Part shown: in pieces, positions 1 to 64,000 of the stretch
Numbering within the stretch: the first letter of the stretch is position 1
Layout: each line of letters begins with the position of its first letter
Notes under the pieces: generated by a model
Database searches by the model: none
What the model saw: only the letters and a program-made list of their open reading frames with translations
Told to the model about the DNA's origin: nothing
Translations under genes and position numbers: made by a program
Assembly: GCA_001603075.1 (NCBI GenBank)
Contig: LVBB01000006.1
Location: 1-64,000, forward strand
Length of the DNA stretch: 64,000 nucleotides
Source: Phycisphaerales bacterium Planc_01
Lineage (GTDB): Bacteria; Planctomycetota; Phycisphaerae; Sedimentisphaerales; Anaerobacaceae
Direction of reading: 5' to 3'

Positions 1-68
1 CTCCGGGGAATCTCTCATCCCTCATTTTCTCCCACAATCCTGGGGACGGTTACGGCGATGGCTCATGA

Positions 69-95
69 TTGACGCTGCCGGACAAATTCGATAGT
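69..95 (+). promoter_or_regulatory. Possible promoter upstream of the HAD phosphatase gene
   Basis: A TTGACG box at 69-74 is followed after 15 bases by GATAGT at 90-95. The spacing is shorter than the usual 17, so this is only a weak sigma70-like candidate. It lies about 30 bases before the first gene of the window, and nothing else is seen in bases 1-127. Confidence 0.25.
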
Positions 96-127
96 CTTGT
101 GGATGGGCTTGGCGGGGGGTACTTCTT

Positions 128-919
128 ATGGCTGATGGAGAACCCATGGAAGAACTGAGAAGCAAACGCGGGTTCGTCTGCGATATGGACGGGGTAATCT
201 ATCACGGTTCCCGTTTGTTGGAGGGTTCGAAGGCGTTTGTAGATTGGCTCCAGGCCGAAGGGAAACGGTTCCTCTTCCTGACCAACAGCTCCGCCCGCTC
301 GCCTCGCGAGTTGCACCAGAAGCTGCTGCACATGGGCATCGAAGTGGGGGAAGACCACTTCATCACTTCGGGCATGGCCACGGCGCATTTCATCGCCTCA
401 CAATGCCCGGGCGGACGGGTGTTCGCCATCGGCGATTCGGGACTTTACCAGGCTCTGTACGAAGCCGGTCTTTCAGTGGATGAGAGCCATCCCGACTACG
501 TGGTTGTGGGCGAAACGCGAAGCTACAGCTATGAGAAGATCGAGACCGCCATCCAGCTCGTCCTGGGTGGCGCGAAGCTCATCGGGACCAACCCGGACAT
601 TTCCGGGCCCACGGAGAAGGGGATCGCTCCGGCGTGCCGCGCCTTGACGGCGCCAATCGAACTGGTCACCGGGAGACAGGCCTACTTCATCGGCAAACCC
701 AATCCGCTCATTATGCGCCACGCCCAGACCCTTCTCCAGTGCCATCGCGACGAGACGGTCATCATCGGCGACCGGATGGACACCGACATCGTCGCCGGCA
801 TCGAATCGGGCATCGACACCGTTCTGGTGCTCAGCGGTATCACGAAGGAGTCCGACCTCGACGGCTACGCCTATCGCCCGCACCATATCCTCAAGGACGT
901 CAGCGAGATCGCTTCATAA
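128..919 (+). CDS. HAD-IIA family sugar-phosphate phosphatase (NagD-like)
   Basis: A 263-residue cytosolic phosphatase of the haloacid dehalogenase superfamily, subfamily IIA (NagD, AraL and p-nitrophenylphosphatase types). Motif I is DMDGV at residues 19-23, where the first Asp is the nucleophile. Motif II is in FLTNSSARS near residue 50, a GKPNP element follows, and the Mg-binding motif IGDRMDTDI lies near the C-terminus. The length is normal for NagD. An alternative ATG at 146 has a better-spaced GGAG and would remove six residues. The family acts on small phosphorylated metabolites; the substrate cannot be read from the sequence and the neighbours do not fix a pathway. Confidence 0.88.
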   Translation: MADGEPMEELRSKRGFVCDMDGVIYHGSRLLEGSKAFVDWLQAEGKRFLFLTNSSARSPRELHQKLLHMGIEVGEDHFITSGMATAHFIASQCPGGRVFAIGDSGLYQALYEAGLSVDESHPDYVVVGETRSYSYEKIETAIQLVLGGAKLIGTNPDISGPTEKGIAPACRALTAPIELVTGRQAYFIGKPNPLIMRHAQTLLQCHRDETVIIGDRMDTDIVAGIESGIDTVLVLSGITKESDLDGYAYRPHHILKDVSEIAS

Positions 920-980
920 TTTCCCTCTCCGGTCACTCCAGCATTCCAACATCGGCCCATCCTCTGTACAATCCGAGGTC

Positions 981-2294
981 ATGGATGCCTACAATCTCAT
1001 CAGCTTCCTGGGGATTTTCGTCCTGATCGGCGTCGCATGGGTCCTCTCGGCCGAGCGACGTAACATGAACTGGCGGCTGATCGCCTGGGGCGTCGCGCTG
1101 CAGTTGGCCGTCGCCGCGTTCATCTTCATGGTGCCGGCCGGAGCCAGAGTATTCCTGGTCGTCAACGACGTCGTCGTCCGCGTGATCGATTCGGCCGGCG
1201 CCGGCGCGCGGTTCGTCTTCGGACGCCTCGCCCTGGGGCCGGGCCAGACCACCGACGACGGAGCTGAATCGCTCGGTTTCATCCTGGCGTTCCAGGGCTT
1301 TCCGACGATCATCTTTTTCTCGGCCCTGATCGCCATCCTGTACTACCTGCGGGTGATGCCTCTGCTGATCAAGGCATTCGCCCGCGTCTTCACCCGCCTG
1401 ATGCGGATCTCCGGTGCCGAGTCGCTGGTCGCGGCCAGCAATATCTTCGTGGGCGTCGAGTCCATGCTGACCGTCAAGCCCCACCTGCCTCGTATGACGC
1501 GGTCGGAGACCTGCACCGTCCTGACGGCGGGCATGGCCACAGTCGCATCGAACGTGCTGGCGCTGTACGTCTTCAGCCTGCGCGAACAATTCCCGATGAT
1601 CGCCGGGCATCTGGTTTCGGCGTCGCTGCTTTCGGCGCCGGCGGCTTTGCTCATGTCGAAGATCCTGCTGCCGGAAGGCGAACAGCCGGAAACGCTGGGC
1701 GTACGCGTCGAGCCGTACTATGAGAAGGACAGCGGCCTGTTCGAGGCCGTCATCAACGGCGCCAACGCCGGCGTGCGGATGATCGTCGGGATCGCCGCTC
1801 TGCTGATCGCGGTCCTCGGCCTCGTGGCCCTGGTCGATCTGGTCCTCGGTGGCCTCGGCGACTGGATCAATCCGCTCTTCGGCTGGGAAGGACCGTGGTC
1901 GCTCAAGGCCCTGTTCGGCATCCTGTTCTACCCTGTGACGTTGGTTCTGGGCGTGCCGATCGCCGACGCCGGCGAGATCTCGCGGATCGTCGGAGAACGG
2001 CTGATCGTCACCGAAGTGGCCGCCTACAACGACCTGGCGACCGCGATGAAGGAGGGCCTCTTGCAGCACCCGCGCTCGGCGGTCATCGCGACGTACGCCC
2101 TGTGCGGGTTCGCCCACATCGCGTCGATGGCCATCTTCGTCGGCAGCTTCTGCGCGCTGGCGCCGCAGCGGTCGAAGGATATCGGGCCGATCGCAGTGCG
2201 GGCCCTGACCGCCGCGACGCTGGCCTGCCTGATGACCGGGTGCGTCGCAGGGACGTTCTTCACCGAAGGATCGATTCTATTGGGAGGATCGTAA
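981..2294 (+). CDS. Concentrative nucleoside transporter (NupC/CNT family)
   Basis: A 437-residue polytopic inner-membrane protein of the concentrative nucleoside transporter family, which imports nucleosides with Na+ or H+. Hydrophobic segments run throughout. The C-terminal half has the family landmarks: TEVAAYNDLA, corresponding to the conserved NEFVAY region, followed by YALCGFAH and a final gate helix. The stop codon overlaps the start of the cupin gene (TAATG), so the two are translationally coupled. The N-terminus is typical and close to full length. The exact nucleoside range and coupling ion are not determinable here. Confidence 0.87.
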   Translation: MDAYNLISFLGIFVLIGVAWVLSAERRNMNWRLIAWGVALQLAVAAFIFMVPAGARVFLVVNDVVVRVIDSAGAGARFVFGRLALGPGQTTDDGAESLGFILAFQGFPTIIFFSALIAILYYLRVMPLLIKAFARVFTRLMRISGAESLVAASNIFVGVESMLTVKPHLPRMTRSETCTVLTAGMATVASNVLALYVFSLREQFPMIAGHLVSASLLSAPAALLMSKILLPEGEQPETLGVRVEPYYEKDSGLFEAVINGANAGVRMIVGIAALLIAVLGLVALVDLVLGGLGDWINPLFGWEGPWSLKALFGILFYPVTLVLGVPIADAGEISRIVGERLIVTEVAAYNDLATAMKEGLLQHPRSAVIATYALCGFAHIASMAIFVGSFCALAPQRSKDIGPIAVRALTAATLACLMTGCVAGTFFTEGSILLGGS

Positions 2295-2659
2295 TGCTCA
2301 TCAAGTTGGTGGATGATTGCAGAGAATTCATCGCGGGTGATGGCTCGCTCCTGCGCGAGCTGCTGCACCCGGACAAGGACGACGTGCAGATTCGCTACAG
2401 CCTGGCCCACGCCACCGTGCCCTTCGGCCAGGCGACCAGGCCGCACCGGCTGACCACAGCCGAGGTCTACTACGTCATCGAAGGGTTCGCCACGATGTGT
2501 ATCGACGGTGAATACGAGCCCGTCGCGCCGGGCAGTACCGTGTACATCCCGCCCGGCGCGGTGCAGTCCATCGAGAACACCGGCGACCACGAACTCGTCT
2601 TCCTCTGCATCGTCGATCCCGCCTGGCGGCCGCAGGACGAAGAGGTCATTGAGGATTGA
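2294..2659 (+). CDS. Small cupin-domain protein
   Basis: A 121-residue single-domain cupin. Cupin motif 1 is represented by PHRLTTAEVYYVIEG (about residues 48-62) with the His and Glu ligand positions, and motif 2 by PGSTVYIPPGAVQSIEN (about 79-95). The final His of motif 2 is replaced (AVQSIEN), so metal binding may be altered. The ATG overlaps the stop of the upstream nucleoside transporter, so both are probably co-translated. Cupins of this size can be sugar-phosphate isomerases, dioxygenases or sensors; pairing with a transporter does not define the substrate. Confidence 0.8.
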   Translation: MLIKLVDDCREFIAGDGSLLRELLHPDKDDVQIRYSLAHATVPFGQATRPHRLTTAEVYYVIEGFATMCIDGEYEPVAPGSTVYIPPGAVQSIENTGDHELVFLCIVDPAWRPQDEEVIED

Positions 2660-2719
2660 CCATTGCCATAAGAACCGATACGACAGATGAGAGCATTACA
2701 GTTCGACTTACCTGCCTTT

Positions 2720-2818
2720 TGTCACCCCGAGCTTGTCGAGGGGGCTGGCCGCGAATCAGATACACCGCCCGTCGATGGCCAGATGCTTCGACTGCGCTGC
2801 GCTTGGCTCAGCATGACA
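2720..2818. repeat. REP-like imperfect inverted repeat with TGTCA ends
   Basis: Between the cupin and symporter genes, TGTCACCCCGAGC at 2720-2732 faces GCTCAGCATGACA at 2806-2818, giving an imperfect inverted repeat with TGTCA at each end. The inner parts (CTTGTCGAGGGG and CTTCGACTGCGCTGCG) resemble the extragenic palindromic elements scattered in many bacterial genomes. No ORF is supported here. A related CTTCGACAAGCTCAG unit occurs near 22750. Confidence 0.6.
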
Positions 2819-2850
2819 GGAAAGAGGCAGCACCATTGCCAGGTTGACTG

Positions 2851-4323
2851 ATGACGACGGCGACGGTGGTGACGTTTGTCTTGTACTTTCTCCTGCTGCT
2901 GGGGATTGGGTTCTACTTCTACAGGCGCAACGAGAGCATCGAGGAGTACCTGCTCGGCGGGCGCCGGATGGGGGCGTGGGTCACGGCGTTGTCGGCCCAG
3001 GCCAGCGACATGAGCGGCTGGCTCCTGATGGGTTTGCCGGGTGCAATCTACGTTGGAGGCCTGACGAATGCCTGGATCGCCGTCGGCTTGTTCATCGGCA
3101 CGACGTTGAACTGGCTGCTGGTCTCGCGCCGGCTGCGCATTTACACACAGAGGACCCACTCCATCACACTGCCCTGTTTCTTCGAGGCGCGCTTCGGCGA
3201 CCCGACCGGCCTGCTGCGGATTGTCTCGGCCATCGTCATCCTGATCTTCTTCACGATCTACGCATCGAGCGGTCTGGTGGCGGCCGGCAAGCTCTTCGAG
3301 TCCACCTTCGGCGTCTCCTACGAGGCGGCCGTCGTCATCGGCGGCGCGATCATCATCGCCTACACGTTCCTGGGGGGCTTTTTGGCTGTTTGTTGGACGG
3401 ACCTGTTCCAGGGTTCCCTGATGGTCGTGGCACTGGTGGTCGTACCCTTGTTGGCCTACGGACGAGCCGGAGGTGCCGCCGGTGTGCGAGACGGCATGAT
3501 GCTCAAGGATATTGCACGGAGTGTTGGACCTGTCGATGGGGTGGCTGCCCTGCTTGTCGTTCCGTCTGCGATGGCATGGGGCCTGGGTTACTTTGGGCAA
3601 CCCCACATCCTCGTTCGATTCATGAGCGCCGGATCTCTTGCCAAGCTCTCGCGGTCGATGGCGATTGCGATCGCCTGGGTATTCCTCTCGTTGGCCGGGG
3701 CGGTCGCGATCGGCCTGATCGGCATTGGGCTGTTCCGAACGGTGCCGGGGGGGGACGCGGAGAAGGTCTTCATCTACATGATCGCCGAGGTCACACATCC
3801 CTGGATCGGCGGCGTCATGCTGGCAGCGATCCTGGCGGCAATCATGTCCACGATCGACTCTCAATTGCTCGTCTCGTCCTCGGCGCTGACCGAAGATTTC
3901 TACCAGAGGACGATTGAACGGAACGCCGGAGAGCGTGAAGTTGTCTGCATCGGTCGAGTCTGCGTCGTCCTCATCAGCGTGATCGCCCTGCTATTGGCCT
4001 TGCGTCCAAGTGATACCATTCTTGACATCGTCGCATACGCCTGGGGCGGTTTTGGAGCGGCCTTCGGACCGTTGGTGCTGTTCGCTCTCTTTTCGAAGCG
4101 GACGGGCTGGCAGGCGGCACTGGCGGGCATGGTCGCGGGGACCGTTGTACTGGTCGTCTGGAAGCAGATGGGCCTCGGCCGACATCTGTACGAGATCGTT
4201 CCGGGATTCCTGGCCAATGCCATGGCCATCGTCCTGGTGAACCGGTTCAGCCCCCAAACGAATGAGGCCATCTTGCAGGAATTCGATGAGGTTGTTGCCC
4301 AGGTGCGTGGGAGAAAGCCATGA
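2851..4323 (+). CDS. putP: Sodium/proline symporter (PutP-type, SSS family)
   Basis: A 490-residue inner-membrane protein of the sodium:solute symporter family, closest by eye to PutP. The N-terminal signature EEYLLGGRRMGAWVTALSAQ, then SDMSGWLLMGLPGA in the second helix, and GYFGQPHILVRFM in the middle are typical of proline symporters. The hydrophobicity fits about 13 membrane helices. Length matches PutP (about 500). The chosen ATG has an AGG seven bases upstream. The stop overlaps the next start (ATGA). Proline is the likely substrate, but related members carry other solutes. Confidence 0.86.
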   Translation: MTTATVVTFVLYFLLLLGIGFYFYRRNESIEEYLLGGRRMGAWVTALSAQASDMSGWLLMGLPGAIYVGGLTNAWIAVGLFIGTTLNWLLVSRRLRIYTQRTHSITLPCFFEARFGDPTGLLRIVSAIVILIFFTIYASSGLVAAGKLFESTFGVSYEAAVVIGGAIIIAYTFLGGFLAVCWTDLFQGSLMVVALVVVPLLAYGRAGGAAGVRDGMMLKDIARSVGPVDGVAALLVVPSAMAWGLGYFGQPHILVRFMSAGSLAKLSRSMAIAIAWVFLSLAGAVAIGLIGIGLFRTVPGGDAEKVFIYMIAEVTHPWIGGVMLAAILAAIMSTIDSQLLVSSSALTEDFYQRTIERNAGEREVVCIGRVCVVLISVIALLLALRPSDTILDIVAYAWGGFGAAFGPLVLFALFSKRTGWQAALAGMVAGTVVLVVWKQMGLGRHLYEIVPGFLANAMAIVLVNRFSPQTNEAILQEFDEVVAQVRGRKP

Positions 4324-4934
4324 ATCGAATCGCGATCGATGTCGCCCTGCTGCCGGATGCGAGGGTTGCCCGCCTTGTCATCGAAGCCAACCGACGCTTG
4401 GTGAGAGGGGGCAAGGGCATCGTACTGGATGAGAGCACGCGACTGCCGCATATCTCCCTGGCGATGGGCTGCATTGAGCCCGGCCAGATCAATTCCATCG
4501 GCAAGACGCTGAGCATCGCTGTGAACGACTGTCTCTTCGATGAACTGACGCTTACAGGGATCGTGACCGTATTGAACGCCGCAGGCGAGCCGAACTCGCT
4601 GTTTGCCGTGGCCAAGACCGAGGCCCTTCAGACGCTGCACGAACGGATCATGGAGGCGATGGAGCCCTACGTGAGCCGAGACGTCACCCCCGAGATGGTC
4701 TGTGGCGACGAAGAGCCGGCGCAGAGCACGCTGGCTTGGATTCGCGACTATCGGAAGAAGGCCGCCTTCGAGGCATTCTTCCCGCACATCACGATCGGGT
4801 ATGGGACTGTGACGGAGCCGATGACGTTCCCCATTCGTTTCGCCGTACCGCAATTGGCGCTCTGTCACCTGGGCAACCATTGCACGTGCAGGGAGGTGCT
4901 TGTTTCGGTTCGATTGCCCGGCCAACAGCGTTAA
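4320..4934 (+). CDS. 2H phosphoesterase / 2'-5' RNA ligase-like protein
   Basis: A 204-residue protein of the 2H phosphoesterase superfamily (LigT/CPDase-like). The two defining H-x-[ST]-x motifs are HISL near residue 43 and HITI near residue 157, spaced as expected for the two halves of the pseudo-symmetric fold. Such enzymes open cyclic phosphodiesters of RNA ends or nucleotides. It starts with ATGA overlap on the putP stop and a GGGAG six bases before the ATG, so it is co-translated with the symporter; no functional link is known. Its last four bases overlap the convergent GspF gene. Confidence 0.72.
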   Translation: MNRIAIDVALLPDARVARLVIEANRRLVRGGKGIVLDESTRLPHISLAMGCIEPGQINSIGKTLSIAVNDCLFDELTLTGIVTVLNAAGEPNSLFAVAKTEALQTLHERIMEAMEPYVSRDVTPEMVCGDEEPAQSTLAWIRDYRKKAAFEAFFPHITIGYGTVTEPMTFPIRFAVPQLALCHLGNHCTCREVLVSVRLPGQQR

Positions 4935-6118
4935 TGGGCGATGACGCTGGAGACTCTGAAGACGGGCAGCAGAAGTGCGATGGCAATGGTCCCGATCACA
5001 ATGCCGAGGATCGTGATCATCAATGGCTCGATCACCGTCATAACGCTCTGGATCGATGCCGCGAGCTTCTTCTCGTAGAAGACCGACACTTTGTCGCAGA
5101 CCGCGCCGAGCTGTCCGGCCTTCTCGCCGGCCCGGAGCATCTGGATGATACTTGGCGAGATCAGCTTCGACCGCTCGGATATGAGGATTGCCTCCGAGAG
5201 CTGGTAGCCGTCCTGGATCCTATCGTCCACTTCCGCCCAGAGCTGCTCGAAATCGTAGTTGTCCACGCAGCCCTGGATTACATGGATCGCATCGAGCAGG
5301 CGTACGCCCGTGTTGACCATGGTGGCCATGATGCGCATGCTCCGTGTCACGACCATGTCCACGAACATGGTACCGATCACGGGGGTGCGAATCTTCACCC
5401 CGTCGAGGATGCGCCGCCCGGAGATCGTATGAGACCACAGGTACAGGCCGAATCCCAAGAGGATCACCGTCGTTACGAGCATGGCCATGATTTCCACGTT
5501 GCCGAGGATACGACTGAAATGCACGAGGACCTGGGTCAGTTTCGGCAAGGCCGCTCCGCGCGTCTCATAGATGCGCATGAAGCGAGGCAGGACGAAGAAC
5601 ATCAGCGTTCCGGTGGCGGCAATGGCCATCAGGACCATAATCAGAGGATATGTCAGGGCCCCGAGGACGCGCTTGCGCGTATCGGCCTCGAAGGTGAGAT
5701 AGCCGGTCAGCACCGTAAGCATCTCGACCATCTTGCCCGAGGCCTCCGAGGCCTTTACCATGCTGATGAACATCCTGTTGAAGATGCCCGGATAGAACGC
5801 CAGGGCCTTCGAGAACATCTCCCCGCCTTTGACCCGTTCGGAGAGATCGAGAATGACGGCTTTGAATCGGGGATCTCCCGCCTGTTCGCCGATGGCATCG
5901 AGCGCGTCGCTGAGAATGACGCTACTGTCGAGCATGACCGCCAATTGGGTGGTGAACAGGATCAAATCGGCGCTCTTGATCCGGATTCTCTCCAGTCCCC
6001 GCGCATTGGGCGCATGGCGAACGATCTCATCAGGGCCCCGCTTGGGGTCGCCTGGCGTATCGGACAGGGCCCCGGGATTCGCAGCGCCCTGTCGCATCTC
6101 TGCCGTCAACGTTGCCAT
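4931..6118 (-). CDS. gspF: Type II secretion/pilus platform protein GspF (PilC family)
   Basis: A 395-residue inner-membrane platform protein, the assembly base that couples the ATPase to pseudopilus growth. It has two GspF domains separated by a transmembrane segment: the first about residues 45-170 with LFTTQLAVMLDSS, the second about 250-375 with TRSMRIMATMVNTGV. Membrane helices lie near 170-200, 220-245 and 365-390. The length is normal for the family. It is the last gene of the secretion locus and lies 26 bases downstream of gspE. Its 3' end overlaps the convergent 2H phosphoesterase gene by four bases. Confidence 0.9.
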   Translation of the reverse strand: MATLTAEMRQGAANPGALSDTPGDPKRGPDEIVRHAPNARGLERIRIKSADLILFTTQLAVMLDSSVILSDALDAIGEQAGDPRFKAVILDLSERVKGGEMFSKALAFYPGIFNRMFISMVKASEASGKMVEMLTVLTGYLTFEADTRKRVLGALTYPLIMVLMAIAATGTLMFFVLPRFMRIYETRGAALPKLTQVLVHFSRILGNVEIMAMLVTTVILLGFGLYLWSHTISGRRILDGVKIRTPVIGTMFVDMVVTRSMRIMATMVNTGVRLLDAIHVIQGCVDNYDFEQLWAEVDDRIQDGYQLSEAILISERSKLISPSIIQMLRAGEKAGQLGAVCDKVSVFYEKKLAASIQSVMTVIEPLMITILGIVIGTIAIALLLPVFRVSSVIAH

Positions 6119-6144
6119 ACGTCTGCTTCGCTACAACATTCACA

Positions 6145-7881
6145 TCAGGATTCAACCGTCGCTGGTGCATCCAACGCGGCGATTCGCAACACCTCTTCGA
6201 TCGACACGATCCCCGCCTTGACCTTCTCAATGCCATCGACGTGCAGCGGAGTCATTCCTTTGGCCAGGGCGGCGCACCGCAGTTTCTTGGCGCTGACCCG
6301 CTCGTTGATCATCTCCATGATCTCATCGTCGGGAACGAGCAGCTCGTGAATGGCGATTCGGCCCGCGTGCCCGGTATTGCGGCACTTCTTGCACCCAAGA
6401 CCCCGATAGAACTTGCATCCCTGGCCCCCTTCGGTCTGCACGGCCTTCTTCAGACTGGCGGGAGGGTCGTATTCTGTCTTGCAGTTTGGACAGATCTTGC
6501 GGACCAGACGCTGGGCCAGTACCCCCTTGAGCGATGCGCTGACCAAATAGGGGGCCACGCCCAGATCGAGCAGCCGCGTTACCGCACCCGGCGCATCATT
6601 CGTGTGGAGGGTCGAGAGCACCAGGTGCCCGGTCAGGGCCGCTTGAACCGCGATGTTGGCCGTGGCCTGATCGCGAATCTCGCCGACCATGATAATGTCG
6701 GGGTCCTGTCTCAACAGGCTCCGCAAAGCGGTTGAGAACTCGAACCCAACCCCCGTATTGACCTGGAACTGATTGATGCCCGAGATGTTGCACTCGACGG
6801 GGTCTTCCACGGTGCAGATGTTCACCTCTTCACTGTTCAGCTCCGACAGCGCCGCATAGAGTGTGGTGTTCTTGCCCGACCCGGTCGGACCGGTGACGAG
6901 AACGATGCCGTTGGGCACCTGGATGACCTCGCGAAACCGCTGGAGGTTGTCGTAGGTGAAACCGAGCGACTCCAGATTGTACAGGATCTTCTGCGGGTCG
7001 ATGACGCGAATGACAACCTTCTCTCCGAAGTTGCCCGGCATGACCGAGACGCGCAGGTCGATCGGCCGCCCCTCAACCAGGACGTGAATGCCGCCGTCCT
7101 GAGGAAGACGGCGCTGCGCGATGTCCAGTTCGGCCATGATCTTGATTCGCGAAACCACCGCCGCATGCATCTGGTGCGGTGGACGCATCTTCTCGTAGAG
7201 CTTGCCGTCGACGCGGTAGCGGACGCGCAGCCGCTTCTCGCCACACTCAATGTGGATATCGCTGGCATTCTCCCGTACGGCGTTGTACAGCAGGTAATTG
7301 ACCAGTTTGACCACCGGCGATTGGCCGGCCACCTCTTCGAGGTTGCCGATATCCTGTGTGATGCTCTCGATCAGGGTGAACTCTTCGAGTCCTTCGTCAT
7401 CGATGATGTCGTCGATCACGAAGACGTTGGCCGCCGGCAGATAGGACTGAAGCGTGGCCTTGATATCCTTGCTCGTGGAGCAGACGACTCGGACCCGGCA
7501 CCCGCTGATCCGCTCGATCTCGTCGATGAGGAAGACATTCGTGGGCTCATTGACTGCCACGGTCAGGACATCATGCACCTTGAACAGAGGCAGAACGATG
7601 TGGGCTTCGAGGAACTCGCGAGGGAGCAGCTCCACCGCCTTGGGGTCGCAGAGCTTCGGACTGACCTGGGCATAGGGAACACCGTAGGCCTCGGCCAGGG
7701 CCGCGGCGATCTGGTTCTCCGTACAGTAGCCCATCTCGACGAAGAGCTCGCCGAGCAGCTTGCGATGGCCTTTGTCCTGCTGTTCGGCCAGAGCATGGTC
7801 GATCTGCTCCTGAGTGACCACACCTCGCGCCAGCAGGAGCTGACCGAGCTGCATCTTGTTCTCAAGCAGAATCTGGCTCAT
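6145..7881 (-). CDS. gspE: Secretion/pilus assembly ATPase GspE (PilB family) with MshEN-like N-terminus
   Basis: A 578-residue cytoplasmic hexameric ATPase that drives pseudopilus assembly. Residues about 10-140 form a T2SSE_N/MshEN-type domain with two repeats (LGQLLLARGVVTQEQ and LGELFVEMGYCTENQ), the layout that binds cyclic di-GMP in MshE. The ATPase core has Walker A GPTGSGKNTTLY near residue 340, an Asp box, Walker B (IIMVGEIRD) and His box (TLHTNDAPGA). A four-Cys zinc site follows (CPNC and CKKC). The Walker A Ser/Thr that normally follows the Lys is Asn here. PilT-like features are absent, so this is an extension ATPase. Confidence 0.93.
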   Translation of the reverse strand: MSQILLENKMQLGQLLLARGVVTQEQIDHALAEQQDKGHRKLLGELFVEMGYCTENQIAAALAEAYGVPYAQVSPKLCDPKAVELLPREFLEAHIVLPLFKVHDVLTVAVNEPTNVFLIDEIERISGCRVRVVCSTSKDIKATLQSYLPAANVFVIDDIIDDEGLEEFTLIESITQDIGNLEEVAGQSPVVKLVNYLLYNAVRENASDIHIECGEKRLRVRYRVDGKLYEKMRPPHQMHAAVVSRIKIMAELDIAQRRLPQDGGIHVLVEGRPIDLRVSVMPGNFGEKVVIRVIDPQKILYNLESLGFTYDNLQRFREVIQVPNGIVLVTGPTGSGKNTTLYAALSELNSEEVNICTVEDPVECNISGINQFQVNTGVGFEFSTALRSLLRQDPDIIMVGEIRDQATANIAVQAALTGHLVLSTLHTNDAPGAVTRLLDLGVAPYLVSASLKGVLAQRLVRKICPNCKTEYDPPASLKKAVQTEGGQGCKFYRGLGCKKCRNTGHAGRIAIHELLVPDDEIMEMINERVSAKKLRCAALAKGMTPLHVDGIEKVKAGIVSIEEVLRIAALDAPATVES

Positions 7882-7914
7882 ACCATACCTCTATTCGCAC
7901 CCCGGCAAACCTGC

Positions 7915-8250
7915 TCAGGCGAAGCTCCGGACGGCCTCGGCAAGTTCCGTATGACGGTCAAATTCCGTTTGCAGGCCTGTGATCTCGAGGATCTTCTCGA
8001 TCGTTTCGTCGAGCCCCGCCAGCTTGAGCTGTGTGCGGCTGCGGCGGCAGTACTCCCGCCCCCACACCAGCAATTCCAGCCCCTGACTGTCGATGGCGCT
8101 GGCGTTGCTCATGTCGATGACAATCCGCTTGCGGCCGAGGGATACCGTCTCGACGACGGTGTCCTTCAGAACATCCGCGATATCGCCGTCGATTTCGCCC
8201 TGGAGTTCGATCACAGTGACATCGTTGTAGTTCTGCGTATGGATCTTCAT
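7915..8250 (-). CDS. STAS-domain protein (anti-sigma factor antagonist-like)
   Basis: A 111-residue single STAS domain related to SpoIIAA/RsbV. It carries the IDMSNASAIDSQGLELL element, where the family usually has D-S-[ST]-G; the normally phosphorylated residue appears to be Gln, so the usual kinase switch may not operate. The ATG overlaps the stop of the HD-GYP gene (ATGA), and gspE begins 33 bases downstream. It therefore sits between signalling and motor genes of the secretion locus. No partner anti-sigma kinase or phosphatase is seen nearby, so its partner may be elsewhere or may be the HD-GYP protein. Confidence 0.8.
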   Translation of the reverse strand: MKIHTQNYNDVTVIELQGEIDGDIADVLKDTVVETVSLGRKRIVIDMSNASAIDSQGLELLVWGREYCRRSRTQLKLAGLDETIEKILEITGLQTEFDRHTELAEAVRSFA

Positions 8251-9923
8251 CGCAGCAAGGTCCCCACGGCGGCGGTGCCATAGTCCGCAAAATGGCCCCC
8301 GCTATATATGGATGAACTGTTCCCCTGGATCAGGTCCCACAGATGGTAGATGTCGCTTTCCAGGAAGATGGTGCCGACCCTGGCGTCGAACTGCGTCCCG
8401 AGCCCCTTGCGGATCTCATCCAGAGCCTGGTCCACGGTCATGGCATCGCGATAGACTCTTCTTGAAGTCATCGCATCAAAACTGTCGGCCAATCCGACGA
8501 TCTTCGCAGTCAGGGGGATCTCATCGCCGACCAGGCCTTCCGGGTAACCTCTTCCGTCGACGCGCTCGTGGTGGTGCAGCACGCCCGGAACGATGTCGCA
8601 CATCTGTTTGATGCCACGCAGGATCCCCGCCCCGATGGACGGATGGCGCTGAATGCGTTCTCGCTCTTCGGATGTGAGCCGGCCGTTCTTGCGGAGAACG
8701 TTCTCATCGACGCCGATCTTGCCGATGTCGTGCAGGAGTCCGGCAAGGTAGATCCGATGGATCTGCTCGTGATCGAGCGGCTCTCTCTCCCCGACCCGTT
8801 CGGCCAGCCACTGCGAGATGATCGCCACCCTCTCGGAATGGCCCCGGGTATACTGATCCTTGGCGTCGATGCTGTTGGTCAGAGCGCGGAGGGATCCGAC
8901 GAAGAGTTCCTTGAGGTCGTTGAAGAGGCGTCCGTTTTCGATGAACACGGCGCAGCCGCTGGCAACGGAGGCGAAGAGCTTCATATCCGTGCTGTCGAAG
9001 TCGGGTTTTTCGATCCGATTGACGGCGACCATGTAGCCCATGATCGTGACCGCATTGTGACTGCGACCGGTGGGACGTGCCTTCTGCGGGCCCTTGGCGC
9101 ACAGAGGCACCGCGATGATGTTCCTGATGCTCGCCGGCCAGTCGTAGCGAAATGCCGAATCCACCTCGCTGTCCAGCAGGGCCTCCTGACCGCGATGGAT
9201 CTCTTCGGTCAGCCGGCTGTGCAGCAGGGCCGTCATACGAGGCGGCAGGTCGATGAGTCCCGAACCGGCGGCCACCATGAATCGCCTCTCGCCCTCGACC
9301 GTTCGCTCCAGAACGATGGCGATCCCTTCGACCGGAACGATATCGGTCAGGCTGTCGCAGGCCAACTGCAGGAAGGTGCCGTCCGATTCGGTGACTTTCA
9401 TATTCGTGTTGATCTTGTGCAGCAGGACGAGTTCCTCATACACCTGGGCCAACTCCACGCCCATTTTTTCCATTTGCTCGTCGTTCTGCACGGCGTCGTG
9501 GACATTCTGAGCTTCCAGTCGGATCAGTTCGCTCAGGCAGGTCGCATCCAGGGCATCCCTTCCGGCCGGCGGCGTCTCTTCACCGAGGTCGACAACCATC
9601 ACACCCGCAAGACGGACGCAGCCGGGATCGTTGCACGGCAGACACAACGGAGCGGCCAGAAGCACGTGGCCGTCACAGAACCGCCATACACGGTCTGTGT
9701 CGCGGGTCTCCGCGCGCTCACAAACAGCCCGGCAGACGGCGCATCCGGCATCGACGACGGCCTGCGGGTCGCTGTCGAACCGCCCGGCGTTGTGGCGGAG
9801 CACAATCTGACCCTCCGTGTCCACCACGGTGAAGTTCACGCCAAAGCGTCCGATCCGCGATCCGAATCGGTCCAGGTCGCGTCGTTGCAGACACGTCAGT
9901 CCGTGTGTCATGGTATTCGGCAT
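8247..9923 (-). CDS. GAF and HD-GYP domain protein, probable cyclic di-GMP phosphodiesterase
   Basis: A 558-residue cytosolic signalling protein. The N-terminal 140 residues are Cys-rich (CAVCRAVC; CNDPGCVRL), suggesting a metal or redox sensor. A GAF-like domain covers about 175-345, and an HD-GYP domain about 360-535. The HD-GYP residues are present: HSERVA, the HDIGKIG pair, HPSIGAGIL, HHERVDGRGYP and the DSFDAMTS helix. The family hydrolyses cyclic di-GMP. I chose the ATG at 9923, which follows GAGGAGG; a further 62 residues are open upstream but read like non-coding sequence. It is coupled by ATGA to the STAS gene and follows the response regulator by 55 bases. Confidence 0.9.
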   Translation of the reverse strand: MPNTMTHGLTCLQRRDLDRFGSRIGRFGVNFTVVDTEGQIVLRHNAGRFDSDPQAVVDAGCAVCRAVCERAETRDTDRVWRFCDGHVLLAAPLCLPCNDPGCVRLAGVMVVDLGEETPPAGRDALDATCLSELIRLEAQNVHDAVQNDEQMEKMGVELAQVYEELVLLHKINTNMKVTESDGTFLQLACDSLTDIVPVEGIAIVLERTVEGERRFMVAAGSGLIDLPPRMTALLHSRLTEEIHRGQEALLDSEVDSAFRYDWPASIRNIIAVPLCAKGPQKARPTGRSHNAVTIMGYMVAVNRIEKPDFDSTDMKLFASVASGCAVFIENGRLFNDLKELFVGSLRALTNSIDAKDQYTRGHSERVAIISQWLAERVGEREPLDHEQIHRIYLAGLLHDIGKIGVDENVLRKNGRLTSEERERIQRHPSIGAGILRGIKQMCDIVPGVLHHHERVDGRGYPEGLVGDEIPLTAKIVGLADSFDAMTSRRVYRDAMTVDQALDEIRKGLGTQFDARVGTIFLESDIYHLWDLIQGNSSSIYSGGHFADYGTAAVGTLLR

Positions 9924-9978
9924 GGCCCTCCTCACGGTCAGCAGATTGCAGGTATCCGGCGTTCGTGGCCGTTCGCGA

Positions 9979-10371
9979 TCACACTCGAATGGCGACGGCG
10001 CGCTGATACAGGATGTCCTCGATCGTCTTGAGCAGCTCTTTGGGACTGAATGGCTTGCTGAGACACTCTTCGATCCCCAACGACTCCTGTATTTCCTGCG
10101 TGATCGCAAAACTGCGTGCCGTCAGCAGAACCGCTGGAATGTGTTTTGTCTCGTCGTTCTTCCGCAGCTTCTCGATCAGTTCGATCCCGGTGACGAAAGG
10201 CATTTGATAGTCCGTCACGACGATGTCGGGCTTCTCGCGGCATGCCAGTTCGTAAGCCTCGGCTCCATTGTTGGCGGCGACGACGTCGTATCCGTTGTTG
10301 CGCAGTTTTATGGCGACGACGTGAATGATGTGAATCTCGTCGTCCGCGATCAGCACCTTTTTGCCTGTCAT
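9979..10371 (-). CDS. Stand-alone CheY-like response regulator
   Basis: A 130-residue single receiver domain with no output domain. It has the acidic pair ADDE near residue 8, the phospho-acceptor Asp in IVVTDYQMP, the conserved Thr/Ser position in VLLTAR and Lys in LSKPFSP. It lies between a histidine kinase gene (63 bases upstream) and the HD-GYP gene (55 bases downstream), and is likely phosphorylated by that kinase. Two ATGs six bases apart are possible (10377 and 10371); GGAG is nine bases from the second and only three from the first, so the second is preferred. Confidence 0.88.
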   Translation of the reverse strand: MTGKKVLIADDEIHIIHVVAIKLRNNGYDVVAANNGAEAYELACREKPDIVVTDYQMPFVTGIELIEKLRKNDETKHIPAVLLTARSFAITQEIQESLGIEECLSKPFSPKELLKTIEDILYQRAVAIRV

Positions 10372-10434
10372 GTTCATCCACTCCAATACGGGGTTTACGA
10401 ATACCCTCTCCCACGAGAGGCACACCGTCGCTCG

Positions 10435-11883
10435 TCAGCGAGTGGCGCCCGCCATTTCAGCGGTGGCCAGAGGCAACTCGAATCCAAACGTGCTTCCGAC
10501 TCCGACCTCACTGGTCACGAAGACACGACCGTTGTGCACTTTCTCGACAATTTGCCGGACCAGGTTCAGACCCAAACCGGTCCCTTTGGCTTGCTTGTTG
10601 TTGGCGCCCACCCGATAGAACTTGTCGAATACATGGTCGATCTCGTCGGCCGGGATTCCCACACCGGTGTCGGTCACTGTGACACGTGCCAATGCATCGA
10701 CCTCGTTCACGTCCGTCTCGATCCGTACGCTCCCGCCGGACGGCGTGTACTTGACCGCATTGCTCAGCAGATTGACGATGACCTGACTGATCATGTCCTT
10801 ATCCGCCAGGACCTGATCGTACACGATGGGGTTGCGCCCGCTAACCGTGATGCCCTTTTCCTCAGCGAACCCCTTGATCATCTGCATCTGCTGTTCGATC
10901 AGAATCGTCAGACTGACCGGTTCTTTGCGGACTTTGATCAATCCCGATTCGATCCGGGAGATGTTCAGTATGTCTTCGATCAGGCGGTTCAGGCGTTGTG
11001 CCTGACTCTGAATCACCTGATAGAACTCCTTGCGTGTCTGTTCGTCGTCGGCCTCGCCGTCCGCGAGCATCTCGGAATAGGCCGTGATGGATGCCAACGG
11101 CGTTTTCAGCTCATGCGAGACGTGGCTGACGAAGTCGTTCTTCATCTGCGCGACTTCCTTTTCGCGTGTGATGTCGTGCAGCACCGCGACCACGCCGGAG
11201 ACCTTGTCCTGTTCCTGCACGCACGAGACGATCGTGTCAAACGTATGCGGACCATCCGGTTTGACGAACACCATCTCACGACGCGTGGCCTCCGTGGCAC
11301 TTTGCCGGCTGCGCTGGATCAACTGGACGAAGTCCTTGCATTGCGGACCCAGGCTCCGGCCCAACGGCTGATAGCGGGCCACTTCCGGATCGAAATCGAG
11401 AAGCTGCGCCGCCGCCGTGTTGGCCATCAAGAGCCGGTCCGACTCATCCACAACCACCACCGCATCACGCAGGCTGTAGATGATCGCTTCGGTGTGTTGC
11501 TTCTGCCGGTCGGAGAGCTGAGACCGAAGACGCAGGTCCTTCAGTTCGACCTCCAGCTCGCCGATGACCCTCCGACCCTCCTGCAGGCGGTCCTGGATGC
11601 TCTCGGCGGCCCGCTCGACCGCGCGCAGATCGGTCGGCAGGGCCAAATCGCATGAAAGCTGCCGGGCGATGGACGCAACCGTCCGGGCCAGCCGATGGTA
11701 GGCCAGACCAAGGACGATCACGCCCACAGCCCCAAGGCAGCATGCGGCAAGACGCCACGCAACGAACCCGTTGCGCCACCCTACTCCGATGCCAGAATCG
11801 TACAGCCCGGTCAGGGCCGCCAAGCATAGCGAGGCCATCACCATGCCTGCGGCGGCCCAGACCAAGCGTCGTTGACGTCTCAC
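10435..11883 (-). CDS. Membrane-bound PAS sensor histidine kinase
   Basis: A 482-residue kinase of the PhoR/WalK type. Two membrane helices lie at about residues 7-27 and 42-63 with almost no periplasmic loop, followed by a HAMP-like or coiled-coil linker (70-125). A PAS domain is at about 125-245, and HisKA has the phospho-acceptor His in SHELKTPL (about 257). The HATPase domain shows NLLSNAVKYTP, DTGVGIP and GTGLGLN. Translation starts at GTG with GGAGG seven bases upstream. It is probably the partner of the adjacent CheY-like regulator. The short external region suggests it senses an internal or membrane cue. Confidence 0.92.
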   Translation of the reverse strand: MRRQRRLVWAAAGMVMASLCLAALTGLYDSGIGVGWRNGFVAWRLAACCLGAVGVIVLGLAYHRLARTVASIARQLSCDLALPTDLRAVERAAESIQDRLQEGRRVIGELEVELKDLRLRSQLSDRQKQHTEAIIYSLRDAVVVVDESDRLLMANTAAAQLLDFDPEVARYQPLGRSLGPQCKDFVQLIQRSRQSATEATRREMVFVKPDGPHTFDTIVSCVQEQDKVSGVVAVLHDITREKEVAQMKNDFVSHVSHELKTPLASITAYSEMLADGEADDEQTRKEFYQVIQSQAQRLNRLIEDILNISRIESGLIKVRKEPVSLTILIEQQMQMIKGFAEEKGITVSGRNPIVYDQVLADKDMISQVIVNLLSNAVKYTPSGGSVRIETDVNEVDALARVTVTDTGVGIPADEIDHVFDKFYRVGANNKQAKGTGLGLNLVRQIVEKVHNGRVFVTSEVGVGSTFGFELPLATAEMAGATR

Positions 11884-11940
11884 AGCAACTCCTCCGAACC
11901 CGGCGATTCCGGGTCTTGCATTCGATCATGGAAGCACGCG

Positions 11941-13671
11941 TCAGCGTCTCTTCCAGTTTGTGGCCTCTTGCTGGTCGATCGCCTGTTGGACGATGCTGTC
12001 GATCCGCTCGAGCTCGGCCGGATCGGTTTCGACGACCATCCGCTCGCGAAGCCGAAGGGCTTCGAGATAGGTCGGACGCATCATCAGCGCCATCTTGACG
12101 TTGTAGGCGGCGCTGTCGATGTCACCTTCCAGGTAGTACTTGGCCGCCCTGGCGTAGGCGTCTTCGGCCAGCCGGGCGCGATCGATCGCCTGCATGCCGC
12201 GTTTGGCGCCGTCCATCTTCAGGCGGACATCATCGGCCCGATCGGCTCCACCGGTCTGCGAAGGCTCGTGGATGATATGCGGCGTCAGCATGATGATCAC
12301 CTCTTCCCGCTGCGCCGTATCTTTGGTGCCCCGGAACGCTGCACCCAGAAGCGGCAGATTGCCGAGCAGCGGGACCTGCGACCGCACTGTGGTGACACCG
12401 TCGCGGAACAGGCCGCCGATGACGACCGTCTCCTTGTCCTTGACGATCACATTCGTTCGCAGTTCCGTGGTTGTTTCATCCGGGATGTTGTTCTGCTTCA
12501 ACGTCCCGTCACTGTCCTTTGGATAGATGTCCATCCGGATGTAGCCATCGTTGCCGATGTACGGACGGAAGACCAGACGCGTACCGGTTTCCAGGAAGTC
12601 CACCGATTCGGTGGTGGAGGTCTGCGTCTGCGTGCTCTGGTTGACGTAGCCGATCTTCTTACCGATCAGCACCGAGCCTTCCTGTTTGTTGACGGCCAGA
12701 ATCTTCGGATTGGCCAGCAGCGTGGTGTCCGTCACATCCTCCAGAGCCGTGATGATCGCCTGGACGTTGTCGGACGAGAATCCCACCGTCATGCCCTTGG
12801 TACCGGGCGTGTTGGCAAAGCCGAAGGTCTCCCAGGGTGTTCCTTGTCCGCCGACGAGGTTCGCGGGGAAGTCGCTGATGGCCACACCGCTGAGCAGATT
12901 CCAGTCGACGCCCAACTGCATTGTTTCGGTCAGCCGCACGGCCAGAATGGTCGCCTCGACCAGCACCTGCTTGGGTCGCACGTCGATCTGGCGAATGACG
13001 TGCTCGGCCTTCTCGATGTTCTCCGGATAGTCAAAGACCACAATCATGTCGTTCAGGGCCATCTTGTCGCCGCCCCCGCCACCAGAGAGAGAGCCCCCGC
13101 CGCCGGAACCGCCGGCGGAGGAGATGCTGTTTTCGGCCGCAGTGGTCGTCGTGATCTGGGCCGCGGCGCTGAGCACCGGTCGGACCAGCTTCTCAGCCTC
13201 CTGGGCCGTCGTGTAATACAGCGTGATGACTCTGAAGACCATCCGGTCCGGATCCTGTCGGATCTTCTTGTCCTCTTCCTTGGTCCGAATGTGGATCAGA
13301 TTCCCTTCCGGCACGGCGACGAATTTGTCGCCCAGCATGGCGGCCAGCGCCTGCTCGAAGGTCACGTCCCGCAGTTCCGGGCAATTCAGCGGCCCGGTCA
13401 CGCCGGGCGAGGGAACGATGTTCTTCTCGCAGCGCTTGGCGAGAAGCCGCAATCCGTCACGAACGTCGCTGTCTTTTCGGAACGCGATGAACTTGATCAG
13501 GTTGCCCTCGACCCAGGCCTGATCGGGTTCCATGGCGATGGTGTCTGCAGCGCTGTCCGGAGCGGCAACGTCGCCTTCGGCGCCGGCCGCCGCAGCACAC
13601 CAGGTCAGCAGGGCCACGGCGAGCAGCCATCGACCCCAACACGGTTTCGCAAATGTCCTGTCATTATGCAT
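11941..13671 (-). CDS. gspD: Secretin, outer-membrane channel (GspD/PilQ family)
   Basis: A 576-residue secretin subunit exported by a Sec signal peptide (residues 1-32, ending near AAAAGAEG). The periplasmic N-domains include LEQALAAMLGDKF (an STN/N0-like region) and an N1/N3 region interrupted by a Gly/Ser-rich loop (about 195-220). The secretin core follows, ending in the conserved VPLLGNLPLLGAAFRG. The last ~75 residues look like a TPR-type helix pair instead of a typical S-domain. An AGGAG lies seven bases before the ATG at 13671. This is the outer-membrane pore of the locus. Confidence 0.9.
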   Translation of the reverse strand: MHNDRTFAKPCWGRWLLAVALLTWCAAAAGAEGDVAAPDSAADTIAMEPDQAWVEGNLIKFIAFRKDSDVRDGLRLLAKRCEKNIVPSPGVTGPLNCPELRDVTFEQALAAMLGDKFVAVPEGNLIHIRTKEEDKKIRQDPDRMVFRVITLYYTTAQEAEKLVRPVLSAAAQITTTTAAENSISSAGGSGGGGSLSGGGGGDKMALNDMIVVFDYPENIEKAEHVIRQIDVRPKQVLVEATILAVRLTETMQLGVDWNLLSGVAISDFPANLVGGQGTPWETFGFANTPGTKGMTVGFSSDNVQAIITALEDVTDTTLLANPKILAVNKQEGSVLIGKKIGYVNQSTQTQTSTTESVDFLETGTRLVFRPYIGNDGYIRMDIYPKDSDGTLKQNNIPDETTTELRTNVIVKDKETVVIGGLFRDGVTTVRSQVPLLGNLPLLGAAFRGTKDTAQREEVIIMLTPHIIHEPSQTGGADRADDVRLKMDGAKRGMQAIDRARLAEDAYARAAKYYLEGDIDSAAYNVKMALMMRPTYLEALRLRERMVVETDPAELERIDSIVQQAIDQQEATNWKRR

Positions 13672-13740
13672 AGCGTTACTCCTGTTCTTCCACATCCTGC
13701 TTCGTTGTACTCATTTCATTATCGTTCTAAAGCGCATCGG

Positions 13741-14349
13741 TTACTTTCTTACGTCAGTGGGCGGCGACAGCTTGAGCGTGTACTGTCTGTCTCCGCACCT
13801 CACAAGCACGGCGTCTTTCTGTATCTGCACTACTTCGAAGGGATAGAAGTCCGCACCGTCGCGCAGCGCGAGCGTATCCCCGACACGAATCAGCCGGTCG
13901 TTGACAAACGCCTGCGGATGGTCGCTCCACAGCACGGCCTCCAGTTCAAGTGTCTTGGCCAGTCTGGCGATCACTTCTTCAGTTCGATGGGTTTGTCCTG
14001 CCTTCACGTCTGCTTGCGGCGTCGTGCCTTGTGATCTCGATCCACTGGAGAACCGGCTCCAGTCGTTCGCGGTGAAAAAATCGCGGTGGATGCGGTCGTT
14101 TCGTCCCGGCCGGATCGGCAACTCCACGAACCGCACCGACGGTCCTTCGTCAGCCGCCTGCTCGACCTTCTGCGGCGAGGCCGGCCTGGCGTCAGCCCCT
14201 TTGGGCCTCTGTCCGACCAGAACCCGCAGCCACATCACGGCCATGATGGCGACCAAGGCAACCGCCACGCCTGTCTTCTTGCCATCTCGGATCAGATAGC
14301 CTGCCAGCCGAGTGGCTGAGCCAACGATGTGTGTCGCATTATGCATCAT
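13741..14349 (-). CDS. Bitopic PilP/GspC-like assembly protein
   Basis: A 202-residue inner-membrane protein with a cytoplasmic start, one membrane helix at about residues 25-45 and a periplasmic remainder. A Pro/Ala-rich linker is followed by a C-terminal beta-rich domain (NDRLIRVGDTLALRDGA, then FYPFEVVQIQKDAVLVR) that resembles the homology region of PilP/GspC, which links the inner-membrane complex to the secretin. Its position immediately upstream of the secretin gene and its 11-base overlap with pilO agree with this. Sequence similarity is too low by eye to name it more firmly. Confidence 0.6.
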   Translation of the reverse strand: MMHNATHIVGSATRLAGYLIRDGKKTGVAVALVAIMAVMWLRVLVGQRPKGADARPASPQKVEQAADEGPSVRFVELPIRPGRNDRIHRDFFTANDWSRFSSGSRSQGTTPQADVKAGQTHRTEEVIARLAKTLELEAVLWSDHPQAFVNDRLIRVGDTLALRDGADFYPFEVVQIQKDAVLVRCGDRQYTLKLSPPTDVRK

Positions 14350-14953
14350 CGTTCACGAGATCCCACAACCTGGCGTTCGTCGACTTCTTCGTTTCCTGCG
14401 TCCTCTGGGGGCGATAGAAGATGACGGCGTCCGTCTCCATCACCACAGTGCCGGCGAACTCTCGGTCGTTGGCCAGTGTGGTTCTCTCGATCCGCACAAG
14501 CCGGTCGAGATTCTGAAGGTCCGTAAAGAAGCCGAAGATGCCGGTCAGGTTCCCCGAGCACTTCATATGCACCGGGACGCAGACCAGATCGTTCGATACG
14601 CTTTCTCGACCGAAGACGACGTCTTGATCGGACAGATCGTGTTCGGTCATGATGCGGGCGATCTGCCTCAGGAACAGCCCCAGCGCGCTTTCGTCCGGAA
14701 TTTGACTCTGGGCGTTTCCGACCCGGTAGTCGATCTCCTCCAGGCGCGCCTTCAGGGCCCCGAGCACCTCGCTCTGCGATTCGGCAGTACGAATCATCTG
14801 CATCTGTCGGCTCTTCACCTCGGTTACGGACTGAAGTCGCTCACGCGACGGCAGATACCCATACAATACGAAATCGGCGAGGAAGAGCCCACCGACGGCG
14901 AGGACCCACAACTGCTGTCTTCGCAGCAACGATCTGGACCGGCTTTCGCTCAT
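14339..14953 (-). CDS. pilO: PilO-like inner-membrane assembly protein
   Basis: A 204-residue bitopic protein with a short cytoplasmic segment, one membrane helix (about 15-35), a coiled coil (about 40-80) and a periplasmic ferredoxin-like domain (about 90-190, including LTGIFGFFTDLQNLDRLVR, a PilO signature region). In type IV pili PilO forms a heterodimer with PilN and aligns the machine. It starts by ATGA overlap with pilN and overlaps the PilP/GspC-like gene by 11 bases. Confidence 0.82.
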   Translation of the reverse strand: MSESRSRSLLRRQQLWVLAVGGLFLADFVLYGYLPSRERLQSVTEVKSRQMQMIRTAESQSEVLGALKARLEEIDYRVGNAQSQIPDESALGLFLRQIARIMTEHDLSDQDVVFGRESVSNDLVCVPVHMKCSGNLTGIFGFFTDLQNLDRLVRIERTTLANDREFAGTVVMETDAVIFYRPQRTQETKKSTNARLWDLVNDDA

Positions 14954-15666
14954 CGCTTGGGACGCTCCTCATAGTTGGCCAGATAGCACACGATTTCAAA
15001 CTCCGTCACGCTGACCGCCCGCGTTCCTCTTCGCTGGCTGTCCTTCTCGGACGGTGATTCCGCTGTTGCGGCGACCTGAATCGTATTTTCGCGGAACAGC
15101 GGATGGACCTGCTGAAAGTACGGCGAATCGTCGAGACGGCAAACGAGAGCCCCGACTTCGGCGGGGTTGGTGGCAACTCCCACCAGGGCCACGCGAAATC
15201 GGACGTTGCCGAGGGAAACCGATTTCGTCGAAGGACGCGAGGCGCCGGCGATTCGCACGGCCGAACCGCCGCGATCCGTGTCCTTCGGGCCGGTCGGAAG
15301 CAGCTCCGAGAGGAACTCCACCCGGCTGAGGACCACCTGGTCGCCAATGACGTGACTGATCTCCGCCAGCACGGCCGCCACATCAATCCGCGCATCGACC
15401 CGCTGCAAGGCGACCGCGTCAGCCTGATGCACGCCGAGTTGTTTGCTGACCGCATCGTATTCGCGCAGGATGCCTTCGGCCCAATATCGTCGGTCTTCGA
15501 GTCGCGTCAACTCCGCGTTGACGCGCGCGACCCGGCGCGCGGCAATCGTGTTGTACGTTACCATGGCGAGGAAGAACGCAATCAGCACGGCGTACTGTCG
15601 TCTCATGCAGATCCGGCGACGTCGCCCTTCTCTGTGCCATTCGGGAAGAAAATCGATCTCTTTCAC
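14950..15666 (-). CDS. pilN: PilN-like inner-membrane assembly protein
   Basis: A 238-residue bitopic protein starting with the PilN-type element KEIDFLPEW, which binds PilM. A membrane helix lies at about residues 24-42, then a coiled coil (45-75) and a periplasmic domain. The start is a GTG that overlaps the pilM stop (GTGA), with GAAGGGG upstream. The reading frame stays open far upstream through pilM, but that extension is out of frame with pilM and reads as Arg-rich noise. The pilM-pilN-pilO order is the classical type IV pilus order. Confidence 0.82.
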   Translation of the reverse strand: MKEIDFLPEWHREGRRRRICMRRQYAVLIAFFLAMVTYNTIAARRVARVNAELTRLEDRRYWAEGILREYDAVSKQLGVHQADAVALQRVDARIDVAAVLAEISHVIGDQVVLSRVEFLSELLPTGPKDTDRGGSAVRIAGASRPSTKSVSLGNVRFRVALVGVATNPAEVGALVCRLDDSPYFQQVHPLFRENTIQVAATAESPSEKDSQRRGTRAVSVTEFEIVCYLANYEERPKR

Positions 15667-16814
15667 GATGACACCCCTTCCAGGATCGACTCCAATCCGA
15701 TGTCGGTCTTCACCAACTCGGCGGTCGAGGTGCCCCATCCCTTGAGGGTGAGCCCCACGGCCAGAGCGAAGTCCGCCGTGGCACCGAGATCTTCGATTCG
15801 CGTCCCGATCTGTCCCAGGTCGAAACCACGAAACGGCTCGGCGACATCGGCCTCGATTGCCAGATGGTGTCGCATCACGTTGAGGAAGGTCTGCTCCGCG
15901 ACGCCGCCGCCGGCGACGATGGCCCGCTCGACCCGCTTGCCGCGAAACGTCACGGTGTAATACCGCAGGCACAGGGCGATCTCGGCGGCCAACTGCTCGG
16001 CGGTCGCGTGCAGTGCATCGGCGACGAGCCGACGCGTCGTCGGATCGACGGCATCGGGCGACGGCATTGTACGGCGTAACGCCTGCGCATCCGCCACGGG
16101 GATGGACAGTTTCGCCGCGATATCTTCCGCGAAACGGGCCGCCCCAAACGCCATCTGCTTGACGAAACAAATCTCACCCGTGCGTCCGAGCACGACGGTA
16201 GTGTAGCGATGACCGAGGTCGAGGAACATGATGGTCCGTTCCCTGTCCTCCTGACGCCGCATCACTCTCTCGAAACTCCGGAACAAGGCGCATGGTGCCG
16301 CATCGATCCCGACCGGTCGCAGGCCGAGTCCCTCCAGCCGTCCCACATGAGTGCGAATCGTCTCATCATCGCTGGCGAACAGAATGTATTCATTCTTGAC
16401 CTCGTCGCCCTGTCGGACGCTGCCGGCCGACACGTAGTGGATGGCATCGGTCCGGGGGTCCAGAGCGAATCGGTGGGCCGCCTCCTTGCGCAGCGTCTTC
16501 TCAACCTCGGCAACCTCCGTCTCCGCCACACGCAACGACGTGATCCGTAGTCTGCTTGCCGGCAGAGTCGATACGACATCGCGTCCTTTGAACGCGCCGG
16601 CCGCCATCAAACGCCGAATGGCCGGAGCCACCTCGCTCCGCCAGGTATCCTCGTCACGAGGGTCGCTCAGATTCACGGCCGCTCTTTCGGCCGCAATCAC
16701 GCGCACTCCGTCGTCACAGACAGCCAACTGGACCATCTTGATCGAATGGTGTCCGATGTCCAGCCCGATGGGCAGGACCCTCTGTCGTCTTGTCATCCAA
16801 TGGCCGATCTGCAT
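15663..16814 (-). CDS. pilM: PilM-like actin-fold assembly protein
   Basis: A 383-residue cytoplasmic protein of the PilM/FtsA actin-like fold. The first phosphate-binding loop is in GLDIGHHSIKMVQ (about 17-29), the second in MFLDLGHRYTTVVLG (about 195-209), and the adenosine motif in IVAGGGVAEQ (about 315-324). PilM binds the N-terminus of PilN and connects the cytoplasmic ATPase to the inner-membrane complex. The ATG at 16814 has a weak ribosome-binding site; a second ATG at 16796 is possible. It follows the gspH-like gene by 10 bases. Confidence 0.88.
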   Translation of the reverse strand: MQIGHWMTRRQRVLPIGLDIGHHSIKMVQLAVCDDGVRVIAAERAAVNLSDPRDEDTWRSEVAPAIRRLMAAGAFKGRDVVSTLPASRLRITSLRVAETEVAEVEKTLRKEAAHRFALDPRTDAIHYVSAGSVRQGDEVKNEYILFASDDETIRTHVGRLEGLGLRPVGIDAAPCALFRSFERVMRRQEDRERTIMFLDLGHRYTTVVLGRTGEICFVKQMAFGAARFAEDIAAKLSIPVADAQALRRTMPSPDAVDPTTRRLVADALHATAEQLAAEIALCLRYYTVTFRGKRVERAIVAGGGVAEQTFLNVMRHHLAIEADVAEPFRGFDLGQIGTRIEDLGATADFALAVGLTLKGWGTSTAELVKTDIGLESILEGVSS

Positions 16815-16824
16815 ATCACATCAC

Positions 16825-17346
16825 TCAATCCGAGACGGAGATGAACCCCGTCACCGCCTCGACCGTTACCGTTCGGCTGATGCCCCCGGCCTGCAACACC
16901 ACGCTGCCTCCGTTGTCCGGGCTGCCGAGCGAGTTGAACGTCACGGTATTGTCCCCACCGAAAATGGCAGTATCGATATTCACACGATCCAGCCTGCCGT
17001 CGGTTGCGAAATCGACGATATACCCATTGTCTTTCTGGGTAATCGGGTGTTTAACCACGGTGTCGCTCAGCTGGTCCTTGATCGAATAACGTTCGTTCCC
17101 CGGCTCGAACACGACCGAGTGCGGCCGGCCCGTGGTAATGGCCATGCTCTTGGCATATTCGAGGTCGGCTGCCACGATGCCTCCGGCGGCGCGGATCTGC
17201 ATACTGGCCGCCGAGGAGATCAGCGGCACCGCGATCGTCGCCGCAATCCCGATGATCACGATCACGATCAGCAGTTCGATCAGCGTGAATCCACCGCCGA
17301 ACCGCATCGTCTGTCCAACAGATTGTGTCTTCATATTCCTACTCAT
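16825..17346 (-). CDS. GspH-like minor pseudopilin
   Basis: A 173-residue prepilin with an N-terminal leader ending in Gly followed by FTLIELLIVIVIIG (about residues 20-33), the type III signal cleaved and methylated by prepilin peptidase. The mature domain contains ADLEYAKSMAITTGRPHSVVFEP, matching the GspH/FimT pattern in which an early helix is followed by a beta-rich fold. AGGG lies six bases before the ATG. GspH-type proteins initiate or cap the pseudopilus. It is 10 bases from pilM, so it is probably in the same transcript. Confidence 0.8.
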   Translation of the reverse strand: MSRNMKTQSVGQTMRFGGGFTLIELLIVIVIIGIAATIAVPLISSAASMQIRAAGGIVAADLEYAKSMAITTGRPHSVVFEPGNERYSIKDQLSDTVVKHPITQKDNGYIVDFATDGRLDRVNIDTAIFGGDNTVTFNSLGSPDNGGSVVLQAGGISRTVTVEAVTGFISVSD

Positions 17347-17392
17347 AGTTCACCCTGCCTCCGTTGTCTCTTCGGTCGGTTGGGGACCCGGC

Positions 17393-17695
17393 TTAACCTC
17401 CGGTTCCCGCCCAGGTGCGGCAATCGGCTGCGTCGGCACAAACAAGCCGTATCACGCCGACGCCGTCGGCTTCGCCTGCGACGCCATAGGACGCACGACC
17501 GTCATACCCGGCACATCCCACACCCAACGTCCCGAAAAACACCCCGTCGTCCACCGCTTGCGCCCCCGACGTGGCACCGTCCACAGAACGACCCTTGAAA
17601 GACCGCCCCATTCCACAGGCCCGTACACGATTCGTTTTTTTGGTGCGGGGTGCTCGGAGGCCGATAACCAAGCTGGCATTTCGGGACGAACTCAT
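17393..17695 (-). CDS. Small Gly-rich ORF of uncertain status
   Basis: A possible 100-residue gene fills the gap between the GspK-like and GspH-like genes. The ATG at 17695 has AGAGG seven bases upstream and starts 11 bases after the preceding stop. The product has no signal peptide and no recognised domain; its C-terminal half is rich in Gly, Ala, Asp and Cys. A second frame on the same strand (17452-17679, 75 residues, Trp/Arg-rich) has stronger G/C preference at third positions and could be the real one. A run of seven A bases at about 17634-17640 lies in both frames. I would not claim either without homologues. Confidence 0.3.
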   Translation of the reverse strand: MSSSRNASLVIGLRAPRTKKTNRVRACGMGRSFKGRSVDGATSGAQAVDDGVFFGTLGVGCAGYDGRASYGVAGEADGVGVIRLVCADAADCRTWAGTGG

Positions 17696-17706
17696 CAGGT
17701 TTCCTC

Positions 17707-19419
17707 TCACGGCTGCGAACGGCGAACGCTCCGGAAGAACGCTCCGGCCGCCGGACTCCAATGCTGCACCCCCGCTCCATCGCCAATCACAATCGCCGCC
17801 CGAAGCGGATCGGCAATGGCACGCACTTGTGAACCGCTGGTGGCATCAAACGTCCAGTGCCCGATCAATGACTCATCTGTCGGTGGGCCGGCGACCTCCA
17901 CGGCGGTCAGGGCCCGATTGTACACACGGACGTCGTCCAGCAGGCCCTTGTAGACGTAAGTGGATGAACCGGTCCGGTCGGCCCCGATGTTCAGGTGCCC
18001 GCCACCATTCCTCGGCAACGTGTCCATGGTTCCCGTCGCCCGTTCGGTCCCATCGAGATAGGACTTCATCGTGTTTCCCTGGCGAACCACGGCAACGTGA
18101 TGCCACAGCCCGTCGGTCAGTTCGCCGAGCAGGATGTCTGTGGACCACCGGGCCGTGTCGTGACCGACAATCAACTCCGTTGCCATGCTGTTAAACTGCA
18201 GGACCCAGTGGTTGCGATCCCCGGCGATGTTGGCTTTGCAGAGAATCCCCGCCCATGGCTTCTGAATGGCAGCCGGCTTGATCCAAACCGACAAGGTGTA
18301 GTCACCGGTTAGTTGCAGGCGTGTGTCGTCGTCCGGCGTCTGGACGTACTGGTTCACCCCATCGAGGGCCAAGGCCCCGCCGCCGGGCCACGTCGCGATA
18401 TTCCGAAGGATGGCGCCGCTGGCATGGGCGGAGGAATCAACTGTGGCCTCGGCGATCTCGCCTTGGGCAAACAGCCCCCCGACGATGCGAACGTCCGTGT
18501 CATGTCCGATGAGAACATGGCCGTCCACGACGACGAGCCCCACGATTTGGAGGTCCGTCGCACGGTCAAGGATCAGGTTGCCCGTGACATAGGCAGCCGG
18601 CAGGTTCTTGGCGGCCGTGAGCCGCACACCATCGCCCCGAATGACCAGGTCGCCATCAACCAGGAGCATGCCGTAGATGACCGAAGGCCCCTCGACGGTC
18701 ACATCGCTGCTGGATCGCCAGATGCGTTCCAGAGCGTAGTTGCCCGAGACGGACCCAGGACCGATGTTCGCGACCACGTAGTCCGGATGGCTGTAGCTCG
18801 CTGTCAGCGGCGGCCAGAGCAGCGTCAAATCACCTGTGAGCCTGGAAGCGCCTGTGATGTCGCCCACAAGGCCCGTCGCGAAGACATCGCCACCGATTGT
18901 GCCGTGGTTTGTCACACTCCCGGCCGAACGCACATCGCCGTGGACGGCCCAACGCTCGCGAACGACTACCGCCTCGTCGGTCCAGAGGGCGATGGCCGGG
19001 TCGAGGCGGAGCGTGGCTGCCAGGCGGCTCTCAGCGGTCCGCCGGCCGGTCCGCTCACGATAGGCCGTGGCGGTGGTCTCATACGTGCAGAAATCGTTCG
19101 GATTGGAGTCGTCGCGAACGATTGCGACATCGTAGAAATCCCCGCTGTCCTCGTCGAGTTGCTGACGCACTTCGCCCGTCCAGTAGACCGAAGGGACCTC
19201 CTGGGGATTCAGAAGCAGCCCGCGGGCGTGCTCCAGGCCGGAGGCGGCCAACTGGTCCATCTGCATGCGGACCGCCATATTCTGGCCGACCGCCAGCTCC
19301 GTGTCGCAGCGCGCGATAAAGCCCAGCGCCAGGATCGTGATCGCCATGATCATGCCCAACACCAGCAGCAGGGCCACGCCCCTGGGAGAAGACCGCATTG
19401 TCCGCCTTCGCCTACACAT
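17707..19419 (-). CDS. GspK/PilX-like minor pseudopilin fused to a LamG domain
   Basis: A 570-residue membrane-anchored protein. The N-terminus (SPRGVALLLVLGMIMAITIL, about residues 10-29) is the leader and hydrophobic helix of GspK/PilX-type minor pilins. The middle (about 150-330) is a beta-rich region with repeated short strands (VHGDVRSAGSVTNHGTIGGD). A laminin-G/concanavalin-like domain covers about 345-540, with ALDGVNQYVQTPDDD, YTLSVWIKP, WHHVAVVRQG and DDVRVYNRALTAVEV. GspK normally caps the pseudopilus tip, so the LamG domain would be displayed there. GAGG lies six bases before the ATG, and it overlaps gspJ by eight bases. Confidence 0.85.
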   Translation of the reverse strand: MCRRRRTMRSSPRGVALLLVLGMIMAITILALGFIARCDTELAVGQNMAVRMQMDQLAASGLEHARGLLLNPQEVPSVYWTGEVRQQLDEDSGDFYDVAIVRDDSNPNDFCTYETTATAYRERTGRRTAESRLAATLRLDPAIALWTDEAVVVRERWAVHGDVRSAGSVTNHGTIGGDVFATGLVGDITGASRLTGDLTLLWPPLTASYSHPDYVVANIGPGSVSGNYALERIWRSSSDVTVEGPSVIYGMLLVDGDLVIRGDGVRLTAAKNLPAAYVTGNLILDRATDLQIVGLVVVDGHVLIGHDTDVRIVGGLFAQGEIAEATVDSSAHASGAILRNIATWPGGGALALDGVNQYVQTPDDDTRLQLTGDYTLSVWIKPAAIQKPWAGILCKANIAGDRNHWVLQFNSMATELIVGHDTARWSTDILLGELTDGLWHHVAVVRQGNTMKSYLDGTERATGTMDTLPRNGGGHLNIGADRTGSSTYVYKGLLDDVRVYNRALTAVEVAGPPTDESLIGHWTFDATSGSQVRAIADPLRAAIVIGDGAGVQHWSPAAGAFFRSVRRSQP

Positions 19420-20089
19420 CGTCGTCCTCGCTCACGAGGCCGTCGCCGGCGTCGTTGACCAGGTGCTCGGCCGAGGCCAGCAGCGTCGCGCCGATCTGAT
19501 ACTGCCCGGCCGCGCCGTTCTCGATCCGCTCGAACGCAATCGCCAGGCGACGCGTCTTCCAGACGGCATCCGGCGGGTTGCCCTCCCCGTCCCAGAGACC
19601 GAATTGGACGTTCCGGCACGGCTCGACCAGCGTCACCTGCGTGTGATTGTGGCTGGACAGAAGGTTCGCCTTGGTCTGGGCCAGGGCCAGGTCGGCCAGC
19701 GAGACCTCGGCGTTGCTGCCCTCGGCGGCGTCGAACCAGCAGAGGCCGACGACGTCCCGATCGTCGCCCCGCTCGATGTACACCAGTTCGTTCACGTTGA
19801 TCCGGTGGTCGCCGTTGTCGCGCTGGGTATGTACCCACAGGACCAGGTCGTTGCCGGGCGCGGCGCAGACCATGCGTGCCAGGCGGACCGATTCGGTGAT
19901 GTGCAGCGTCGCCAGGCGAAGCTGGGCCTGTGCCTCGGCCGTGTCGCTGCCGGTCTGCACGCCGCTTCTCAGCGCAAAGGCCAGCGTGGCCACCGCCGAC
20001 AGAACGATCCCGGTGACGACCAGCGTCACGAGCAGCTCGGCCAGCGTGAAGGCCCGCCTTCGATGTCGGATTGCCGTCTCTGGTTTCAT
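19412..20089 (-). CDS. GspJ-like minor pseudopilin
   Basis: A 225-residue prepilin with the leader RRRAFTLAELLVTLVVTGIV near the N-terminus and a mature region typical of GspJ (about 190 residues, including RLATLHITESVRLARMVC). GspJ, GspI and GspK form the pseudopilus tip complex. I start at the ATG at 20089; a TTG nine bases upstream is also open. Its 3' end overlaps the GspK-like gene, which implies coupled translation of tip components. Confidence 0.8.
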   Translation of the reverse strand: MKPETAIRHRRRAFTLAELLVTLVVTGIVLSAVATLAFALRSGVQTGSDTAEAQAQLRLATLHITESVRLARMVCAAPGNDLVLWVHTQRDNGDHRINVNELVYIERGDDRDVVGLCWFDAAEGSNAEVSLADLALAQTKANLLSSHNHTQVTLVEPCRNVQFGLWDGEGNPPDAVWKTRRLAIAFERIENGAAGQYQIGATLLASAEHLVNDAGDGLVSEDDDV

Positions 20090-20130
20090 GTCGTTCAACG
20101 CGCCGTTCGCTTTACGTCATTGCCGGATGG

Positions 20131-20556
20131 TCATTTGCCGATCAAACGTTGGATGGTGGCGACGGGCCGCCCCTGATACCGGACGGTCACCGTGGCCAGA
20201 ATGAAGAAGTCCTGGGCCGGGTCCCACGCACACGTCGCTTCACGGCTGAAATGGGCGTACCGTGAATCACCCGGCGTGGCGCCGCCGACCTGGATCTGCC
20301 CCTCGGTTTCTTCCCAGCCGTCGTATCTCCCAACGATCTCATCGAATGGCGTGCCTGCAATCCACTCGATCAGGTCGTTGGCCAGCACCGCGCCCAGAGT
20401 GCGGTGCGCGCCCTCGGCTTGTGCGGCGGCGCCGCCCGAAAATGGCAGCAGGACGCCGGCGGCGGCTATCCCCAACAGCACCATCGCCAGCGTCGCTTCG
20501 GCCAGCGTGAAGCCCGGCCGGACCGCTGTGGTTCGTCTGGTTCGGTCAGTAGTCAT
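20131..20556 (-). CDS. GspI-like minor pseudopilin
   Basis: A 141-residue prepilin with leader PGFTLAEATLAMVLLGIAAAG, an early helix (AHRTLGAVLANDLIEWIAG) and a short beta domain ending in TVRYQGRPVATIQRLIG. Size and order fit GspI. The ATG at 20556 overlaps the stop of the upstream pseudopilin gene by 11 bases, so translation is probably coupled. The frame continues upstream but that part lies inside the preceding gene. Confidence 0.75.
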   Translation of the reverse strand: MTTDRTRRTTAVRPGFTLAEATLAMVLLGIAAAGVLLPFSGGAAAQAEGAHRTLGAVLANDLIEWIAGTPFDEIVGRYDGWEETEGQIQVGGATPGDSRYAHFSREATCAWDPAQDFFILATVTVRYQGRPVATIQRLIGK

Positions 20557-21049
20557 AGTACGCGATTCCCGCGTCGTCGGTCCCGCTGTTGCCCGGACGG
20601 ATTTCGCCCGTCTGGGCTCGGTAGATCCAGCCGTGACTGTTATCGGCCGCTGCCGGGAAGTCTTGTCCATCAGCCAGCATCTGGATCGTGGCTAACCCGT
20701 TAAACGGGTTCGTCGGCATCTTCGACAGATACGGTCCATGACCATAGCCGGGGGTTCCCCGTGCGGCCGTCTCGCCCAGGTCATTGCTCGACAGCAGCGC
20801 CTGATTGGCGAAGACATCGGCATCGAGCGCTGAGCCAGGACCGGCCGTATAACCGGGTGCTACCTCAAGGTGCTGGCTGGTGTACACCATCACGAACCGC
20901 CGAAGCATGTTCAGGTTGGTGACCATCGATCCGGCCCGAGCCGCCGTGCCGCTGTTGGCAACTGCCGGAATCACGATGGCCGCCAGGACGCCAAGCAACA
21001 CCACGACGATCAAGATCTCGACCAACGTGAAGCCTCTTGTTCTACACAT
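20546..21049 (-). CDS. GspG-like pseudopilin (paralogue 3)
   Basis: A 167-residue prepilin with a very short leader (MCRTRG) and FTLVEILIVVVLLGVLAAIV. The globular part has the array hallmark GPYLSKMPTNPFN (about 120-132) and GWIYRAQTGEIRPG near the end, both shared with the two following paralogues. It overlaps the GspI-like gene by 11 bases and has GGGAG four bases before the ATG. It could be a minor or alternative pseudopilin. Confidence 0.82.
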   Translation of the reverse strand: MCRTRGFTLVEILIVVVLLGVLAAIVIPAVANSGTAARAGSMVTNLNMLRRFVMVYTSQHLEVAPGYTAGPGSALDADVFANQALLSSNDLGETAARGTPGYGHGPYLSKMPTNPFNGLATIQMLADGQDFPAAADNSHGWIYRAQTGEIRPGNSGTDDAGIAYYDY

Positions 21050-21142
21050 GGTTCTCCCTTTCTATTCGCACGGCACACCGCCGTGTCTCATGTGAACCGA
21101 CGGGCACGAGACCCATCGGAGAGTTTTCTATATCTCCGTGCC

Positions 21143-21634
21143 TCACAACCCCGCATGGTGGGCGCTGTGGTTGGCGTAGATTTCGCCGGTCTCGGGCACA
21201 TAGGCCCAGCCGGCGCCCCCTTCTATGGGGATCTCGTCCCGGCTTCGGGCCCGGACGATGGTCTCACTGCCGTTAAAGGGGTTGCGCGGAACGCGGTCGA
21301 GATAGGGACCGTAGATGTGCACGTCGTCCCGCTTGGTTCTCGGTCTGCCCGACTTGACGGTTCCATCGGCGTCGGTGCAGCAGAGCATCTGCTCGAAGCC
21401 CGGATCGAACTCGATTGCGCCTTCGGCGTTCGACATCGGCGGCAGACCGTGATGCTGGACCTTGTACAGCTCGATTTGCGAACGCAGCAACTGGAGCTGG
21501 TTGCACAGATCGTCCATCCGATTCTCGGCGATCCCGGCGCCGCTGAACCGGGGCACCACCACCGCCGCCACGATCGCCAGCACGATTACGGCGATGGCCA
21601 TCTCCATCAGTGTAAAGCCCCTGCTTCTTCTCAT
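21143..21634 (-). CDS. GspG-like pseudopilin (paralogue 2)
   Basis: A 163-residue prepilin with leader RRSRGFTLMEMAIAVIVLAI, a helix (LCNQLQLLRSQIELYKVQH) and the motifs GPYLDRVPRNPFNGSE and GWAYVPETGEIYANHS. The helix and end motif align closely with paralogue 1. A pair of Cys (QMLCCTDADG) may bind a metal or form a disulfide. GGGAGG is six bases before the ATG at 21634; a longer in-frame extension to 21676 has no ribosome-binding site. Confidence 0.84.
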   Translation of the reverse strand: MRRSRGFTLMEMAIAVIVLAIVAAVVVPRFSGAGIAENRMDDLCNQLQLLRSQIELYKVQHHGLPPMSNAEGAIEFDPGFEQMLCCTDADGTVKSGRPRTKRDDVHIYGPYLDRVPRNPFNGSETIVRARSRDEIPIEGGAGWAYVPETGEIYANHSAHHAGL

Positions 21635-21698
21635 CCCCTGCCTCCCGATTCCATACCAACGACGCCGATACATCACACATCGTTTGCGGTGTTACAAG

Positions 21699-21743
21699 AA
21701 AGGCTGACCGGTTGTCGGCAACGGCCTTCGCCCGGTCAGCCTT
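21699..21743 (-). terminator. Terminator after the first gspG gene
   Basis: A perfect 12-base stem (AAGGCTGACCGG with CCGGTCAGCCTT, arms at 21732-21743 and 21700-21711) encloses a 20-base loop. On the minus strand it is followed by TTTCTTGT. It lies between the first and second pseudopilin genes, so it should stop many transcripts after the first gene and let some read through into the rest of the locus. Confidence 0.75.
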
Positions 21744-21815
21744 GTTGTTCGAGTCCTCATGTTCAGCCAGGCAATCTATCGATCAACCTGACCCGAACAA
21801 GATGCGCCGATCTTC

Positions 21816-22313
21816 TTACAGGTCCACGTGCGCTGTTCCGCCGGCAGTGGTCCCGCCATCGGCGGCATGGATTTCTCCGGTTGCCGTGTCGTAACCCCAA
21901 CCGACGCTGCCGTCTGTAGTGCCCGCAGCACCAAGAGTGTCAAGATTGTTGAACGGATTCTGGGGAATTCTTTCCAGATAGGGGCCGTAGATGAAGCCAT
22001 TGGCCGCATCTCGGGCCTTGCTGCCACTGGGATTCCCATCGATGTCAGTGGTCTCAGTCATCTGCGCGAGGAAATCAGTATTGACGGTGCCGGTGGACCC
22101 ATCCAATAGGGCCGAACCAGGCGCTCTGTCGTTGTGCTGAACCTTGAACAGCTCGATCTGCGAGCGCATCGACTGGAGATTGCTGCACAGACTGTTCGTC
22201 TTGGCCTCAGTGCTGGCCTGGGTGAACTGCGGGACGACGATCGCGGCCAGGATGCCGAGAATGACCACGACGATCAGGATTTCCACCAACGTAAAGCCTC
22301 TTTTTGCCTTCAT
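21816..22313 (-). CDS. gspG: GspG-like major pseudopilin (paralogue 1)
   Basis: A 165-residue prepilin with leader MKAKRG and FTLVEILIVVVILGILAAIV, the best match to canonical GspG. The helix LCSNLQSMRSQIELFKVQHN is followed by GPYLERIPQNPFNNLD and GWGYDTATGEIHAADG. It has a strong GAGGAGG eight bases before the ATG, is first in the locus and is followed by its own terminator; all three fit the abundantly made major subunit. It is polymerised by GspE and GspF below the secretin. A prepilin peptidase is required but not found in the window. Confidence 0.87.
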   Translation of the reverse strand: MKAKRGFTLVEILIVVVILGILAAIVVPQFTQASTEAKTNSLCSNLQSMRSQIELFKVQHNDRAPGSALLDGSTGTVNTDFLAQMTETTDIDGNPSGSKARDAANGFIYGPYLERIPQNPFNNLDTLGAAGTTDGSVGWGYDTATGEIHAADGGTTAGGTAHVDL

Positions 22314-22853
22314 CTTTTTGTCCTCCTCGTTGTGCGAAAGAATAAAACGTTGTATTCGATGGATTGATGCAAGGTTGTTTCCTGTTTGCTCGATGGCCTG
22401 TATCGACCGAATCGCCAGGCCACTTGAGGTGCCGATTTCGTTCTGAGCCGCAGACCCTTTCAAAAGCCGTTCCGATGAACCCGATATTCGCGACAATTAC
22501 ATCCAACACGCGTTTCGTTATCACGATGGATTTCGGAGCCTTTAACTGTGCCGCCCAAAACAAGTCGGGCGGCGTTATCTGCGGCCCCTCTCAGTCCATC
22601 CAAACCATAGAAAACACCCCCCCCACGTGCAAAACGACGACGCAAAAAAAAGCGTGGGGCGAGCGTCCCCACTCGCCTTCTCCCGTGCGACTTCGCAGAC
22701 CGCACAGGATGCGCCCAGTCTCTCCGGCATGCCGTAGGTCGTGCGTCCCTTCGACAAGCTCAGAGCCCGCCCTGAACACCGTTGAAGGGGCAAGCTCTCG
22801 CACGACTCCCCTGGCGAGCGGGGACGCTCGCCCTACGGCGTCACGGCGTGGCG
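22314..22853. other. Intergenic region upstream of the secretion locus
   Basis: About 540 bases without a supported gene. The part next to gspG (22314-22500) should hold the promoter and leader of the secretion locus, but I could not identify convincing -35/-10 or -24/-12 boxes. A perfect GC hairpin, GCCGCCC with GGGCGGC, lies at 22550-22573 and has no T-run on either side. The rest is occupied by the repeat element described separately. Confidence 0.6.
22657..22833. repeat. Composite inverted-repeat element
   Basis: A 21-base arm at 22657-22677, beginning GGGCGAGCGTCCCC, is repeated in inverted orientation at 22813-22833 with one mismatch. Inside lies a smaller imperfect palindrome at about 22747-22790 made of CCCTTCGACAAGCTCAGAGC and GCCCTGAACACCGTTGAAGG, the REP-like unit also hinted at near 2730. 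The 177-base unit has no transposase and could be a MITE-like or REP-derived element. Confidence 0.65.
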
Positions 22854-23306
22854 TTAGCGGACGTGGAGATACTCCGGGGCATCGGTGATGTGGATGGTGC
22901 GGCTGTGCGGTCCGGCGTGTGACAGAGTGACGCGGATCGGGCCTGTAGCAGCGATCGCCGCTTCGATCCGGTCAGCCCATTCAATCAATACAACCGATTC
23001 CGGGTAACACAAATCGTCGAACCCGAGCATCTCGAACTCGGCGACCGAATCGAGGCGGTAGGCGTCGATATGGTACAGATCGAGTCGCCCGGCATACTCG
23101 TTGACGAGCACGAACGTCGGGCTGTTGACCTGCCGGGGGTCCGGCGCGCCGGCGCCTTCGGCAATGCCCTTGATCAGATGGGTCTTGCCGCTGCCGAGCG
23201 GCCCGACGATCGCGAAGATCTCGCCGCCCCGCAGCCGCCCGCCCAGGGCCCGGCCCAACGCCATCGTCTGTTCCGCCGAGTTGGATGTGATGGTGATTGG
23301 CGTCAT
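22854..23306 (-). CDS. tsaE: tRNA threonylcarbamoyladenosine biosynthesis ATPase TsaE
   Basis: A 150-residue cytosolic ATPase needed with TsaB and TsaD to place the threonylcarbamoyl group on A37 of ANN-decoding tRNAs. Walker A is VGPLGSGKTHLIKG (about 33-46), then NSPTFVLVNEY (switch region), the LYHIDAYRL element typical of TsaE and LIEWADRI near the C-terminus. The length is normal. The ATG at 23306 precedes the conserved strand; longer frames run into repeat sequence. The threonylcarbamoyl-AMP synthase gene for the same pathway lies at 31.9 kb. Confidence 0.93.
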   Translation of the reverse strand: MTPITITSNSAEQTMALGRALGGRLRGGEIFAIVGPLGSGKTHLIKGIAEGAGAPDPRQVNSPTFVLVNEYAGRLDLYHIDAYRLDSVAEFEMLGFDDLCYPESVVLIEWADRIEAAIAATGPIRVTLSHAGPHSRTIHITDAPEYLHVR

Positions 23307-23336
23307 AGGCACCGCGTCTTGTGTCGGGGCGGAAAC

Positions 23337-23472
23337 CCGAAGCACGAAACTCGAAATCCGAGACAAATGCGAAATCCGAAATACGAAGGCCTGAAACGAT
23401 GGGGCGGGTCACAGGTTCGTTTTGGATTGGTAGTTTTGGACATTCGGATTTGTCTCGGATTTCGTGCTTCGG
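23337..23472. repeat. Inverted repeat between tsaE and the PL11 gene
   Basis: CCGAAGCACGAAA plus TCCGAGACAAAT (within 23337-23373, interrupted by a seven-base CTCGAAA insertion) is repeated in reverse complement at 23443-23472. The arms are built from short units related to GAAATCCGAA, and further copies (CGAAATCCGAAATACGAA) flank them. Such sequence often gives spurious Phe/Arg/Ser-rich reading frames; I do not call a gene here. Confidence 0.7.
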
Positions 23473-23497
23473 ATTTCGGAATGCGGGGTTCCTCGGT

Positions 23498-25201
23498 TCA
23501 CTTCGAACTGGCGAGCTTGCCAAGCTGCGCGGGGTAGTAGTATCCCATCGTCTGCGCGACAACGCCCAGGCGATACTGACGGTCTTCGAGCAGGCAGAGG
23601 CGCCTCTGCTGCGAGGGGACCGTCGTGGTGTAGATGCGGATCTCGCCCGGCAGGCTCGTGACGATCTCTTCACGATGGTCGCCGAGGCAGTCCATCACGG
23701 CGATCACGCGGCCCTCGACCGTTCCCAGCGTCGGGCCGTTCCATTTGCGGATGTCACGCCCGAAGATCACCTCTTTCTGCGGGTCGTCGTCCCACCACAG
23801 CGGCCGGGGCGAGAGCGGCAGCTCCCCGTCGGCCTCGATCAACTCGCCGCTGGCACTGTAGAGCCATCGCTTTGGATGGTCGCGTTCACCCGCCAGCACC
23901 TCCATGCCGGGGTGCTCGGCGAGCACGTCGGCGGCCATGCCCTGGCCGTGCAGGTGAAACGTCGGCTCTTTGTGTCCCCACAGCTTGCGGCCCGTCCGGG
24001 CATCGACCACGCACATCCCGTCGGCCTTCTGTCGCGATTCGAAGCCGTAGTAGATCTCCAGGCCCGGATTGGACGGATCGATGTCGCCGACGTGGCAGAT
24101 ATCCGGATGGCCCATCTCGAGCGACCAGAGCCCCTTGCCCCGCCCATCGAGCACGGCCGCGCCGATGACCAGCTCATCGCGTCCGTCGCCGGTCACGTCG
24201 GCCGTGATCAAGCCGTGCGAGCCCTGGCCCGCGTACCGGCGCTCTTCCTGGGTTGAGTCCCAGTACCAGAGGGTCTTGAAGTCCTTGTCCAGCGCCTGCG
24301 TCTTGATCAGGTTGTACGTGCCCCGCTGCATGATGATGGAAGGCGTCTTGCCGTCGAGATAGGCGACGGCAAGGAAATTGCGGCAGTAATAGTTGTAGTT
24401 CGGGTATCCATCCCGGCTGAGCCAGTCGGTCTTCGCCACGATGCGGCCGGTCTCGCCGTCGAGCTTGACCAGCCACTCGGGGCCCGTCTGCACGAGGCCC
24501 TTCTCGTCGCGCGGATCGCCCTCGCCCGCTTTGCAGTAGACCTCGGCCTTGCCGTCGCCGTCCACGTCGTAGACGACCCAGGGCGAGTACCAGATGCCCG
24601 CCTCGATCGACCAGCCCATGTCATGGCGCCACAGCATCGTGCCGTCGAGGCGATAGGCTTCGATCTTGTACGTGGTGGTGCTGGGCTTCCAGTAGCCCGG
24701 CTGCTGATACGGGTCGGTGTTGAAGTTCGGTTGCTTGATGAGGAATTCGAGCGCGCCGTCACCGGTCAGGTCGCCGACGCCCACCTTCTGAAAATCGTAA
24801 TCGCCCGCCAGCGGGATGCGGAGATAGGGGCGCGAGTCCTGCTTGACCGTGGCGTGCGTCGTTTCCGTGACGGCTGCATCGCCCGCCGGATGGACGCGCA
24901 GCTCGTACCGGCGTACGGCCCCATCCGAGCCCCAGACGCCTTTGTCGACGAAGTTCGCCAATCGGTACGGCGACGCGGTCAGCACAACGTCGGCCCCCGA
25001 GCCCTCCCGGCGCACGAGCGTGAAGCGCGTCTCGTCCGTGTCGCGGGCCAGCAGCCGCCAACTGAGAAAGACCGAGCCATCCTCGCGCGGCACCGCCACC
25101 AATCCTCGGTCCAGACGCACGGCCCCCCTGCCGACCAGGCAGGACATCAGGACAGTCAGTATGACGACAACGACTCGCGGTGTCCTTCGTGTCCGCATCA
25201 T
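23498..25201 (-). CDS. Secreted rhamnogalacturonan lyase (PL11 family)
   Basis: A 567-residue exported enzyme with a Sec signal peptide (about 1-27, ending near GRGAVRLD). The PL11 signature RGLVAVPREDGSVFLSWRLL follows, then an eight-bladed propeller marked by Ca-binding repeats such as GVGDLTGDGALE, VYDVDGDGKAEVY, ADVTGDGRDELV and GDIDPSNPGLE. The end GYYYPAQLGKL matches the family. PL11 enzymes cleave the rhamnogalacturonan I backbone of pectin by beta-elimination. The size is near that of Bacillus YesW/YesX. GGAGAG lies six bases before the double ATG at 25201. It could be endo- or exo-acting. Confidence 0.87.
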   Translation of the reverse strand: MMRTRRTPRVVVVILTVLMSCLVGRGAVRLDRGLVAVPREDGSVFLSWRLLARDTDETRFTLVRREGSGADVVLTASPYRLANFVDKGVWGSDGAVRRYELRVHPAGDAAVTETTHATVKQDSRPYLRIPLAGDYDFQKVGVGDLTGDGALEFLIKQPNFNTDPYQQPGYWKPSTTTYKIEAYRLDGTMLWRHDMGWSIEAGIWYSPWVVYDVDGDGKAEVYCKAGEGDPRDEKGLVQTGPEWLVKLDGETGRIVAKTDWLSRDGYPNYNYYCRNFLAVAYLDGKTPSIIMQRGTYNLIKTQALDKDFKTLWYWDSTQEERRYAGQGSHGLITADVTGDGRDELVIGAAVLDGRGKGLWSLEMGHPDICHVGDIDPSNPGLEIYYGFESRQKADGMCVVDARTGRKLWGHKEPTFHLHGQGMAADVLAEHPGMEVLAGERDHPKRWLYSASGELIEADGELPLSPRPLWWDDDPQKEVIFGRDIRKWNGPTLGTVEGRVIAVMDCLGDHREEIVTSLPGEIRIYTTTVPSQQRRLCLLEDRQYRLGVVAQTMGYYYPAQLGKLASSK

Positions 25202-25224
25202 GTCGGTCTCTCCATTCTGAGGGT

Positions 25225-26154
25225 TCACTCTGGCTCGTTCAAATGGTCGTATCCGCCGGGAGTCAACTCGGCCGTCCGTCCGTCAGGCATTCGGATCTGC
25301 ATTCCGCCGCCTTCGACGATCCGGCCGATCCGCGCGATCGGCGTCGCGTCGTCCCACGTCTGCGACAGGCGCGTCCACGGCTCGGCTGCCAGTGTGAAGA
25401 GCAATTCAAAGTCCTCGCCGTCGTGCAGCGCCGCCGCCAGCGGATCGGCCAGCGTCCGGGCATCGTCGGAGATGGGAATGCTCGCCGCGTCGAGGATCGC
25501 GCCGACGCCGCTCTGTTCGCAGATGCGATTGAGGTCGGTGCTCAGGCCGTCGCTGATGTCCATCATGGCGTTGAGAGTCACCGACTGCGCGAGCTTGAGC
25601 GCCTCGCGGACGCGCGGCTCAAACGCCAGGTGCTTTCGCAGCAGCGAGCCGCCGAGCGAGCCGGTCACACAGACGGCGTCGCCGGGCTTCGCGCCGTTTC
25701 GTCTCACCGGTGCGTTCGCCGCCCGCCGGCTCAGCATCGTGACGTTGACGGCAAAGGGGTGGCTCTGCCTCCACGACGTGATGTCCCCCCCGATGAGCGG
25801 GCAATCGTACTTCTCGGCCGCGACAGCGATCCCGGCGTGGAGCTGCTTGAGCCGGGCCTGCCCGAAACCGGGCGGCAGCGCCACCGCCACCACCGCCGCC
25901 AGCGGCACCGTGGCCATCGCGGCACAATCGCTCAGACTGGCGGCCATGGCCTTGTAGCCGACCTGTTCGAGCGTCGCCGTCGTCAAGTCGAAGTGCGAGC
26001 CGTCGAGCAGCATGTCGGTAGTGATCAGGACCGACGCCGCATCACCCAGTCGCACCTCGGCCATGTCGTCCCCGATGCCGATGGGAAACAGCGATGGATC
26101 GATGCGGCTCTGCTGACGGAACCACGCGGTGATGTCGTCTTCGTGCGGTCTCAT
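25225..26154 (-). CDS. thiL: Thiamine-monophosphate kinase
   Basis: A 309-residue cytosolic kinase that makes thiamine diphosphate from thiamine monophosphate with ATP. Family marks are GIGDDMA near residue 28, TTDMLLDGSHFDL near 45-57, GGDITS near 125, VTGSLGGS, MMDISDGLSTDL near 200 and HDGEDFELLFT near 245. The length is usual. The ATG overlaps the argH stop by ATGA, so it is co-translated with argH, an unrelated pathway. Indolepyruvate oxidoreductase at 53-54 kb is one thiamine-diphosphate user in the window. Confidence 0.93.
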   Translation of the reverse strand: MRPHEDDITAWFRQQSRIDPSLFPIGIGDDMAEVRLGDAASVLITTDMLLDGSHFDLTTATLEQVGYKAMAASLSDCAAMATVPLAAVVAVALPPGFGQARLKQLHAGIAVAAEKYDCPLIGGDITSWRQSHPFAVNVTMLSRRAANAPVRRNGAKPGDAVCVTGSLGGSLLRKHLAFEPRVREALKLAQSVTLNAMMDISDGLSTDLNRICEQSGVGAILDAASIPISDDARTLADPLAAALHDGEDFELLFTLAAEPWTRLSQTWDDATPIARIGRIVEGGGMQIRMPDGRTAELTPGGYDHLNEPE

Positions 26155-27539
26155 CGCTCGGCGAGATGCTTCTTCCAATAGGCGATGCGTTCCTTGACCT
26201 GTTCGGGCCCGGCGGCGCCGGCCGACGCGTAACGCTGCACCACGTGGCGAGCGCCAAGATAGTCGTACACGTCGGCGTCGATCTGCGGCGCGTGCTCTTT
26301 GAACGTCTCCAGCGGCACCTCCGACAGCGAACGTCCTTCCTTCTCGCACAGCGACACGAGCGCCCCGACGACGCCGTGGGCCGCCCGGAAGGGCACGCCC
26401 TTGCCCACCAGGTACTCGGCCAGCGCCGTGGCATCCAGGAAGCCGGCGTCCAGGCCGGCGGCGATCTTAACCGTCTTGAACTGCGTGTGGGCGACCACTG
26501 CGCGGGCCATCTCCAGCGAGGCACGAACGGTATCGGCGGCGGCGAACAGGTGGATTTTGTCCTCCTGCAAGTCACGGTTGTAGCCGGACGGCTGGCCCTT
26601 GAGGATCGTCAGCATCCCGATCAGGGCGCCGTACAGCGAGCCGGTTTTGCCCCGCATCAGTTCGAGCACGTCGGGGTTGCGCTTCTGCGGCATCATGCTC
26701 GACGACGTGCAGAAGGCGTCGTCGATGCGAATGAAGTCGAACTCGTTCGAGGAGAAAAGAACCCAGTCCTCGGCGAACCTCGACAGATGCGCGCCGATCA
26801 GGGCGCAATCGAAGACGAACTCGGCGCAGAAATCGCGGTCGCTGATCGCGTCGATGCTGCTGTGGGCGATGCCGGCAAAGGCCAACTGGCAGGCCGTACT
26901 GAGCCGGTCGATGGCCAGCGTCGAGCCGGCGACCGCCCCGCTGCCCAACGGCGAGACGTTCAGCAGATTGCGGCAGTTGGTCAGGCGGATGAAGTCGCGG
27001 TCGAGCTGCTCGACGAAGCTCAGCAGGTAGGCGCCGATGACGATGGGCTGGGCCCGTTGCAGGTGGGTGTAGGCGGGCATCAGGTCGTCGTCGTGCTTAC
27101 CGGCCAGTTGGACGAAGGCCTTCTGGAGCTGGACGATGGCGGCCTGCTGGCCCTCGATCTCGTCGCGCAGCCACAGGCGGACGTCGGTGGCCACCTGATC
27201 GTTGCGGCTGCGGGCGGTGTGGAGCTTCTTGCCCGGCTCGCCGATCTTCTCGATGAGGGCTGCCTCGATGGCCATGTGGACGTCTTCATGGGCCTTGTTG
27301 AAAGAGAACCGCCCGGCTTCGATCTGTTCGCTGATTTCAATCAGGCCGGTCTTGATTGCCTTCAATTCGGCATGTGTGATGAGTTTCCGCTCGGCCAGCA
27401 TCGTGGCGTGTGCGATGGAGCCGACGATGTCGTACTTGTAGAGCCGCGTGTCATACGACAGCGACTCGACGTAGTTGACCGTCAGCTCGTCGGGGCCGGC
27501 GGCCAGCCGCTTCTCCCAGCTCCGCTGCTTTTCTGTCAT
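26151..27539 (-). CDS. argH: Argininosuccinate lyase
   Basis: A 462-residue tetrameric enzyme of arginine synthesis that splits argininosuccinate into arginine and fumarate. Conserved regions are TARSRNDQVATD (about 108-119), THLQRAQP (about 158-165) and the fumarase-superfamily signature SSSMMPQKRNPD (about 278-289) with the catalytic Ser. Length is typical. The ATG at 27539 has GGAG eight bases upstream; the frame is open for 60 more codons without support. No argG is in the window. Confidence 0.95.
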   Translation of the reverse strand: MTEKQRSWEKRLAAGPDELTVNYVESLSYDTRLYKYDIVGSIAHATMLAERKLITHAELKAIKTGLIEISEQIEAGRFSFNKAHEDVHMAIEAALIEKIGEPGKKLHTARSRNDQVATDVRLWLRDEIEGQQAAIVQLQKAFVQLAGKHDDDLMPAYTHLQRAQPIVIGAYLLSFVEQLDRDFIRLTNCRNLLNVSPLGSGAVAGSTLAIDRLSTACQLAFAGIAHSSIDAISDRDFCAEFVFDCALIGAHLSRFAEDWVLFSSNEFDFIRIDDAFCTSSSMMPQKRNPDVLELMRGKTGSLYGALIGMLTILKGQPSGYNRDLQEDKIHLFAAADTVRASLEMARAVVAHTQFKTVKIAAGLDAGFLDATALAEYLVGKGVPFRAAHGVVGALVSLCEKEGRSLSEVPLETFKEHAPQIDADVYDYLGARHVVQRYASAGAAGPEQVKERIAYWKKHLAER

Positions 27540-28020
27540 CGTAGTGGCTCCAACAAGGTATGTCCGGAGCATGCCGGACTCATTCACTCTGCATATCGAG
27601 GCGCGCCACCATTCTGCACGGCTATGCCTCCCGTCTGTGATCCGGACCTCTTCTTGGCATCGGCCGGCCGACCTATGACCACAAGAGTGCCGATACGCCC
27701 TGAACCCGGAGAACGCCACGATAGCGTACCCCCCCCTTGAGCGTCAATCAAAACCCCCGCGTGTCTGTCAGCCGGGGGGTATGCCCGAATTGAATGGTAC
27801 GCCTGACGCCGATTTGCCGAACGGTTGGCCGGGGAAGAACCGACAGGTGTGTAGGCGAATGCCCTCATGGCGTTTCGAGCATTTTCCCTATGGCCATCGT
27901 CGGAAAACGCGCTATCGTAGCAGGATGCCGGTGTCGCAGGTGTGGGACGGGCCGGCAGATGCACAAAAGATCGCCGAAGATGATGCGTGTCGGGACGCAC
28001 AAAAAAGTGGGACGGACCGG
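27540..28020. other. Intergenic region between argH and the LuxR-type regulator
   Basis: About 480 bases between divergent genes, so it probably carries both promoters. An ACCCCCCCC run at about 27728 faces GGGGGGT at about 27775 and could form a G/C stem. An in-frame extension of the regulator gene covers 27781-28020, but its translation has no family resemblance and I leave it out. I see no clear operator or promoter box. Confidence 0.5.
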
Positions 28021-28647
28021 ATGATCGATCTGAAGGAGCGAGCGTACACGAGGGCGGGTCCTGGGGGCAGCGGATGCCGTCCTATCTTTTACGCCGACGG
28101 CGATGTCACGAGCACAGACGCCGTACGGGGGGCGCTTGACCGTGCGGGCGCTCCAGTAGCGTGCTTCTCTGTCTGCGAGGAGTGTCTTGCGTCGATACGC
28201 GGTGGTGGGTGTCGCCTGCTCGTTGCCAATGTTTCTGAGCCGGCAACTGAGGGGATCGATCTGCTGACCAAGGCGAAAGGCGTCGCGCCTTGGCTGCCCG
28301 TCATCGTGCTTGTGGAACCCGGGCAAATCGAGACAGCCGTCCGGGCGATGAAGGCCGGCGCCATCGATTGCATCGAGAAGCCGCCTCTGGCGGCCCGCCT
28401 GCTCTCGGCGGTGGAACAGGCCCTGCACTGCACGGCCACCCACCTGCCGCTGAAGCCCCTGACCGAGGTGGAGCAGAATGTGCTTCATCTGATCCTGCAG
28501 GGCAGAACCAACGGACAGATCGCCATGGCTCTTCACCGATCCAGACGGACCGTGGAAGTCCATCGGGGCGATATCATGAGGAAGCTGGGTGCCCGCCACA
28601 TTGTCGACCTCGTCCGCAACGCCACCCTGGCGGGTCTGGGTCGCTGA
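28021..28647 (+). CDS. LuxR/FixJ-type transcription regulator with degenerate receiver
   Basis: A 208-residue DNA-binding protein. Residues about 22-140 align with a receiver domain: FYADGD near the start and the Lys of CIEKPPLAAR at the end are kept, but the phospho-acceptor position is Asn (LLVANVSEP). A LuxR-type helix-turn-helix follows (about 145-205: LTEVEQNVLHLILQGRTNGQIA, RRTVEVHRGDIMRKLGAR). It probably works without phosphorylation. I chose the ATG at 28021; an in-frame ATG at 27781 would add 80 residues of low-complexity sequence. It may regulate the following secreted enzyme gene or argH-thiL. Confidence 0.8.
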   Translation: MIDLKERAYTRAGPGGSGCRPIFYADGDVTSTDAVRGALDRAGAPVACFSVCEECLASIRGGGCRLLVANVSEPATEGIDLLTKAKGVAPWLPVIVLVEPGQIETAVRAMKAGAIDCIEKPPLAARLLSAVEQALHCTATHLPLKPLTEVEQNVLHLILQGRTNGQIAMALHRSRRTVEVHRGDIMRKLGARHIVDLVRNATLAGLGR

Positions 28648-28903
28648 CTGGTTCGCGGATTTCGGCCTCTGCGGATGTGCGACACGGCCCTTCGCCATAT
28701 CGTCGAGTCTGTGTCCCGATCCCCGGTCTTCCGATCCGTGTCACCATTGAGCCTTTCCCATCGCACACGTCGACCGGCGAATAGGTCTCGCATCTCGACC
28801 AAAGATCGGATAGGGTTCGTGGGACGATTCGGAGGTGGGCACGGGCCGTCTGAGACGGTCGGAGCCCGGCACGCAGCCTTTTTCTGTCATGGAGGCAGGC
28901 ATC

Positions 28904-31795
28904 ATGCGACAGAGAGCTTTGTCCTCGCTTTGCAGAACTTGCATTGCATTGTTCGTGGCGGTCATCGTTTCCGAGCCCAACCTTGCCTCAGCGAGCGATG
29001 GACGCATTCGGCCCTACGAAGGCAATCCGCGCTATTGGCAATACCGGGGTCGGCCCGTGCTGCTGCTCGGCGGCAGCAAAGACGACAACCTGTTCCAGAT
29101 CCCCGACCTGAAGCAGCATCTCGACGAGATGGCCTCGGTGGGCGCGAACTACATCCGCAATACGATGAGCGACCGGTCGGACCATGGGTTCGAGGTTCAT
29201 CCGTTCGCGCAGCGCGCCGATGGACGGTTCGATCTCGACCGCTGGAACGATGAGTACTGGCAGCGATTCGAGAATATGCTTGCATGGACCGCCGAGCGCG
29301 ACATCATCGTGCAGATCGAGCTCTGGGACAAGTGGGACATGCACGCCGAAATATGGATTGGCAATCCGTGGAACCCCGCCAACAACGTCAACTACACATA
29401 CGACGAGACGGCTCTGGCGGCTGCTTATGCCCGGCCGACATACCGAGACGGCACGTCTCACGGAAAGCCCCACGACTTCTTCCTGACGGTCCCTGCGTTG
29501 AATGATGACCGCATCCTCCTGTCCTATCAGCGGCGCTTTGTGGACAAGGTCCTCTCCTACAGCCTCCGTTGCGACCACGTGCTCTACTGCGTCAGCAATG
29601 AGATCCACCCGCAGTACCCGCCGCAGTGGGGATGGTACTGGGCGGACTATCTCCGCCAGCAGGCTTCGGCCGCCGACCGCGAGATCGAAGTAGCCGAGAT
29701 GTACTGGGCACTGGACCTGAAAGCCGAACAGCACCGCGCGTCTCTGGACCATCCGGACGTCTACAGCTTTTTCGAGGCCTCACAAAACAGCGGCACCCTC
29801 GACCCGGAGGAGAACTGGCAGAACCTGCAGTTTGTGTACCGGCATCTGGGTTTTCGACCGCGTCCCATCAACAACACGAAGATATACGGCGCCGACGGCG
29901 GATCGGCCTGGGCGGGCACGACACGCAATGCGCAGGAGAAGTTCTGGCGGAACATCATCGGTGGGTCGGCTTCCAGCCGGTTCCACCGTCCTGCCACCGG
30001 CCTGGGGCTCAGCGAGGCCGCCCGCGTGCACATCAAGAGTCTGCGCATGCTGACCGATGCGATGCAGGTCTTCACCTGCGAACCGCGAAACGATCTTCTC
30101 GTCGACCGCTCAGCGAACGAGGCCTACTGTCTTGCTGAGTTGGGCCGCCAGTATGCCGTCTACTTCCCGGACGGGGGCGAAGTGATGCTGGACATTTCGG
30201 CCGCCCGGGGATCGCTGCAAATGCGTTGGCTGGACATCGCCCGGAGTGTTTGGCGACCGTCACAAGCGGTTGCCGCCGGCGGAAAGGTGGAATTGAAGGC
30301 ACCCGGCCGAGGCCACTGGGCGGTCATGCTCCAATCGGCGCCCGATGCCGATGAGGTGCATGGCAAGGGCCGCGTTCGCCCTTGGTCGGAGAACCCGCAC
30401 TATCTGGCGTGGGGTGATACGCCCGTGTTTCCGCTGGGTGCGACCGGCTATCATAGTTGGACGCCCATCAGCCGGCCGGGGACCATGGACTTCCGGCAAC
30501 AGTTGGATCGCCTCGCCGCTGTGGTCGCCGAGATCGGTAGCCCCCACGTCTGCGGATTCGTCCGGTGCCTTCCCTACGATCCAATGAATCACATGCACGA
30601 TGGCGCTGTGAAGGAGGTGTTGCAGCCGTGGTCGAGGCATGCCGACGGCCGGTATGATCTGGAGCGGTTCGAGCCGGCGTGGGAGGAACGCCTGCGGGCC
30701 TTTCTGTCGGCGGCATTCGATCACCGCATCGTGGTCTCGCTGGAGATTTGGGACGACTGGTCGATCACGCGAGGACCGGGTGGGGCCTACGATCCCGGAG
30801 TAGGTGCCGCATGGAACGCCCATCCGTTCAACCCTCGCAACAACGTCAACTATGATGAGGGCATGCTGCCGGCCACCACAAGCGTCTGTGACGCCCCCTT
30901 CTACAGCACCATTCCTTCCCGCCGCAGCATTCAACCCGTCCTCGACCTTCAGAGACGCTATGTGGACCATCTGCTTGCCATTGCTTCGGATTACCCCAAC
31001 GTTCTTATCAGCATCGCCAACGAAAGCCGGGCCCATCTGGAGTGGAGCCGATTCTGGGCTGAATACGTTCGGCAGCGGGTCCCCACAGGCACGATGATCG
31101 GTGAGATGCCCTCGACCAATCGCAAGGACGGGGGCGGCGAATGCGAACCCAGTTTCAGCCCGCTGACGCTCTGCACGGACAGCCGGTACGACTACGTGGA
31201 CATCTCACAAGGCGTCTCCGGCCACGAGTTTGGCAATCCCCGCGAGCAGGCGATTGGAGGCGGGCGGCGCATCCTGGAGTATCGCCGGGCGATGGCCGAA
31301 GTGGGGACACGTCGGCCGCTGATTGTCTCCAAGGACTACACACGCGGCCCCGACGGCGGGGACATAGTACTGTGGGGCCGTTTTGTCGGTGGCGCCGCAG
31401 CCGCGAGATTCCACCGCTTGGCGGGCGATCACCCGGAGTCGGTCAGCCGGTTCCAACATGAAGCGATTGCCCGCTTGGGACGATTCATCGCCCAGGTGCC
31501 GTTTTGGCGGATGCATCCTGAGCCGGGCCTCGTGGCCAGGCTTCCAGCCGGCGCCGGCGTCAACGTTCTGGGCGAGTCGGGCGTCCACTATGCCATTCAG
31601 TTGATCGGCGGCGACGATCGCGACAGCCTCGACGTGAACCTGCCGTCCGGCACGTGGGCGATCCAGTGGATCGATCCGGCCACCGGAAAAGAACTGGCCC
31701 GCTCCGAGGCAGATGCTGGTTCGACAGGCTTGAGGCTGGGTGTTCCCGCCGGATCCGATCACCGCATTGTCTATCTGGTGGCACAGCCGAGGTGA
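28904..31795 (+). CDS. Secreted protein with two tandem glycosidase-like (clan GH-A) modules
   Basis: A 963-residue exported protein with a signal peptide (about 1-31, ending near NLASAS). It consists of two homologous modules, about 33-485 and 489-963. Matching landmarks are GRIRPYEGNPRY / GRVRPWSENPHY, NPANNVNYTYDE / NPRNNVNYDEGM, SYQRRFVDKVL / DLQRRYVDHLL and GGSASSRFHR / GGAAAARFHR. Each has an Asn-Glu pair at a strand end (Glu233 in YCVSNE and Glu707 in SIANES), as in the acid/base of clan GH-A barrels, and a C-terminal small beta domain. It resembles uncharacterised DUF6298-type proteins; the substrate is unknown. GGAGG is eight bases before the ATG. Confidence 0.75.
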   Translation: MRQRALSSLCRTCIALFVAVIVSEPNLASASDGRIRPYEGNPRYWQYRGRPVLLLGGSKDDNLFQIPDLKQHLDEMASVGANYIRNTMSDRSDHGFEVHPFAQRADGRFDLDRWNDEYWQRFENMLAWTAERDIIVQIELWDKWDMHAEIWIGNPWNPANNVNYTYDETALAAAYARPTYRDGTSHGKPHDFFLTVPALNDDRILLSYQRRFVDKVLSYSLRCDHVLYCVSNEIHPQYPPQWGWYWADYLRQQASAADREIEVAEMYWALDLKAEQHRASLDHPDVYSFFEASQNSGTLDPEENWQNLQFVYRHLGFRPRPINNTKIYGADGGSAWAGTTRNAQEKFWRNIIGGSASSRFHRPATGLGLSEAARVHIKSLRMLTDAMQVFTCEPRNDLLVDRSANEAYCLAELGRQYAVYFPDGGEVMLDISAARGSLQMRWLDIARSVWRPSQAVAAGGKVELKAPGRGHWAVMLQSAPDADEVHGKGRVRPWSENPHYLAWGDTPVFPLGATGYHSWTPISRPGTMDFRQQLDRLAAVVAEIGSPHVCGFVRCLPYDPMNHMHDGAVKEVLQPWSRHADGRYDLERFEPAWEERLRAFLSAAFDHRIVVSLEIWDDWSITRGPGGAYDPGVGAAWNAHPFNPRNNVNYDEGMLPATTSVCDAPFYSTIPSRRSIQPVLDLQRRYVDHLLAIASDYPNVLISIANESRAHLEWSRFWAEYVRQRVPTGTMIGEMPSTNRKDGGGECEPSFSPLTLCTDSRYDYVDISQGVSGHEFGNPREQAIGGGRRILEYRRAMAEVGTRRPLIVSKDYTRGPDGGDIVLWGRFVGGAAAARFHRLAGDHPESVSRFQHEAIARLGRFIAQVPFWRMHPEPGLVARLPAGAGVNVLGESGVHYAIQLIGGDDRDSLDVNLPSGTWAIQWIDPATGKELARSEADAGSTGLRLGVPAGSDHRIVYLVAQPR

Positions 31796-31899
31796 GCGAT
31801 GCCGTCGGACCGCAAACCCCGCGGTCGGGTCGCGGCTCTGTTGTCGTCCTCCGGAAGGCCCCTTGCGAAATCCTGTCTCTTTGTGTATTGTCGCGGCCT

Positions 31900-33021
31900 A
31901 TGACAGCAAAACTGATTCGAATTGATGGTTCTGAAGCCGATATGGAACACCTCGCCGCAGCGGCCGAAGTGGTGGACGCCGGGGGCTTGGTTGCCTTTCC
32001 GACAGAGACTGTCTATGGCATCGCCTGCCGGGCGACGCTGGACGCTGTCGCGCGTCTGGACAGCCTCAAGGGCAGAGACGCCGACAAGCACTACACGCTG
32101 CACATCGGCCGCAATGACGCCTATCGCGTGTACGTCCCCAAGACCGACCGCCGTGTGGAGAACCTGATCGGCCGCGCGTGGCCAGGGCCCCTGACCCTCG
32201 TTTTTGGACTTCACCCGGTCGAACTGAGCCGGCAGAAGGGTCAAGTCGGCGCTGATGCATTCGATATCCTGTACAAGGACGGCTCCATCGGTATCCGCTG
32301 TCCACAGCATCCGGCGGCGGCGATGCTGCTGCAACTGACGCGCCACCCGGTAGTTGCGCCCAGCGCCAACCTGGGCGGTCACGACCCGGCCACGGAAGCC
32401 GACGAGGTTCTCGACCAGTTGGGCGACCAGGTGGACGTCATTCTCGACGGCGGTCCGTGCCGATACAGACGGAGCAGCACGGTGGCCAGAGTCGGCCGTC
32501 ATGGCGTGGAGGTGCTGCGCGAGGGTGTCTACTCCGAGATGGATCTACGGTCGATGGCGAATATGACGTTCTTGTTTGTCTGCACGGGAAACACCTGCCG
32601 TAGTGCCATGGCCGAAGGGCTCTTCAAGACGCAACTGGCGAAAAAACTGGGATGCGGCGTTGACGAACTGGAGCGGAACGGTTACAAGGTGATCTCAGCG
32701 GGCATTATGAATATGGTTGGTGTTCCGGCGAGCAAGGGGGCTGTTTCGGCCTGTCGCCTGAAGGGAGTTGACATAACGAACCACACGAGCCGGCATTTGA
32801 CCCGTTCCTTGGTCGAGGCAAGCGATGTCGTTTTCGGTATGACGTGGGCCCACTGCGAGGAGGTTCGCTCGCTTTCTTCCGACGGCGGTACAAAGTGTTC
32901 CCTGTTGGCGAACGACGTCGAGATCCCCGACCCGGTCGGGCAACCGCAGGAGTGCTTTGACAGGTGTGCTGACATCATTGAAGCGGCCATAACGGCGCGA
33001 ATAGGTGAACTCGACATATGA
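31900..33021 (+). CDS. Fusion: threonylcarbamoyl-AMP synthase (TsaC/Sua5) and low-molecular-weight phosphatase
   Basis: A 373-residue two-domain protein. Residues about 10-215 are a YrdC/Sua5 domain (GGLVAFPTETVYGIAC, the K-G-R motif in DSLKGRD, WPGPLTLVF, GSIGIRCP, VAPSANLGG) that makes threonylcarbamoyl-AMP for tRNA t6A. Residues about 222-373 are a low-molecular-weight phosphatase with the P-loop CTGNTCRSAMAEG and the general-acid region DVEIPDPVG. The Thr in the P-loop is the residue that gives Bacillus YwlE its phosphoarginine preference, where tyrosine phosphatases have Ile. It is coupled to rpiB by ATGA. Confidence 0.9.
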   Translation: MTAKLIRIDGSEADMEHLAAAAEVVDAGGLVAFPTETVYGIACRATLDAVARLDSLKGRDADKHYTLHIGRNDAYRVYVPKTDRRVENLIGRAWPGPLTLVFGLHPVELSRQKGQVGADAFDILYKDGSIGIRCPQHPAAAMLLQLTRHPVVAPSANLGGHDPATEADEVLDQLGDQVDVILDGGPCRYRRSSTVARVGRHGVEVLREGVYSEMDLRSMANMTFLFVCTGNTCRSAMAEGLFKTQLAKKLGCGVDELERNGYKVISAGIMNMVGVPASKGAVSACRLKGVDITNHTSRHLTRSLVEASDVVFGMTWAHCEEVRSLSSDGGTKCSLLANDVEIPDPVGQPQECFDRCADIIEAAITARIGELDI

Positions 33022-33485
33022 AGGTAGCAGTCGGAAGCGACCATCGTGGCTTTGACGCCAAGCAGCAGACAAAAGCCATCGTCACCCAGATGGGGCATGA
33101 GTGCATCGATTTCGGGACCGACGGTACACATCCCGTGGACTATCCGGATCTGGCCTATATCGTCTCGAAGGCCGTCTCGGAGGGCCAGGCCGACCGCGCG
33201 ATTCTGATCTGTGCTACCGGTCTGGGTATGAGCATCGCGGCCAACAAGGTCAAGGGAATTCGGGCGGCGCTGTGCCATGATGAGCTCAGCGCCCAGATCT
33301 CCCGCGATCATAACGACACAAACGTTCTATGCCTCTCCGGTGACCAGATCGGAGAGGTTCTCCTGCGGAAGATCGTCGAGGCCTGGCTCAGCACCGAATT
33401 CAGCGGCGGACGGCACCAACGACGGGTCGGGAAGATCATCGCAATTGAGGAAGGACGCGACCCCAGGGAGCTCAACAACACCTGA
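33018..33485 (+). CDS. rpiB: Ribose-5-phosphate isomerase B
   Basis: A 155-residue cytosolic isomerase interconverting ribose 5-phosphate and ribulose 5-phosphate. Family marks are VAVGSDHRGF (residues 3-12), VDYPDLAY (about 40-47), the catalytic Cys in LICATGLGMSIAANK (about 64-78), and CHDELSAQISRDHNDTNVLC. The usual CGTG is CATG here. Length is typical. The ATG overlaps the stop of the TsaC-phosphatase gene (ATGA). The order sua5, phosphatase, rpiB is conserved in firmicutes (ywlC, ywlE, rpiB). Confidence 0.93.
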   Translation: MKVAVGSDHRGFDAKQQTKAIVTQMGHECIDFGTDGTHPVDYPDLAYIVSKAVSEGQADRAILICATGLGMSIAANKVKGIRAALCHDELSAQISRDHNDTNVLCLSGDQIGEVLLRKIVEAWLSTEFSGGRHQRRVGKIIAIEEGRDPRELNNT

Positions 33486-33527
33486 CCGCCGCGCCAGCGG
33501 AACCGACGATCTGGTGCACAGAGAGAT

Positions 33528-34379
33528 TCACCCTGCGCGATGAGGGGGTACGACAGGCTGTGCCTCCGGAGAGGCGGTCGCTGAGATTTGTGCCTTCGTC
33601 CGGGCCGCACCGCGGGACAACTGCATGGCACAGATCCCGTCCAATTCGTGGAGCGTCCGCTCCAATTTCTCGCGGTATTGCGTGCGTTCGGCTGGCGTGA
33701 TGCCCTTGGGAACCTCAATGGGCTCTCCGAAGGCCACGTGGACGCGGCCGAATGGTTTGACGATGACGAATCGATCCCAGCTCCTGAGCAGGCGCTTGCT
33801 CGTGGCATCGTAGCTTACCGGAATGATCCGCGCCCCGGTAATCTGAGCCAGTTTCACAATCCCTTCGTTTACATGGAAAGCCGGACCTCTCGGCCCGTCC
33901 GGCGTGATGGCAATGTTGCGCCCCTCGGCGATCTTCTCCGCCAATCGGCGGACGGCCCTCTGACCTCCTCGGCTGGTCGATCCTCTGACGGCGTCCTGCT
34001 GCAGTTTGCGGACGAGAGCAGCCCCGTAATCCCCATCGCGACTGAGGCTGACGAGCATGGCGACCTTACGCTGTCGCGCGTGCCGGACATAGAAGTAGAC
34101 CAGATAGAACAGACGACTGTGCCAGAAGGCGAAGATGTTGCCCCCCTGCTCAACGTGCTCGTGGAAGATGTGTTCCCCCGTGACCGTCAGCCGATTGCTG
34201 CCGCATACACACCGCAGCAGGACGTTGAACGAGGACGCGAAGACGACGGTCAGGACTTTGTGCACCGACAGCTCCACGCGGGACCACCCATGCGCGGCTC
34301 GCGCGATCCGGTATAACGATCCCACGACCTGCATTCTCGCCGTCGGCGCGACCTCCCGGCCGCTGTCTTCCACATGCAT
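33528..34379 (-). CDS. Lysophospholipid acyltransferase family protein (DUF374)
   Basis: A 283-residue membrane-associated acyltransferase-like protein. It has the DUF374 pattern: a hydrophobic segment (about 42-60), FAFWHSRLFYLVYF with the catalytic-type His (about 83-96), SRDGDYGAALVRKL, AITPDGPRGPAFHVNEG (about 158-174) and GARIIPVSY. DUF374 proteins are related to lipid A/KDO acyltransferases and phospholipid acyltransferases, so it probably adds an acyl chain to a lipid or glycolipid. GGGAG is eight bases before the ATG. The last ~40 residues are a low-complexity tail. Confidence 0.8.
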   Translation of the reverse strand: MHVEDSGREVAPTARMQVVGSLYRIARAAHGWSRVELSVHKVLTVVFASSFNVLLRCVCGSNRLTVTGEHIFHEHVEQGGNIFAFWHSRLFYLVYFYVRHARQRKVAMLVSLSRDGDYGAALVRKLQQDAVRGSTSRGGQRAVRRLAEKIAEGRNIAITPDGPRGPAFHVNEGIVKLAQITGARIIPVSYDATSKRLLRSWDRFVIVKPFGRVHVAFGEPIEVPKGITPAERTQYREKLERTLHELDGICAMQLSRGAARTKAQISATASPEAQPVVPPHRAG

Positions 34380-34544
34380 TCCCGGGTCTCCCGGCCTTCG
34401 TCACAGGCCAAACGCCTGTGAAACCATGTCCGTGCGACAGGTCCGTCGGCTACCCGCACCGGAGCATGCCGGGAACCCCACACGCACCACCGATGTCGCA
34501 GCCGGCCCCGCATCAGGCCGCCCGATGTATCTGAGGGATCAAGC

Positions 34545-35186
34545 TCACTCGAGCTTCTGCTGCAATTGCTCGAGAACGGAACGAATCGCCACGATCTGGC
34601 TCTGCAGCTCCGTCATCTGCTGCGCCTGTACCTTCAACTTGTTGCCCAACTGCTCGATCTTTACCTGCGCTGCCTTGGCATCCGTCACCGCCGCATCACG
34701 TGCCTTGCTCAGGGAGGCCACTTGCCTTTCGAGAAGCCCCCGTGTGTCCACGAGGTTCTCGACCATCACCTGAAGCTCATCACGCGACTTCATCAAGTCG
34801 CCAACTCTCTGCTGAAGCTGGCCTTTGTCCTCACCCAGGTCGTCGATCTTCTTCTGCAAAGCGATTCGGGCCGCGGCCAACTCATCCACCTTCGTGTTGA
34901 GCTGGTCGCGAGAGACGATCAACTCCTTCACTTGGCGCTGCAGTCTGTCCCGGGCCTCCGACGTACCCGCCAGATTGGATTCCGCCTCATCGAGCGAACT
35001 TTCGAGCTTCTCGATATCCTGCCGAAGGGCATCTCTCTGGGCCGTCGTCTCCTTGAGATTGGCCTTGAGTTCGTCGAGCTGTCCCTTCAGTTCCGAGTTC
35101 TCCGTGGTCGTGCCGTTGCAGCCGCACAGAACCAGAAGACCGATCAGCGTACCGACCCAGACAACCACACGTTTACTTTTCATCAT
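34545..35186 (-). CDS. Coiled-coil lipoprotein
   Basis: A 213-residue exported lipoprotein. The signal peptide (MMKSKRVVVWVGTLIGLLVL) ends in the lipobox LCGC, with the lipidated Cys near residue 24. Almost all the rest (about 32-213) is a continuous coiled coil with heptads, such as LKGQLDELKANLKETTAQ, and no Pro. GGAGG lies six bases before the first of two ATGs. Such proteins can be spacers between outer membrane and cell wall; the function is not known. Charged heptads make other frames of this region look open, but they are shadows. Confidence 0.8.
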   Translation of the reverse strand: MMKSKRVVVWVGTLIGLLVLCGCNGTTTENSELKGQLDELKANLKETTAQRDALRQDIEKLESSLDEAESNLAGTSEARDRLQRQVKELIVSRDQLNTKVDELAAARIALQKKIDDLGEDKGQLQQRVGDLMKSRDELQVMVENLVDTRGLLERQVASLSKARDAAVTDAKAAQVKIEQLGNKLKVQAQQMTELQSQIVAIRSVLEQLQQKLE

Positions 35187-35495
35187 TTCGCTCCTCCTGC
35201 ACTCGGCTTGAACCGAGGCGTATGCAGACCAAGTCTTTCCGCCACCACGGGCCAGACTCAATCGCCCGGATCCACCCTCAGGTCCTGCGTTTTGCTGCGA
35301 TCCGTCAACAGCGCGAGGATATCCCACTGGCGCCCCCCGGTCAAGCGTTTTCTTGTCGGCACGGACAATTCAGAGGACACGGTGTGGTTTCTCCTCGCTC
35401 AGCAGGGCAGCCGTCTGGTCGGTGGGACCGCCCCGCAGCCCCTTGGAGAGCAAGAAATGGGGAAGACTCGGAGGAGGGCCGATGCCGTTGCCGGC
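35187..35495. other. Intergenic region between the lipoprotein gene and accA
   Basis: About 309 bases. It must contain the promoter of the lipoprotein gene, and possibly the end of accA transcripts, but I found no convincing promoter boxes or a stem followed by T residues. No ORF with family resemblance is present. Confidence 0.5.
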
Positions 35496-36569
35496 CTATA
35501 CCCTGGCGGTCGATGAATCGCGTTTGGCGCCAGTGGGTCGGGCTGTTGCGAGAATTCGTGAGCCGCGATCCGTGATTCGAGGGCTCTCGGCGGTGGCTCG
35601 GCTGCCCAGCGAACGCCACTTTCGGTAGCGGCTTTCCACCAACGCATCGATGGGCATGCGATGCAATTGGGCGAGCGTCTTGGCCACGTATGTCTCGACG
35701 TTGTAGACGGTGTCGTGCACGTTGCGATGGGCCCCACCGACCGGCTCCGGAATGATGGCGTCAACCAGGCCGAGCCGGTATAAGTCTTTGCTCGTCAGTT
35801 TGAGAGCCTCGGCGGCCTCCGGCGCCCGGGACCCGTCGCGCCACAGAATGGCGGCACACCCTTCCGGAGAGATGACAGAGTAGTAGGAGAACTCGAGCAT
35901 CGCGAGCCGATCTCCAACGGCGATGCCCAATGCTCCACCCGACCCTCCTTCACCGATGCAAATCGAAATGATGGGGACCCTCAGGCGCGACATCTCACTC
36001 AGATTCAGCGCGATTGCCTGGGCTTGGCCGCGTTCCTCAGCGCCTACCCCGGGATAAGCCCCCGGCGTGTCGATCAGGGTCACGATCGGCAGGCCATATT
36101 TCTCCGCGAACCGCATCTTGGCCAATGCCTTGCGGTAGCCTTCCGGGTTTGGGCAACCGAAATTGCACACGATCTTCTCTTTGGTGCTCTTGCCCTTGTC
36201 CTGTCCGACGATCAAGACCTTATTGCGGGCGATCTGCCCGATGCCGGTGATGATCGCGCGGTCGTCGCCGAAAAGCCTGTCCCCGTGCAGCTCGCAGAAG
36301 TCCTTGACCATCAGGTTGAGATAGTCGCTCAAGATCGGCCGCTGTGGGTGCCGGGCAACCTGGACCGTTTGCCAGGCGCTGAGACTGGAGTAAGTGCGCT
36401 TCAACTCGAGAATGCGGTCCTTCTCGATGCGCCGGATCTCGACGGAGTAATCGATTCCCTTCCTGGCGCCGAGCTTGCGCAGCTCATCGGCCTGTCGTTC
36501 CAGATCGGCCACCTTCTGCTCGAAATCGAGGTAGCCTCCATTGTTCGGTCTATTGTTTTCGCGTGCCAT
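35496..36569 (-). CDS. accA: Acetyl-CoA carboxylase carboxyltransferase subunit alpha
   Basis: A 357-residue cytosolic subunit that transfers the carboxyl group from biotin to acetyl-CoA to make malonyl-CoA for fatty acid synthesis. Conserved regions are YLDFEQKVADLERQADELR at the start, HGDRLFGDDRAIITGIG (about 92-108), FGCPNPEGYRKA, LIDTPGAYPGVGAEERGQ (about 165-182), GEGGSGGALGI and SPEGCAAILW. The usual length is about 320, so about 35 extra residues follow the normal end. The tail, including SPRITDRGSRILATAR, looks like translated repeat DNA. No accD is in the window. The leader carries the attenuator-like element described next. Confidence 0.93.
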   Translation of the reverse strand: MARENNRPNNGGYLDFEQKVADLERQADELRKLGARKGIDYSVEIRRIEKDRILELKRTYSSLSAWQTVQVARHPQRPILSDYLNLMVKDFCELHGDRLFGDDRAIITGIGQIARNKVLIVGQDKGKSTKEKIVCNFGCPNPEGYRKALAKMRFAEKYGLPIVTLIDTPGAYPGVGAEERGQAQAIALNLSEMSRLRVPIISICIGEGGSGGALGIAVGDRLAMLEFSYYSVISPEGCAAILWRDGSRAPEAAEALKLTSKDLYRLGLVDAIIPEPVGGAHRNVHDTVYNVETYVAKTLAQLHRMPIDALVESRYRKWRSLGSRATAESPRITDRGSRILATARPTGAKRDSSTARV

Positions 36570-36631
36570 ACCGTCGTTCGGCTAGTCCTGTCACCACCGC
36601 CCCATACGCCTGTCACACACCGGTGGGTTCA

Positions 36632-36715
36632 TAAAAAAAACGCCCCACGCCTCAGGCGGGGACTTCAAATCATTTGCCAGATCCGTTAGCTCGGTTTCAA
36701 GGAGGCGATGCTAAC
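36632..36715 (-). ncRNA. Attenuator-like leader or small RNA upstream of accA
   Basis: Read on the minus strand, a stem of GTTAGC with GCTAAC (36710-36715 and 36685-36690) exposes a loop with CGCCTCCTTGAAACC. It is followed by a GC-rich hairpin, CCCCGCC-TGA-GGCGTGGGG (36661-36643), and eight T residues (36640-36633), the form of an intrinsic terminator. CGCCTC at 36707-36702 is exactly complementary to GAGGCG at 36653-36648 inside the terminator, so an antiterminator is possible. accA starts 63 bases downstream. The loop's CCTCCTT also resembles the anti-Shine-Dalgarno sequence, so a trans-acting small RNA is an alternative. Confidence 0.4.
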
Positions 36716-36744
36716 ATTTTGCAGGGGCAAAGCAAAGAAAAAAA

Positions 36745-36771
36745 TTGACAGGCCCGCAGGTTCGCTATACC
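36745..36771 (+). promoter_or_regulatory. Possible promoter of the tyrA-purL-purQ operon
   Basis: A perfect TTGACA at 36745-36750 is followed after 15 bases by TATACC at 36766-36771. The spacer is short, but the boxes lie about 47 bases before the proposed tyrA start and would give a leader of about 40 bases. It supports the GTG start rather than the TTG further upstream. Confidence 0.4.
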
Positions 36772-36817
36772 CTTGGACGTCAGCCGGGTTCCATCCTTCA
36801 AACATAAGGTCTTTTCC

Positions 36818-37690
36818 GTGAAAGACTTACAATGTATTTGCGTCATAGGCCTTGGTCTCCTGGGCGGTTCGATATCCTCGGCGGTTCGTCAGCGTCTGCC
36901 GGGTGTCTCGGTTGTCGGCTACAGCCATCGGCCTGCTACACGGGCCAGGGCCCGTGCCTTGGCCATAGCCGGCGAAATCGCCGACGATCTTCCAGCCGCC
37001 GTCTCCAATGCCGACCTGGTCATTCTGGCGACGCCCATCTTCACCTTCGAACGGTATTTCGCCGAGATCAATGGCCTGGTTCGATCCAACTGCATTGTCA
37101 CCGACGTCGGATCGACCAAGGTGCTTCCGCATCGCTGGGCTTCCGAACAACTGACCAAAGGGGCTATCTACATCGGTTCGCATCCGATCGCCGGTTCGGA
37201 ACAGAGAGGGGTGGAGTTCGCCCGGGACGATCTGTTCGTCGACGCCCGCTGCATCCTGACTGTAACGGAAGCGACGAATTGTCAGCCCGTCAGAGCGTTG
37301 AAGCGATTCTGGTCGGCCCTCGGTTGTTTCATCGAGACGATGACTCCAACCGAGCACGATCGTGTTCTGGCCAACGTCAGCCACCTGCCCCACGTGATCG
37401 CGGCCGGATTGGTCAACGCCAGCGACCCAGTCGACATGAAGTCCGCTGGCAAGGGTTTTCTCGATAGCACGAGAATCGCCTCCGGCCCCGCCAACGTCTG
37501 GACCGATGTCCTCCTGGCCAACACCGACAACCTCGTCGAGGGAATCGACCGCGTCGTCACCGAGCTTGCAGCCATCAAGCAGGCGCTGAAGGCCGAGGAC
37601 AGGCAGGCCATCGAGGCCTTCCTCGATGGGGCCCGCAAGAAGCGGGCCGCCCTGGTCAAATACAAAATCAGGAAGAAGGAACTACTGTGA
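36818..37690 (+). CDS. tyrA: Prephenate/arogenate dehydrogenase
   Basis: A 290-residue NAD(P)-dependent enzyme of tyrosine synthesis. The Rossmann motif is VIGLGLLGGSISSAV near residues 9-23, then DLVILATPIFTF, IVTDVGSTK, GSHPIAGSE and LFVDARCILT, all typical of TyrA; TPTEHDRVLANVSHLPH carries the conserved His residues. I start at GTG 36818, which has AAGG upstream; an in-frame TTG at 36773 would lie upstream of the expected transcript start. It has no ACT or chorismate mutase domain. The stop overlaps the purL start by GTGA. Confidence 0.93.
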   Translation: MKDLQCICVIGLGLLGGSISSAVRQRLPGVSVVGYSHRPATRARARALAIAGEIADDLPAAVSNADLVILATPIFTFERYFAEINGLVRSNCIVTDVGSTKVLPHRWASEQLTKGAIYIGSHPIAGSEQRGVEFARDDLFVDARCILTVTEATNCQPVRALKRFWSALGCFIETMTPTEHDRVLANVSHLPHVIAAGLVNASDPVDMKSAGKGFLDSTRIASGPANVWTDVLLANTDNLVEGIDRVVTELAAIKQALKAEDRQAIEAFLDGARKKRAALVKYKIRKKELL

Positions 37691-40569
37691 AGCAATGGCG
37701 TTTCGAGGTGTTCAATCGGGCCGGCTTTTCGGATGTGCATGGCAACGGAGTGCTGGAGGACATTCGCGAGCTCGGCATCGCCTCGATCGAGGCGGTGCAG
37801 TCGGCCAAGGTGTTTCTCATTGAGGCGGATTTCGATTCGGCTTTCGCCGACCGCGTGGCCAGAGAGTTGCTCAGCGATCCGGTCTGCGAAGAGTATTACG
37901 TCGGGCGCAGCAGCGCTCCGGCCGGCTTGGCCCGCGCCACGCTGATCGAAGTTCATCTCAAGAGTGGCGTCACCGACCCGGTGGCCGAGTCGGTGATGAC
38001 GGCCATCTCCGACATGGGCGTTCCCGGAGCGCACGTCCGAACGGCCCGCAAGTACGTCCTGCTCGGCGAGGTCCGTCCCGCCCAGATCGAGACGATCGCC
38101 AAGCGGGTCCTGGCCAATGACTGCATCGAGGACGTGGTCGTCGGCGATGAAGCCGAACCGCCCAGCCCACACCTGAGCCCTTATGAGCTGAACATCACGT
38201 ACTGGCCCATCCGCGACCTGGATGACGCCGGATTGGAGGCCCTCAGCAAGGGACGGGACCTGTTCCTGAACCTCACCGAGATGAAGGCCATTCAGGCCTA
38301 CTTTCGCCGCTTGGAGAGAGAGCCAACCGACATCGAGCTGGAGAGCCTGGCCCAGACCTGGAGCGAACACTGCGTTCACAAGACGCTGCGCAGCGCCGTC
38401 GAATTGACGATGGACGGCCAGACCATCCACTTCGACAACCTGCTCAAAGAGACCGTCTTCAAGGCCACGCAGGACCTCGACAAGGACTGGTGCATCTCGG
38501 TCTTCGCCGACAACGCGGGCGTGGTGGACTTTGACGAGGAATCGGCGGTCTGCTTTAAGGTCGAGACGCATAATCATCCGTCCGCACTCGATCCCTACGG
38601 CGGGGCCGCCACGGGCATCGGCGGCGTTATCCGCGACCCGATGGGCACGGGCATGGGGGCCCGCCCGATCGCCAACACGGACATCTTCTGCTTCGGCGAG
38701 CCCGACATGCCTCTCGGCGAGGTCCCCAAAGGCGTCCTGCACCCGCGACGGATCATGAAGGGCGTCGTTGCGGGCGTGCGCGATTACGGCAACCGCATGG
38801 GCATTCCCACCGTCAACGGCGCGATCTACTTCGACGACCGTTATCTGGGCAACCCATTGGTCTTCTGCGGCAACATCGGCCTGATGGACAAGGACAAGGC
38901 GTTCAAGCACCCGCAGAGCGGCAACCTGATCGTCGTGGTCGGCGGGCGGACCGGACGCGACGGCATTCACGGGGCCACCTTCTCCAGCGGCGAAATGACG
39001 CACGAGCACGAGACGGTCTTCTCGCACGCCGTGCAGATCGGCAACGCCATCACCGAGAAGAAAATGCTCGACGTCCTCCTACAGGCCAACGAAGCCGGCC
39101 TCTATGAAGCAATCACCGACTGCGGTGCCGGCGGACTGAGCAGCGCCGTCGGCGAGATGGGCGCCGAACTCGGCGCCGAAGTCGATCTTGATACCGTCCC
39201 GCTCAAGTACACGGGCCTCAGCTATACCGAGATCTGGATCAGCGAGGCGCAGGAGCGGATGGTCATCGCCGTCAAGCCGGAGAACCGTGAGGCCATCCTG
39301 AAGATCTTCGAGAGCGAGAACGTCGATGCGACCGTCATCGGCCGCTTCACGAACGACCGCAAGCTGCGTTTGCGCTACAATGGCCAGCAGGTGGCCGAGT
39401 TGGACATGGACTTCCTCCACGACGGCGTGCCGAAGTACAGCCGCAAGGCGGTCTGGGCTGCGCCGACCCTGAGCGAGCCGGCCGAGGCCGAGAAGGACAA
39501 CTACAACGACGAGCTGCTGGGCGTCCTGTCCTCGTACAACGTCGCCAGCAAGGAGTGGGTCATCCGCCAGTACGACCACGAGGTGCAAGGCGGCTCGGTC
39601 GTCAAGCCGCTCGTGGGCATCGCGAACGACGGCCCCGGCGACGCGGCGGTGATCCAGCCGAAGCCGACCAGCTCTCGCGGCCTGGCGATCAGTTGCGGCA
39701 TGAACCCGCTCTACGGCGACATCGACCCGTACTGGATGGCCCTGGCGGGGATCGACGAGGCCGTTCGAAACCTCATCTGTGTCGGCGGTCGAGTGGACCG
39801 CATCGCCCTGCTCGACAACTTCTGCTGGGGCAACTGCACACATCCGCGGACGTTCGGCACCCTCGTCCGGGCGGCGCAGGCCTGCTACGACGGCGCGATG
39901 GCCTACGGCGCCCCGTTCATCTCCGGAAAGGACTCGCTCAACAACGAGTTCGCCTGCGAGGATGGCACGACCATCCGCATCCCGCCGACGCTGCTGATCA
40001 GCGCCATGTCGATCGTCGACGACGTCGAACGATGCGTCACGATGGACGCCAAGAGGCCGGGCAACCTGCTGTTCGTCGTCGGACGGACCGGCAACGAGCT
40101 GGGCGGGTCGCACTACCACAAGCTACGGGGCCAGCTCGGCGCCAACGTGCCGAAACTGGACCTCGAACTCGCCCCGCGCATCGCCCGCAAGGTGGCGCAG
40201 GCCATCGCCGACGGGCTCGTCGCAAGCTGTCACGACTGTTCCGAAGGCGGATTAGCCGTGGCGCTGGCGGAAATGGCCTTTGCCGGCGGGCTGGGCATCG
40301 AAGCGGACCTGCGCGGCCTGCCCGCTTCGAAGGACTGCACCCGACTCGATGCGCAGTTGTTCAGCGAGTCGAACAGCCGCTACGTGGTCGAGGTCGATCC
40401 CCGGCACTACGACGCCTTCGCCAAGCTCATGCTGAATCTGCCGTTTGGGCAGATCGGCAAGGTCACGGCCGGCTCGAAACTCGTGGTTCGCTCGCAGGAC
40501 GGCGACAACGCCATCGACGTCGAGATCGACATCCTCAAGCAGGCGTGGCAAAGGACACTGGACTGGTAA
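37687..40569 (+). CDS. purL: Phosphoribosylformylglycinamidine synthase, PurS-like domains fused to PurL
   Basis: A 960-residue enzyme subunit of purine synthesis that makes FGAM from FGAR, ATP and ammonia supplied by PurQ. The first ~155 residues form two tandem PurS-like ferredoxin folds (about 3-75, and 78-155 with TLIEVHLKSGVTDPVAESV). The PurL part follows: TWSEHCVHKTL (about 223-233), ETHNHPSALDPYGGAATGIGG, GARPIANTD, GGRTGRDGIHGATFSSGE, DCGAGGLSSAVGEMG and a second AIR synthase half with SGKDSLNNE. No glutaminase domain is fused. Translation starts at GTG overlapping the tyrA stop. Confidence 0.93.
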   Translation: MKQWRFEVFNRAGFSDVHGNGVLEDIRELGIASIEAVQSAKVFLIEADFDSAFADRVARELLSDPVCEEYYVGRSSAPAGLARATLIEVHLKSGVTDPVAESVMTAISDMGVPGAHVRTARKYVLLGEVRPAQIETIAKRVLANDCIEDVVVGDEAEPPSPHLSPYELNITYWPIRDLDDAGLEALSKGRDLFLNLTEMKAIQAYFRRLEREPTDIELESLAQTWSEHCVHKTLRSAVELTMDGQTIHFDNLLKETVFKATQDLDKDWCISVFADNAGVVDFDEESAVCFKVETHNHPSALDPYGGAATGIGGVIRDPMGTGMGARPIANTDIFCFGEPDMPLGEVPKGVLHPRRIMKGVVAGVRDYGNRMGIPTVNGAIYFDDRYLGNPLVFCGNIGLMDKDKAFKHPQSGNLIVVVGGRTGRDGIHGATFSSGEMTHEHETVFSHAVQIGNAITEKKMLDVLLQANEAGLYEAITDCGAGGLSSAVGEMGAELGAEVDLDTVPLKYTGLSYTEIWISEAQERMVIAVKPENREAILKIFESENVDATVIGRFTNDRKLRLRYNGQQVAELDMDFLHDGVPKYSRKAVWAAPTLSEPAEAEKDNYNDELLGVLSSYNVASKEWVIRQYDHEVQGGSVVKPLVGIANDGPGDAAVIQPKPTSSRGLAISCGMNPLYGDIDPYWMALAGIDEAVRNLICVGGRVDRIALLDNFCWGNCTHPRTFGTLVRAAQACYDGAMAYGAPFISGKDSLNNEFACEDGTTIRIPPTLLISAMSIVDDVERCVTMDAKRPGNLLFVVGRTGNELGGSHYHKLRGQLGANVPKLDLELAPRIARKVAQAIADGLVASCHDCSEGGLAVALAEMAFAGGLGIEADLRGLPASKDCTRLDAQLFSESNSRYVVEVDPRHYDAFAKLMLNLPFGQIGKVTAGSKLVVRSQDGDNAIDVEIDILKQAWQRTLDW

Positions 40570-40598
40570 CGGAATTCGCACAAGCGCAAGGACAGGAC

Positions 40599-41399
40599 AT
40601 GGCAGAGGTTCGAGCATTGGTGTTGCGGGCAGCCGGAGTCAATTGCGACATGGAAACGCAGCACGCGCTGGAGTTGGCCGGGGCCAAGGCGCACCGCGTT
40701 CACGTCAACCGGCTCATTGAAGACAAGAGTCTCTTGGGTCGATACCACATCGTGGTCTTTCCCGGCGGTTTCAGCTATGGCGACGACGTTGCAGCCGGCC
40801 GGATTCTTGCCAACCAGATCGTGCACCATCTGGCCGAGCCGATCCGTCGATTCATCGACGACGGCAAGCTCGTGCTGGGCATCTGCAACGGTTTCCAGGT
40901 CCTCGTCAAGATGGGCGTCCTGCCGGGCAACGGAGCGTTCAAGCAGGAACATGTCACGATCACGTACAACGACAGCGGCAAGTTCGAGGATCGCTGGGTG
41001 CACCTGCTGCCCCAAACGGACCGCTGCGTCTTCATCGAGCCCCAGCGGCAGATCTATCTGCCCGTCGCCCACGGCGAGGGCAAGGTCGTCACCGCCGACG
41101 CCGAAACCCTCGAACGCCTGAAATCTGAGGGGTACATCGCCTACAAGTACGTCGGCCCCGACGGCGAGGAAGGCCCCTATCCGATCAACCCCAACGGCTC
41201 GGTCGAATCCATCGCCGGCCTGACCGACAGCACCGGCCGCGTCATGGGCCTGATGCCGCACCCCGAGCGGTTCGTCCGCCGGACCCAGCACCCCCACTGG
41301 ACCCGGCTCGGCGAAGACCTCGACCCCGACGGCATCAAGATATTCCGCAACGCCGTGCGCTACGCCCAGGAGAACCTGCTCCAGTCCTGCTCGGCCTGA
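40599..41399 (+). CDS. purQ: Phosphoribosylformylglycinamidine synthase glutaminase subunit PurQ
   Basis: A 266-residue class I glutamine amidotransferase that supplies ammonia to PurL. The oxyanion region is PGGFSYGDDVAAGRILANQ (about 50-68), the nucleophile Cys is in LGICNGFQVLVKMG (about 94-107), and the His/Glu pair is in GLMPHPERFV (about 220-229). The protein resembles the longer PurQ class (about 260-270 residues). AAGGA lies upstream of the ATG, 29 bases after purL. With the PurS-PurL fusion it completes the FGAM synthase set. Confidence 0.94.
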   Translation: MAEVRALVLRAAGVNCDMETQHALELAGAKAHRVHVNRLIEDKSLLGRYHIVVFPGGFSYGDDVAAGRILANQIVHHLAEPIRRFIDDGKLVLGICNGFQVLVKMGVLPGNGAFKQEHVTITYNDSGKFEDRWVHLLPQTDRCVFIEPQRQIYLPVAHGEGKVVTADAETLERLKSEGYIAYKYVGPDGEEGPYPINPNGSVESIAGLTDSTGRVMGLMPHPERFVRRTQHPHWTRLGEDLDPDGIKIFRNAVRYAQENLLQSCSA

Positions 41400-41432
41400 C
41401 CCGGAACCACAGAGGACCGCAAGACGCAACGG

Positions 41433-44222
41433 TCACTCCAGCAGCCCGGCCAGAACCAGCACGGTTTCCTGGCGCAAGGTCAGGACCTGTTGCAGCTCCC
41501 GGCGAACCTTGGCCAGCTCCTGGCGGGCCTTCTCCTTCTCGGCGCGCAGAGCCAACAGCCTGGTCCTGATCTGCTCGGGCTTGGCCGCCTCATCGCGCAA
41601 CAGCTCGCGCAGCTCCTTCCTCCGCTGCTCGACCGGTGTGGTCGGCTCGACATTGCCTCGCACCGGCTGGGCGCGGACCCGTTCGTAGACCGCTTCGAGC
41701 CGCGGCCGCACGACAGTCCACTCGGCCTCCGAGACACCGAGTTGCCCTTTCAGATTCTCGATGGCCCTGGTGCGGTCCAGGGCTGTTTGCTCTTCCATGA
41801 TCTTACGCATCTCTTCCGGGTCGCGGGCATAGCGCATCCGCTCGGAAAGGGCCCGCGATCGCTCTGCCATCTCGCGGACCTCCGGCGGCGGCTCCCGCCG
41901 CTCGTGGCCGAACGCCGAACCCGACAGCACACCCAACACCGCCGCACCCGTACACCCCATCACGGCACGTCGGGACATCCCTCGTCCCACAAAGCTGTAG
42001 CAATCGCCCCACCGGCCGCCATTGTTGTGTTCGACCGTCATACTGGCGGATGAATAGGGTCTGGCCTCGTCCATTCGAGCCGGGCCGAGGGCCTCCCACG
42101 CCGCCAGCGCCCGACGGACCACCGGCTCGACCATCGCGGCCACCCGGGTCCGTGTCGTGTTCGTCAGGACCCAGCGAATCTGCGCCGCCATCGACTCGTC
42201 CCCGAGGGCCTCGCGATCGGCCAGCGCCTTGTCCAGATTGTCCAGGCTGATGGCCCGCAGGGCCAGTCCCTCATATTGCTCCAGAGGGGAGAGCCCCGGC
42301 TTGGTGAGGAACCGCTCCAGCAGTTGGACCTTCGCCCACGGCGAGCCCTGGATGGAACCGCAGAAGCGATACACCGCGTCGGCGTCGTTGGCAGCGGCGG
42401 ACCTTTCCACCCAATGCTTCAGAAGAGCGCTGGCCTTCTCGCACTGGCCCGCCTCGATGAGACGGTCGATGTAACGATACCCGCCCATCAGAACCATTCG
42501 ATGCAGGCCGGCTTCGTCCAGCATCCGCCAGTAGCGATGGGCGCACTGCTCGAGCGCGTCATAGTCCCCAATGATCAGAGTCAGACTGGTCAGGGCGTGG
42601 AGGGCCTTGAACCGGCCGCCGAGCCCTCGGTCGGACTCGCCGACGAGCTTCTCATAGTGCCGCTTCAATTCGGCGATCGGCACGCGATCGGCGTCACTGA
42701 GTTGCGGCGGACGGTCCTCCGGTAGCACCGGCGCGCGGTGGTAGCCGAGAATGAGTCTCAACTTACGGCCCAGTTCCATGATTTCGGCGCGCTTGCTGCC
42801 CGGCTTGGCGGAGATGCCGGCGGGCCTTCTGTCCCGTCCGGTCTTCTGTTCCTCGGTTCTTGTGTCCAGGATGTTCTCATAGTGGGCGTTGAGCTGGCGG
42901 ATCCGCCTGGCGTCGGCCGGCTCGATGTCCCTCTTGGGGGGCCTGGGCATCCGATCCACCTTCTCCTTCCATTTGCGGAGTTGCTCCTGCGATCGGGCCG
43001 CCTCCTGCCTGCGGATTTGGTTGCGCCTGTCGATCTCTCTGGCCGCCTCTGCCGGGTCCAGAGGAAGCGGTCCGCCGGTTCGGGTAGGTCTGTCCGGCGG
43101 CGCCGGCGTCTCCCAGACGGGATACTTTGCGATCAAGGTCCGGACGAGGGCGAAGTCGTTGGGATCGACCTCCAGCGGCCCCAGATCCGGCACATGGTAA
43201 AGATACTTCTCTTCGAGCTTGCCCCACGTCGAATAGGCGTCGTCAAGGCCGCCAAACGCCCTGGCCGCCTCCCACACGCCGTCCTTGTCCAGCTCCACAC
43301 GCTGGAAGTTCATCAGCCTCGCCGACCGCATGGGCCAGCGGTCCTCCGTGCGGTGCACCGCCACCTGCACCGGAAGCCGCCGGACCGTCTCGCCCAGGGT
43401 CACGTCCTGGTAGGTGACCGTGCATGTCCTTGCCCCTTTGTGCGAGACATAGTTGACGTCGGGGTTGGCGTAGGTCGCTTTCGTGTCCTTGGACGTAACC
43501 GTCACGTGGCCTTCCATGGCGAGCTTCTCGGGCCGAACGGGCAATTCGGCGATCAGCCTGGCCAGACGAGCCGGCCCATCGCTGCGTTCGTACTCGTACG
43601 TCATCGAGGCCAGCAGGCGCTGCGAATTGTCGAACAGCTCCATCGACTCGATCCGATCGTCGGCGATCCGGGCCTTCAGACGCGCCAGCGTCCGCGCGAC
43701 ACCCGAAGGCCCCGCCGGCACGTCCGCGTCGACCAGGCCATCACCTGCCGAGCCAAGATCGGCGGCATACACGCGCCGGGCCAGTGCCTCTACCTCGGCA
43801 AACCGCATGTAGTCATCGCCATGGACGGGGGCGCTGCAGCGGTACGGCGGTCGTTCGCCGACCGGCTTGGGATAGGTCGTATTCGTAGGAAACCAGTTGG
43901 GGTACCACCGCTGGTCCATGCGAAAGCCGGCCTCATCGCTCAGGATGAGCTGGGTCCGCATGTCCCAGCCAAGTCGGGGGTACTCGTTCCAGATCACCGA
44001 GACGACGTAATAGTCCTCGCAGACCCAGTATCGCGCGAACACCACGACGTTGTCCAATCCCATCCAGTCGAGATTCATCTCGCTGACCACGTCGAATCGG
44101 ACCAGGCCGGTCTTTTGGCCGGAAGGCTGAATCGGTCGCCGCCTGCCGATGGCGCCGGCCACCGAGAGGGCCGCCAGGCAGACGACGATCCACAGCCGGC
44201 GTCGGGTGTGTGTCGTTCTCAT
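41433..44222 (-). CDS. Large exported protein of unknown function with an internal signal-like segment
   Basis: A 929-residue frame. Its N-terminus is a signal peptide (RRRLWIVVCLAALSVAGAIG). The first part (about 40-330) is beta-rich; about 385-460 is a charged helical linker rich in Arg and Pro; about 540-720 is helical and repeat-like (TPR-like by eye). At residue 749 a second signal-like segment begins, MSRRAVMGCTGAAVLGVLSG, with a twin-Arg start, followed by a 150-residue coiled-coil domain (ELAKVRRELQQVLTLRQE) like small periplasmic Spy/LTXXQ-type proteins. It may be two fused genes, or translation may also start at 41978. I recognise no enzyme domain. Confidence 0.6.
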   Translation of the reverse strand: MRTTHTRRRLWIVVCLAALSVAGAIGRRRPIQPSGQKTGLVRFDVVSEMNLDWMGLDNVVVFARYWVCEDYYVVSVIWNEYPRLGWDMRTQLILSDEAGFRMDQRWYPNWFPTNTTYPKPVGERPPYRCSAPVHGDDYMRFAEVEALARRVYAADLGSAGDGLVDADVPAGPSGVARTLARLKARIADDRIESMELFDNSQRLLASMTYEYERSDGPARLARLIAELPVRPEKLAMEGHVTVTSKDTKATYANPDVNYVSHKGARTCTVTYQDVTLGETVRRLPVQVAVHRTEDRWPMRSARLMNFQRVELDKDGVWEAARAFGGLDDAYSTWGKLEEKYLYHVPDLGPLEVDPNDFALVRTLIAKYPVWETPAPPDRPTRTGGPLPLDPAEAAREIDRRNQIRRQEAARSQEQLRKWKEKVDRMPRPPKRDIEPADARRIRQLNAHYENILDTRTEEQKTGRDRRPAGISAKPGSKRAEIMELGRKLRLILGYHRAPVLPEDRPPQLSDADRVPIAELKRHYEKLVGESDRGLGGRFKALHALTSLTLIIGDYDALEQCAHRYWRMLDEAGLHRMVLMGGYRYIDRLIEAGQCEKASALLKHWVERSAAANDADAVYRFCGSIQGSPWAKVQLLERFLTKPGLSPLEQYEGLALRAISLDNLDKALADREALGDESMAAQIRWVLTNTTRTRVAAMVEPVVRRALAAWEALGPARMDEARPYSSASMTVEHNNGGRWGDCYSFVGRGMSRRAVMGCTGAAVLGVLSGSAFGHERREPPPEVREMAERSRALSERMRYARDPEEMRKIMEEQTALDRTRAIENLKGQLGVSEAEWTVVRPRLEAVYERVRAQPVRGNVEPTTPVEQRRKELRELLRDEAAKPEQIRTRLLALRAEKEKARQELAKVRRELQQVLTLRQETVLVLAGLLE

Positions 44223-44227
44223 GGTCT

Positions 44228-44545
44228 CTACTCCACAGGATAGGTCAGAAGCACTCCGTCCGAGATCGCCTCCTGTACCAGCAGCGCGGGCGTCAGCACG
44301 AAATCCACTCGTTCCCTGCCTTGCATCCCCGCATCCACTTCGTGAAAGTCGATCTTAAGGGTCAGACGGTTGATGGCTGCCTCCCCCAGAGCTCTCGCGT
44401 CGAGCGGACGCTGCGACAGCGGCGGGACCCCCTGATCGGGGGCCTGGCCGGGCCCGCTTGCAGCGCCCGCGCCAAAACACACGACCATACACGCCAGGAC
44501 AGCCAGCCACACCACGGGCACGATCCAGGTTCGCTTGCACTTCAT
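44228..44545 (-). CDS. Small exported protein of unknown function
   Basis: A 105-residue protein with a clear signal peptide (about 1-33: WIVPVVWLAVLACMVVCFGAGAA). The mature part is about 72 residues and includes INRLTLKIDFHEVDAG and a hydrophobic C-terminus. AAGGAGA lies five bases before the ATG at 44545. It ends six bases before the 929-residue protein gene starts, so the two exported proteins are likely one operon. I recognise no family. Confidence 0.65.
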   Translation of the reverse strand: MKCKRTWIVPVVWLAVLACMVVCFGAGAASGPGQAPDQGVPPLSQRPLDARALGEAAINRLTLKIDFHEVDAGMQGRERVDFVLTPALLVQEAISDGVLLTYPVE

Positions 44546-44889
44546 GGTCTTCTCCTTCGATATGGAAATAGAATGTGTGCGGGCCCCGACGGGCATCGGG
44601 TATCTGCGCTGCAATTGTCTCGTCCTGCAACCCATCGCTTTTGGCTCCTTTCTCGCCGAAGGAGCTCTCCTGTTCGCGGCTGCCTAAAGGCAATCCGCCA
44701 CCGCTGATTTCAGACCTGCTCGCCAAGGGTTTCCTGACGATACTCGCTCAGGCCTCATCCATATCGTATTGTGTGCCCCCCCTGCGGAGATGCAAGAGAA
44801 ATCTGGAAAGAGAGCAGAACTTTCTGCACGGCAGCCGACTGCACGCGGAGCCGTGATTTCCACCAGGGAGCAGGCAAGGTGGGCCTCGC
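44546..44889. other. Intergenic region upstream of the small exported protein
   Basis: About 344 bases. It contains a perfect seven-base stem, GCTCCTT with AAGGAGC (44644-44650 and 44659-44665), enclosing an eight-base loop and hiding an AAGGAG sequence. No T-run follows on either strand, so it does not look like a terminator. The promoter of the small exported protein gene should lie here, but I could not place it. Confidence 0.45.
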
Positions 44890-46533
44890 TCAATCGTGAC
44901 GGTACAGCGTCACGCGAAGGATGCGCGGGCGATCGGTGCCCGCGAACACGTCTCGGTCGTTCGGCGGCAGCTTGGCCACCCAATGAGCGGCGGTTTCGTC
45001 GCCGTTGAGGCAGCGTCCGGGGACCCATCGACCATCCTCGTAGAGGCCTTCCCAGACCTGGAGAATGCCGGCGTGACGCGGGCCGGGCGTCGCCGGCGAG
45101 AAGTTCACCTGGAACCAGTTTCCCGCAACGAGGTACTCATCCGGACCGACGCTCAGAATCAGCCCGTAGGACATATCGGTCTGGCCCTTCGCCTGTCGGT
45201 TGTAGCGGACGTTTGCATTATAATCGCCCACTCTGATCGTCGTTCCTTCCTCCTCGGGCTTCTGTTGTAGCACCCCCACCATCCGGCCGGTTCCCTGGTG
45301 CCGCACGATCAACGGCATCAGTTGGTGCAGCAGTTCGTAGCTTGCGATCAGCGGATGGTCTTCGTCGATGTCCTCGATGCCGAACGGCGCGAAGCACATC
45401 GCATCGTGCTCGGCGATCGCCCAGAAGACGTTCCGGGCCGCCTCGGGCCCCTGCCGGGCCTCGGGGATCATCAGGGGATTGCCCGACCGCACGTAACTGG
45501 CGCAGACCGCCTTGAAATCGTGAAGATAGATGTCCGGAGCGAGGAAGTCGATCGCGGGAGCGGCCGCACGCCAGATGTCCATCACGCGCGACACCGGGCC
45601 GCCGCTGGGGTAGTCGCCCGGCTTCTCCCGCTCGTTCTGCACCAGCCACGCATTGGCGTACATGGGCAGCGGGTATTCGGCCTTGCCCGCTTCGGCGATC
45701 CTGCCGATGTAGCGCGCCATGTGCCATGCCATGAACACCTCGTCGGTCCAGACGCTGTCGCCGAAGACCTGCGTCCACGTGCCCGACTCCCGGTAGCCCG
45801 TCGAGGCCCACAGTTCATCGACTTCGGAAAGCAATGCGTTCTTGTTTGCCTTGAGATACTCTATCAGTTCGCGAGGCACCGGCGAACGGAAGGCCGCCTC
45901 CGCGGCGGCGCTGTGGTCGCGCGATTCCGGCATCAGTCCGACCTCGTTCTCCACCTGGACCATGATGACCGTCCGCTCGTGCGAATCGACGCGACGCAGG
46001 TGGCGCATCACGGCCGCAAAGGCGCGGGCGTCGGCGTTCTGCGACGCCTCGTGCATCGGAGAGAGCACCAGCTTGTTGTTGCCGCTCTCACCCTGGGCGC
46101 GAGGAAAGCGTTCGAGGTCCTTTTTCACCCACGTCGGGATGTAGCTCGAGACGCCGTTCTTCCAACTGCCGAACCACAGCAGGACCAGCTTGAGATCGTG
46201 CTCGCGAGCGCCTTGGAGCAGGCCATCGACAAGCGAGAAGTCGAACTGCCCTTCGGCCGGCTCGACCAGTTCCCACGTCACGGTCGCCAGCACCGTGTTG
46301 AGCTTCAGAGCAACCAGCTTCTCCCACATCGGCTCCATGTACGCCATGCTTGACGCGCTGGAGTTGTGCAACTCTCCGGCCAGCATCACGAAGGGCGCGC
46401 CGCCGACGATGAGTTGCGTCGCCGTGCCCTGGCGAACCAGATGAGGGATTTCCGCCGCCCCGACGACTGCCGTCTGAAACGCCGCAACGAGCAGAACCAA
46501 CGTGACTCGTCTTGCCAACACTTTGTCTTTCAT
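44890..46533 (-). CDS. Secreted GH35-like beta-galactosidase with C-terminal DUF5597-type domain
   Basis: A 547-residue exported glycosidase. The signal peptide is about 1-26 (ending near AVVGAAE). The barrel starts with LIVGGAPFVMLAGELHNSSA (GH35/GH42-like), then LNTVLATVTWELVEPAEGQFDF, the putative acid/base Glu in IMVQVENEVG (about 193-202) and IDFLAPDIYLHDF with PEAR further on. The last ~150 residues (about 395-547) match the DUF5597 region. The family hydrolyses terminal beta-galactosides, so it may act on side chains of pectic galactan or arabinogalactan. GGAG lies upstream of the ATG. Confidence 0.82.
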   Translation of the reverse strand: MKDKVLARRVTLVLLVAAFQTAVVGAAEIPHLVRQGTATQLIVGGAPFVMLAGELHNSSASSMAYMEPMWEKLVALKLNTVLATVTWELVEPAEGQFDFSLVDGLLQGAREHDLKLVLLWFGSWKNGVSSYIPTWVKKDLERFPRAQGESGNNKLVLSPMHEASQNADARAFAAVMRHLRRVDSHERTVIMVQVENEVGLMPESRDHSAAAEAAFRSPVPRELIEYLKANKNALLSEVDELWASTGYRESGTWTQVFGDSVWTDEVFMAWHMARYIGRIAEAGKAEYPLPMYANAWLVQNEREKPGDYPSGGPVSRVMDIWRAAAPAIDFLAPDIYLHDFKAVCASYVRSGNPLMIPEARQGPEAARNVFWAIAEHDAMCFAPFGIEDIDEDHPLIASYELLHQLMPLIVRHQGTGRMVGVLQQKPEEEGTTIRVGDYNANVRYNRQAKGQTDMSYGLILSVGPDEYLVAGNWFQVNFSPATPGPRHAGILQVWEGLYEDGRWVPGRCLNGDETAAHWVAKLPPNDRDVFAGTDRPRILRVTLYRHD

Positions 46534-46568
46534 CGATTCACTCCGAAAAGGATGTTGCCGACGCCCTG

Positions 46569-47099
46569 CTATGACGTCAGCATCTGTCCCAGTTGACTCG
46601 TGAACGCGTACAACAGCTCTCCCGGCTGTGATGCCTCGCGCTTCGGCGGAAGAAGCGCCAGTATCCTGGCGCGCAAACCCGGCTCGATGTCGCGGGCATC
46701 ATCGAGCAATTCGCGTAAGGGAACGCACACGAAGGGACGCGTCAGGTCCGCGTGCGGCAGCCCGTCTGTGACGAGATCGTCGTAAAGCAACAAGTCGAGA
46801 TCGATCGTGCGAAGTGCGAACTTGTCGTCACATCGCCGACGGCCGAGCGCCTCTTCGATCGGTCTGAGCAACTCGCTCCGGATCTGTGTCGGGTTCAGCG
46901 TGGTATCGATCCGCCAGACGCCGTTGATGAACCAAGGTTGGTCCGGCCGCCCTATAGGCTCGGTTCGGTAAAAGGCCGAAGAGCCCGTCACATGCGTCAT
47001 GTCACGCAGGCGTTCCAGGGCGGACACGATATTCCGCTCCGGCTCAACGTTCGAGCCGACGCCGATGAAGGCAATGGATGGCTCGGCGGTATCACGCAT
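46569..47099 (-). CDS. folK: 2-amino-4-hydroxy-6-hydroxymethyldihydropteridine pyrophosphokinase
   Basis: A 176-residue cytosolic enzyme of folate synthesis that pyrophosphorylates hydroxymethyldihydropterin. Family marks are FIGVGSNVEPERNI near the start, SSAFYRTEPIGRPDQPWFINGV (split about 42-63) and RTIDLDLLLYDD (about 97-108) with the ATP/Mg-binding Asp pair. The length is usual. The ATG at 47099 overlaps the folB stop by eight bases, so both are co-translated. Longer in-frame starts lie inside folB and are not needed. Confidence 0.94.
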   Translation of the reverse strand: MRDTAEPSIAFIGVGSNVEPERNIVSALERLRDMTHVTGSSAFYRTEPIGRPDQPWFINGVWRIDTTLNPTQIRSELLRPIEEALGRRRCDDKFALRTIDLDLLLYDDLVTDGLPHADLTRPFVCVPLRELLDDARDIEPGLRARILALLPPKREASQPGELLYAFTSQLGQMLTS

Positions 47100-47481
47100 C
47101 GCGGTCTGGCCTGTCCCGGACGATGCGCACGCTGACCGTCCGGGCGAATCGTAACGCGCCGGGCTTCTCAATGGTGACGGCAGCGCGTTCGACCCGGTCG
47201 TGGCTCAGGCAGATGTCCGCGATGCTCTGCGCCAGGGCCTCGATCAGGCGGAACCTGGACTGCTCGGCCGTCGCAAGGATCTGCTTCTTCAAGGCCTTGT
47301 AGTCCACTGTGTCCGCAATGGCGTCGCTGCGCCCGGCGCGGCGAAGGTCGGCGAACAGGACGATCTGCGCGACGACGTCCTGCTTTTCCTGTCGCTCGTC
47401 CTCCTGCACGCCCACGACGCAGCGAAACCGCAGATCGCTGATCGCAATCTGATCGAGGGGCGGATCGGTCTGATCAGTCAT
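47092..47481 (-). CDS. folB: Dihydroneopterin aldolase
   Basis: A 129-residue octameric enzyme of folate synthesis that makes hydroxymethyldihydropterin and glycolaldehyde. Key regions are LRFRCVVGVQEDERQEKQ (residues about 18-35) with the binding Glu, DTVDYKALKKQI (about 57-68), FRLIEALAQSIADICL and the conserved Lys in AAVTIEKPGAL (about 101-111). The start overlaps the upstream reductase stop by eight bases. It is the middle gene of reductase-folB-folK. Confidence 0.93.
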   Translation of the reverse strand: MTDQTDPPLDQIAISDLRFRCVVGVQEDERQEKQDVVAQIVLFADLRRAGRSDAIADTVDYKALKKQILATAEQSRFRLIEALAQSIADICLSHDRVERAAVTIEKPGALRFARTVSVRIVRDRPDRDA

Positions 47482-48226
47482 ACATGTGTCCCTTCATGTG
47501 ATATCCGCCGTCGACGTAGATCACCTGGCCCGTGATGAACCGGCTGCGCAGTAAGAAGAGGACCGCATCGGCCACCTGTTCGGGGTCACCGTACCGGTTC
47601 AGCGGATTGCAGTGGGCCAGCTTCTTCAGGTAGCTCTCGTCCTGCCCGGCCGGAGGCAGGATCAGTCCGGGGGCCACAGCGTTGACGGCCACCGCCGGGG
47701 CCAGTTCGAGCGCCAGCATCCGGGTGAGCGTCAGCAGCACGCGCTTGCTGATGTGATAGGCGGCGTGCTGGCGGTCGTAGACCGTCACGCGGGTGTCCAG
47801 CATGTTGACGATCGCGCCGCCCCGATTCTGTCCGGCCAAGGCCCGCGCCAGGATCAGGGGCGCCGTGGCGTGAAGGCGCAGATTGGCTTCAAGCGACTCG
47901 GCCGAGGTCTCCCAGATCGTCTCTTTCTCGAACGTTGAGGCGCTGTTGACGAGGATGTCGATCGGTCCGGCTTCGTCGACGGCCCGCTCGAAGAGCGTCT
48001 CGGCCTGCCCGATATCCGCCAGGTCGGCCTGAACGTGCCAGGCGGAGACCCCAAGGCGACGAATCGCGTCGCACGTCGAGACCGCCTCGTCTGCAGAACG
48101 ATTGTGGTGGACGACGACGTGGACGCCCTGCTGCGCCAGGGCCAGCGCGATCGCCCTGCCGAGCCGCCGGGCCGCACCGGTAATCAGGGCCGTCCTGCCC
48201 GCCAGAGTTGTGTCGGAATCATCCAT
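47474..48226 (-). CDS. Short-chain reductase of the pteridine reductase type (FolM/PTR1-like)
   Basis: A 250-residue SDR enzyme. The cofactor motif TGAARRLGRAIA (about 15-26) and VVVHHNRSADEA (about 34-45) are those of pteridine reductases; HxRS selects NADPH. The catalytic set is Asp (MLDTR) in place of the usual SDR Ser, with YHISK. This Asp-Tyr-x3-Lys set is a PTR1 mark. The C-terminus GQVIYVDGGYHMKG is typical. It overlaps folB by eight bases, so it probably reduces dihydropterin or dihydrofolate; a plain ketoreductase role is less likely. The ATG at 48226 was chosen because homology starts there. Confidence 0.82.
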   Translation of the reverse strand: MDDSDTTLAGRTALITGAARRLGRAIALALAQQGVHVVVHHNRSADEAVSTCDAIRRLGVSAWHVQADLADIGQAETLFERAVDEAGPIDILVNSASTFEKETIWETSAESLEANLRLHATAPLILARALAGQNRGGAIVNMLDTRVTVYDRQHAAYHISKRVLLTLTRMLALELAPAVAVNAVAPGLILPPAGQDESYLKKLAHCNPLNRYGDPEQVADAVLFLLRSRFITGQVIYVDGGYHMKGHMYD

Positions 48227-48345
48227 TATGTTCCAATCATCAAGATGCCAGTGGCGCCATTCTACCAGAAGTACCGCGTCCTGAAAAGGAGCGGTCGGCA
48301 CGTCGAGCTTGACCCCTCTGGCCAGTCCCGCTACAATCCCATGCC

Positions 48346-49041
48346 ATGCCGACACATATTCCGACCGAAGGGATCTTTGCTGTCTATAAGGAGCGGGGCA
48401 TGACGTCGCACGACGTCGTGGACGCCGTGCGCCGGGCCACCGGCCAGAAGCGCGTCGGCCACGCCGGAACGCTCGATCCGCTGGCCAAAGGCATCCTGAT
48501 CGTCGGTGTCGGACGTCCCGCCACTCGCCAGCTCGGACAGCTTGCCGAGAAGGAAAAGGAGTACGTCACGCGCATCCGCCTGGGATTCCGCAGCACGACG
48601 GACGACGGCGAAGGCAAGAAGGAAGAGGTGCCCGTCACGGCTATTCCCTCGGAAGAAGACGTCCGCAGAGCATTGGATCGATTCGTCGGAGTGATCTCAC
48701 AACGCCCGCCGGCCTTCTCTGCGCTAAAGCTGCAAGGGCGGCCGGCCTACCGCCTGGCCCGCAAGGACAACTCGCTCCAACTGGCGGTGCGGGAGGTCGA
48801 AGTCAAAGCGATCGAAGTGGTGGTTTACGCGTGGCCTTTCGTCGAGGTCCGAATGGTGACGGGGCCGGGCGTCTACGTCAGGGCGATTGCACGCGATCTG
48901 GGCGAGGCGCTCGGGACCGGCGGATACGTGGAAGAACTGGAGCGGACGCGCGTCGGATCGTACACCGCCGATCAGGCCGTCCATACCTCGGAACTACGCC
49001 GGCTCAGAGACTGTAGAGTTCCTCGTCCTGGAGGACTGTGA
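48346..49041 (+). CDS. truB: tRNA pseudouridine(55) synthase
   Basis: A 231-residue enzyme that converts U55 in the T loop of tRNAs to pseudouridine. The N-terminal motif GIFAVYKERGMTSHDVV, then KRVGHAGTLDPLAKGILIVG (about 35-54) with the catalytic Asp, QRPPAFSALKLQGRPAYRLAR and GPGVYVRAIARDLGEAL are diagnostic. At 231 residues it is shorter than E. coli TruB and lacks a clear PUA domain, as in many bacteria. Its last 38 bases overlap the convergent ACT-domain gene. Confidence 0.94.
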   Translation: MPTHIPTEGIFAVYKERGMTSHDVVDAVRRATGQKRVGHAGTLDPLAKGILIVGVGRPATRQLGQLAEKEKEYVTRIRLGFRSTTDDGEGKKEEVPVTAIPSEEDVRRALDRFVGVISQRPPAFSALKLQGRPAYRLARKDNSLQLAVREVEVKAIEVVVYAWPFVEVRMVTGPGVYVRAIARDLGEALGTGGYVEELERTRVGSYTADQAVHTSELRRLRDCRVPRPGGL

Positions 49042-49438
49042 AGCCGGCCTCGGCGACGATCTCCTGGGCCTTCATCAACTGAGGCTGATCGACTTCCATG
49101 CAGCAGACGCCCGTATTGTGCGGCTGAAGGACGAACCCGTAGGCGTCGATGACGTTGACGTTGTGCTCGGCCAGAGCGGACGTGAGCCGATGGAAATTGC
49201 CCGGCTGGTCCGGCACGGAGATCGCCAGAATGTCCTTCAACGCACACGCGCAGCCGAGGTTCGCCAGCGCCAGATACGCGTCATTGGGCTTGTCCACGAT
49301 CAGCTTGAGCAAACCGTAGTCGCCACGATCCTGAATGGTGAAGGCACGGATATCGATATTGCTCTTGCGGAGATTGTCCGTGATCGTCTTGAGCCTCCCG
49401 GCTCGGTTCTCCACGAAGATCGTCAGTTGCTTGGCCAT
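49004..49438 (-). CDS. Tandem ACT-domain protein (copy 1)
   Basis: A 144-residue protein of two ACT domains (about 4-70 and 72-144), each with the beta-alpha-beta-beta-alpha-beta pattern: FVENRAGRLKTITDNLRKSN, and VPDQPGNFHRLTSALAEHNV. ACT pairs bind amino acids or related acids and regulate enzymes. It lies 10 bases after the paaK copy 1 stop and is related to the second ACT protein at 50.8 kb, so each ligase has its own ACT partner. Its 3' end overlaps truB. Confidence 0.85.
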   Translation of the reverse strand: MAKQLTIFVENRAGRLKTITDNLRKSNIDIRAFTIQDRGDYGLLKLIVDKPNDAYLALANLGCACALKDILAISVPDQPGNFHRLTSALAEHNVNVIDAYGFVLQPHNTGVCCMEVDQPQLMKAQEIVAEAGFTVLQDEELYSL

Positions 49439-49448
49439 GGTCGATCCC

Positions 49449-50759
49449 TCAGTCTTTCGGTCGCTCGTCGATGACGCGTTTGGCTTTGCCCTCCGAGACG
49501 GGCAGCGAACCCGGCTCGTGCAGTTCCACGTTCGGACTGATCACGATGGACGAACGCAGCTCCTCGCGAATGCGCGTCCGCAAGGCCTCCAGCCTGGCGG
49601 CCTCTCCAAGAAACAGCTTGGGATAGATCTCCACCTTCACCGTCAGGCGGTCGAGGGCGCCTTTCTTGTCGACGTGAATCAGGTAGTTGGTCGCCACCTC
49701 GGGGACCTTCATGATCTTCTCTTCGATCTGGGACGGGAAGACGTTGACTCCGTTGATGATGAGCATATCGTCGGTGCGTCCGAGGATTCGCGAAAGCCGC
49801 CGGTGCGTCCGGCCGCACTCGCACGGCTCGGGATGCAGAAAGGCCAGATCTCGCGTGCGATATCGCAGGATCGGCATGGCCCGACGGATCAGGTTGGTCA
49901 GCACGACCTCGCCTTCCTGGCCGTCTTCCACATTCTGCCCCGTCTTCGGGTCGATGATCTCGATAAGATAGGCGTCCTCCCAGACATGCATATCTTTGCG
50001 ATGGACACATTCGAAGGCCACGCCCGGACCGTTCAGCTCGCTGAGCCCGTACGAGTTGAAGGCCTGGATGCCCAGCAGGTCTTCGATCTTTCGTCGGGTG
50101 TTTTCCGAGTGCGGCTCGGCGCCGATGAACGCTCGCGTCAGGGCCAGATCGCCCGGCCGAACGCCTTCGCTTTCAAACTGGGAATGGATGTGGAGCAGGT
50201 AGCTCGGCGTCACGTGCAGAACGGTGGTCTGGAAGTCCTTCATCGTCTGGATCTGACGCTTCGTGTTGCCGCCGCCGATGGGAATCACGGTCATCCCCAC
50301 GCGCTCGGCCCCATAGTGCAGCCCCAGACCGCCGGTGAAGAGGCCGTAGGTCATCATGTTCTGGAAGATGTCCCGCGCCGAGGCCCCCGTCGCGGTGATG
50401 CTCCGCGCCAGCAGGTCGGTCCAGCGATCCAGATCGTCACGGGCGAAGTAGATCACGGTCGGGATGCCGGTCGTCCCCGAGGAGGAGTGGATGCGGACGA
50501 CCTCGCTCATCTCCACGGCCAGCAAGCCTCTGGGGAAACCGCGGCGCAGATCGTCCTTGACCGTAAACGGAATGCGTCCGAGGTCGCGAAGGCTCTTGAC
50601 GTCATCGGGACTCGCGATCCCGACGGACGCCAGCTTCTTGCCGTAGAACGGGGTCTTGAGCGCCCAGGCAACCATCTCGCGAAAACGTTCCAACTGGATC
50701 GCCTGGAGAGAGGCGCGATCCAGTGTCTCAACCTGTTTGTTCCAAAACGGTACGTCCAT
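49449..50759 (-). CDS. paaK: Phenylacetate-CoA ligase (copy 1)
   Basis: A 436-residue AMP-forming ligase that makes aryl-acetyl-CoA from an aryl acetate, ATP and CoA. The start WNKQVETLDRASLQAIQLER is the PaaK pattern. The AMP-binding loop is HSSSGTTGIPTV (about 90-101); YGLSELNGPG, LRYRTRDLAFL and SRILGRTDDMLIINGVNVFP follow. I use the ATG at 50759 because it aligns with the family start; the frame is open 11 codons further. A zinc-like cluster CECG lies before the hinge. It is paired with an ACT gene on each side. Confidence 0.9.
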   Translation of the reverse strand: MDVPFWNKQVETLDRASLQAIQLERFREMVAWALKTPFYGKKLASVGIASPDDVKSLRDLGRIPFTVKDDLRRGFPRGLLAVEMSEVVRIHSSSGTTGIPTVIYFARDDLDRWTDLLARSITATGASARDIFQNMMTYGLFTGGLGLHYGAERVGMTVIPIGGGNTKRQIQTMKDFQTTVLHVTPSYLLHIHSQFESEGVRPGDLALTRAFIGAEPHSENTRRKIEDLLGIQAFNSYGLSELNGPGVAFECVHRKDMHVWEDAYLIEIIDPKTGQNVEDGQEGEVVLTNLIRRAMPILRYRTRDLAFLHPEPCECGRTHRRLSRILGRTDDMLIINGVNVFPSQIEEKIMKVPEVATNYLIHVDKKGALDRLTVKVEIYPKLFLGEAARLEALRTRIREELRSSIVISPNVELHEPGSLPVSEGKAKRVIDERPKD

Positions 50760-50840
50760 CTGCTGACTCACTCTCGAAAAGAGGCCGTCCATCCCGCAGG
50801 CCGCGGCACCGACGACGTGGCGATGAGGGTGACGCGGCGA

Positions 50841-51272
50841 TTACAGCCCCTCGATCTCCTGTCGCGTCACGATGGAGATGCTGTGCCGGGCGAGGACCTG
50901 TTGAGCGGTGTCGGTGTCCTCGAAGCGGAAGACCAGAAGGGCCTTGTCGCTGTGTTTCTCTACAAACCCGTACATGTATTCGACGTTGACGTCGTTGTCC
51001 GCAAAAATCTTCAGCACCGTCGCCAGCCCGCCCGGGGTGTCGGGCACTTCAACGGCCACGACGTCGGTGAAGTTGGCTACAAAGCCGTTATCTCGCAGCA
51101 GTTTGACTGCCGCGTCGCACTTGTCCACAACGATGCGCAGGACACCGAAGCTTTCCGTCTCCGCGATCGTCAACGCCCGAATGTTCACGTGGTTGGCGCC
51201 GAGAAGCGAACAGACGTCGTAGAGCCTGCCTTTACGGTTTTCAAGGAATACCGATATCTGCGTGATCTTCAT
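50841..51272 (-). CDS. Tandem ACT-domain protein (copy 2)
   Basis: A 143-residue protein of two ACT domains (FLENRKGRLYDVCSLLGA and VPDTPGGLATVLKIFADND). It is similar to copy 1 along its length, sharing NIRALTI / DIRAFTI. It lies 10 bases after the second paaK. The repeated layout suggests duplication of a paaK-ACT pair. It probably senses an aromatic amino acid or aryl acid. Confidence 0.85.
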   Translation of the reverse strand: MKITQISVFLENRKGRLYDVCSLLGANHVNIRALTIAETESFGVLRIVVDKCDAAVKLLRDNGFVANFTDVVAVEVPDTPGGLATVLKIFADNDVNVEYMYGFVEKHSDKALLVFRFEDTDTAQQVLARHSISIVTRQEIEGL

Positions 51273-51282
51273 GGATGCACCC

Positions 51283-52584
51283 TTACAACGTTCGCTTGTC
51301 CACGATTCTCTTCGCCTTGCCCACGCTTCGTTCGATCGTCTTCGGCTCGACGAGCGTCACCTTGACACCGACCGACAGGACGTTCTGGATCTCCTTGCGG
51401 ATTCGCTCGCGCAGGTCGTTGAGATGCCGAATCTCATCCGAGAAGAAGCGCTGTTCGACTTCCACCAGGACCTCCACCTCGTCGAGATGGTGGGCCTTTC
51501 GGTCCACGACGATCTGATACTGGGGCTGCGTCCCCTCGATTCCGACGAGGACGTGCTCGATCTGCGACGGAAAGACGTTGATGCCACGTACGACGATCAT
51601 ATCGTCCGTACGGCCCTTGATCTTGCTGATTCTCGGACTGGTCCGGCCGCAACGGCACTTCTCATAGCGAGCGCTCACGATGTCGCGCGTGCGATAGCGG
51701 ATCAGAGGAATCCCCTGCTTGGTCAGCGTGGTAATCACCAGCTCGCCGTCCTGGCCTTCGGGAGCCTCTTCGTCGGTCTGCGGGTCGATGATCTCCGGAA
51801 AGAACACGTCGCTGAAGACGTGCAGCCCGTCCTTGTGCCGACACTCCTGGGCGACGCCGGGACCGATGATTTCGGACAAACCGTACACGTCCGTGGCCAG
51901 CATGTTCCAGGCCGCTTCGATCTCCCGCCGCATCGACTCGCTCCAGGGCTCGGCGCCGAAGACACCGATCTTCCAGTGGCCCTGAGTCGGATCGATGCCC
52001 ATCTCCTTGGCCTCCTCGGCCATGTAAAGGGCATAACTGGGCGTGCAGCCGAGGATTCGGGGCTGGAAGTCCTGCATGATCTTGAGCTGCCGCGCCGTCT
52101 GGCCCGCCGACGTCGGGATGATGCGCAGCCCCATCTCCAACGCCCCGTAGTGGAAGCCAAGCCCGCCGGTGAAGAGTCCGTAGCCATAGGCGATCTGGAT
52201 CGTATCGCCCGGCTCGGCCCCGGCGCAGCACAGGACACGGGCCATGACGTCGCCCCACAACTTCAGGTCGTCCTTCGTATAGCCGACCAAGGTGGGATTC
52301 CCCGTCGTGCCGCTGGAGACGTGGATCTCATTGATCCGATCCTGTGGGGCCGAGAACAGCCCGTACGGATAGTGATCGCGCATGTCCTCCTTGGTCGTGA
52401 AGGGCAGTCTCTTGATGTCGTCGATGGACTTGATTCTGTCGGGGTTGACGCCCGCGGCGTCAAGTTTCTGTCTGTAGACGGGACAGTTGTGATAGATATA
52501 CGGGATGAGCTTCTTGAGGTAGTCGGATTGCAGGGCCTTGAGCCCCGTCGAATCCATGCACTCGATATCTTCTTTCCAGATCAT
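51283..52584 (-). CDS. paaK: Phenylacetate-CoA ligase (copy 2)
   Basis: A 433-residue AMP-forming ligase, paralogous to copy 1. Key parts are HVSSGTTGNPTLVGYTKDD (AMP loop, about 88-106), YGLFTGGLGFHYG, YGLSEIIGPGVAQEC, IRYRTRDIV, RCGRTSPRISKIKGRTDDM and RGINVFPSQIEHV. The ATG at 52584 overlaps the iorB stop (ATGA), so it is co-translated with the oxidoreductase. It probably interconverts aryl acetate and aryl-acetyl-CoA, conserving ATP when the oxidoreductase makes the CoA ester. Confidence 0.91.
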   Translation of the reverse strand: MIWKEDIECMDSTGLKALQSDYLKKLIPYIYHNCPVYRQKLDAAGVNPDRIKSIDDIKRLPFTTKEDMRDHYPYGLFSAPQDRINEIHVSSGTTGNPTLVGYTKDDLKLWGDVMARVLCCAGAEPGDTIQIAYGYGLFTGGLGFHYGALEMGLRIIPTSAGQTARQLKIMQDFQPRILGCTPSYALYMAEEAKEMGIDPTQGHWKIGVFGAEPWSESMRREIEAAWNMLATDVYGLSEIIGPGVAQECRHKDGLHVFSDVFFPEIIDPQTDEEAPEGQDGELVITTLTKQGIPLIRYRTRDIVSARYEKCRCGRTSPRISKIKGRTDDMIVVRGINVFPSQIEHVLVGIEGTQPQYQIVVDRKAHHLDEVEVLVEVEQRFFSDEIRHLNDLRERIRKEIQNVLSVGVKVTLVEPKTIERSVGKAKRIVDKRTL

Positions 52585-53066
52585 GGTCGGCCGATCTCCC
52601 TTCCCGTAAGGAACACCTTTTTGTTCTCCGCCACAATGGCCGGCTTGAAGACGGTCTCGATCGCCTTCATCCAGCAGGTTTCGCTGATAGGCAACTTCGG
52701 TGAAAGAACGCCCACCAGGGCCGTATTGAGAGACCGCGGGTCGTCGATCAATTCCTGGACCTTGTCGAGAAAGTCCGTCATGTCGGTGCCGCCCTTCTTG
52801 AGGAAGGCTTTCAGTCGCGGCTGCTCGTCGTGATGGAAGCAGACCAGAAAATCGGCACCTCCGGCCACGATCAGCGGCGAATAGACTCGCTTGCCGAAGC
52901 GCAGATGCGATTCGACCGAGCCGCCCCGCTGGGCCATCCCGTGAACTTCCGATTTCTTGATATGGTACCCGGCGTATAGTGCCGCCCACCCGCAGATTTC
53001 CGAGGCCTTCAGAACGCCCTGGCCGCCGATTCCACCGAACGTGATGCTGTATACCGTATCTTTCAT
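52581..53066 (-). CDS. iorB: Indolepyruvate ferredoxin oxidoreductase subunit beta
   Basis: A 161-residue subunit of the gamma-domain type. The marks are FGGIGGQGVLKASE (about 10-23) and SEVHGMAQRGGSVESHLRFG (about 39-58). It is somewhat shorter than typical IorB (about 190). With IorA it oxidatively decarboxylates aryl pyruvates to aryl-acetyl-CoA, reducing ferredoxin. It lies nine bases after the iorA stop and overlaps paaK copy 2. Confidence 0.9.
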   Translation of the reverse strand: MKDTVYSITFGGIGGQGVLKASEICGWAALYAGYHIKKSEVHGMAQRGGSVESHLRFGKRVYSPLIVAGGADFLVCFHHDEQPRLKAFLKKGGTDMTDFLDKVQELIDDPRSLNTALVGVLSPKLPISETCWMKAIETVFKPAIVAENKKVFLTGREIGRP

Positions 53067-53075
53067 GGGACCCCG

Positions 53076-54629
53076 CTAAACCTGTCGTTTGAGCAACCGG
53101 CATGGATGCCGCGAGACGATCACAGACAGCGCATCCTCGTTGATTCGCTTTTCCAGAATCGCGGCAAACGCCTTGACGTCCATCGGATCGACCACGTCGA
53201 CGTTGTCGGCCCCGCAGGCACGGCAGAGATCCTCCAGAATCAACTGCTTCGTCGGTTCGTTGCGAATCGTCAGTCCCGTCCCCGGATGCTGCTGGCCGCC
53301 CGTCATGGCGGTTGTCGAGTTGTCCAGAATGAGGATCACGCCTTTGGCCTTGTTGTAGGCGGCGTTGATCAGCCCGGTCACCCCGGAATGCACGAAAGTC
53401 GAGTCACCCACGACGCCCACGATCTTCTTGTTCGGCGCCCCCTTGCGCCAGCCCTCGTGCCACGTGACGCCGGCCCCCATGCAAAGGCAGGAATGCAAGG
53501 CCGCGGTCGGCGGCAGAGAGGCCAGCGTGTAGCAGCCGATGTCCCCGGCGACGAACGCGTCTATCTTCTTCAGGGCGGCGAACGAGGCCCAGTGCGGACA
53601 GCCCGCGCAGAGACGCGGAGGACGCTTCACGACCTTCTTCTCCCGCTTGGCCCGGCCGGCCACAATCTCCGGCATCGATTCGGGCGTCAGCTCCCCGACC
53701 CGGAACGACGGATCTTTGGCGGTACATTTGACGCCCAGGGTCTTGATGTGTTCCTCCAGGAAGGGGTCCAGTTCCTCCACGACGAAGAGCTTCCTGACCG
53801 TCTTGGCGAACGCCGTGATCTTGTCGTCGCAGAACGGATAGCTCATGCCGAGCTTGAGGTAAGAGGCGTCGGGATAGACGTCCTTGAGGTACTGGTATGT
53901 GACGCTCGATGTGATGAACCCGATCTTGCCGTCGCCCGGTTCGATCCGGTTGAATTTCGTTCGCTCGGCCAGGGCCTTGAGCTTGTCAAGCCGCTTCTCT
54001 ACGAAGATATGCCGCTGGTAAGCGTGCCCCGGCACCATCACATACTTGGCGGCGTTCCGCTCGAATGCCGGCCTCGGTGGGACCTGGCGCTCGCCCAGAG
54101 CGACATCCTCCTTTGTGTGGGAGACGCGCGTGGTCATGCGCACCATCACGGGGGTGTCGAAACGCTCGCTGATGCGGAACGCCTCCTGAATGTACTCCCT
54201 GGCTTCGGCCGGACTTGACGGCTCCAGCAGCGGCATCTTCGAGTAGATCGCCACCCAGCGCGTGTCCTGCTCGTTCTGCGAGGAGTGCATGCCCGGATCG
54301 TCGGCCACCACGATGACGAACCCCGCGTTGACCCCCGTGTATGAGGACGTCATCAGCGGGTCCATTGCCACGTTGAGCCCCACGTGCTTGCACGCAAACA
54401 GGCTGCGAACACCGGCCACAGCGGCGCCGAGCGCCACCTCGTAGGCCACCTTCTCATTGACCGACCACTGGACATCGATCTCTTTGAACCCGGCGAGCGT
54501 CTCCAGAATCTCGGTTGAGGGGGTCCCGGGATACGCACAGGCGACCCCCAGGCCGGCCTCGTAGGCCCCATGGGCCAACGCTTCATTGCCCGAAAGCAAC
54601 GCCTTCTGTAGTGTCTTCTTCTTTGCCAT
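53076..54629 (-). CDS. iorA: Indolepyruvate ferredoxin oxidoreductase subunit alpha, lacking the ferredoxin domain
   Basis: A 517-residue thiamine-diphosphate enzyme subunit. The N-terminal pyrimidine domain has LLSGNEALAHGAYEAGLGVACAYPGTPSTE (split about 10-40). The C-terminal diphosphate domain has CAGCPHWA (about 343-350), GDIGCYTL, MGAGVTWHEG and GDSTFVHSGVTGLINAAYN. Normal IorA has about 600 residues and ends with two CxxCxxCxxxC clusters; this protein stops at HPCRLLKRQV, just where that domain would start. Electrons must reach ferredoxin by another route or a separate subunit. Confidence 0.9.
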   Translation of the reverse strand: MAKKKTLQKALLSGNEALAHGAYEAGLGVACAYPGTPSTEILETLAGFKEIDVQWSVNEKVAYEVALGAAVAGVRSLFACKHVGLNVAMDPLMTSSYTGVNAGFVIVVADDPGMHSSQNEQDTRWVAIYSKMPLLEPSSPAEAREYIQEAFRISERFDTPVMVRMTTRVSHTKEDVALGERQVPPRPAFERNAAKYVMVPGHAYQRHIFVEKRLDKLKALAERTKFNRIEPGDGKIGFITSSVTYQYLKDVYPDASYLKLGMSYPFCDDKITAFAKTVRKLFVVEELDPFLEEHIKTLGVKCTAKDPSFRVGELTPESMPEIVAGRAKREKKVVKRPPRLCAGCPHWASFAALKKIDAFVAGDIGCYTLASLPPTAALHSCLCMGAGVTWHEGWRKGAPNKKIVGVVGDSTFVHSGVTGLINAAYNKAKGVILILDNSTTAMTGGQQHPGTGLTIRNEPTKQLILEDLCRACGADNVDVVDPMDVKAFAAILEKRINEDALSVIVSRHPCRLLKRQV

Positions 54630-54667
54630 ATGGGCTTGATTATAGCGATCTATGCCCTTGATTCAAT

Positions 54668-54705
54668 GAAAAAGGGGCCCATGAGATGCAGGGCCCCCCT
54701 TTTTC
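54668..54705 (-). terminator. Terminator downstream of the outer-membrane barrel gene
   Basis: A GC-rich stem (GGGCCC with flanking G and C runs) lies between A5 and T5 runs: GAAAAAGGGGCCC at 54668-54680 and GGGCCC with a longer C run then TTTTTC at 54691-54705. On the minus strand it ends the transcript of the barrel protein about 25 bases after its stop, before iorA. The A/T symmetry would also allow plus-strand use. Confidence 0.85.
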
Positions 54706-54729
54706 AAATATGGTGACGACAACTCCCCG

Positions 54730-56178
54730 TTAGAACGTGTACTCCAGGTTGAACCGAAGCCACAGGGCCTCGTCGTTGTTGACCTTCTCATAGTAGTTGC
54801 CGGGGATGAGATACTCGCCGAGCAAGTGTCCCTTCAGTTGCTTGCCGAATGTGTAGTTGGCCCAGCAGGTAAACAGATGGCCACGGAACTTGCTGTCGTC
54901 GTCCAGTGTCAGACGGCCTCTCCACGGCGCGCCGGTTTCGTCGGCCCAGAGGGCATGGTAGTCGGTGGAAATCCGCCAGTTCTTGTGCGGCTGGAACTTA
55001 TGGCCCACGTTGAGGCGGATCAGGTTTGTGCAATCGGCGATCATCGTCTCTTCCGTGTAGGTGTAGATGTACAGCTCGCTCCAACGCGGCCATTTGGCCC
55101 AGAGCAGGTCGAACTGCTCGTTCCGTCGGGTGTCCGGGTCGTCGCCGGAGGCGTACTCGCCGCCGATGTGGAGACTGTTGTCCAGCGAATCCTTGAACGA
55201 GTACTCCAGGTTGGCCAGCGCCCCGTAGGCCTGAAGGTCCTGCATCTCCCCGGTGGAGAAGTTGGGCGTGATATCCGACTTCTCGCCCGTCTGGATGGCG
55301 CCTTCGATCCGGTACTTCCAGTGCTCGGTCGGGGTTCCCGCGATCGCGCCGCCGAATGTGAAGATCTCCGCCTTCCGCGTCCAGTGCGGCGGCAATTCCT
55401 CGACCGACGTCGTGTTCACCGGGTTGTCGTTCTTGTACATGAAGAAGCCTTCGAGCTGGGTCTTCGCCACCGATTTGTTCGTCAGATAGAGGATCAGACC
55501 CCGCTCGTCCGCCGCCGTCAAGGCCCGATTCTCGTCACTGATGGGCTTGAGCCACCGGTCCGATTCGACGCCGTGGTCGATATAGGCCAAATCCAGTTTG
55601 GTGTTCTGCTCGGCCCAGTCAAAGGTGAAGCGAGCCGCATCGAGAAAGAACGTTCGCGAGCCGTCCAGCGGCGTGCCGTCCATCACCAGCCACCCGACGC
55701 CGAAGGCCATCAGCATGTCCTGTCGCCCGATCGTCGCGGAAAGCGGCAGACCAAACAGATTCTTTACGTTCACGTAGAAGTTGTCGAACAGGGCCTCATC
55801 GAAATCCACGTCCTGCGGCTTTCGCGGCGGATCGTCCCACGTGCGGAACTCCCAGGTCAAACGCGTGTTGAAGCTCACATCCTCCCCAAGAAGCCATTTC
55901 GTCGTCCAGCGTGTCCGATAGCGCTGGAAGTTGAATCGATTGTGGTCGCTGCCTTTGTTGAGCGTGTCGATGTTCTCGGCATAGATCGTCCGGAAGCGGT
56001 GATCCAGTCCCATCTGAAGCCAGGGTGTGGGGTGGTGGAACGTGTCCCAGAACTGGCTCCACGCGCTCGATGCGGGTTCAGGGGGGGGTGCGGCGCCTTC
56101 GGCCGCCCCCGTACGGGCGGCCGCGGCCGCGACCAGGATTCCCGCCACAGTTGTCAACACGACTGTTCTTTGCCTCAT
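54730..56178 (-). CDS. Outer-membrane beta-barrel protein (alginate-export/porin-like)
   Basis: A 482-residue protein with a signal peptide (about 1-26, ending near RTGAAEG). The rest alternates hydrophobic and polar residues in strands, rich in aromatic girdle residues, and ends in LRFNLEYTF, the C-terminal Phe signal for barrel insertion. RFRTIYAENIDTLNKG and QRYRTRWTTKWLLGEDVSF resemble the alginate-export (AlgE-type) porin family. It is followed by a strong terminator and preceded by the symporter gene, so the two may act together in uptake of an anionic solute. Confidence 0.78.
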   Translation of the reverse strand: MRQRTVVLTTVAGILVAAAAARTGAAEGAAPPPEPASSAWSQFWDTFHHPTPWLQMGLDHRFRTIYAENIDTLNKGSDHNRFNFQRYRTRWTTKWLLGEDVSFNTRLTWEFRTWDDPPRKPQDVDFDEALFDNFYVNVKNLFGLPLSATIGRQDMLMAFGVGWLVMDGTPLDGSRTFFLDAARFTFDWAEQNTKLDLAYIDHGVESDRWLKPISDENRALTAADERGLILYLTNKSVAKTQLEGFFMYKNDNPVNTTSVEELPPHWTRKAEIFTFGGAIAGTPTEHWKYRIEGAIQTGEKSDITPNFSTGEMQDLQAYGALANLEYSFKDSLDNSLHIGGEYASGDDPDTRRNEQFDLLWAKWPRWSELYIYTYTEETMIADCTNLIRLNVGHKFQPHKNWRISTDYHALWADETGAPWRGRLTLDDDSKFRGHLFTCWANYTFGKQLKGHLLGEYLIPGNYYEKVNNDEALWLRFNLEYTF

Positions 56179-56245
56179 CTGAATCTCCCTTCAACCATCC
56201 CCATGTGCCAACGCAATTCTACTGTCATGCTGTGTTCCATCGAGG

Positions 56246-58036
56246 CTATCGACCGAAGCACCGATCAAGGCGGTCCTTTGCCAGCGGCTTGGTCATCAAG
56301 GTCACAATCAATGCGACCAGAAAGGAAATCGGCAGCGCCACGACAATGGGGTCGACGACCGGCCAGTTCGGATGGTTCGCCAGAATACTGCGCTGCCCGT
56401 CTGTGAGTTTCTGAACCAGACCGATGTCCCCCGCTTCGGCCGCCTTGACGAAGAGCAGCCAGAAGGCCGTCACGACAAAGCCCGTCACCATCGAGGCGAT
56501 GGCGGCCGGCCTGGTCATCCGTTTCCAGAACAGCCCTCCAACAAACGCCGGAAGGAACGCCGAGGCACACAGGCCGAAGAAGATCGCCGTGGCGCGGGCG
56601 ATGATATAGCCGCCACGGGCGTAGTAGCTCCAGAGCATGGCAATCAGGATGCCCAGGATGATCCCGGCGCGGTTGATACCGATGCTCCGGCCGTGCCGGC
56701 CGGTGAGCTGCTCGTAGACATCGCGACCGATGCTCGTACCGACGGCATGGAACTGGCTCGACAGCGTGCTCATCGCCGCCGCAAGAAGAGTCAGCAAGAA
56801 CAGCAGGCCAAACCACTTCGGCATGGCGCCGGTGATGTATGCGGGGATGATCTGGTCCGGATTGCCCCCGGCATTGACGATCGAGATGCTGCGACCGGAC
56901 ACAACCTCCGCCTGCCCGGCACCCTCGACGGGCTCGCCGCTCAATTTCACCGGCGCGACCTTGCCTTCGACATCGGCCCAGACACCCGCCTCGTTCGGCG
57001 CCATGATCTGGAGGACCGCCAGACCCTCTTCCTGGTCCAGCACCTTGACCACCCGTCCCTTGAGCAGCGGGCCGAACTGAGCGAAATACGCATTGGAGAG
57101 ACTGCCCACCGTAAAGGCCACACCGGTCATGATCAGGATGAACACACCCCCGACCGCCACGGCCCGGTTCAACTCCCGCGTGCTCTTGACCGTCATGAAG
57201 CGAACCACCAGTTGGGGCTGCGCCAGGACGCCGATTCCCACACCCAGTGTAATCGTGGAGATCACGATCCACCAGAGATTGTACTGGGTGTCGCCGAAAC
57301 CGAATTTGGGCATGGCCGTCCAACCCTGGTGTCCGATGGCCTGCAGCGAGCCCGGCACCAGCGGCGCCAGATCGGTCAGGGCGTCATGCGCCTTGGTCAG
57401 ACCGCCGAGCCGGCTATAGGTGAACAACAGCAGGGTCAGCATGCCGACGAACATGATCGATCCTTGCAGTGCGTCGCTGTACATGACGCCCTTGAGGCCG
57501 CCCATGACGACGTAGGCCGCAATGATGACGCTGAACACGAGCAGTGCCGCGTTGTAGTCGATGCCGAACTGGGTCGAGATGAACTCGCAGCCTCCGATCA
57601 GAACGGCGGCCGCGTACAGAGGGATGAACAGGAAGATGACCAGCCCCGCGAAGACCTGGATGAACCTGCTGTCAAACCGGCGCGCCAGCAGTTCGGGAAA
57701 TGTATGTGCATCGAGCCGATGCCCCATGCGACGCGCGGCGGGCGCCAGAAAGACGAAGGCAATGAAGATCCCAACGAAGATGTTGCAGAAGGTCAGCCAC
57801 AACACGCTCATGCCGAACAACCCGGCGACGCCGCCGAAGCCGACGATTGCACTGGTCGAGATGAATGTGGCTCCATAGCTCATGGCCATGACGAACGGAT
57901 GCGTCTTGCGTCCCGCCACGAGATAGTCCGCCGCCGTCTTGGTCCGCGTGTATCCGAGCCACCCCAGGAACACGACCAGAAGCAGATAGAGCAGAACGAC
58001 CAGAATCTCGGCCAGTCCTACGGCCTGTGCCAACAT
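56246..58036 (-). CDS. Sodium:solute symporter (SSS family) with a long inserted loop
   Basis: A 596-residue polytopic symporter. The SSS start is ADYLVAGRKTHPFVMAMSYG, with GGLKGVMYSDALQGSIMF (about 195-212) and the LLAAAMSTLSSQFHAVGTSIGRDV region (about 420-443). Between two helices, about residues 325-400 form a 75-residue hydrophilic insertion (such as KVLDQEEGLAVLQIMAPNEA) that looks like a small beta domain. The length exceeds the usual 480-550. GGAGG is eight bases before the ATG at 58036. The substrate is unknown; an organic acid is plausible from the paired small subunit. Confidence 0.87.
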   Translation of the reverse strand: MLAQAVGLAEILVVLLYLLLVVFLGWLGYTRTKTAADYLVAGRKTHPFVMAMSYGATFISTSAIVGFGGVAGLFGMSVLWLTFCNIFVGIFIAFVFLAPAARRMGHRLDAHTFPELLARRFDSRFIQVFAGLVIFLFIPLYAAAVLIGGCEFISTQFGIDYNAALLVFSVIIAAYVVMGGLKGVMYSDALQGSIMFVGMLTLLLFTYSRLGGLTKAHDALTDLAPLVPGSLQAIGHQGWTAMPKFGFGDTQYNLWWIVISTITLGVGIGVLAQPQLVVRFMTVKSTRELNRAVAVGGVFILIMTGVAFTVGSLSNAYFAQFGPLLKGRVVKVLDQEEGLAVLQIMAPNEAGVWADVEGKVAPVKLSGEPVEGAGQAEVVSGRSISIVNAGGNPDQIIPAYITGAMPKWFGLLFLLTLLAAAMSTLSSQFHAVGTSIGRDVYEQLTGRHGRSIGINRAGIILGILIAMLWSYYARGGYIIARATAIFFGLCASAFLPAFVGGLFWKRMTRPAAIASMVTGFVVTAFWLLFVKAAEAGDIGLVQKLTDGQRSILANHPNWPVVDPIVVALPISFLVALIVTLMTKPLAKDRLDRCFGR

Positions 58037-58364
58037 CTTGCAGTCCTCCAAACGAGAGCCTACAAAGGTCTATGTTCGATATCTCGTGTCTATCAATCCA
58101 ACAAGGCGGCCGAGCCGCTTCGTTCTTCAGGGTACGACGCTGCAAGCGCCGCCTTCCACACCCCAACCGGGGGTGGAAAGCAAAGGAGACCCATGCGCAG
58201 CAACGCGACCCGCCGAGGCAGCGCAGGGATGTGTGGAAAGAGGGTGATGGGCCAGACACCGCGCTTCGGCCCGGCGGAAATCACTGTTCGATGCCACCCG
58301 TTTTCTCCCCTTGCCATAACCGTCCTGCCCCACACGAATCAGGCTCAGGTGGCCCGGCGCCGGG
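58037..58364. other. Intergenic region between the accessory protein and symporter genes
   Basis: About 328 bases. A stem built from CTTCCACACCCC and GGGGGTGGAAAG at 58153-58180 has a short loop and no T-run on either strand. It might moderate symporter expression relative to the accessory protein. No gene is supported. Confidence 0.45.
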
Positions 58365-58535
58365 TCACAGTCCGTCCTCCACCCGCTTTTCCTGCTGGGC
58401 CCATTGGACGTCCTCTGCTCGGGGTTTGTCTTCTCCGCGATTCCAGTTTGCCAGGCCATACACGACACAAAGTACGGAACTGGCGATGCAGAGCAGATAC
58501 ACGATGGAAACGTATTTGTCCTCGATCCCGAACAT
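58365..58535 (-). CDS. Small accessory membrane protein of the symporter
   Basis: A 56-residue protein: a short start (MFGIEDKYVS), one membrane helix (IVYLLCIASSVLCVVYGLAN) and a charged tail (NWNRGEDKPRAEDVQWAQQE). Small subunits with the pattern LLCI-x-LLCVVYG-x-NWN occur beside SSS symporters and are annotated as symporter small accessory proteins. AGGAG lies eight bases before the ATG at 58535. It is separated from the symporter by about 330 bases but is in the same direction. Confidence 0.75.
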   Translation of the reverse strand: MFGIEDKYVSIVYLLCIASSVLCVVYGLANWNRGEDKPRAEDVQWAQQEKRVEDGL

Positions 58536-58811
58536 GCCTGAGACTCCTGCCACCTCTTCGATAGGCGTCGGCCGATGCCTGCGTCCGGCCGACCAGCCCG
58601 AAACCAGCACATATAGTACTCTAATCGGATAAGGATACCCGGAAACAGCAGAAAAACAAAGCCCTTTTCCGGACAATGTGATAAAATCTGCTATACATGG
58701 CCGTCCATCGGCCCCGCCGGCCAATACGCCGAGAGTTCCAGACAGTGGCTTTCTTGCCGTCGGCAGTGGTCTATCCGAAAGACGGCATATCAAGCCTACT
58801 TGACAAATGGA

Positions 58812-59615
58812 TCAGGCCCCCGCCAGCAGCTCGTGGGCATTGCGATAGAGCATGCGCGACAGCCTGGGCTCGGCCAGATCCAGGGCCCTCAGTTGCGCCA
58901 GGGTGGTTGCCTGATCCGTCCAGGGGCTATCCGTCCCGAACAGCAGATACTCGGCCGGGTGGGCCATGAGCATTTGGCGCGATATGGCCGGCCCGAGGTC
59001 CTCCATGGCCATAGAGATCTCCATATAGACCGGCCGGCCCAGAAGATACTGCCGCACCTCATCCCACTGCTGCCAAGCTCCGAGATGCGTCACGACCAGC
59101 TTCAGCTCTGGAAACCGCTCGCCAATCTCCCGCATCGTCCTGGGATCGGCCCGTCGCTGGCGAGGAAACGCGATGTCGAATCCTGTGTGCACCACGAGCA
59201 GGAGGCCCCGCTCGCTCACCCGCTGGTAGTACTCGGCCATCGAGTCCTCGGCGGCATAGAAATCCTGGTAGAATGGATGTAGCTTGACCCCGAGAAACCC
59301 TTCGTCCGCGATCCGGTCGATCCGCTCGATCCTCTTCGGGTCGGCCGGATGGACCGACGGGAAGGGAATCACACGATCGGAACGGATTTGCCGGCACCAG
59401 CCAAAGATCGGGTCGAACTGCTCGATCTTCGTCGCGATGCAGCAGACCACACTGCGGTCGATCCCTGCCCGGTCCATCGACCCAAGCAGCGATCCGAGGG
59501 TACCGTCGAGATAGGCCTGAATTCCGGGTGCCTCTTGCAGAAGGGCCTTCATCGCGCGAGTCGCCAGGGCGTCGGGAAAGGCATGAGTATGGAAGTCTAT
59601 AATCTTCTGGGACAC
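58812..59615 (-). CDS. Amidohydrolase (metal-dependent TIM barrel, amidohydrolase_2 type)
   Basis: A 267-residue metal-dependent hydrolase or decarboxylase. IIDFHTHAFPD at the N-terminus gives the HxH metal site; GVKLHPFYQDF, VVHTGFD, VVTHLGAW and GTDSPWTD carry the further ligands and the catalytic Asp of the amidohydrolase_2 family. The start is GTG at 59615, where homology begins, with GGGAGG ten bases upstream; the frame is open further but lacks similarity. No neighbour fixes the substrate. Confidence 0.82.
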   Translation of the reverse strand: MSQKIIDFHTHAFPDALATRAMKALLQEAPGIQAYLDGTLGSLLGSMDRAGIDRSVVCCIATKIEQFDPIFGWCRQIRSDRVIPFPSVHPADPKRIERIDRIADEGFLGVKLHPFYQDFYAAEDSMAEYYQRVSERGLLLVVHTGFDIAFPRQRRADPRTMREIGERFPELKLVVTHLGAWQQWDEVRQYLLGRPVYMEISMAMEDLGPAISRQMLMAHPAEYLLFGTDSPWTDQATTLAQLRALDLAEPRLSRMLYRNAHELLAGA

Positions 59616-59831
59616 GGCTTGGCATCCTCCCAAGGCATCACGATATACCTCTGCGGCGCGGACCGCCGCGCCGGACCGGAGCATCTTAGCCGCAAGAACA
59701 GGCGCAGAACAGCCAATTTCACGATGCATTGGCGGGCCGGAGCAGCATTGATGAACGGAGCCTCATCGGATAGTATCCCGGCGTACGGGGGCATGTTGCC
59801 CTGTGGCCGCGTTCCAGTCTGGAGGTATGCC

Positions 59832-60239
59832 ATGCGCGCGATCAAGGAGTTCTTCAAGAACGACAGGTTTGCCGAGCACAATGGGATCGAGCTGCTCGAA
59901 GTCGGAGAGGGACGAGCCAGAGCCCGGATGAAGATCGAGGGATATCATCTCAACGGTGTCAGCGTGGTCCACGGAGGCGCCATCTTCACACTGGCCGACC
60001 TGGCCTTTGCCGCGGCCTCCAACTCGCATGGGACGGTCGCCGTCGCCATCAACGCCAGCATCTGGTATGTCAAGGCCGGTCTGGCAGGGAACCTTTTTGC
60101 CAACGCGAGGGAAGTCTCGCTGAACCCGAAACTCGCGACCTATTCGATCGAAGTGACCGACGACGGCGGTGAGATCATCGCCGTTTTCGAGGGCATGGTC
60201 TACCGCAAGAAGCAGACGATCTGCCCCGATGCCTGTTGA
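59832..60239 (+). CDS. PaaI-type hotdog-fold thioesterase
   Basis: A 135-residue thioesterase-like protein. FKNDRFAEHNGIELLEVGEG at the start, VVHGGAIFTLADLAFAAAS (about 50-68) with the catalytic-type Asp, and KAGLAGNLFANARE are the PaaI pattern. It would hydrolyse acyl- or aryl-acetyl-CoA esters in the cytosol; a link to the phenylacetate-CoA genes at 49-54 kb is possible but not adjacent. GGAGG lies six bases before the ATG. mutY starts 12 bases after its stop. Confidence 0.87.
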   Translation: MRAIKEFFKNDRFAEHNGIELLEVGEGRARARMKIEGYHLNGVSVVHGGAIFTLADLAFAAASNSHGTVAVAINASIWYVKAGLAGNLFANAREVSLNPKLATYSIEVTDDGGEIIAVFEGMVYRKKQTICPDAC

Positions 60240-60251
60240 TTGAGTTCGGCG

Positions 60252-61367
60252 ATGGCCAAAGGATCTGTCCAGAGCAAGCTATCGCCGTCGGCGATCCGAC
60301 GGCCCTTACTTCGATGGTTCGAAAGAGAAGCCCGTGACCTGCCCTGGCGAAGGACCCGCGATCCCTATGCGATCTGGGTCTCGGAGATCATGCTCCAGCA
60401 GACCCGCGTTCCGGCAGCCGTGCCGTACTACGAGCGATTCGTCCGACGTTTTCCCACAGTCCACACGCTGGCGAAGGCCCCCCTCGACTCGGTTCTGAAG
60501 CTCTGGGAGGGACTCGGCTATTACTCGCGGGCCCGGAACCTGCACAGGGCCGCCCGAGAGATCATCACTCGATTCGGCGGCCAGATCCCTGAAACGCGAG
60601 CGGAGTTGCTGTCGCTGCCGGGGATCGGGGCTTACACGGCCGGAGCCATTTCCAGCATTGCCTTCGGCCGGAGGGAACCTCTCGTCGACGGCAACGTCAC
60701 GCGGGTGCTGTGCCGGGTCTTTCGCGTTCGCAGGAATCCCAAAGAGGCGGCGGTGCAGAAGAAGCTATGGTCGCTTGCCGAAGAGCTGCTGCCTTCCGCT
60801 CGGCCCGGCGACTTCAACCAGGCCCTGATGGAACTGGGGTCTGAGGTCTGCCTGCCGAGAAATCCGCTTTGCGACATCTGTCCACTCCGCAAAGTCTGCC
60901 TGGCCAGGCTCCACGGCGAACAGGCCCGGCTGCCCGTCCGCCCACGGACGAAGCCAATCCCCTGCCATACGGTAGTCGTGGGCGTAATCGAGCGGAATGG
61001 CCGAATTCTGATCGATAAACGCCGGAGCGAAGGACTACTGGGCGGCCTCTGGGAATTCCCCGGCGGCAAAAAGCGATCGGGCGAATCACTCGAAGAGGCG
61101 CTGCATCGCGAGGTACTTGAGGAAATCGGCATCCGCATCCGTGTGGGTGGACCGGTCGCAACGATTGACCACGCCTATTCTCACTTTCGCGTCCGGCTGC
61201 ACGCCTTCCGATGCACGTATGCATCGGGAACGCCACAGTGCTTCGGCTGTGACGCGGTCAAATGGGTCCGACCGGGCGATCTGCGTCGATACGCCTTCCC
61301 GGCTGCGAACAAGAAGATCATCCAAATCCTGCAGACGAGCAGGCGATGCGGATCTGCGCAATCGTAG
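60252..61367 (+). CDS. mutY: A/G-specific adenine glycosylase
   Basis: A 371-residue DNA repair enzyme that removes adenine opposite 8-oxoguanine. The N-terminal lobe has LPWRRTRDPYAIWVSEIMLQQ and the helix-hairpin-helix LPGIGAYTAGAI with the catalytic Asp in PLVDGNVTRVL. The iron-sulfur ligands are CLPRNPLCDICPLRKVC (Cys-6-2-5 spacing). The C-terminal NUDIX-like domain (about 235-365, LLGGLWEFPGGK) reads 8-oxoguanine. I start at the ATG at 60252; a TTG at 60240 is also in frame. Confidence 0.95.
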   Translation: MAKGSVQSKLSPSAIRRPLLRWFEREARDLPWRRTRDPYAIWVSEIMLQQTRVPAAVPYYERFVRRFPTVHTLAKAPLDSVLKLWEGLGYYSRARNLHRAAREIITRFGGQIPETRAELLSLPGIGAYTAGAISSIAFGRREPLVDGNVTRVLCRVFRVRRNPKEAAVQKKLWSLAEELLPSARPGDFNQALMELGSEVCLPRNPLCDICPLRKVCLARLHGEQARLPVRPRTKPIPCHTVVVGVIERNGRILIDKRRSEGLLGGLWEFPGGKKRSGESLEEALHREVLEEIGIRIRVGGPVATIDHAYSHFRVRLHAFRCTYASGTPQCFGCDAVKWVRPGDLRRYAFPAANKKIIQILQTSRRCGSAQS

Positions 61368-61446
61368 TGGCATCCCGTCTTGCCTCGCACAGCCAACATT
61401 CATATCATGGAGCCTATCGAAACCACCCACTACAAAGGAGGCTCGC

Positions 61447-62673
61447 ATGATGCACCGAAGGAATATCGCACTCGTCCTTGTCGGTTCGCTTTTGCTGGTC
61501 GTTGCCACCGTTCGGGCGAAGGACGTTCCGGGCGTCGTCATCAACCACATTCCCGCGTCATCGCAGATCTACATCGGCTCGCCCGGCATCGCCGTTCTGC
61601 CCAACGGGGACTACGTCGCCAAGCACGACCAGTTCGGCCCCCGTTCAACCGAGCACGGCCGGGCGATCACCGAGGTCTTTGGCTCTTCCGACTGTGGGGC
61701 CTCCTGGTCGCGCCGGGCCGTCGTACAGGACATGTACTGGGCCAGTGTGTTCACCCACGAGGGGGCCCTGTACCTTCTGGGTACCAGCAAGAACCACGGC
61801 GACGTGGTGATCCGCCGCTCGACGGATGCGGGCCGGACCTGGACCGAGTCCAAAGACAAGCGGTCGGGCCTGCTGATCGACGGCGGCAAGTACCACTGCG
61901 CCCCGGTGCCCGTGCTGCTGCACAACGGCAGGCTCTGGCGCGCAATGGAGGATGCGATGGGACAGGGCGGCTGGGGCCGGCACTTCAACGCGTTTATGAT
62001 GTCCGTCCCAGCAGACGCCGATTTGCTCGACGCCGAGAACTGGACCGTCAGCAATCGTATCGGCCGGGACCCTACATGGCTCGACAACACGTTCGGCGGC
62101 TGGCTCGAAGGCAATGCCGTCGCGACGCCCGACGGGCGGATCGTCAACATTCTGCGCGTCGAAACCAAGCCCGACGGCGGAAAGGCAGCGGTCATTCAGA
62201 TCAGCGCCGACGGCAAGACGGCCGTGTTCGGCCCCGAGTCCGGATTCATCGACTTCCCCGGCGGCGCCAAGAAGTTCACGATCCGCTTCGATCCGGCATC
62301 GAAGCTCTACTGGACGCTGTCCAATCCGGTCCTGCCCCAACACAGGGATCCCAATCCGGGACGCGTCCGCAACGCACTGGCCCTGATGTCCAGCAAGGAC
62401 CTGCGGCACTGGACCATCCGCTGCATCCTGCTGTACCATCCCGACATCGAGAGACACGGGTTCCAGTATGTCGATTGGCTTTTCGAGGGGGCCGACATCA
62501 TCGCCGCCTCGCGGACCGCCTACGGCCAAGGCGCAGACGCCGCACACAACCAGCACGATGCCAACTACCTGACCTTCCACCGGTTCGAGGACTTCCGTGC
62601 GCTCACGATGGCCGACTCCGTACCGGGCGCCCGGCCGGGCGAAGCCGCCTGGCAACCGCCCGATGCGGATTAG
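61447..62673 (+). CDS. Secreted sialidase-like beta-propeller protein
   Basis: A 408-residue exported protein with signal peptide (about 1-24, NIALVLVGSLLLVVATVRA). The fold is a six-bladed propeller of the sialidase/neuraminidase superfamily, with Asp boxes SSDCGASWS (about 80) and STDAGRTWT (about 127). The typical catalytic Arg/Tyr set is not obvious, so it may bind or cleave another sugar. GGAGG is five bases before the ATG at 61447. It is the only secreted enzyme in this stretch. Confidence 0.75.
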   Translation: MMHRRNIALVLVGSLLLVVATVRAKDVPGVVINHIPASSQIYIGSPGIAVLPNGDYVAKHDQFGPRSTEHGRAITEVFGSSDCGASWSRRAVVQDMYWASVFTHEGALYLLGTSKNHGDVVIRRSTDAGRTWTESKDKRSGLLIDGGKYHCAPVPVLLHNGRLWRAMEDAMGQGGWGRHFNAFMMSVPADADLLDAENWTVSNRIGRDPTWLDNTFGGWLEGNAVATPDGRIVNILRVETKPDGGKAAVIQISADGKTAVFGPESGFIDFPGGAKKFTIRFDPASKLYWTLSNPVLPQHRDPNPGRVRNALALMSSKDLRHWTIRCILLYHPDIERHGFQYVDWLFEGADIIAASRTAYGQGADAAHNQHDANYLTFHRFEDFRALTMADSVPGARPGEAAWQPPDAD

Positions 62674-62723
62674 TCGTCTATGCCAATTGACCGAGAGTTC
62701 CGAGGCGGACGCTCTGTCGGCTC

Positions 62724-64000
62724 CTACCGGGCGCGTGTCGTTGCCGTTGGCGCCGCAGGCCACAGTCGGATGCGGTCGATGTACAGTGTATCACGGTCGT
62801 CATCCGGCTGGCCCGAGTCCATTCCATCCCCGACACCGATCGTCAAGGCTGAGACGGCCGTCAGATCGACACCGGCGCCGGTCAAGTCGGACAGAGAAAT
62901 CTCCCATCTGCGCCACGGCTCCGACTGGACGGCGTAGGCGTACGGATGCATGACCGTCGCCTCGTTACCGGCGGCATCCGCAATCCTCACGTACATCGAC
63001 TGCTCCAGATTGTCGCGTCTGCCACGGAAGCTGATCGAAAGCGTCGTCGCGTTGACGAGAGTCCAGTCCTGCGGCTGTTCGAATGCCCGCGTGGCCTCCG
63101 TGAAGAACGGCTCGTATTGATTCTGATACTCGAACCGCATCGCTTTGGCACCCTGATCTACCGTCGCGGTCTCCAAAAAGATGTAGCTGAAGTCCTCGCC
63201 GATGTTGTGCGTCCATGTCGCCGCGAGGGCGTCGCCGCCGGCGTAGAGTTCGAAATCGTCAACCGGAACGGAATCGCTCGTGGTGAACTGCCAGGTATGG
63301 CCCGTCACAACCCCGCTGAGGCCGATCTGGTCCACACGCCATTCGTAGGTTTGGCCGGGCTGGAGTCTGCCGGGATCGTAGGTCGTGCCCTCCGGCGCAG
63401 GATCGACGGCCTGCATCTGGCCGGCGGCGCCAAACCACAACTGGCGCCCTGTGGCAAAGGCCGCTTCCACCCACTGGAGTTCCCCGAGCACAGAGACGTC
63501 GCCGGCGCCGTCGACCGGAGCGATCGCCACGGCCGCGGGACCATCGGAGACGGAAGAAACGTCATCAAACGTCGTGTAGAACCCCGCCGGTTCGGCGCGC
63601 TCGTTCTGGGCAAAGATGCCGCTGACACCCGTCTTGAACACCTCATCCCGCTTGTTCGCATCTTCCCATGGGTCGTTGCCGTTCGTGTCGACCAGGGTGT
63701 CCGTTTTGGCCACCAGCGGTCCGCCCTTGTATTCGTAGAGCCTGCCCGTGACGTATACCGGCCCGGCGCCGATGGCTTCGAGCTCGGCGTAGTAGCTCCG
63801 CGCGTTGCCGAGATGGGGAACGACGACGTCGAAATCCGTTCGCATGATATTCTGGAGATTCACGACCTTCTCGATGTCGATGACGAGGTTGGCCGGCCCG
63901 TTCTCCCAATTGATGTGCATCACATACCCGCTGGCCACCAGTCCCGGGGCCGGGGTGGCGGTGCCGTCACTCATAAAGTACGACATCCGAACTCCGAGGC
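62724..64000 (-). CDS. C-terminal part of a large secreted protein (truncated at the window edge)
   Basis: An open frame of at least 425 codons that runs off the right edge; the first ATG in the window is at 63986 but the frame continues upstream, so this is probably a 3' fragment. It is Asp/Thr-rich and has beta-sandwich features, including TYEWRVDQIGLSGVVTGHTW (fibronectin-like) followed by a jelly-roll region (VPVDDFELYAGGDALAATW, and WRRWEISLSDLTG near the end). Such modules occur in secreted planctomycete carbohydrate-active or cell-surface proteins. No catalytic motif is visible in this part. Confidence 0.65.
   Translation of the reverse strand, partial: LGVRMSYFMSDGTATPAPGLVASGYVMHINWENGPANLVIDIEKVVNLQNIMRTDFDVVVPHLGNARSYYAELEAIGAGPVYVTGRLYEYKGGPLVAKTDTLVDTNGNDPWEDANKRDEVFKTGVSGIFAQNERAEPAGFYTTFDDVSSVSDGPAAVAIAPVDGAGDVSVLGELQWVEAAFATGRQLWFGAAGQMQAVDPAPEGTTYDPGRLQPGQTYEWRVDQIGLSGVVTGHTWQFTTSDSVPVDDFELYAGGDALAATWTHNIGEDFSYIFLETATVDQGAKAMRFEYQNQYEPFFTEATRAFEQPQDWTLVNATTLSISFRGRRDNLEQSMYVRIADAAGNEATVMHPYAYAVQSEPWRRWEISLSDLTGAGVDLTAVSALTIGVGDGMDSGQPDDDRDTLYIDRIRLWPAAPTATTRAR

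Follow-up and report, generated by a model that had tools for sequence, protein, structure and literature searches.

What does a LamG domain do in a pseudopilin that holds the GspK slot of a secretion or pilus machine? The question is raised by a gene at 17707..19419 on the minus strand of the window (the whole stretch of 64,000 nucleotides that was analyzed), which an initial annotation had interpreted as a GspK/PilX-like tip pseudopilin with a prepilin leader, a beta-rich middle and a LamG-type C-terminus. The gene is a single intact ORF of 570 aa with its stop codon at 17707-17709, and its start (ATG) shares 8 bases with the end of the J gene. Residues 1-14 (19378..19419), ending in SSPRG, form the prepilin leader: RSSPRG followed by VALLLVLGMIMAITILALGFI can be aligned with 27 homologs, and the Gly is invariant across all 28 rows. 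As in leaders of the type 4 pilin superfamily, Gly 14 precedes about 21 hydrophobic residues. The subsequent pilin module (residues 15-145; 18985..19377), delimited by sequence and alignment, comprises a hydrophobic helix and a head. Judging from these sequence features, the product is a pseudopilin of the type 4 pilin superfamily, as annotated, with processing and filament assembly predicted. Unlike in the 28-row alignment, the leader-end Gly is missing in homologs L103, L104 and L075 (genomes G085, G084 and G027).

GspK of type II secretion systems (T2SS) is reported to lack Glu 5, which its fellow pilins have (PMC5207764). The mature protein studied here starts with VALLL, so that its fifth residue is Leu and not Glu, and the translations of G1, G2, G3, I, J and H, the other six pseudopilins encoded in the operon, all show Glu 5. 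It is also by far the largest pilin of the operon (570 aa versus about 131-228 aa) and closes the minor pilin cluster, in the order G-G-G-I-J-K with H after. The GspK model NF037980 matches residues 13-84 (profile positions 2-76 of 307) with 24.8 bits, its cut-off being 130, and Verru_Chthon_A scores 14.7 bits in the leader region against a cut-off of 332; the Pfam N_methyl model has no match in the 570-aa protein. Since NF037980 remains below its cut-off, we speak of a GspK-slot protein rather than of GspK. In that form the annotated GspK type holds: the missing Glu 5, the size and the place after I and J indicate that the protein fills a GspK-type slot.

The surrounding operon encodes a complete set of T2SS- or type IV pilus (T4P)-like components. 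In minus-strand order, three GspG-like pseudopilins identified by profile (21816..22313, 21143..21676 and 20546..21049, numbered G3, G2 and G1) are followed by an I-like minor pseudopilin (20131..20670, true start probably internal), a J-like one (19412..20098) and the GspK-slot gene; I and J were recognized by profile and context, with their letters taken from their place. Then come a GspH-like pseudopilin (16825..17346), PilM (15663..16814), a PilN-like protein (14950..15699; 22.0 bits, cut-off 22.8), PilO (14339..14953), a small membrane protein (13741..14349) and a secretin of the GspD/PilQ type (11941..13695). The small membrane protein matches nothing in Pfam or NCBIfam at E <= 0.01 and is assigned to the GspC/PilP position by its place. 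Past the secretin, profiles identify a histidine kinase (10435..11883), a response regulator (9979..10425), an HD-domain protein (8247..10109; HD_5, which we read as HD-GYP type), a GspE/PilB assembly ATPase with an MshEN domain (6145..7881) and a GspF/PilC platform protein (4931..6118). In 34 of the 35 context loci, as far as their contigs reach, the slot is flanked by the I/J pilins on one side and by H-PilM on the other; G038 is the exception.

Several other features of the neighborhood may be recorded here. The assembly ATPase matches the cyclic di-GMP-binding motif model NF053729 along with MshEN, and the HD_5 protein is encoded alongside, so control of the machine by c-di-GMP is possible. 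A rhamnogalacturonan lyase gene (family 11; 23498-25228) lies in a syntenic block beside tsaE and thiL; besides the window, 9 of the 35 context loci have it (some cut short), LamG-bearing and LamG-less alike. A link to anti-phage defense was dismissed, as there was no PADLOC match at E <= 0.01. The 5.65-Mb genome of the window (G000) has 81 LamG_3, 19 T2SSE and 14 secretin matches, and thus appears to hold many filament or secretion systems.

The LamG domain itself is well defined. Its core (residues 353-510; 17890..18363) matches PF13385 over the entire profile (positions 1-151 of 151, E 9.5e-30, 104.2 bits, cut-off 27.6), and 305 PDB chains are found at E <= 0.001. In accord with the annotation, an AlphaFold model of residues 318-570 is a jelly roll with ten-residue core blocks at pLDDT 66-95 and both ends below 50; the alignment behind it had 61 other rows, namely L039 and 60 LamGs from viral contigs. 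Comparison of the model with solved structures gave Z scores of 15.3-19.1 across the best 50 entries. The best match was dimethylformamidase (Z 19.1, rmsd 3.0, 191 residues aligned), and further neighbors were PAPP-A (Z 17.7-18.9, rmsd 3.1-6.5), domain 4 of AbnA with an arabino-oligosaccharide (Z 16.3, rmsd 3.0, 178 aligned), the sialic-acid-binding CBM40 (Z 16.2, rmsd 2.5, 163 aligned) and pentraxins. Profile and model together support a LamG jelly-roll fold. The neighbors with the best Z scores, dimethylformamidase and PAPP-A, display the same fold in domains with other roles, which counts against reading a glycan ligand from the fold.

The domain is not, as had been proposed, the C-terminus of the protein. 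The inserted segment spans about residues 324-535 (17815..18450), is missing at this site in LamG-less orthologs, and is followed by a conserved pilin C-tail (residues 537-570; 17710..17811; DPLRAAI...WSPAAGAFFRSVRR) in which WSPAAGAFFRS resumes downstream of LamG. Orthologs without LamG (about 360-430 aa) read ...GGLF...ITAAPxxAxIxxW...RWSPAAGAFFRSIER, whereas in those with LamG, GGLF and ITAAP are separated by about 200 residues and the same tail follows. Since this tail is kept in the LamG-less orthologs, LamG is an insertion, and a simple C-terminal fusion can be ruled out. For the same reason, a cleavable C-terminal domain fits poorly.

The insertion also appears to be circularly permuted. 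In six of the seven other LamGs read from the window's genome, the seventh being cut by a contig edge, an LVAxWKLDE-like strand precedes the core. The GspK-slot protein departs from this usual order (an LVxHWxLDE strand, then the core): DSSGN leads into the LamG core and the strand comes after it. The motif LIGHWTFDA (residues 518-526; 17842..17868) resembles the pre-core strand of the genome's other LamGs, and the AlphaFold model has a strand at 518-522 within a block at pLDDT 83. A HW-x-LD-like strand after the core is present in 32 of 32 LamG-bearing rows and in 0 of 26 LamG-less rows, as scored with a pattern written with the alignment already in view. By sequence comparison, residues 518-526 would therefore be the usual first strand of LamG, permuted to behind the core, just ahead of the pilin tail.

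Between the pilin module and LamG lies a middle module (residues 146-323; 18451..18984) that we describe as beta-solenoid-like on the basis of weak profile matches, strands in the model and its absence from short homologs. The annotated beta-rich character agrees with the look of the sequence, in the place where GspK has an alpha-domain; the profile match is weak (Bactofilin, 15.4 bits, cut-off 27.9). Two LamG-less orthologs do exceed a cut-off, L030 with Bactofilin (30.8) and L211 with DUF7305 (28.3). The full-length AlphaFold model, built from two sequences, is poor (overall pLDDT 35), although it has strands at about residues 211-300 in blocks at pLDDT 49-75. A PDB sequence search with a LamG-less frame returned weak matches, mostly to phage spike and fiber proteins; neither GspK nor ComZ is named among them. 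The solenoid fold is accordingly a prediction. Five short homologs of 161-195 aa (G084, G085, G050, G054 and G042) end soon after the pilin head, those of G084 and G085 in AFFTSIxR, and lack the beta-solenoid-like module. As the middle module is absent from these homologs as well, the protein looks like a series of nested inserts.

We next considered how widespread this architecture is. The gene occurs in 55 of 89 genomes of the family at E <= 1e-10, one copy each. Classified by length and sequence, 31 copies have the same LamG insertion (among them the interrupted G030, G018 with its end cut, and G098), one has an independent graft, 20 lack LamG (including G034, cut just past the site), two are short, with neither LamG nor solenoid, and one is cut off (G017). 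The fusion expected in related genomes is thus found, with the same architecture, in 30 family genomes besides that of the window, and this together with the intact ORF rules out chance or an annotation artifact. A J and/or GspH neighbor is present on the fetched stretch in all insertion genomes but G098, whose 4,990-base stretch has no J, I or H. Class-wide, the gene was found in 74 of 397 genomes, with LamG also in three genomes from another family within the same order (G043, G059 and G334). A scan of genome contigs gave three loci, of which L039 alone matched over the full length; L040 yielded no 200-aa ORF near its match. The first ortholog alignment left out L012, which shares its genome with L039, and the cut-off L033, and the later 58-row alignment of GspK-slot proteins left out rows under 340 aa and G030.

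Presence of LamG varies even within genera: g13 (G068 with, G067 without), g32 (G036, G102, G103 and G105 versus G107 and G108) and g63 (G098 versus G099), the slot of G098 and hence the mixed state of g63 being less sure as its operon was not seen. Many of the compared genomes are fragmented and one is recorded as a MAG. Contig chimeras were nevertheless rejected as the source of this pattern, although any one pair might be an artifact: single-contig genomes occur in both states, with LamG (G003, G016, G075 and G076) and without it (G006, G022, G058 and G074). Two copies deserve separate mention. In G030 (L027/L056), LamG is split by a frame interruption. In G027 (L075, minus strand, about 10110-8900), the pilin module is fused directly to a LamG of the usual order, without a solenoid; a stretch that we read as Ig-like follows, and the frame is interrupted inside LamG. 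This copy is a second, independent LamG graft in the same operon slot.

On a tree of the operon (J, I, H, PilM, PilN, PilO and GspD; 61 genomes), the LamG state changes 11 times, at least nine of the changes being forced by well-supported branches, compared with 20.7 on average for shuffled labels; the state is therefore clustered but labile. The tree comes from a quick search with SH-aLRT support only, omits G038, G103, G098, G017 and G034, and codes G027 with its own graft as lacking LamG by length. G064 is probably misplaced and seven rows cover less than half of the columns, so 11 may be too many and nine is the forced figure. These changes do not tell gain from loss.

Where LamG is present, its type does not track the operon. 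Among LamG-bearing rows, identity correlates with that of the operon at Spearman 0.77 for the N-module and 0.25 for LamG, and with the other baseline at 0.67 and 0.19, LamG being lowest. G3 (0.29) and GspD (0.38) are also low, probably owing to mixed paralogs and fragments, so this measure alone proves little. The sisters G078 and G079 are 87% identical in the N-module, 75% in the solenoid and 82% in the permuted strand plus tail, but 31% in LamG; the LamG of G078 has 65% identity with its counterpart in G016, from another genus, and that of G079 has 69% identity with its counterpart in G077. Against exchange, the LamG type is retained in some closely related pairs (G077/G079, 69%; G021/G014, 68%; G000/G005, 63%; G003/G004, 63%). 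Five informative AU tests rejected the operon grouping for LamG (p 4e-57 to 0.013). The groups were picked after the identities had been seen; seven were set and six completed, all rejected, that of G036+G105 being uninformative because its genus-mate G103 lies outside the group. The tests left out the long branches G043 and G102. In the LamG tree, one clade of 17 rows (100/100) unites 16 GspK-slot copies, including that of the window, with the LamG of another protein in G057, and a second clade has seven rows (96/97). Trees and identities agree that LamG types do not follow the operon and have been exchanged between lineages. The recombination behind this exchange could be neutral.

A replacement can be traced at the DNA level between the window and its sister species G001. 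In 300-base windows, identity starts at 90-93% over the 5′ end of the gene, drops to 50-63% in its middle and is 76-94% in the genes that follow. It falls sharply at both ends of a mosaic segment (17812..18978), where windows straddling a border give in-between values; a codon-level comparison puts the breaks close to residues 147 and 536. At third codon positions, identity is mostly 70-100% outside the segment, with a lowest block of 50%, and 20-60% within it, apart from a single block of 80%. Since silent sites have changed too, this points to replacement and not to faster amino-acid drift alone. The replaced piece consists of the solenoid, LamG and the permuted strand.

Which known systems resemble this protein? 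The initial annotation knew of no standard counterpart, which is too strong a statement. PilC, a minor pilin of the T4P of Streptococcus sanguinis, carries a ConA-like lectin module, binds glycans and has been modeled at the tip, and PF13385 is among the common modules of modular pilins, where a type 4 pilin is joined to a LamG_3 domain (PMC9934059, PMC8179133). With its pilin and ConA-like modules, the GspK-slot protein belongs among modular pilins with a lectin module, glycan binding being putative. PilC, which has Glu 5 and belongs to a monoderm T4P, has its lectin grafted at the C-terminus behind an Ig-like module, and the portions of the source at hand describe no exchange at one locus (PMC9934059). 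The survey of PF13385 pilins relied on the IPR012902 motif, and the GspK-slot protein has no Pfam N_methyl match; the accessible part of that survey describes no insertion, permutation or operon context (PMC8179133). GspK of T2SS shares with our protein the lack of Glu 5, a size above that of its fellow minor pilins, the last place in the I-J-K cluster and an extra domain inserted in the pilin module (PMC5207764, PMC8179133), but there the insert is an alpha-domain and here a beta-rich module with LamG. ComZ of Thermus thermophilus has a beta-solenoid inserted into its pilin fold, as is predicted here, and is argued to sit at the tip as a ligand receptor; it differs in binding DNA, and the excerpts mention no LamG (PMC6561018, PMC8179133). 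Neither a LamG in a GspK slot nor an exchange of lectin heads turned up in the literature on pseudopilins and lectin pilins, of which few subscription papers and only parts of several sources were covered. Lectin-module pilins are thus already published; what is new is that LamG is inserted, nested and permuted, into a GspK-slot subunit and exchanged like a cassette.

We propose, as a probable though by no means certain account, that the protein is a tip minor pseudopilin of nested modules whose LamG is an exchangeable ligand-binding, probably glycan-binding, head. The pilin module would bear an inserted beta-solenoid, at whose end the permuted jelly roll is inserted before the pilin tail resumes. 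By analogy with GspK, the protein may cap and start the filament together with I and J, placing LamG on top as a candidate ligand-binding head, with a glycan as the probable ligand given the fold. The pilin part would be kept across lineages as it must fit the machine, and the head, lost or exchanged for another LamG type in related lineages, would decide what the tip recognizes. It is the combination of conserved assembly parts and an exchanged, presumably exposed part, along with PilC, the PF13385 pilins and ComZ, that suggests a tip receptor with an exchangeable head. That 20 of 55 family orthologs do without LamG speaks against a receptor head, as does the finding that LamG types other than the window's are not confined to the GspK-slot gene.

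An exchangeable head might instead serve cargo selection: in a short T2SS pseudopilus that stays within the cell, LamG would recognize the cargo to be secreted, or glycans on it, inside the vestibule of the secretin, and the heads would track the cargo. The ATPase, platform protein and secretin score slightly better against T2SS models than against pilus models (GspE 609 versus PilB 604 bits, with cut-offs of 630 and 676; GspF 243 with a cut-off of 424, better than PilC; GspD 208 versus PilQ 183, with cut-offs of 351 and 284). The assembly ATPase is the sole T2SSE-family match in the window, so there is no retraction ATPase within the window, and GspK has been proposed to be stopped by the secretin (PMC5207764). 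However, 609 versus 604 bits is no real difference, the T2SS and T4P scores being about equal and all below the curated NCBIfam cut-offs; PilM, PilN and PilO are pilus-type names, and a LamG on a solenoid would presumably be bulky for the secretin lumen. We regard cargo selection as unlikely, though worth keeping in mind.

The sources of the heads bear on both the tip-receptor reading and the remaining alternatives. These searches scored 33-35 candidates per genome where more existed. No other LamG of the window's genome matches the window's LamG at E <= 1e-20 (35 of 71 candidates scored), and among the candidates scored, all 17 family matches at that threshold lie in the GspK-slot gene; outside the family, a LamG of the usual order that ends a 978-aa protein of G057 is 44% identical. 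For the G078 type, the best three matches in other genomes are GspK-slot copies, among which the LamG of an 828-aa protein (51%) ranks. For the G083 type, other proteins supply the nearest LamGs among the matches listed (up to 55%), and G004 is the first GspK-slot copy (37%; in the alignment, G003 at 43%). From these patterns, heads seem to have been both passed among GspK-slot copies and drawn from the general LamG stock.

A bulky LamG could also act as a steric stop or gate that limits filament length or plugs the secretin, in which case its type would hardly matter and could drift or recombine neutrally. LamG-less orthologs at the same slot (20 of 55) and the interchangeability of types at one site would suit such a role, but the window's type is confined to the GspK-slot gene (17 of 17 among the candidates scored), and the absence of LamG in sister species argues against an essential cap; we consider this role quite improbable. 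Ordinary domain shuffling, in which an abundant domain landed in a permissive loop with no specific function, would agree with the 81 LamG matches of the genome, the similarity of the G083 and G078 types to LamGs of other proteins and the second graft in G027, yet it appears very improbable given an insertion site, junctions and a permuted order that 32 of 32 rows share, the retention of LamG across numerous lineages from two families in the order, and a LamG type found, among the candidates scored, in the GspK-slot gene alone.

If the tip-receptor reading is right, what would the head recognize? The filament tip is thought to be the site of recognition, and its specificity is hard to study since tips rarely vary cleanly. 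This locus offers a natural swap: the machine is conserved, it has a single insertion site for several types of head, and head-less relatives occur within the same genus. Recognition by T2SS/T4P-like tips thereby becomes directly testable, and the locus may link planctomycete polysaccharide use to a defined receptor. Fibers of planctomycete crateriform structures bind dextran (PMC5394234), making a polysaccharide a natural guess for the ligand; no link between those fibers and this operon was seen in the part of that source at hand. In a more speculative and rather unlikely extension, each lineage would fit its tip with a LamG suited to its polysaccharide by recombining the segment, and the filament would capture that polysaccharide for surface attachment or uptake, much as the crateriform fibers bind dextran. 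The locus would then be a naturally swapped specificity cassette on a secretion or pilus machine.

Finally, the J pseudopilin (19412-20098) is 92% identical to its counterpart in G005 and 44% to that in G002; the neighboring I and H are 62-69% identical to those of G002. The presumed tip partner J may therefore vary too.
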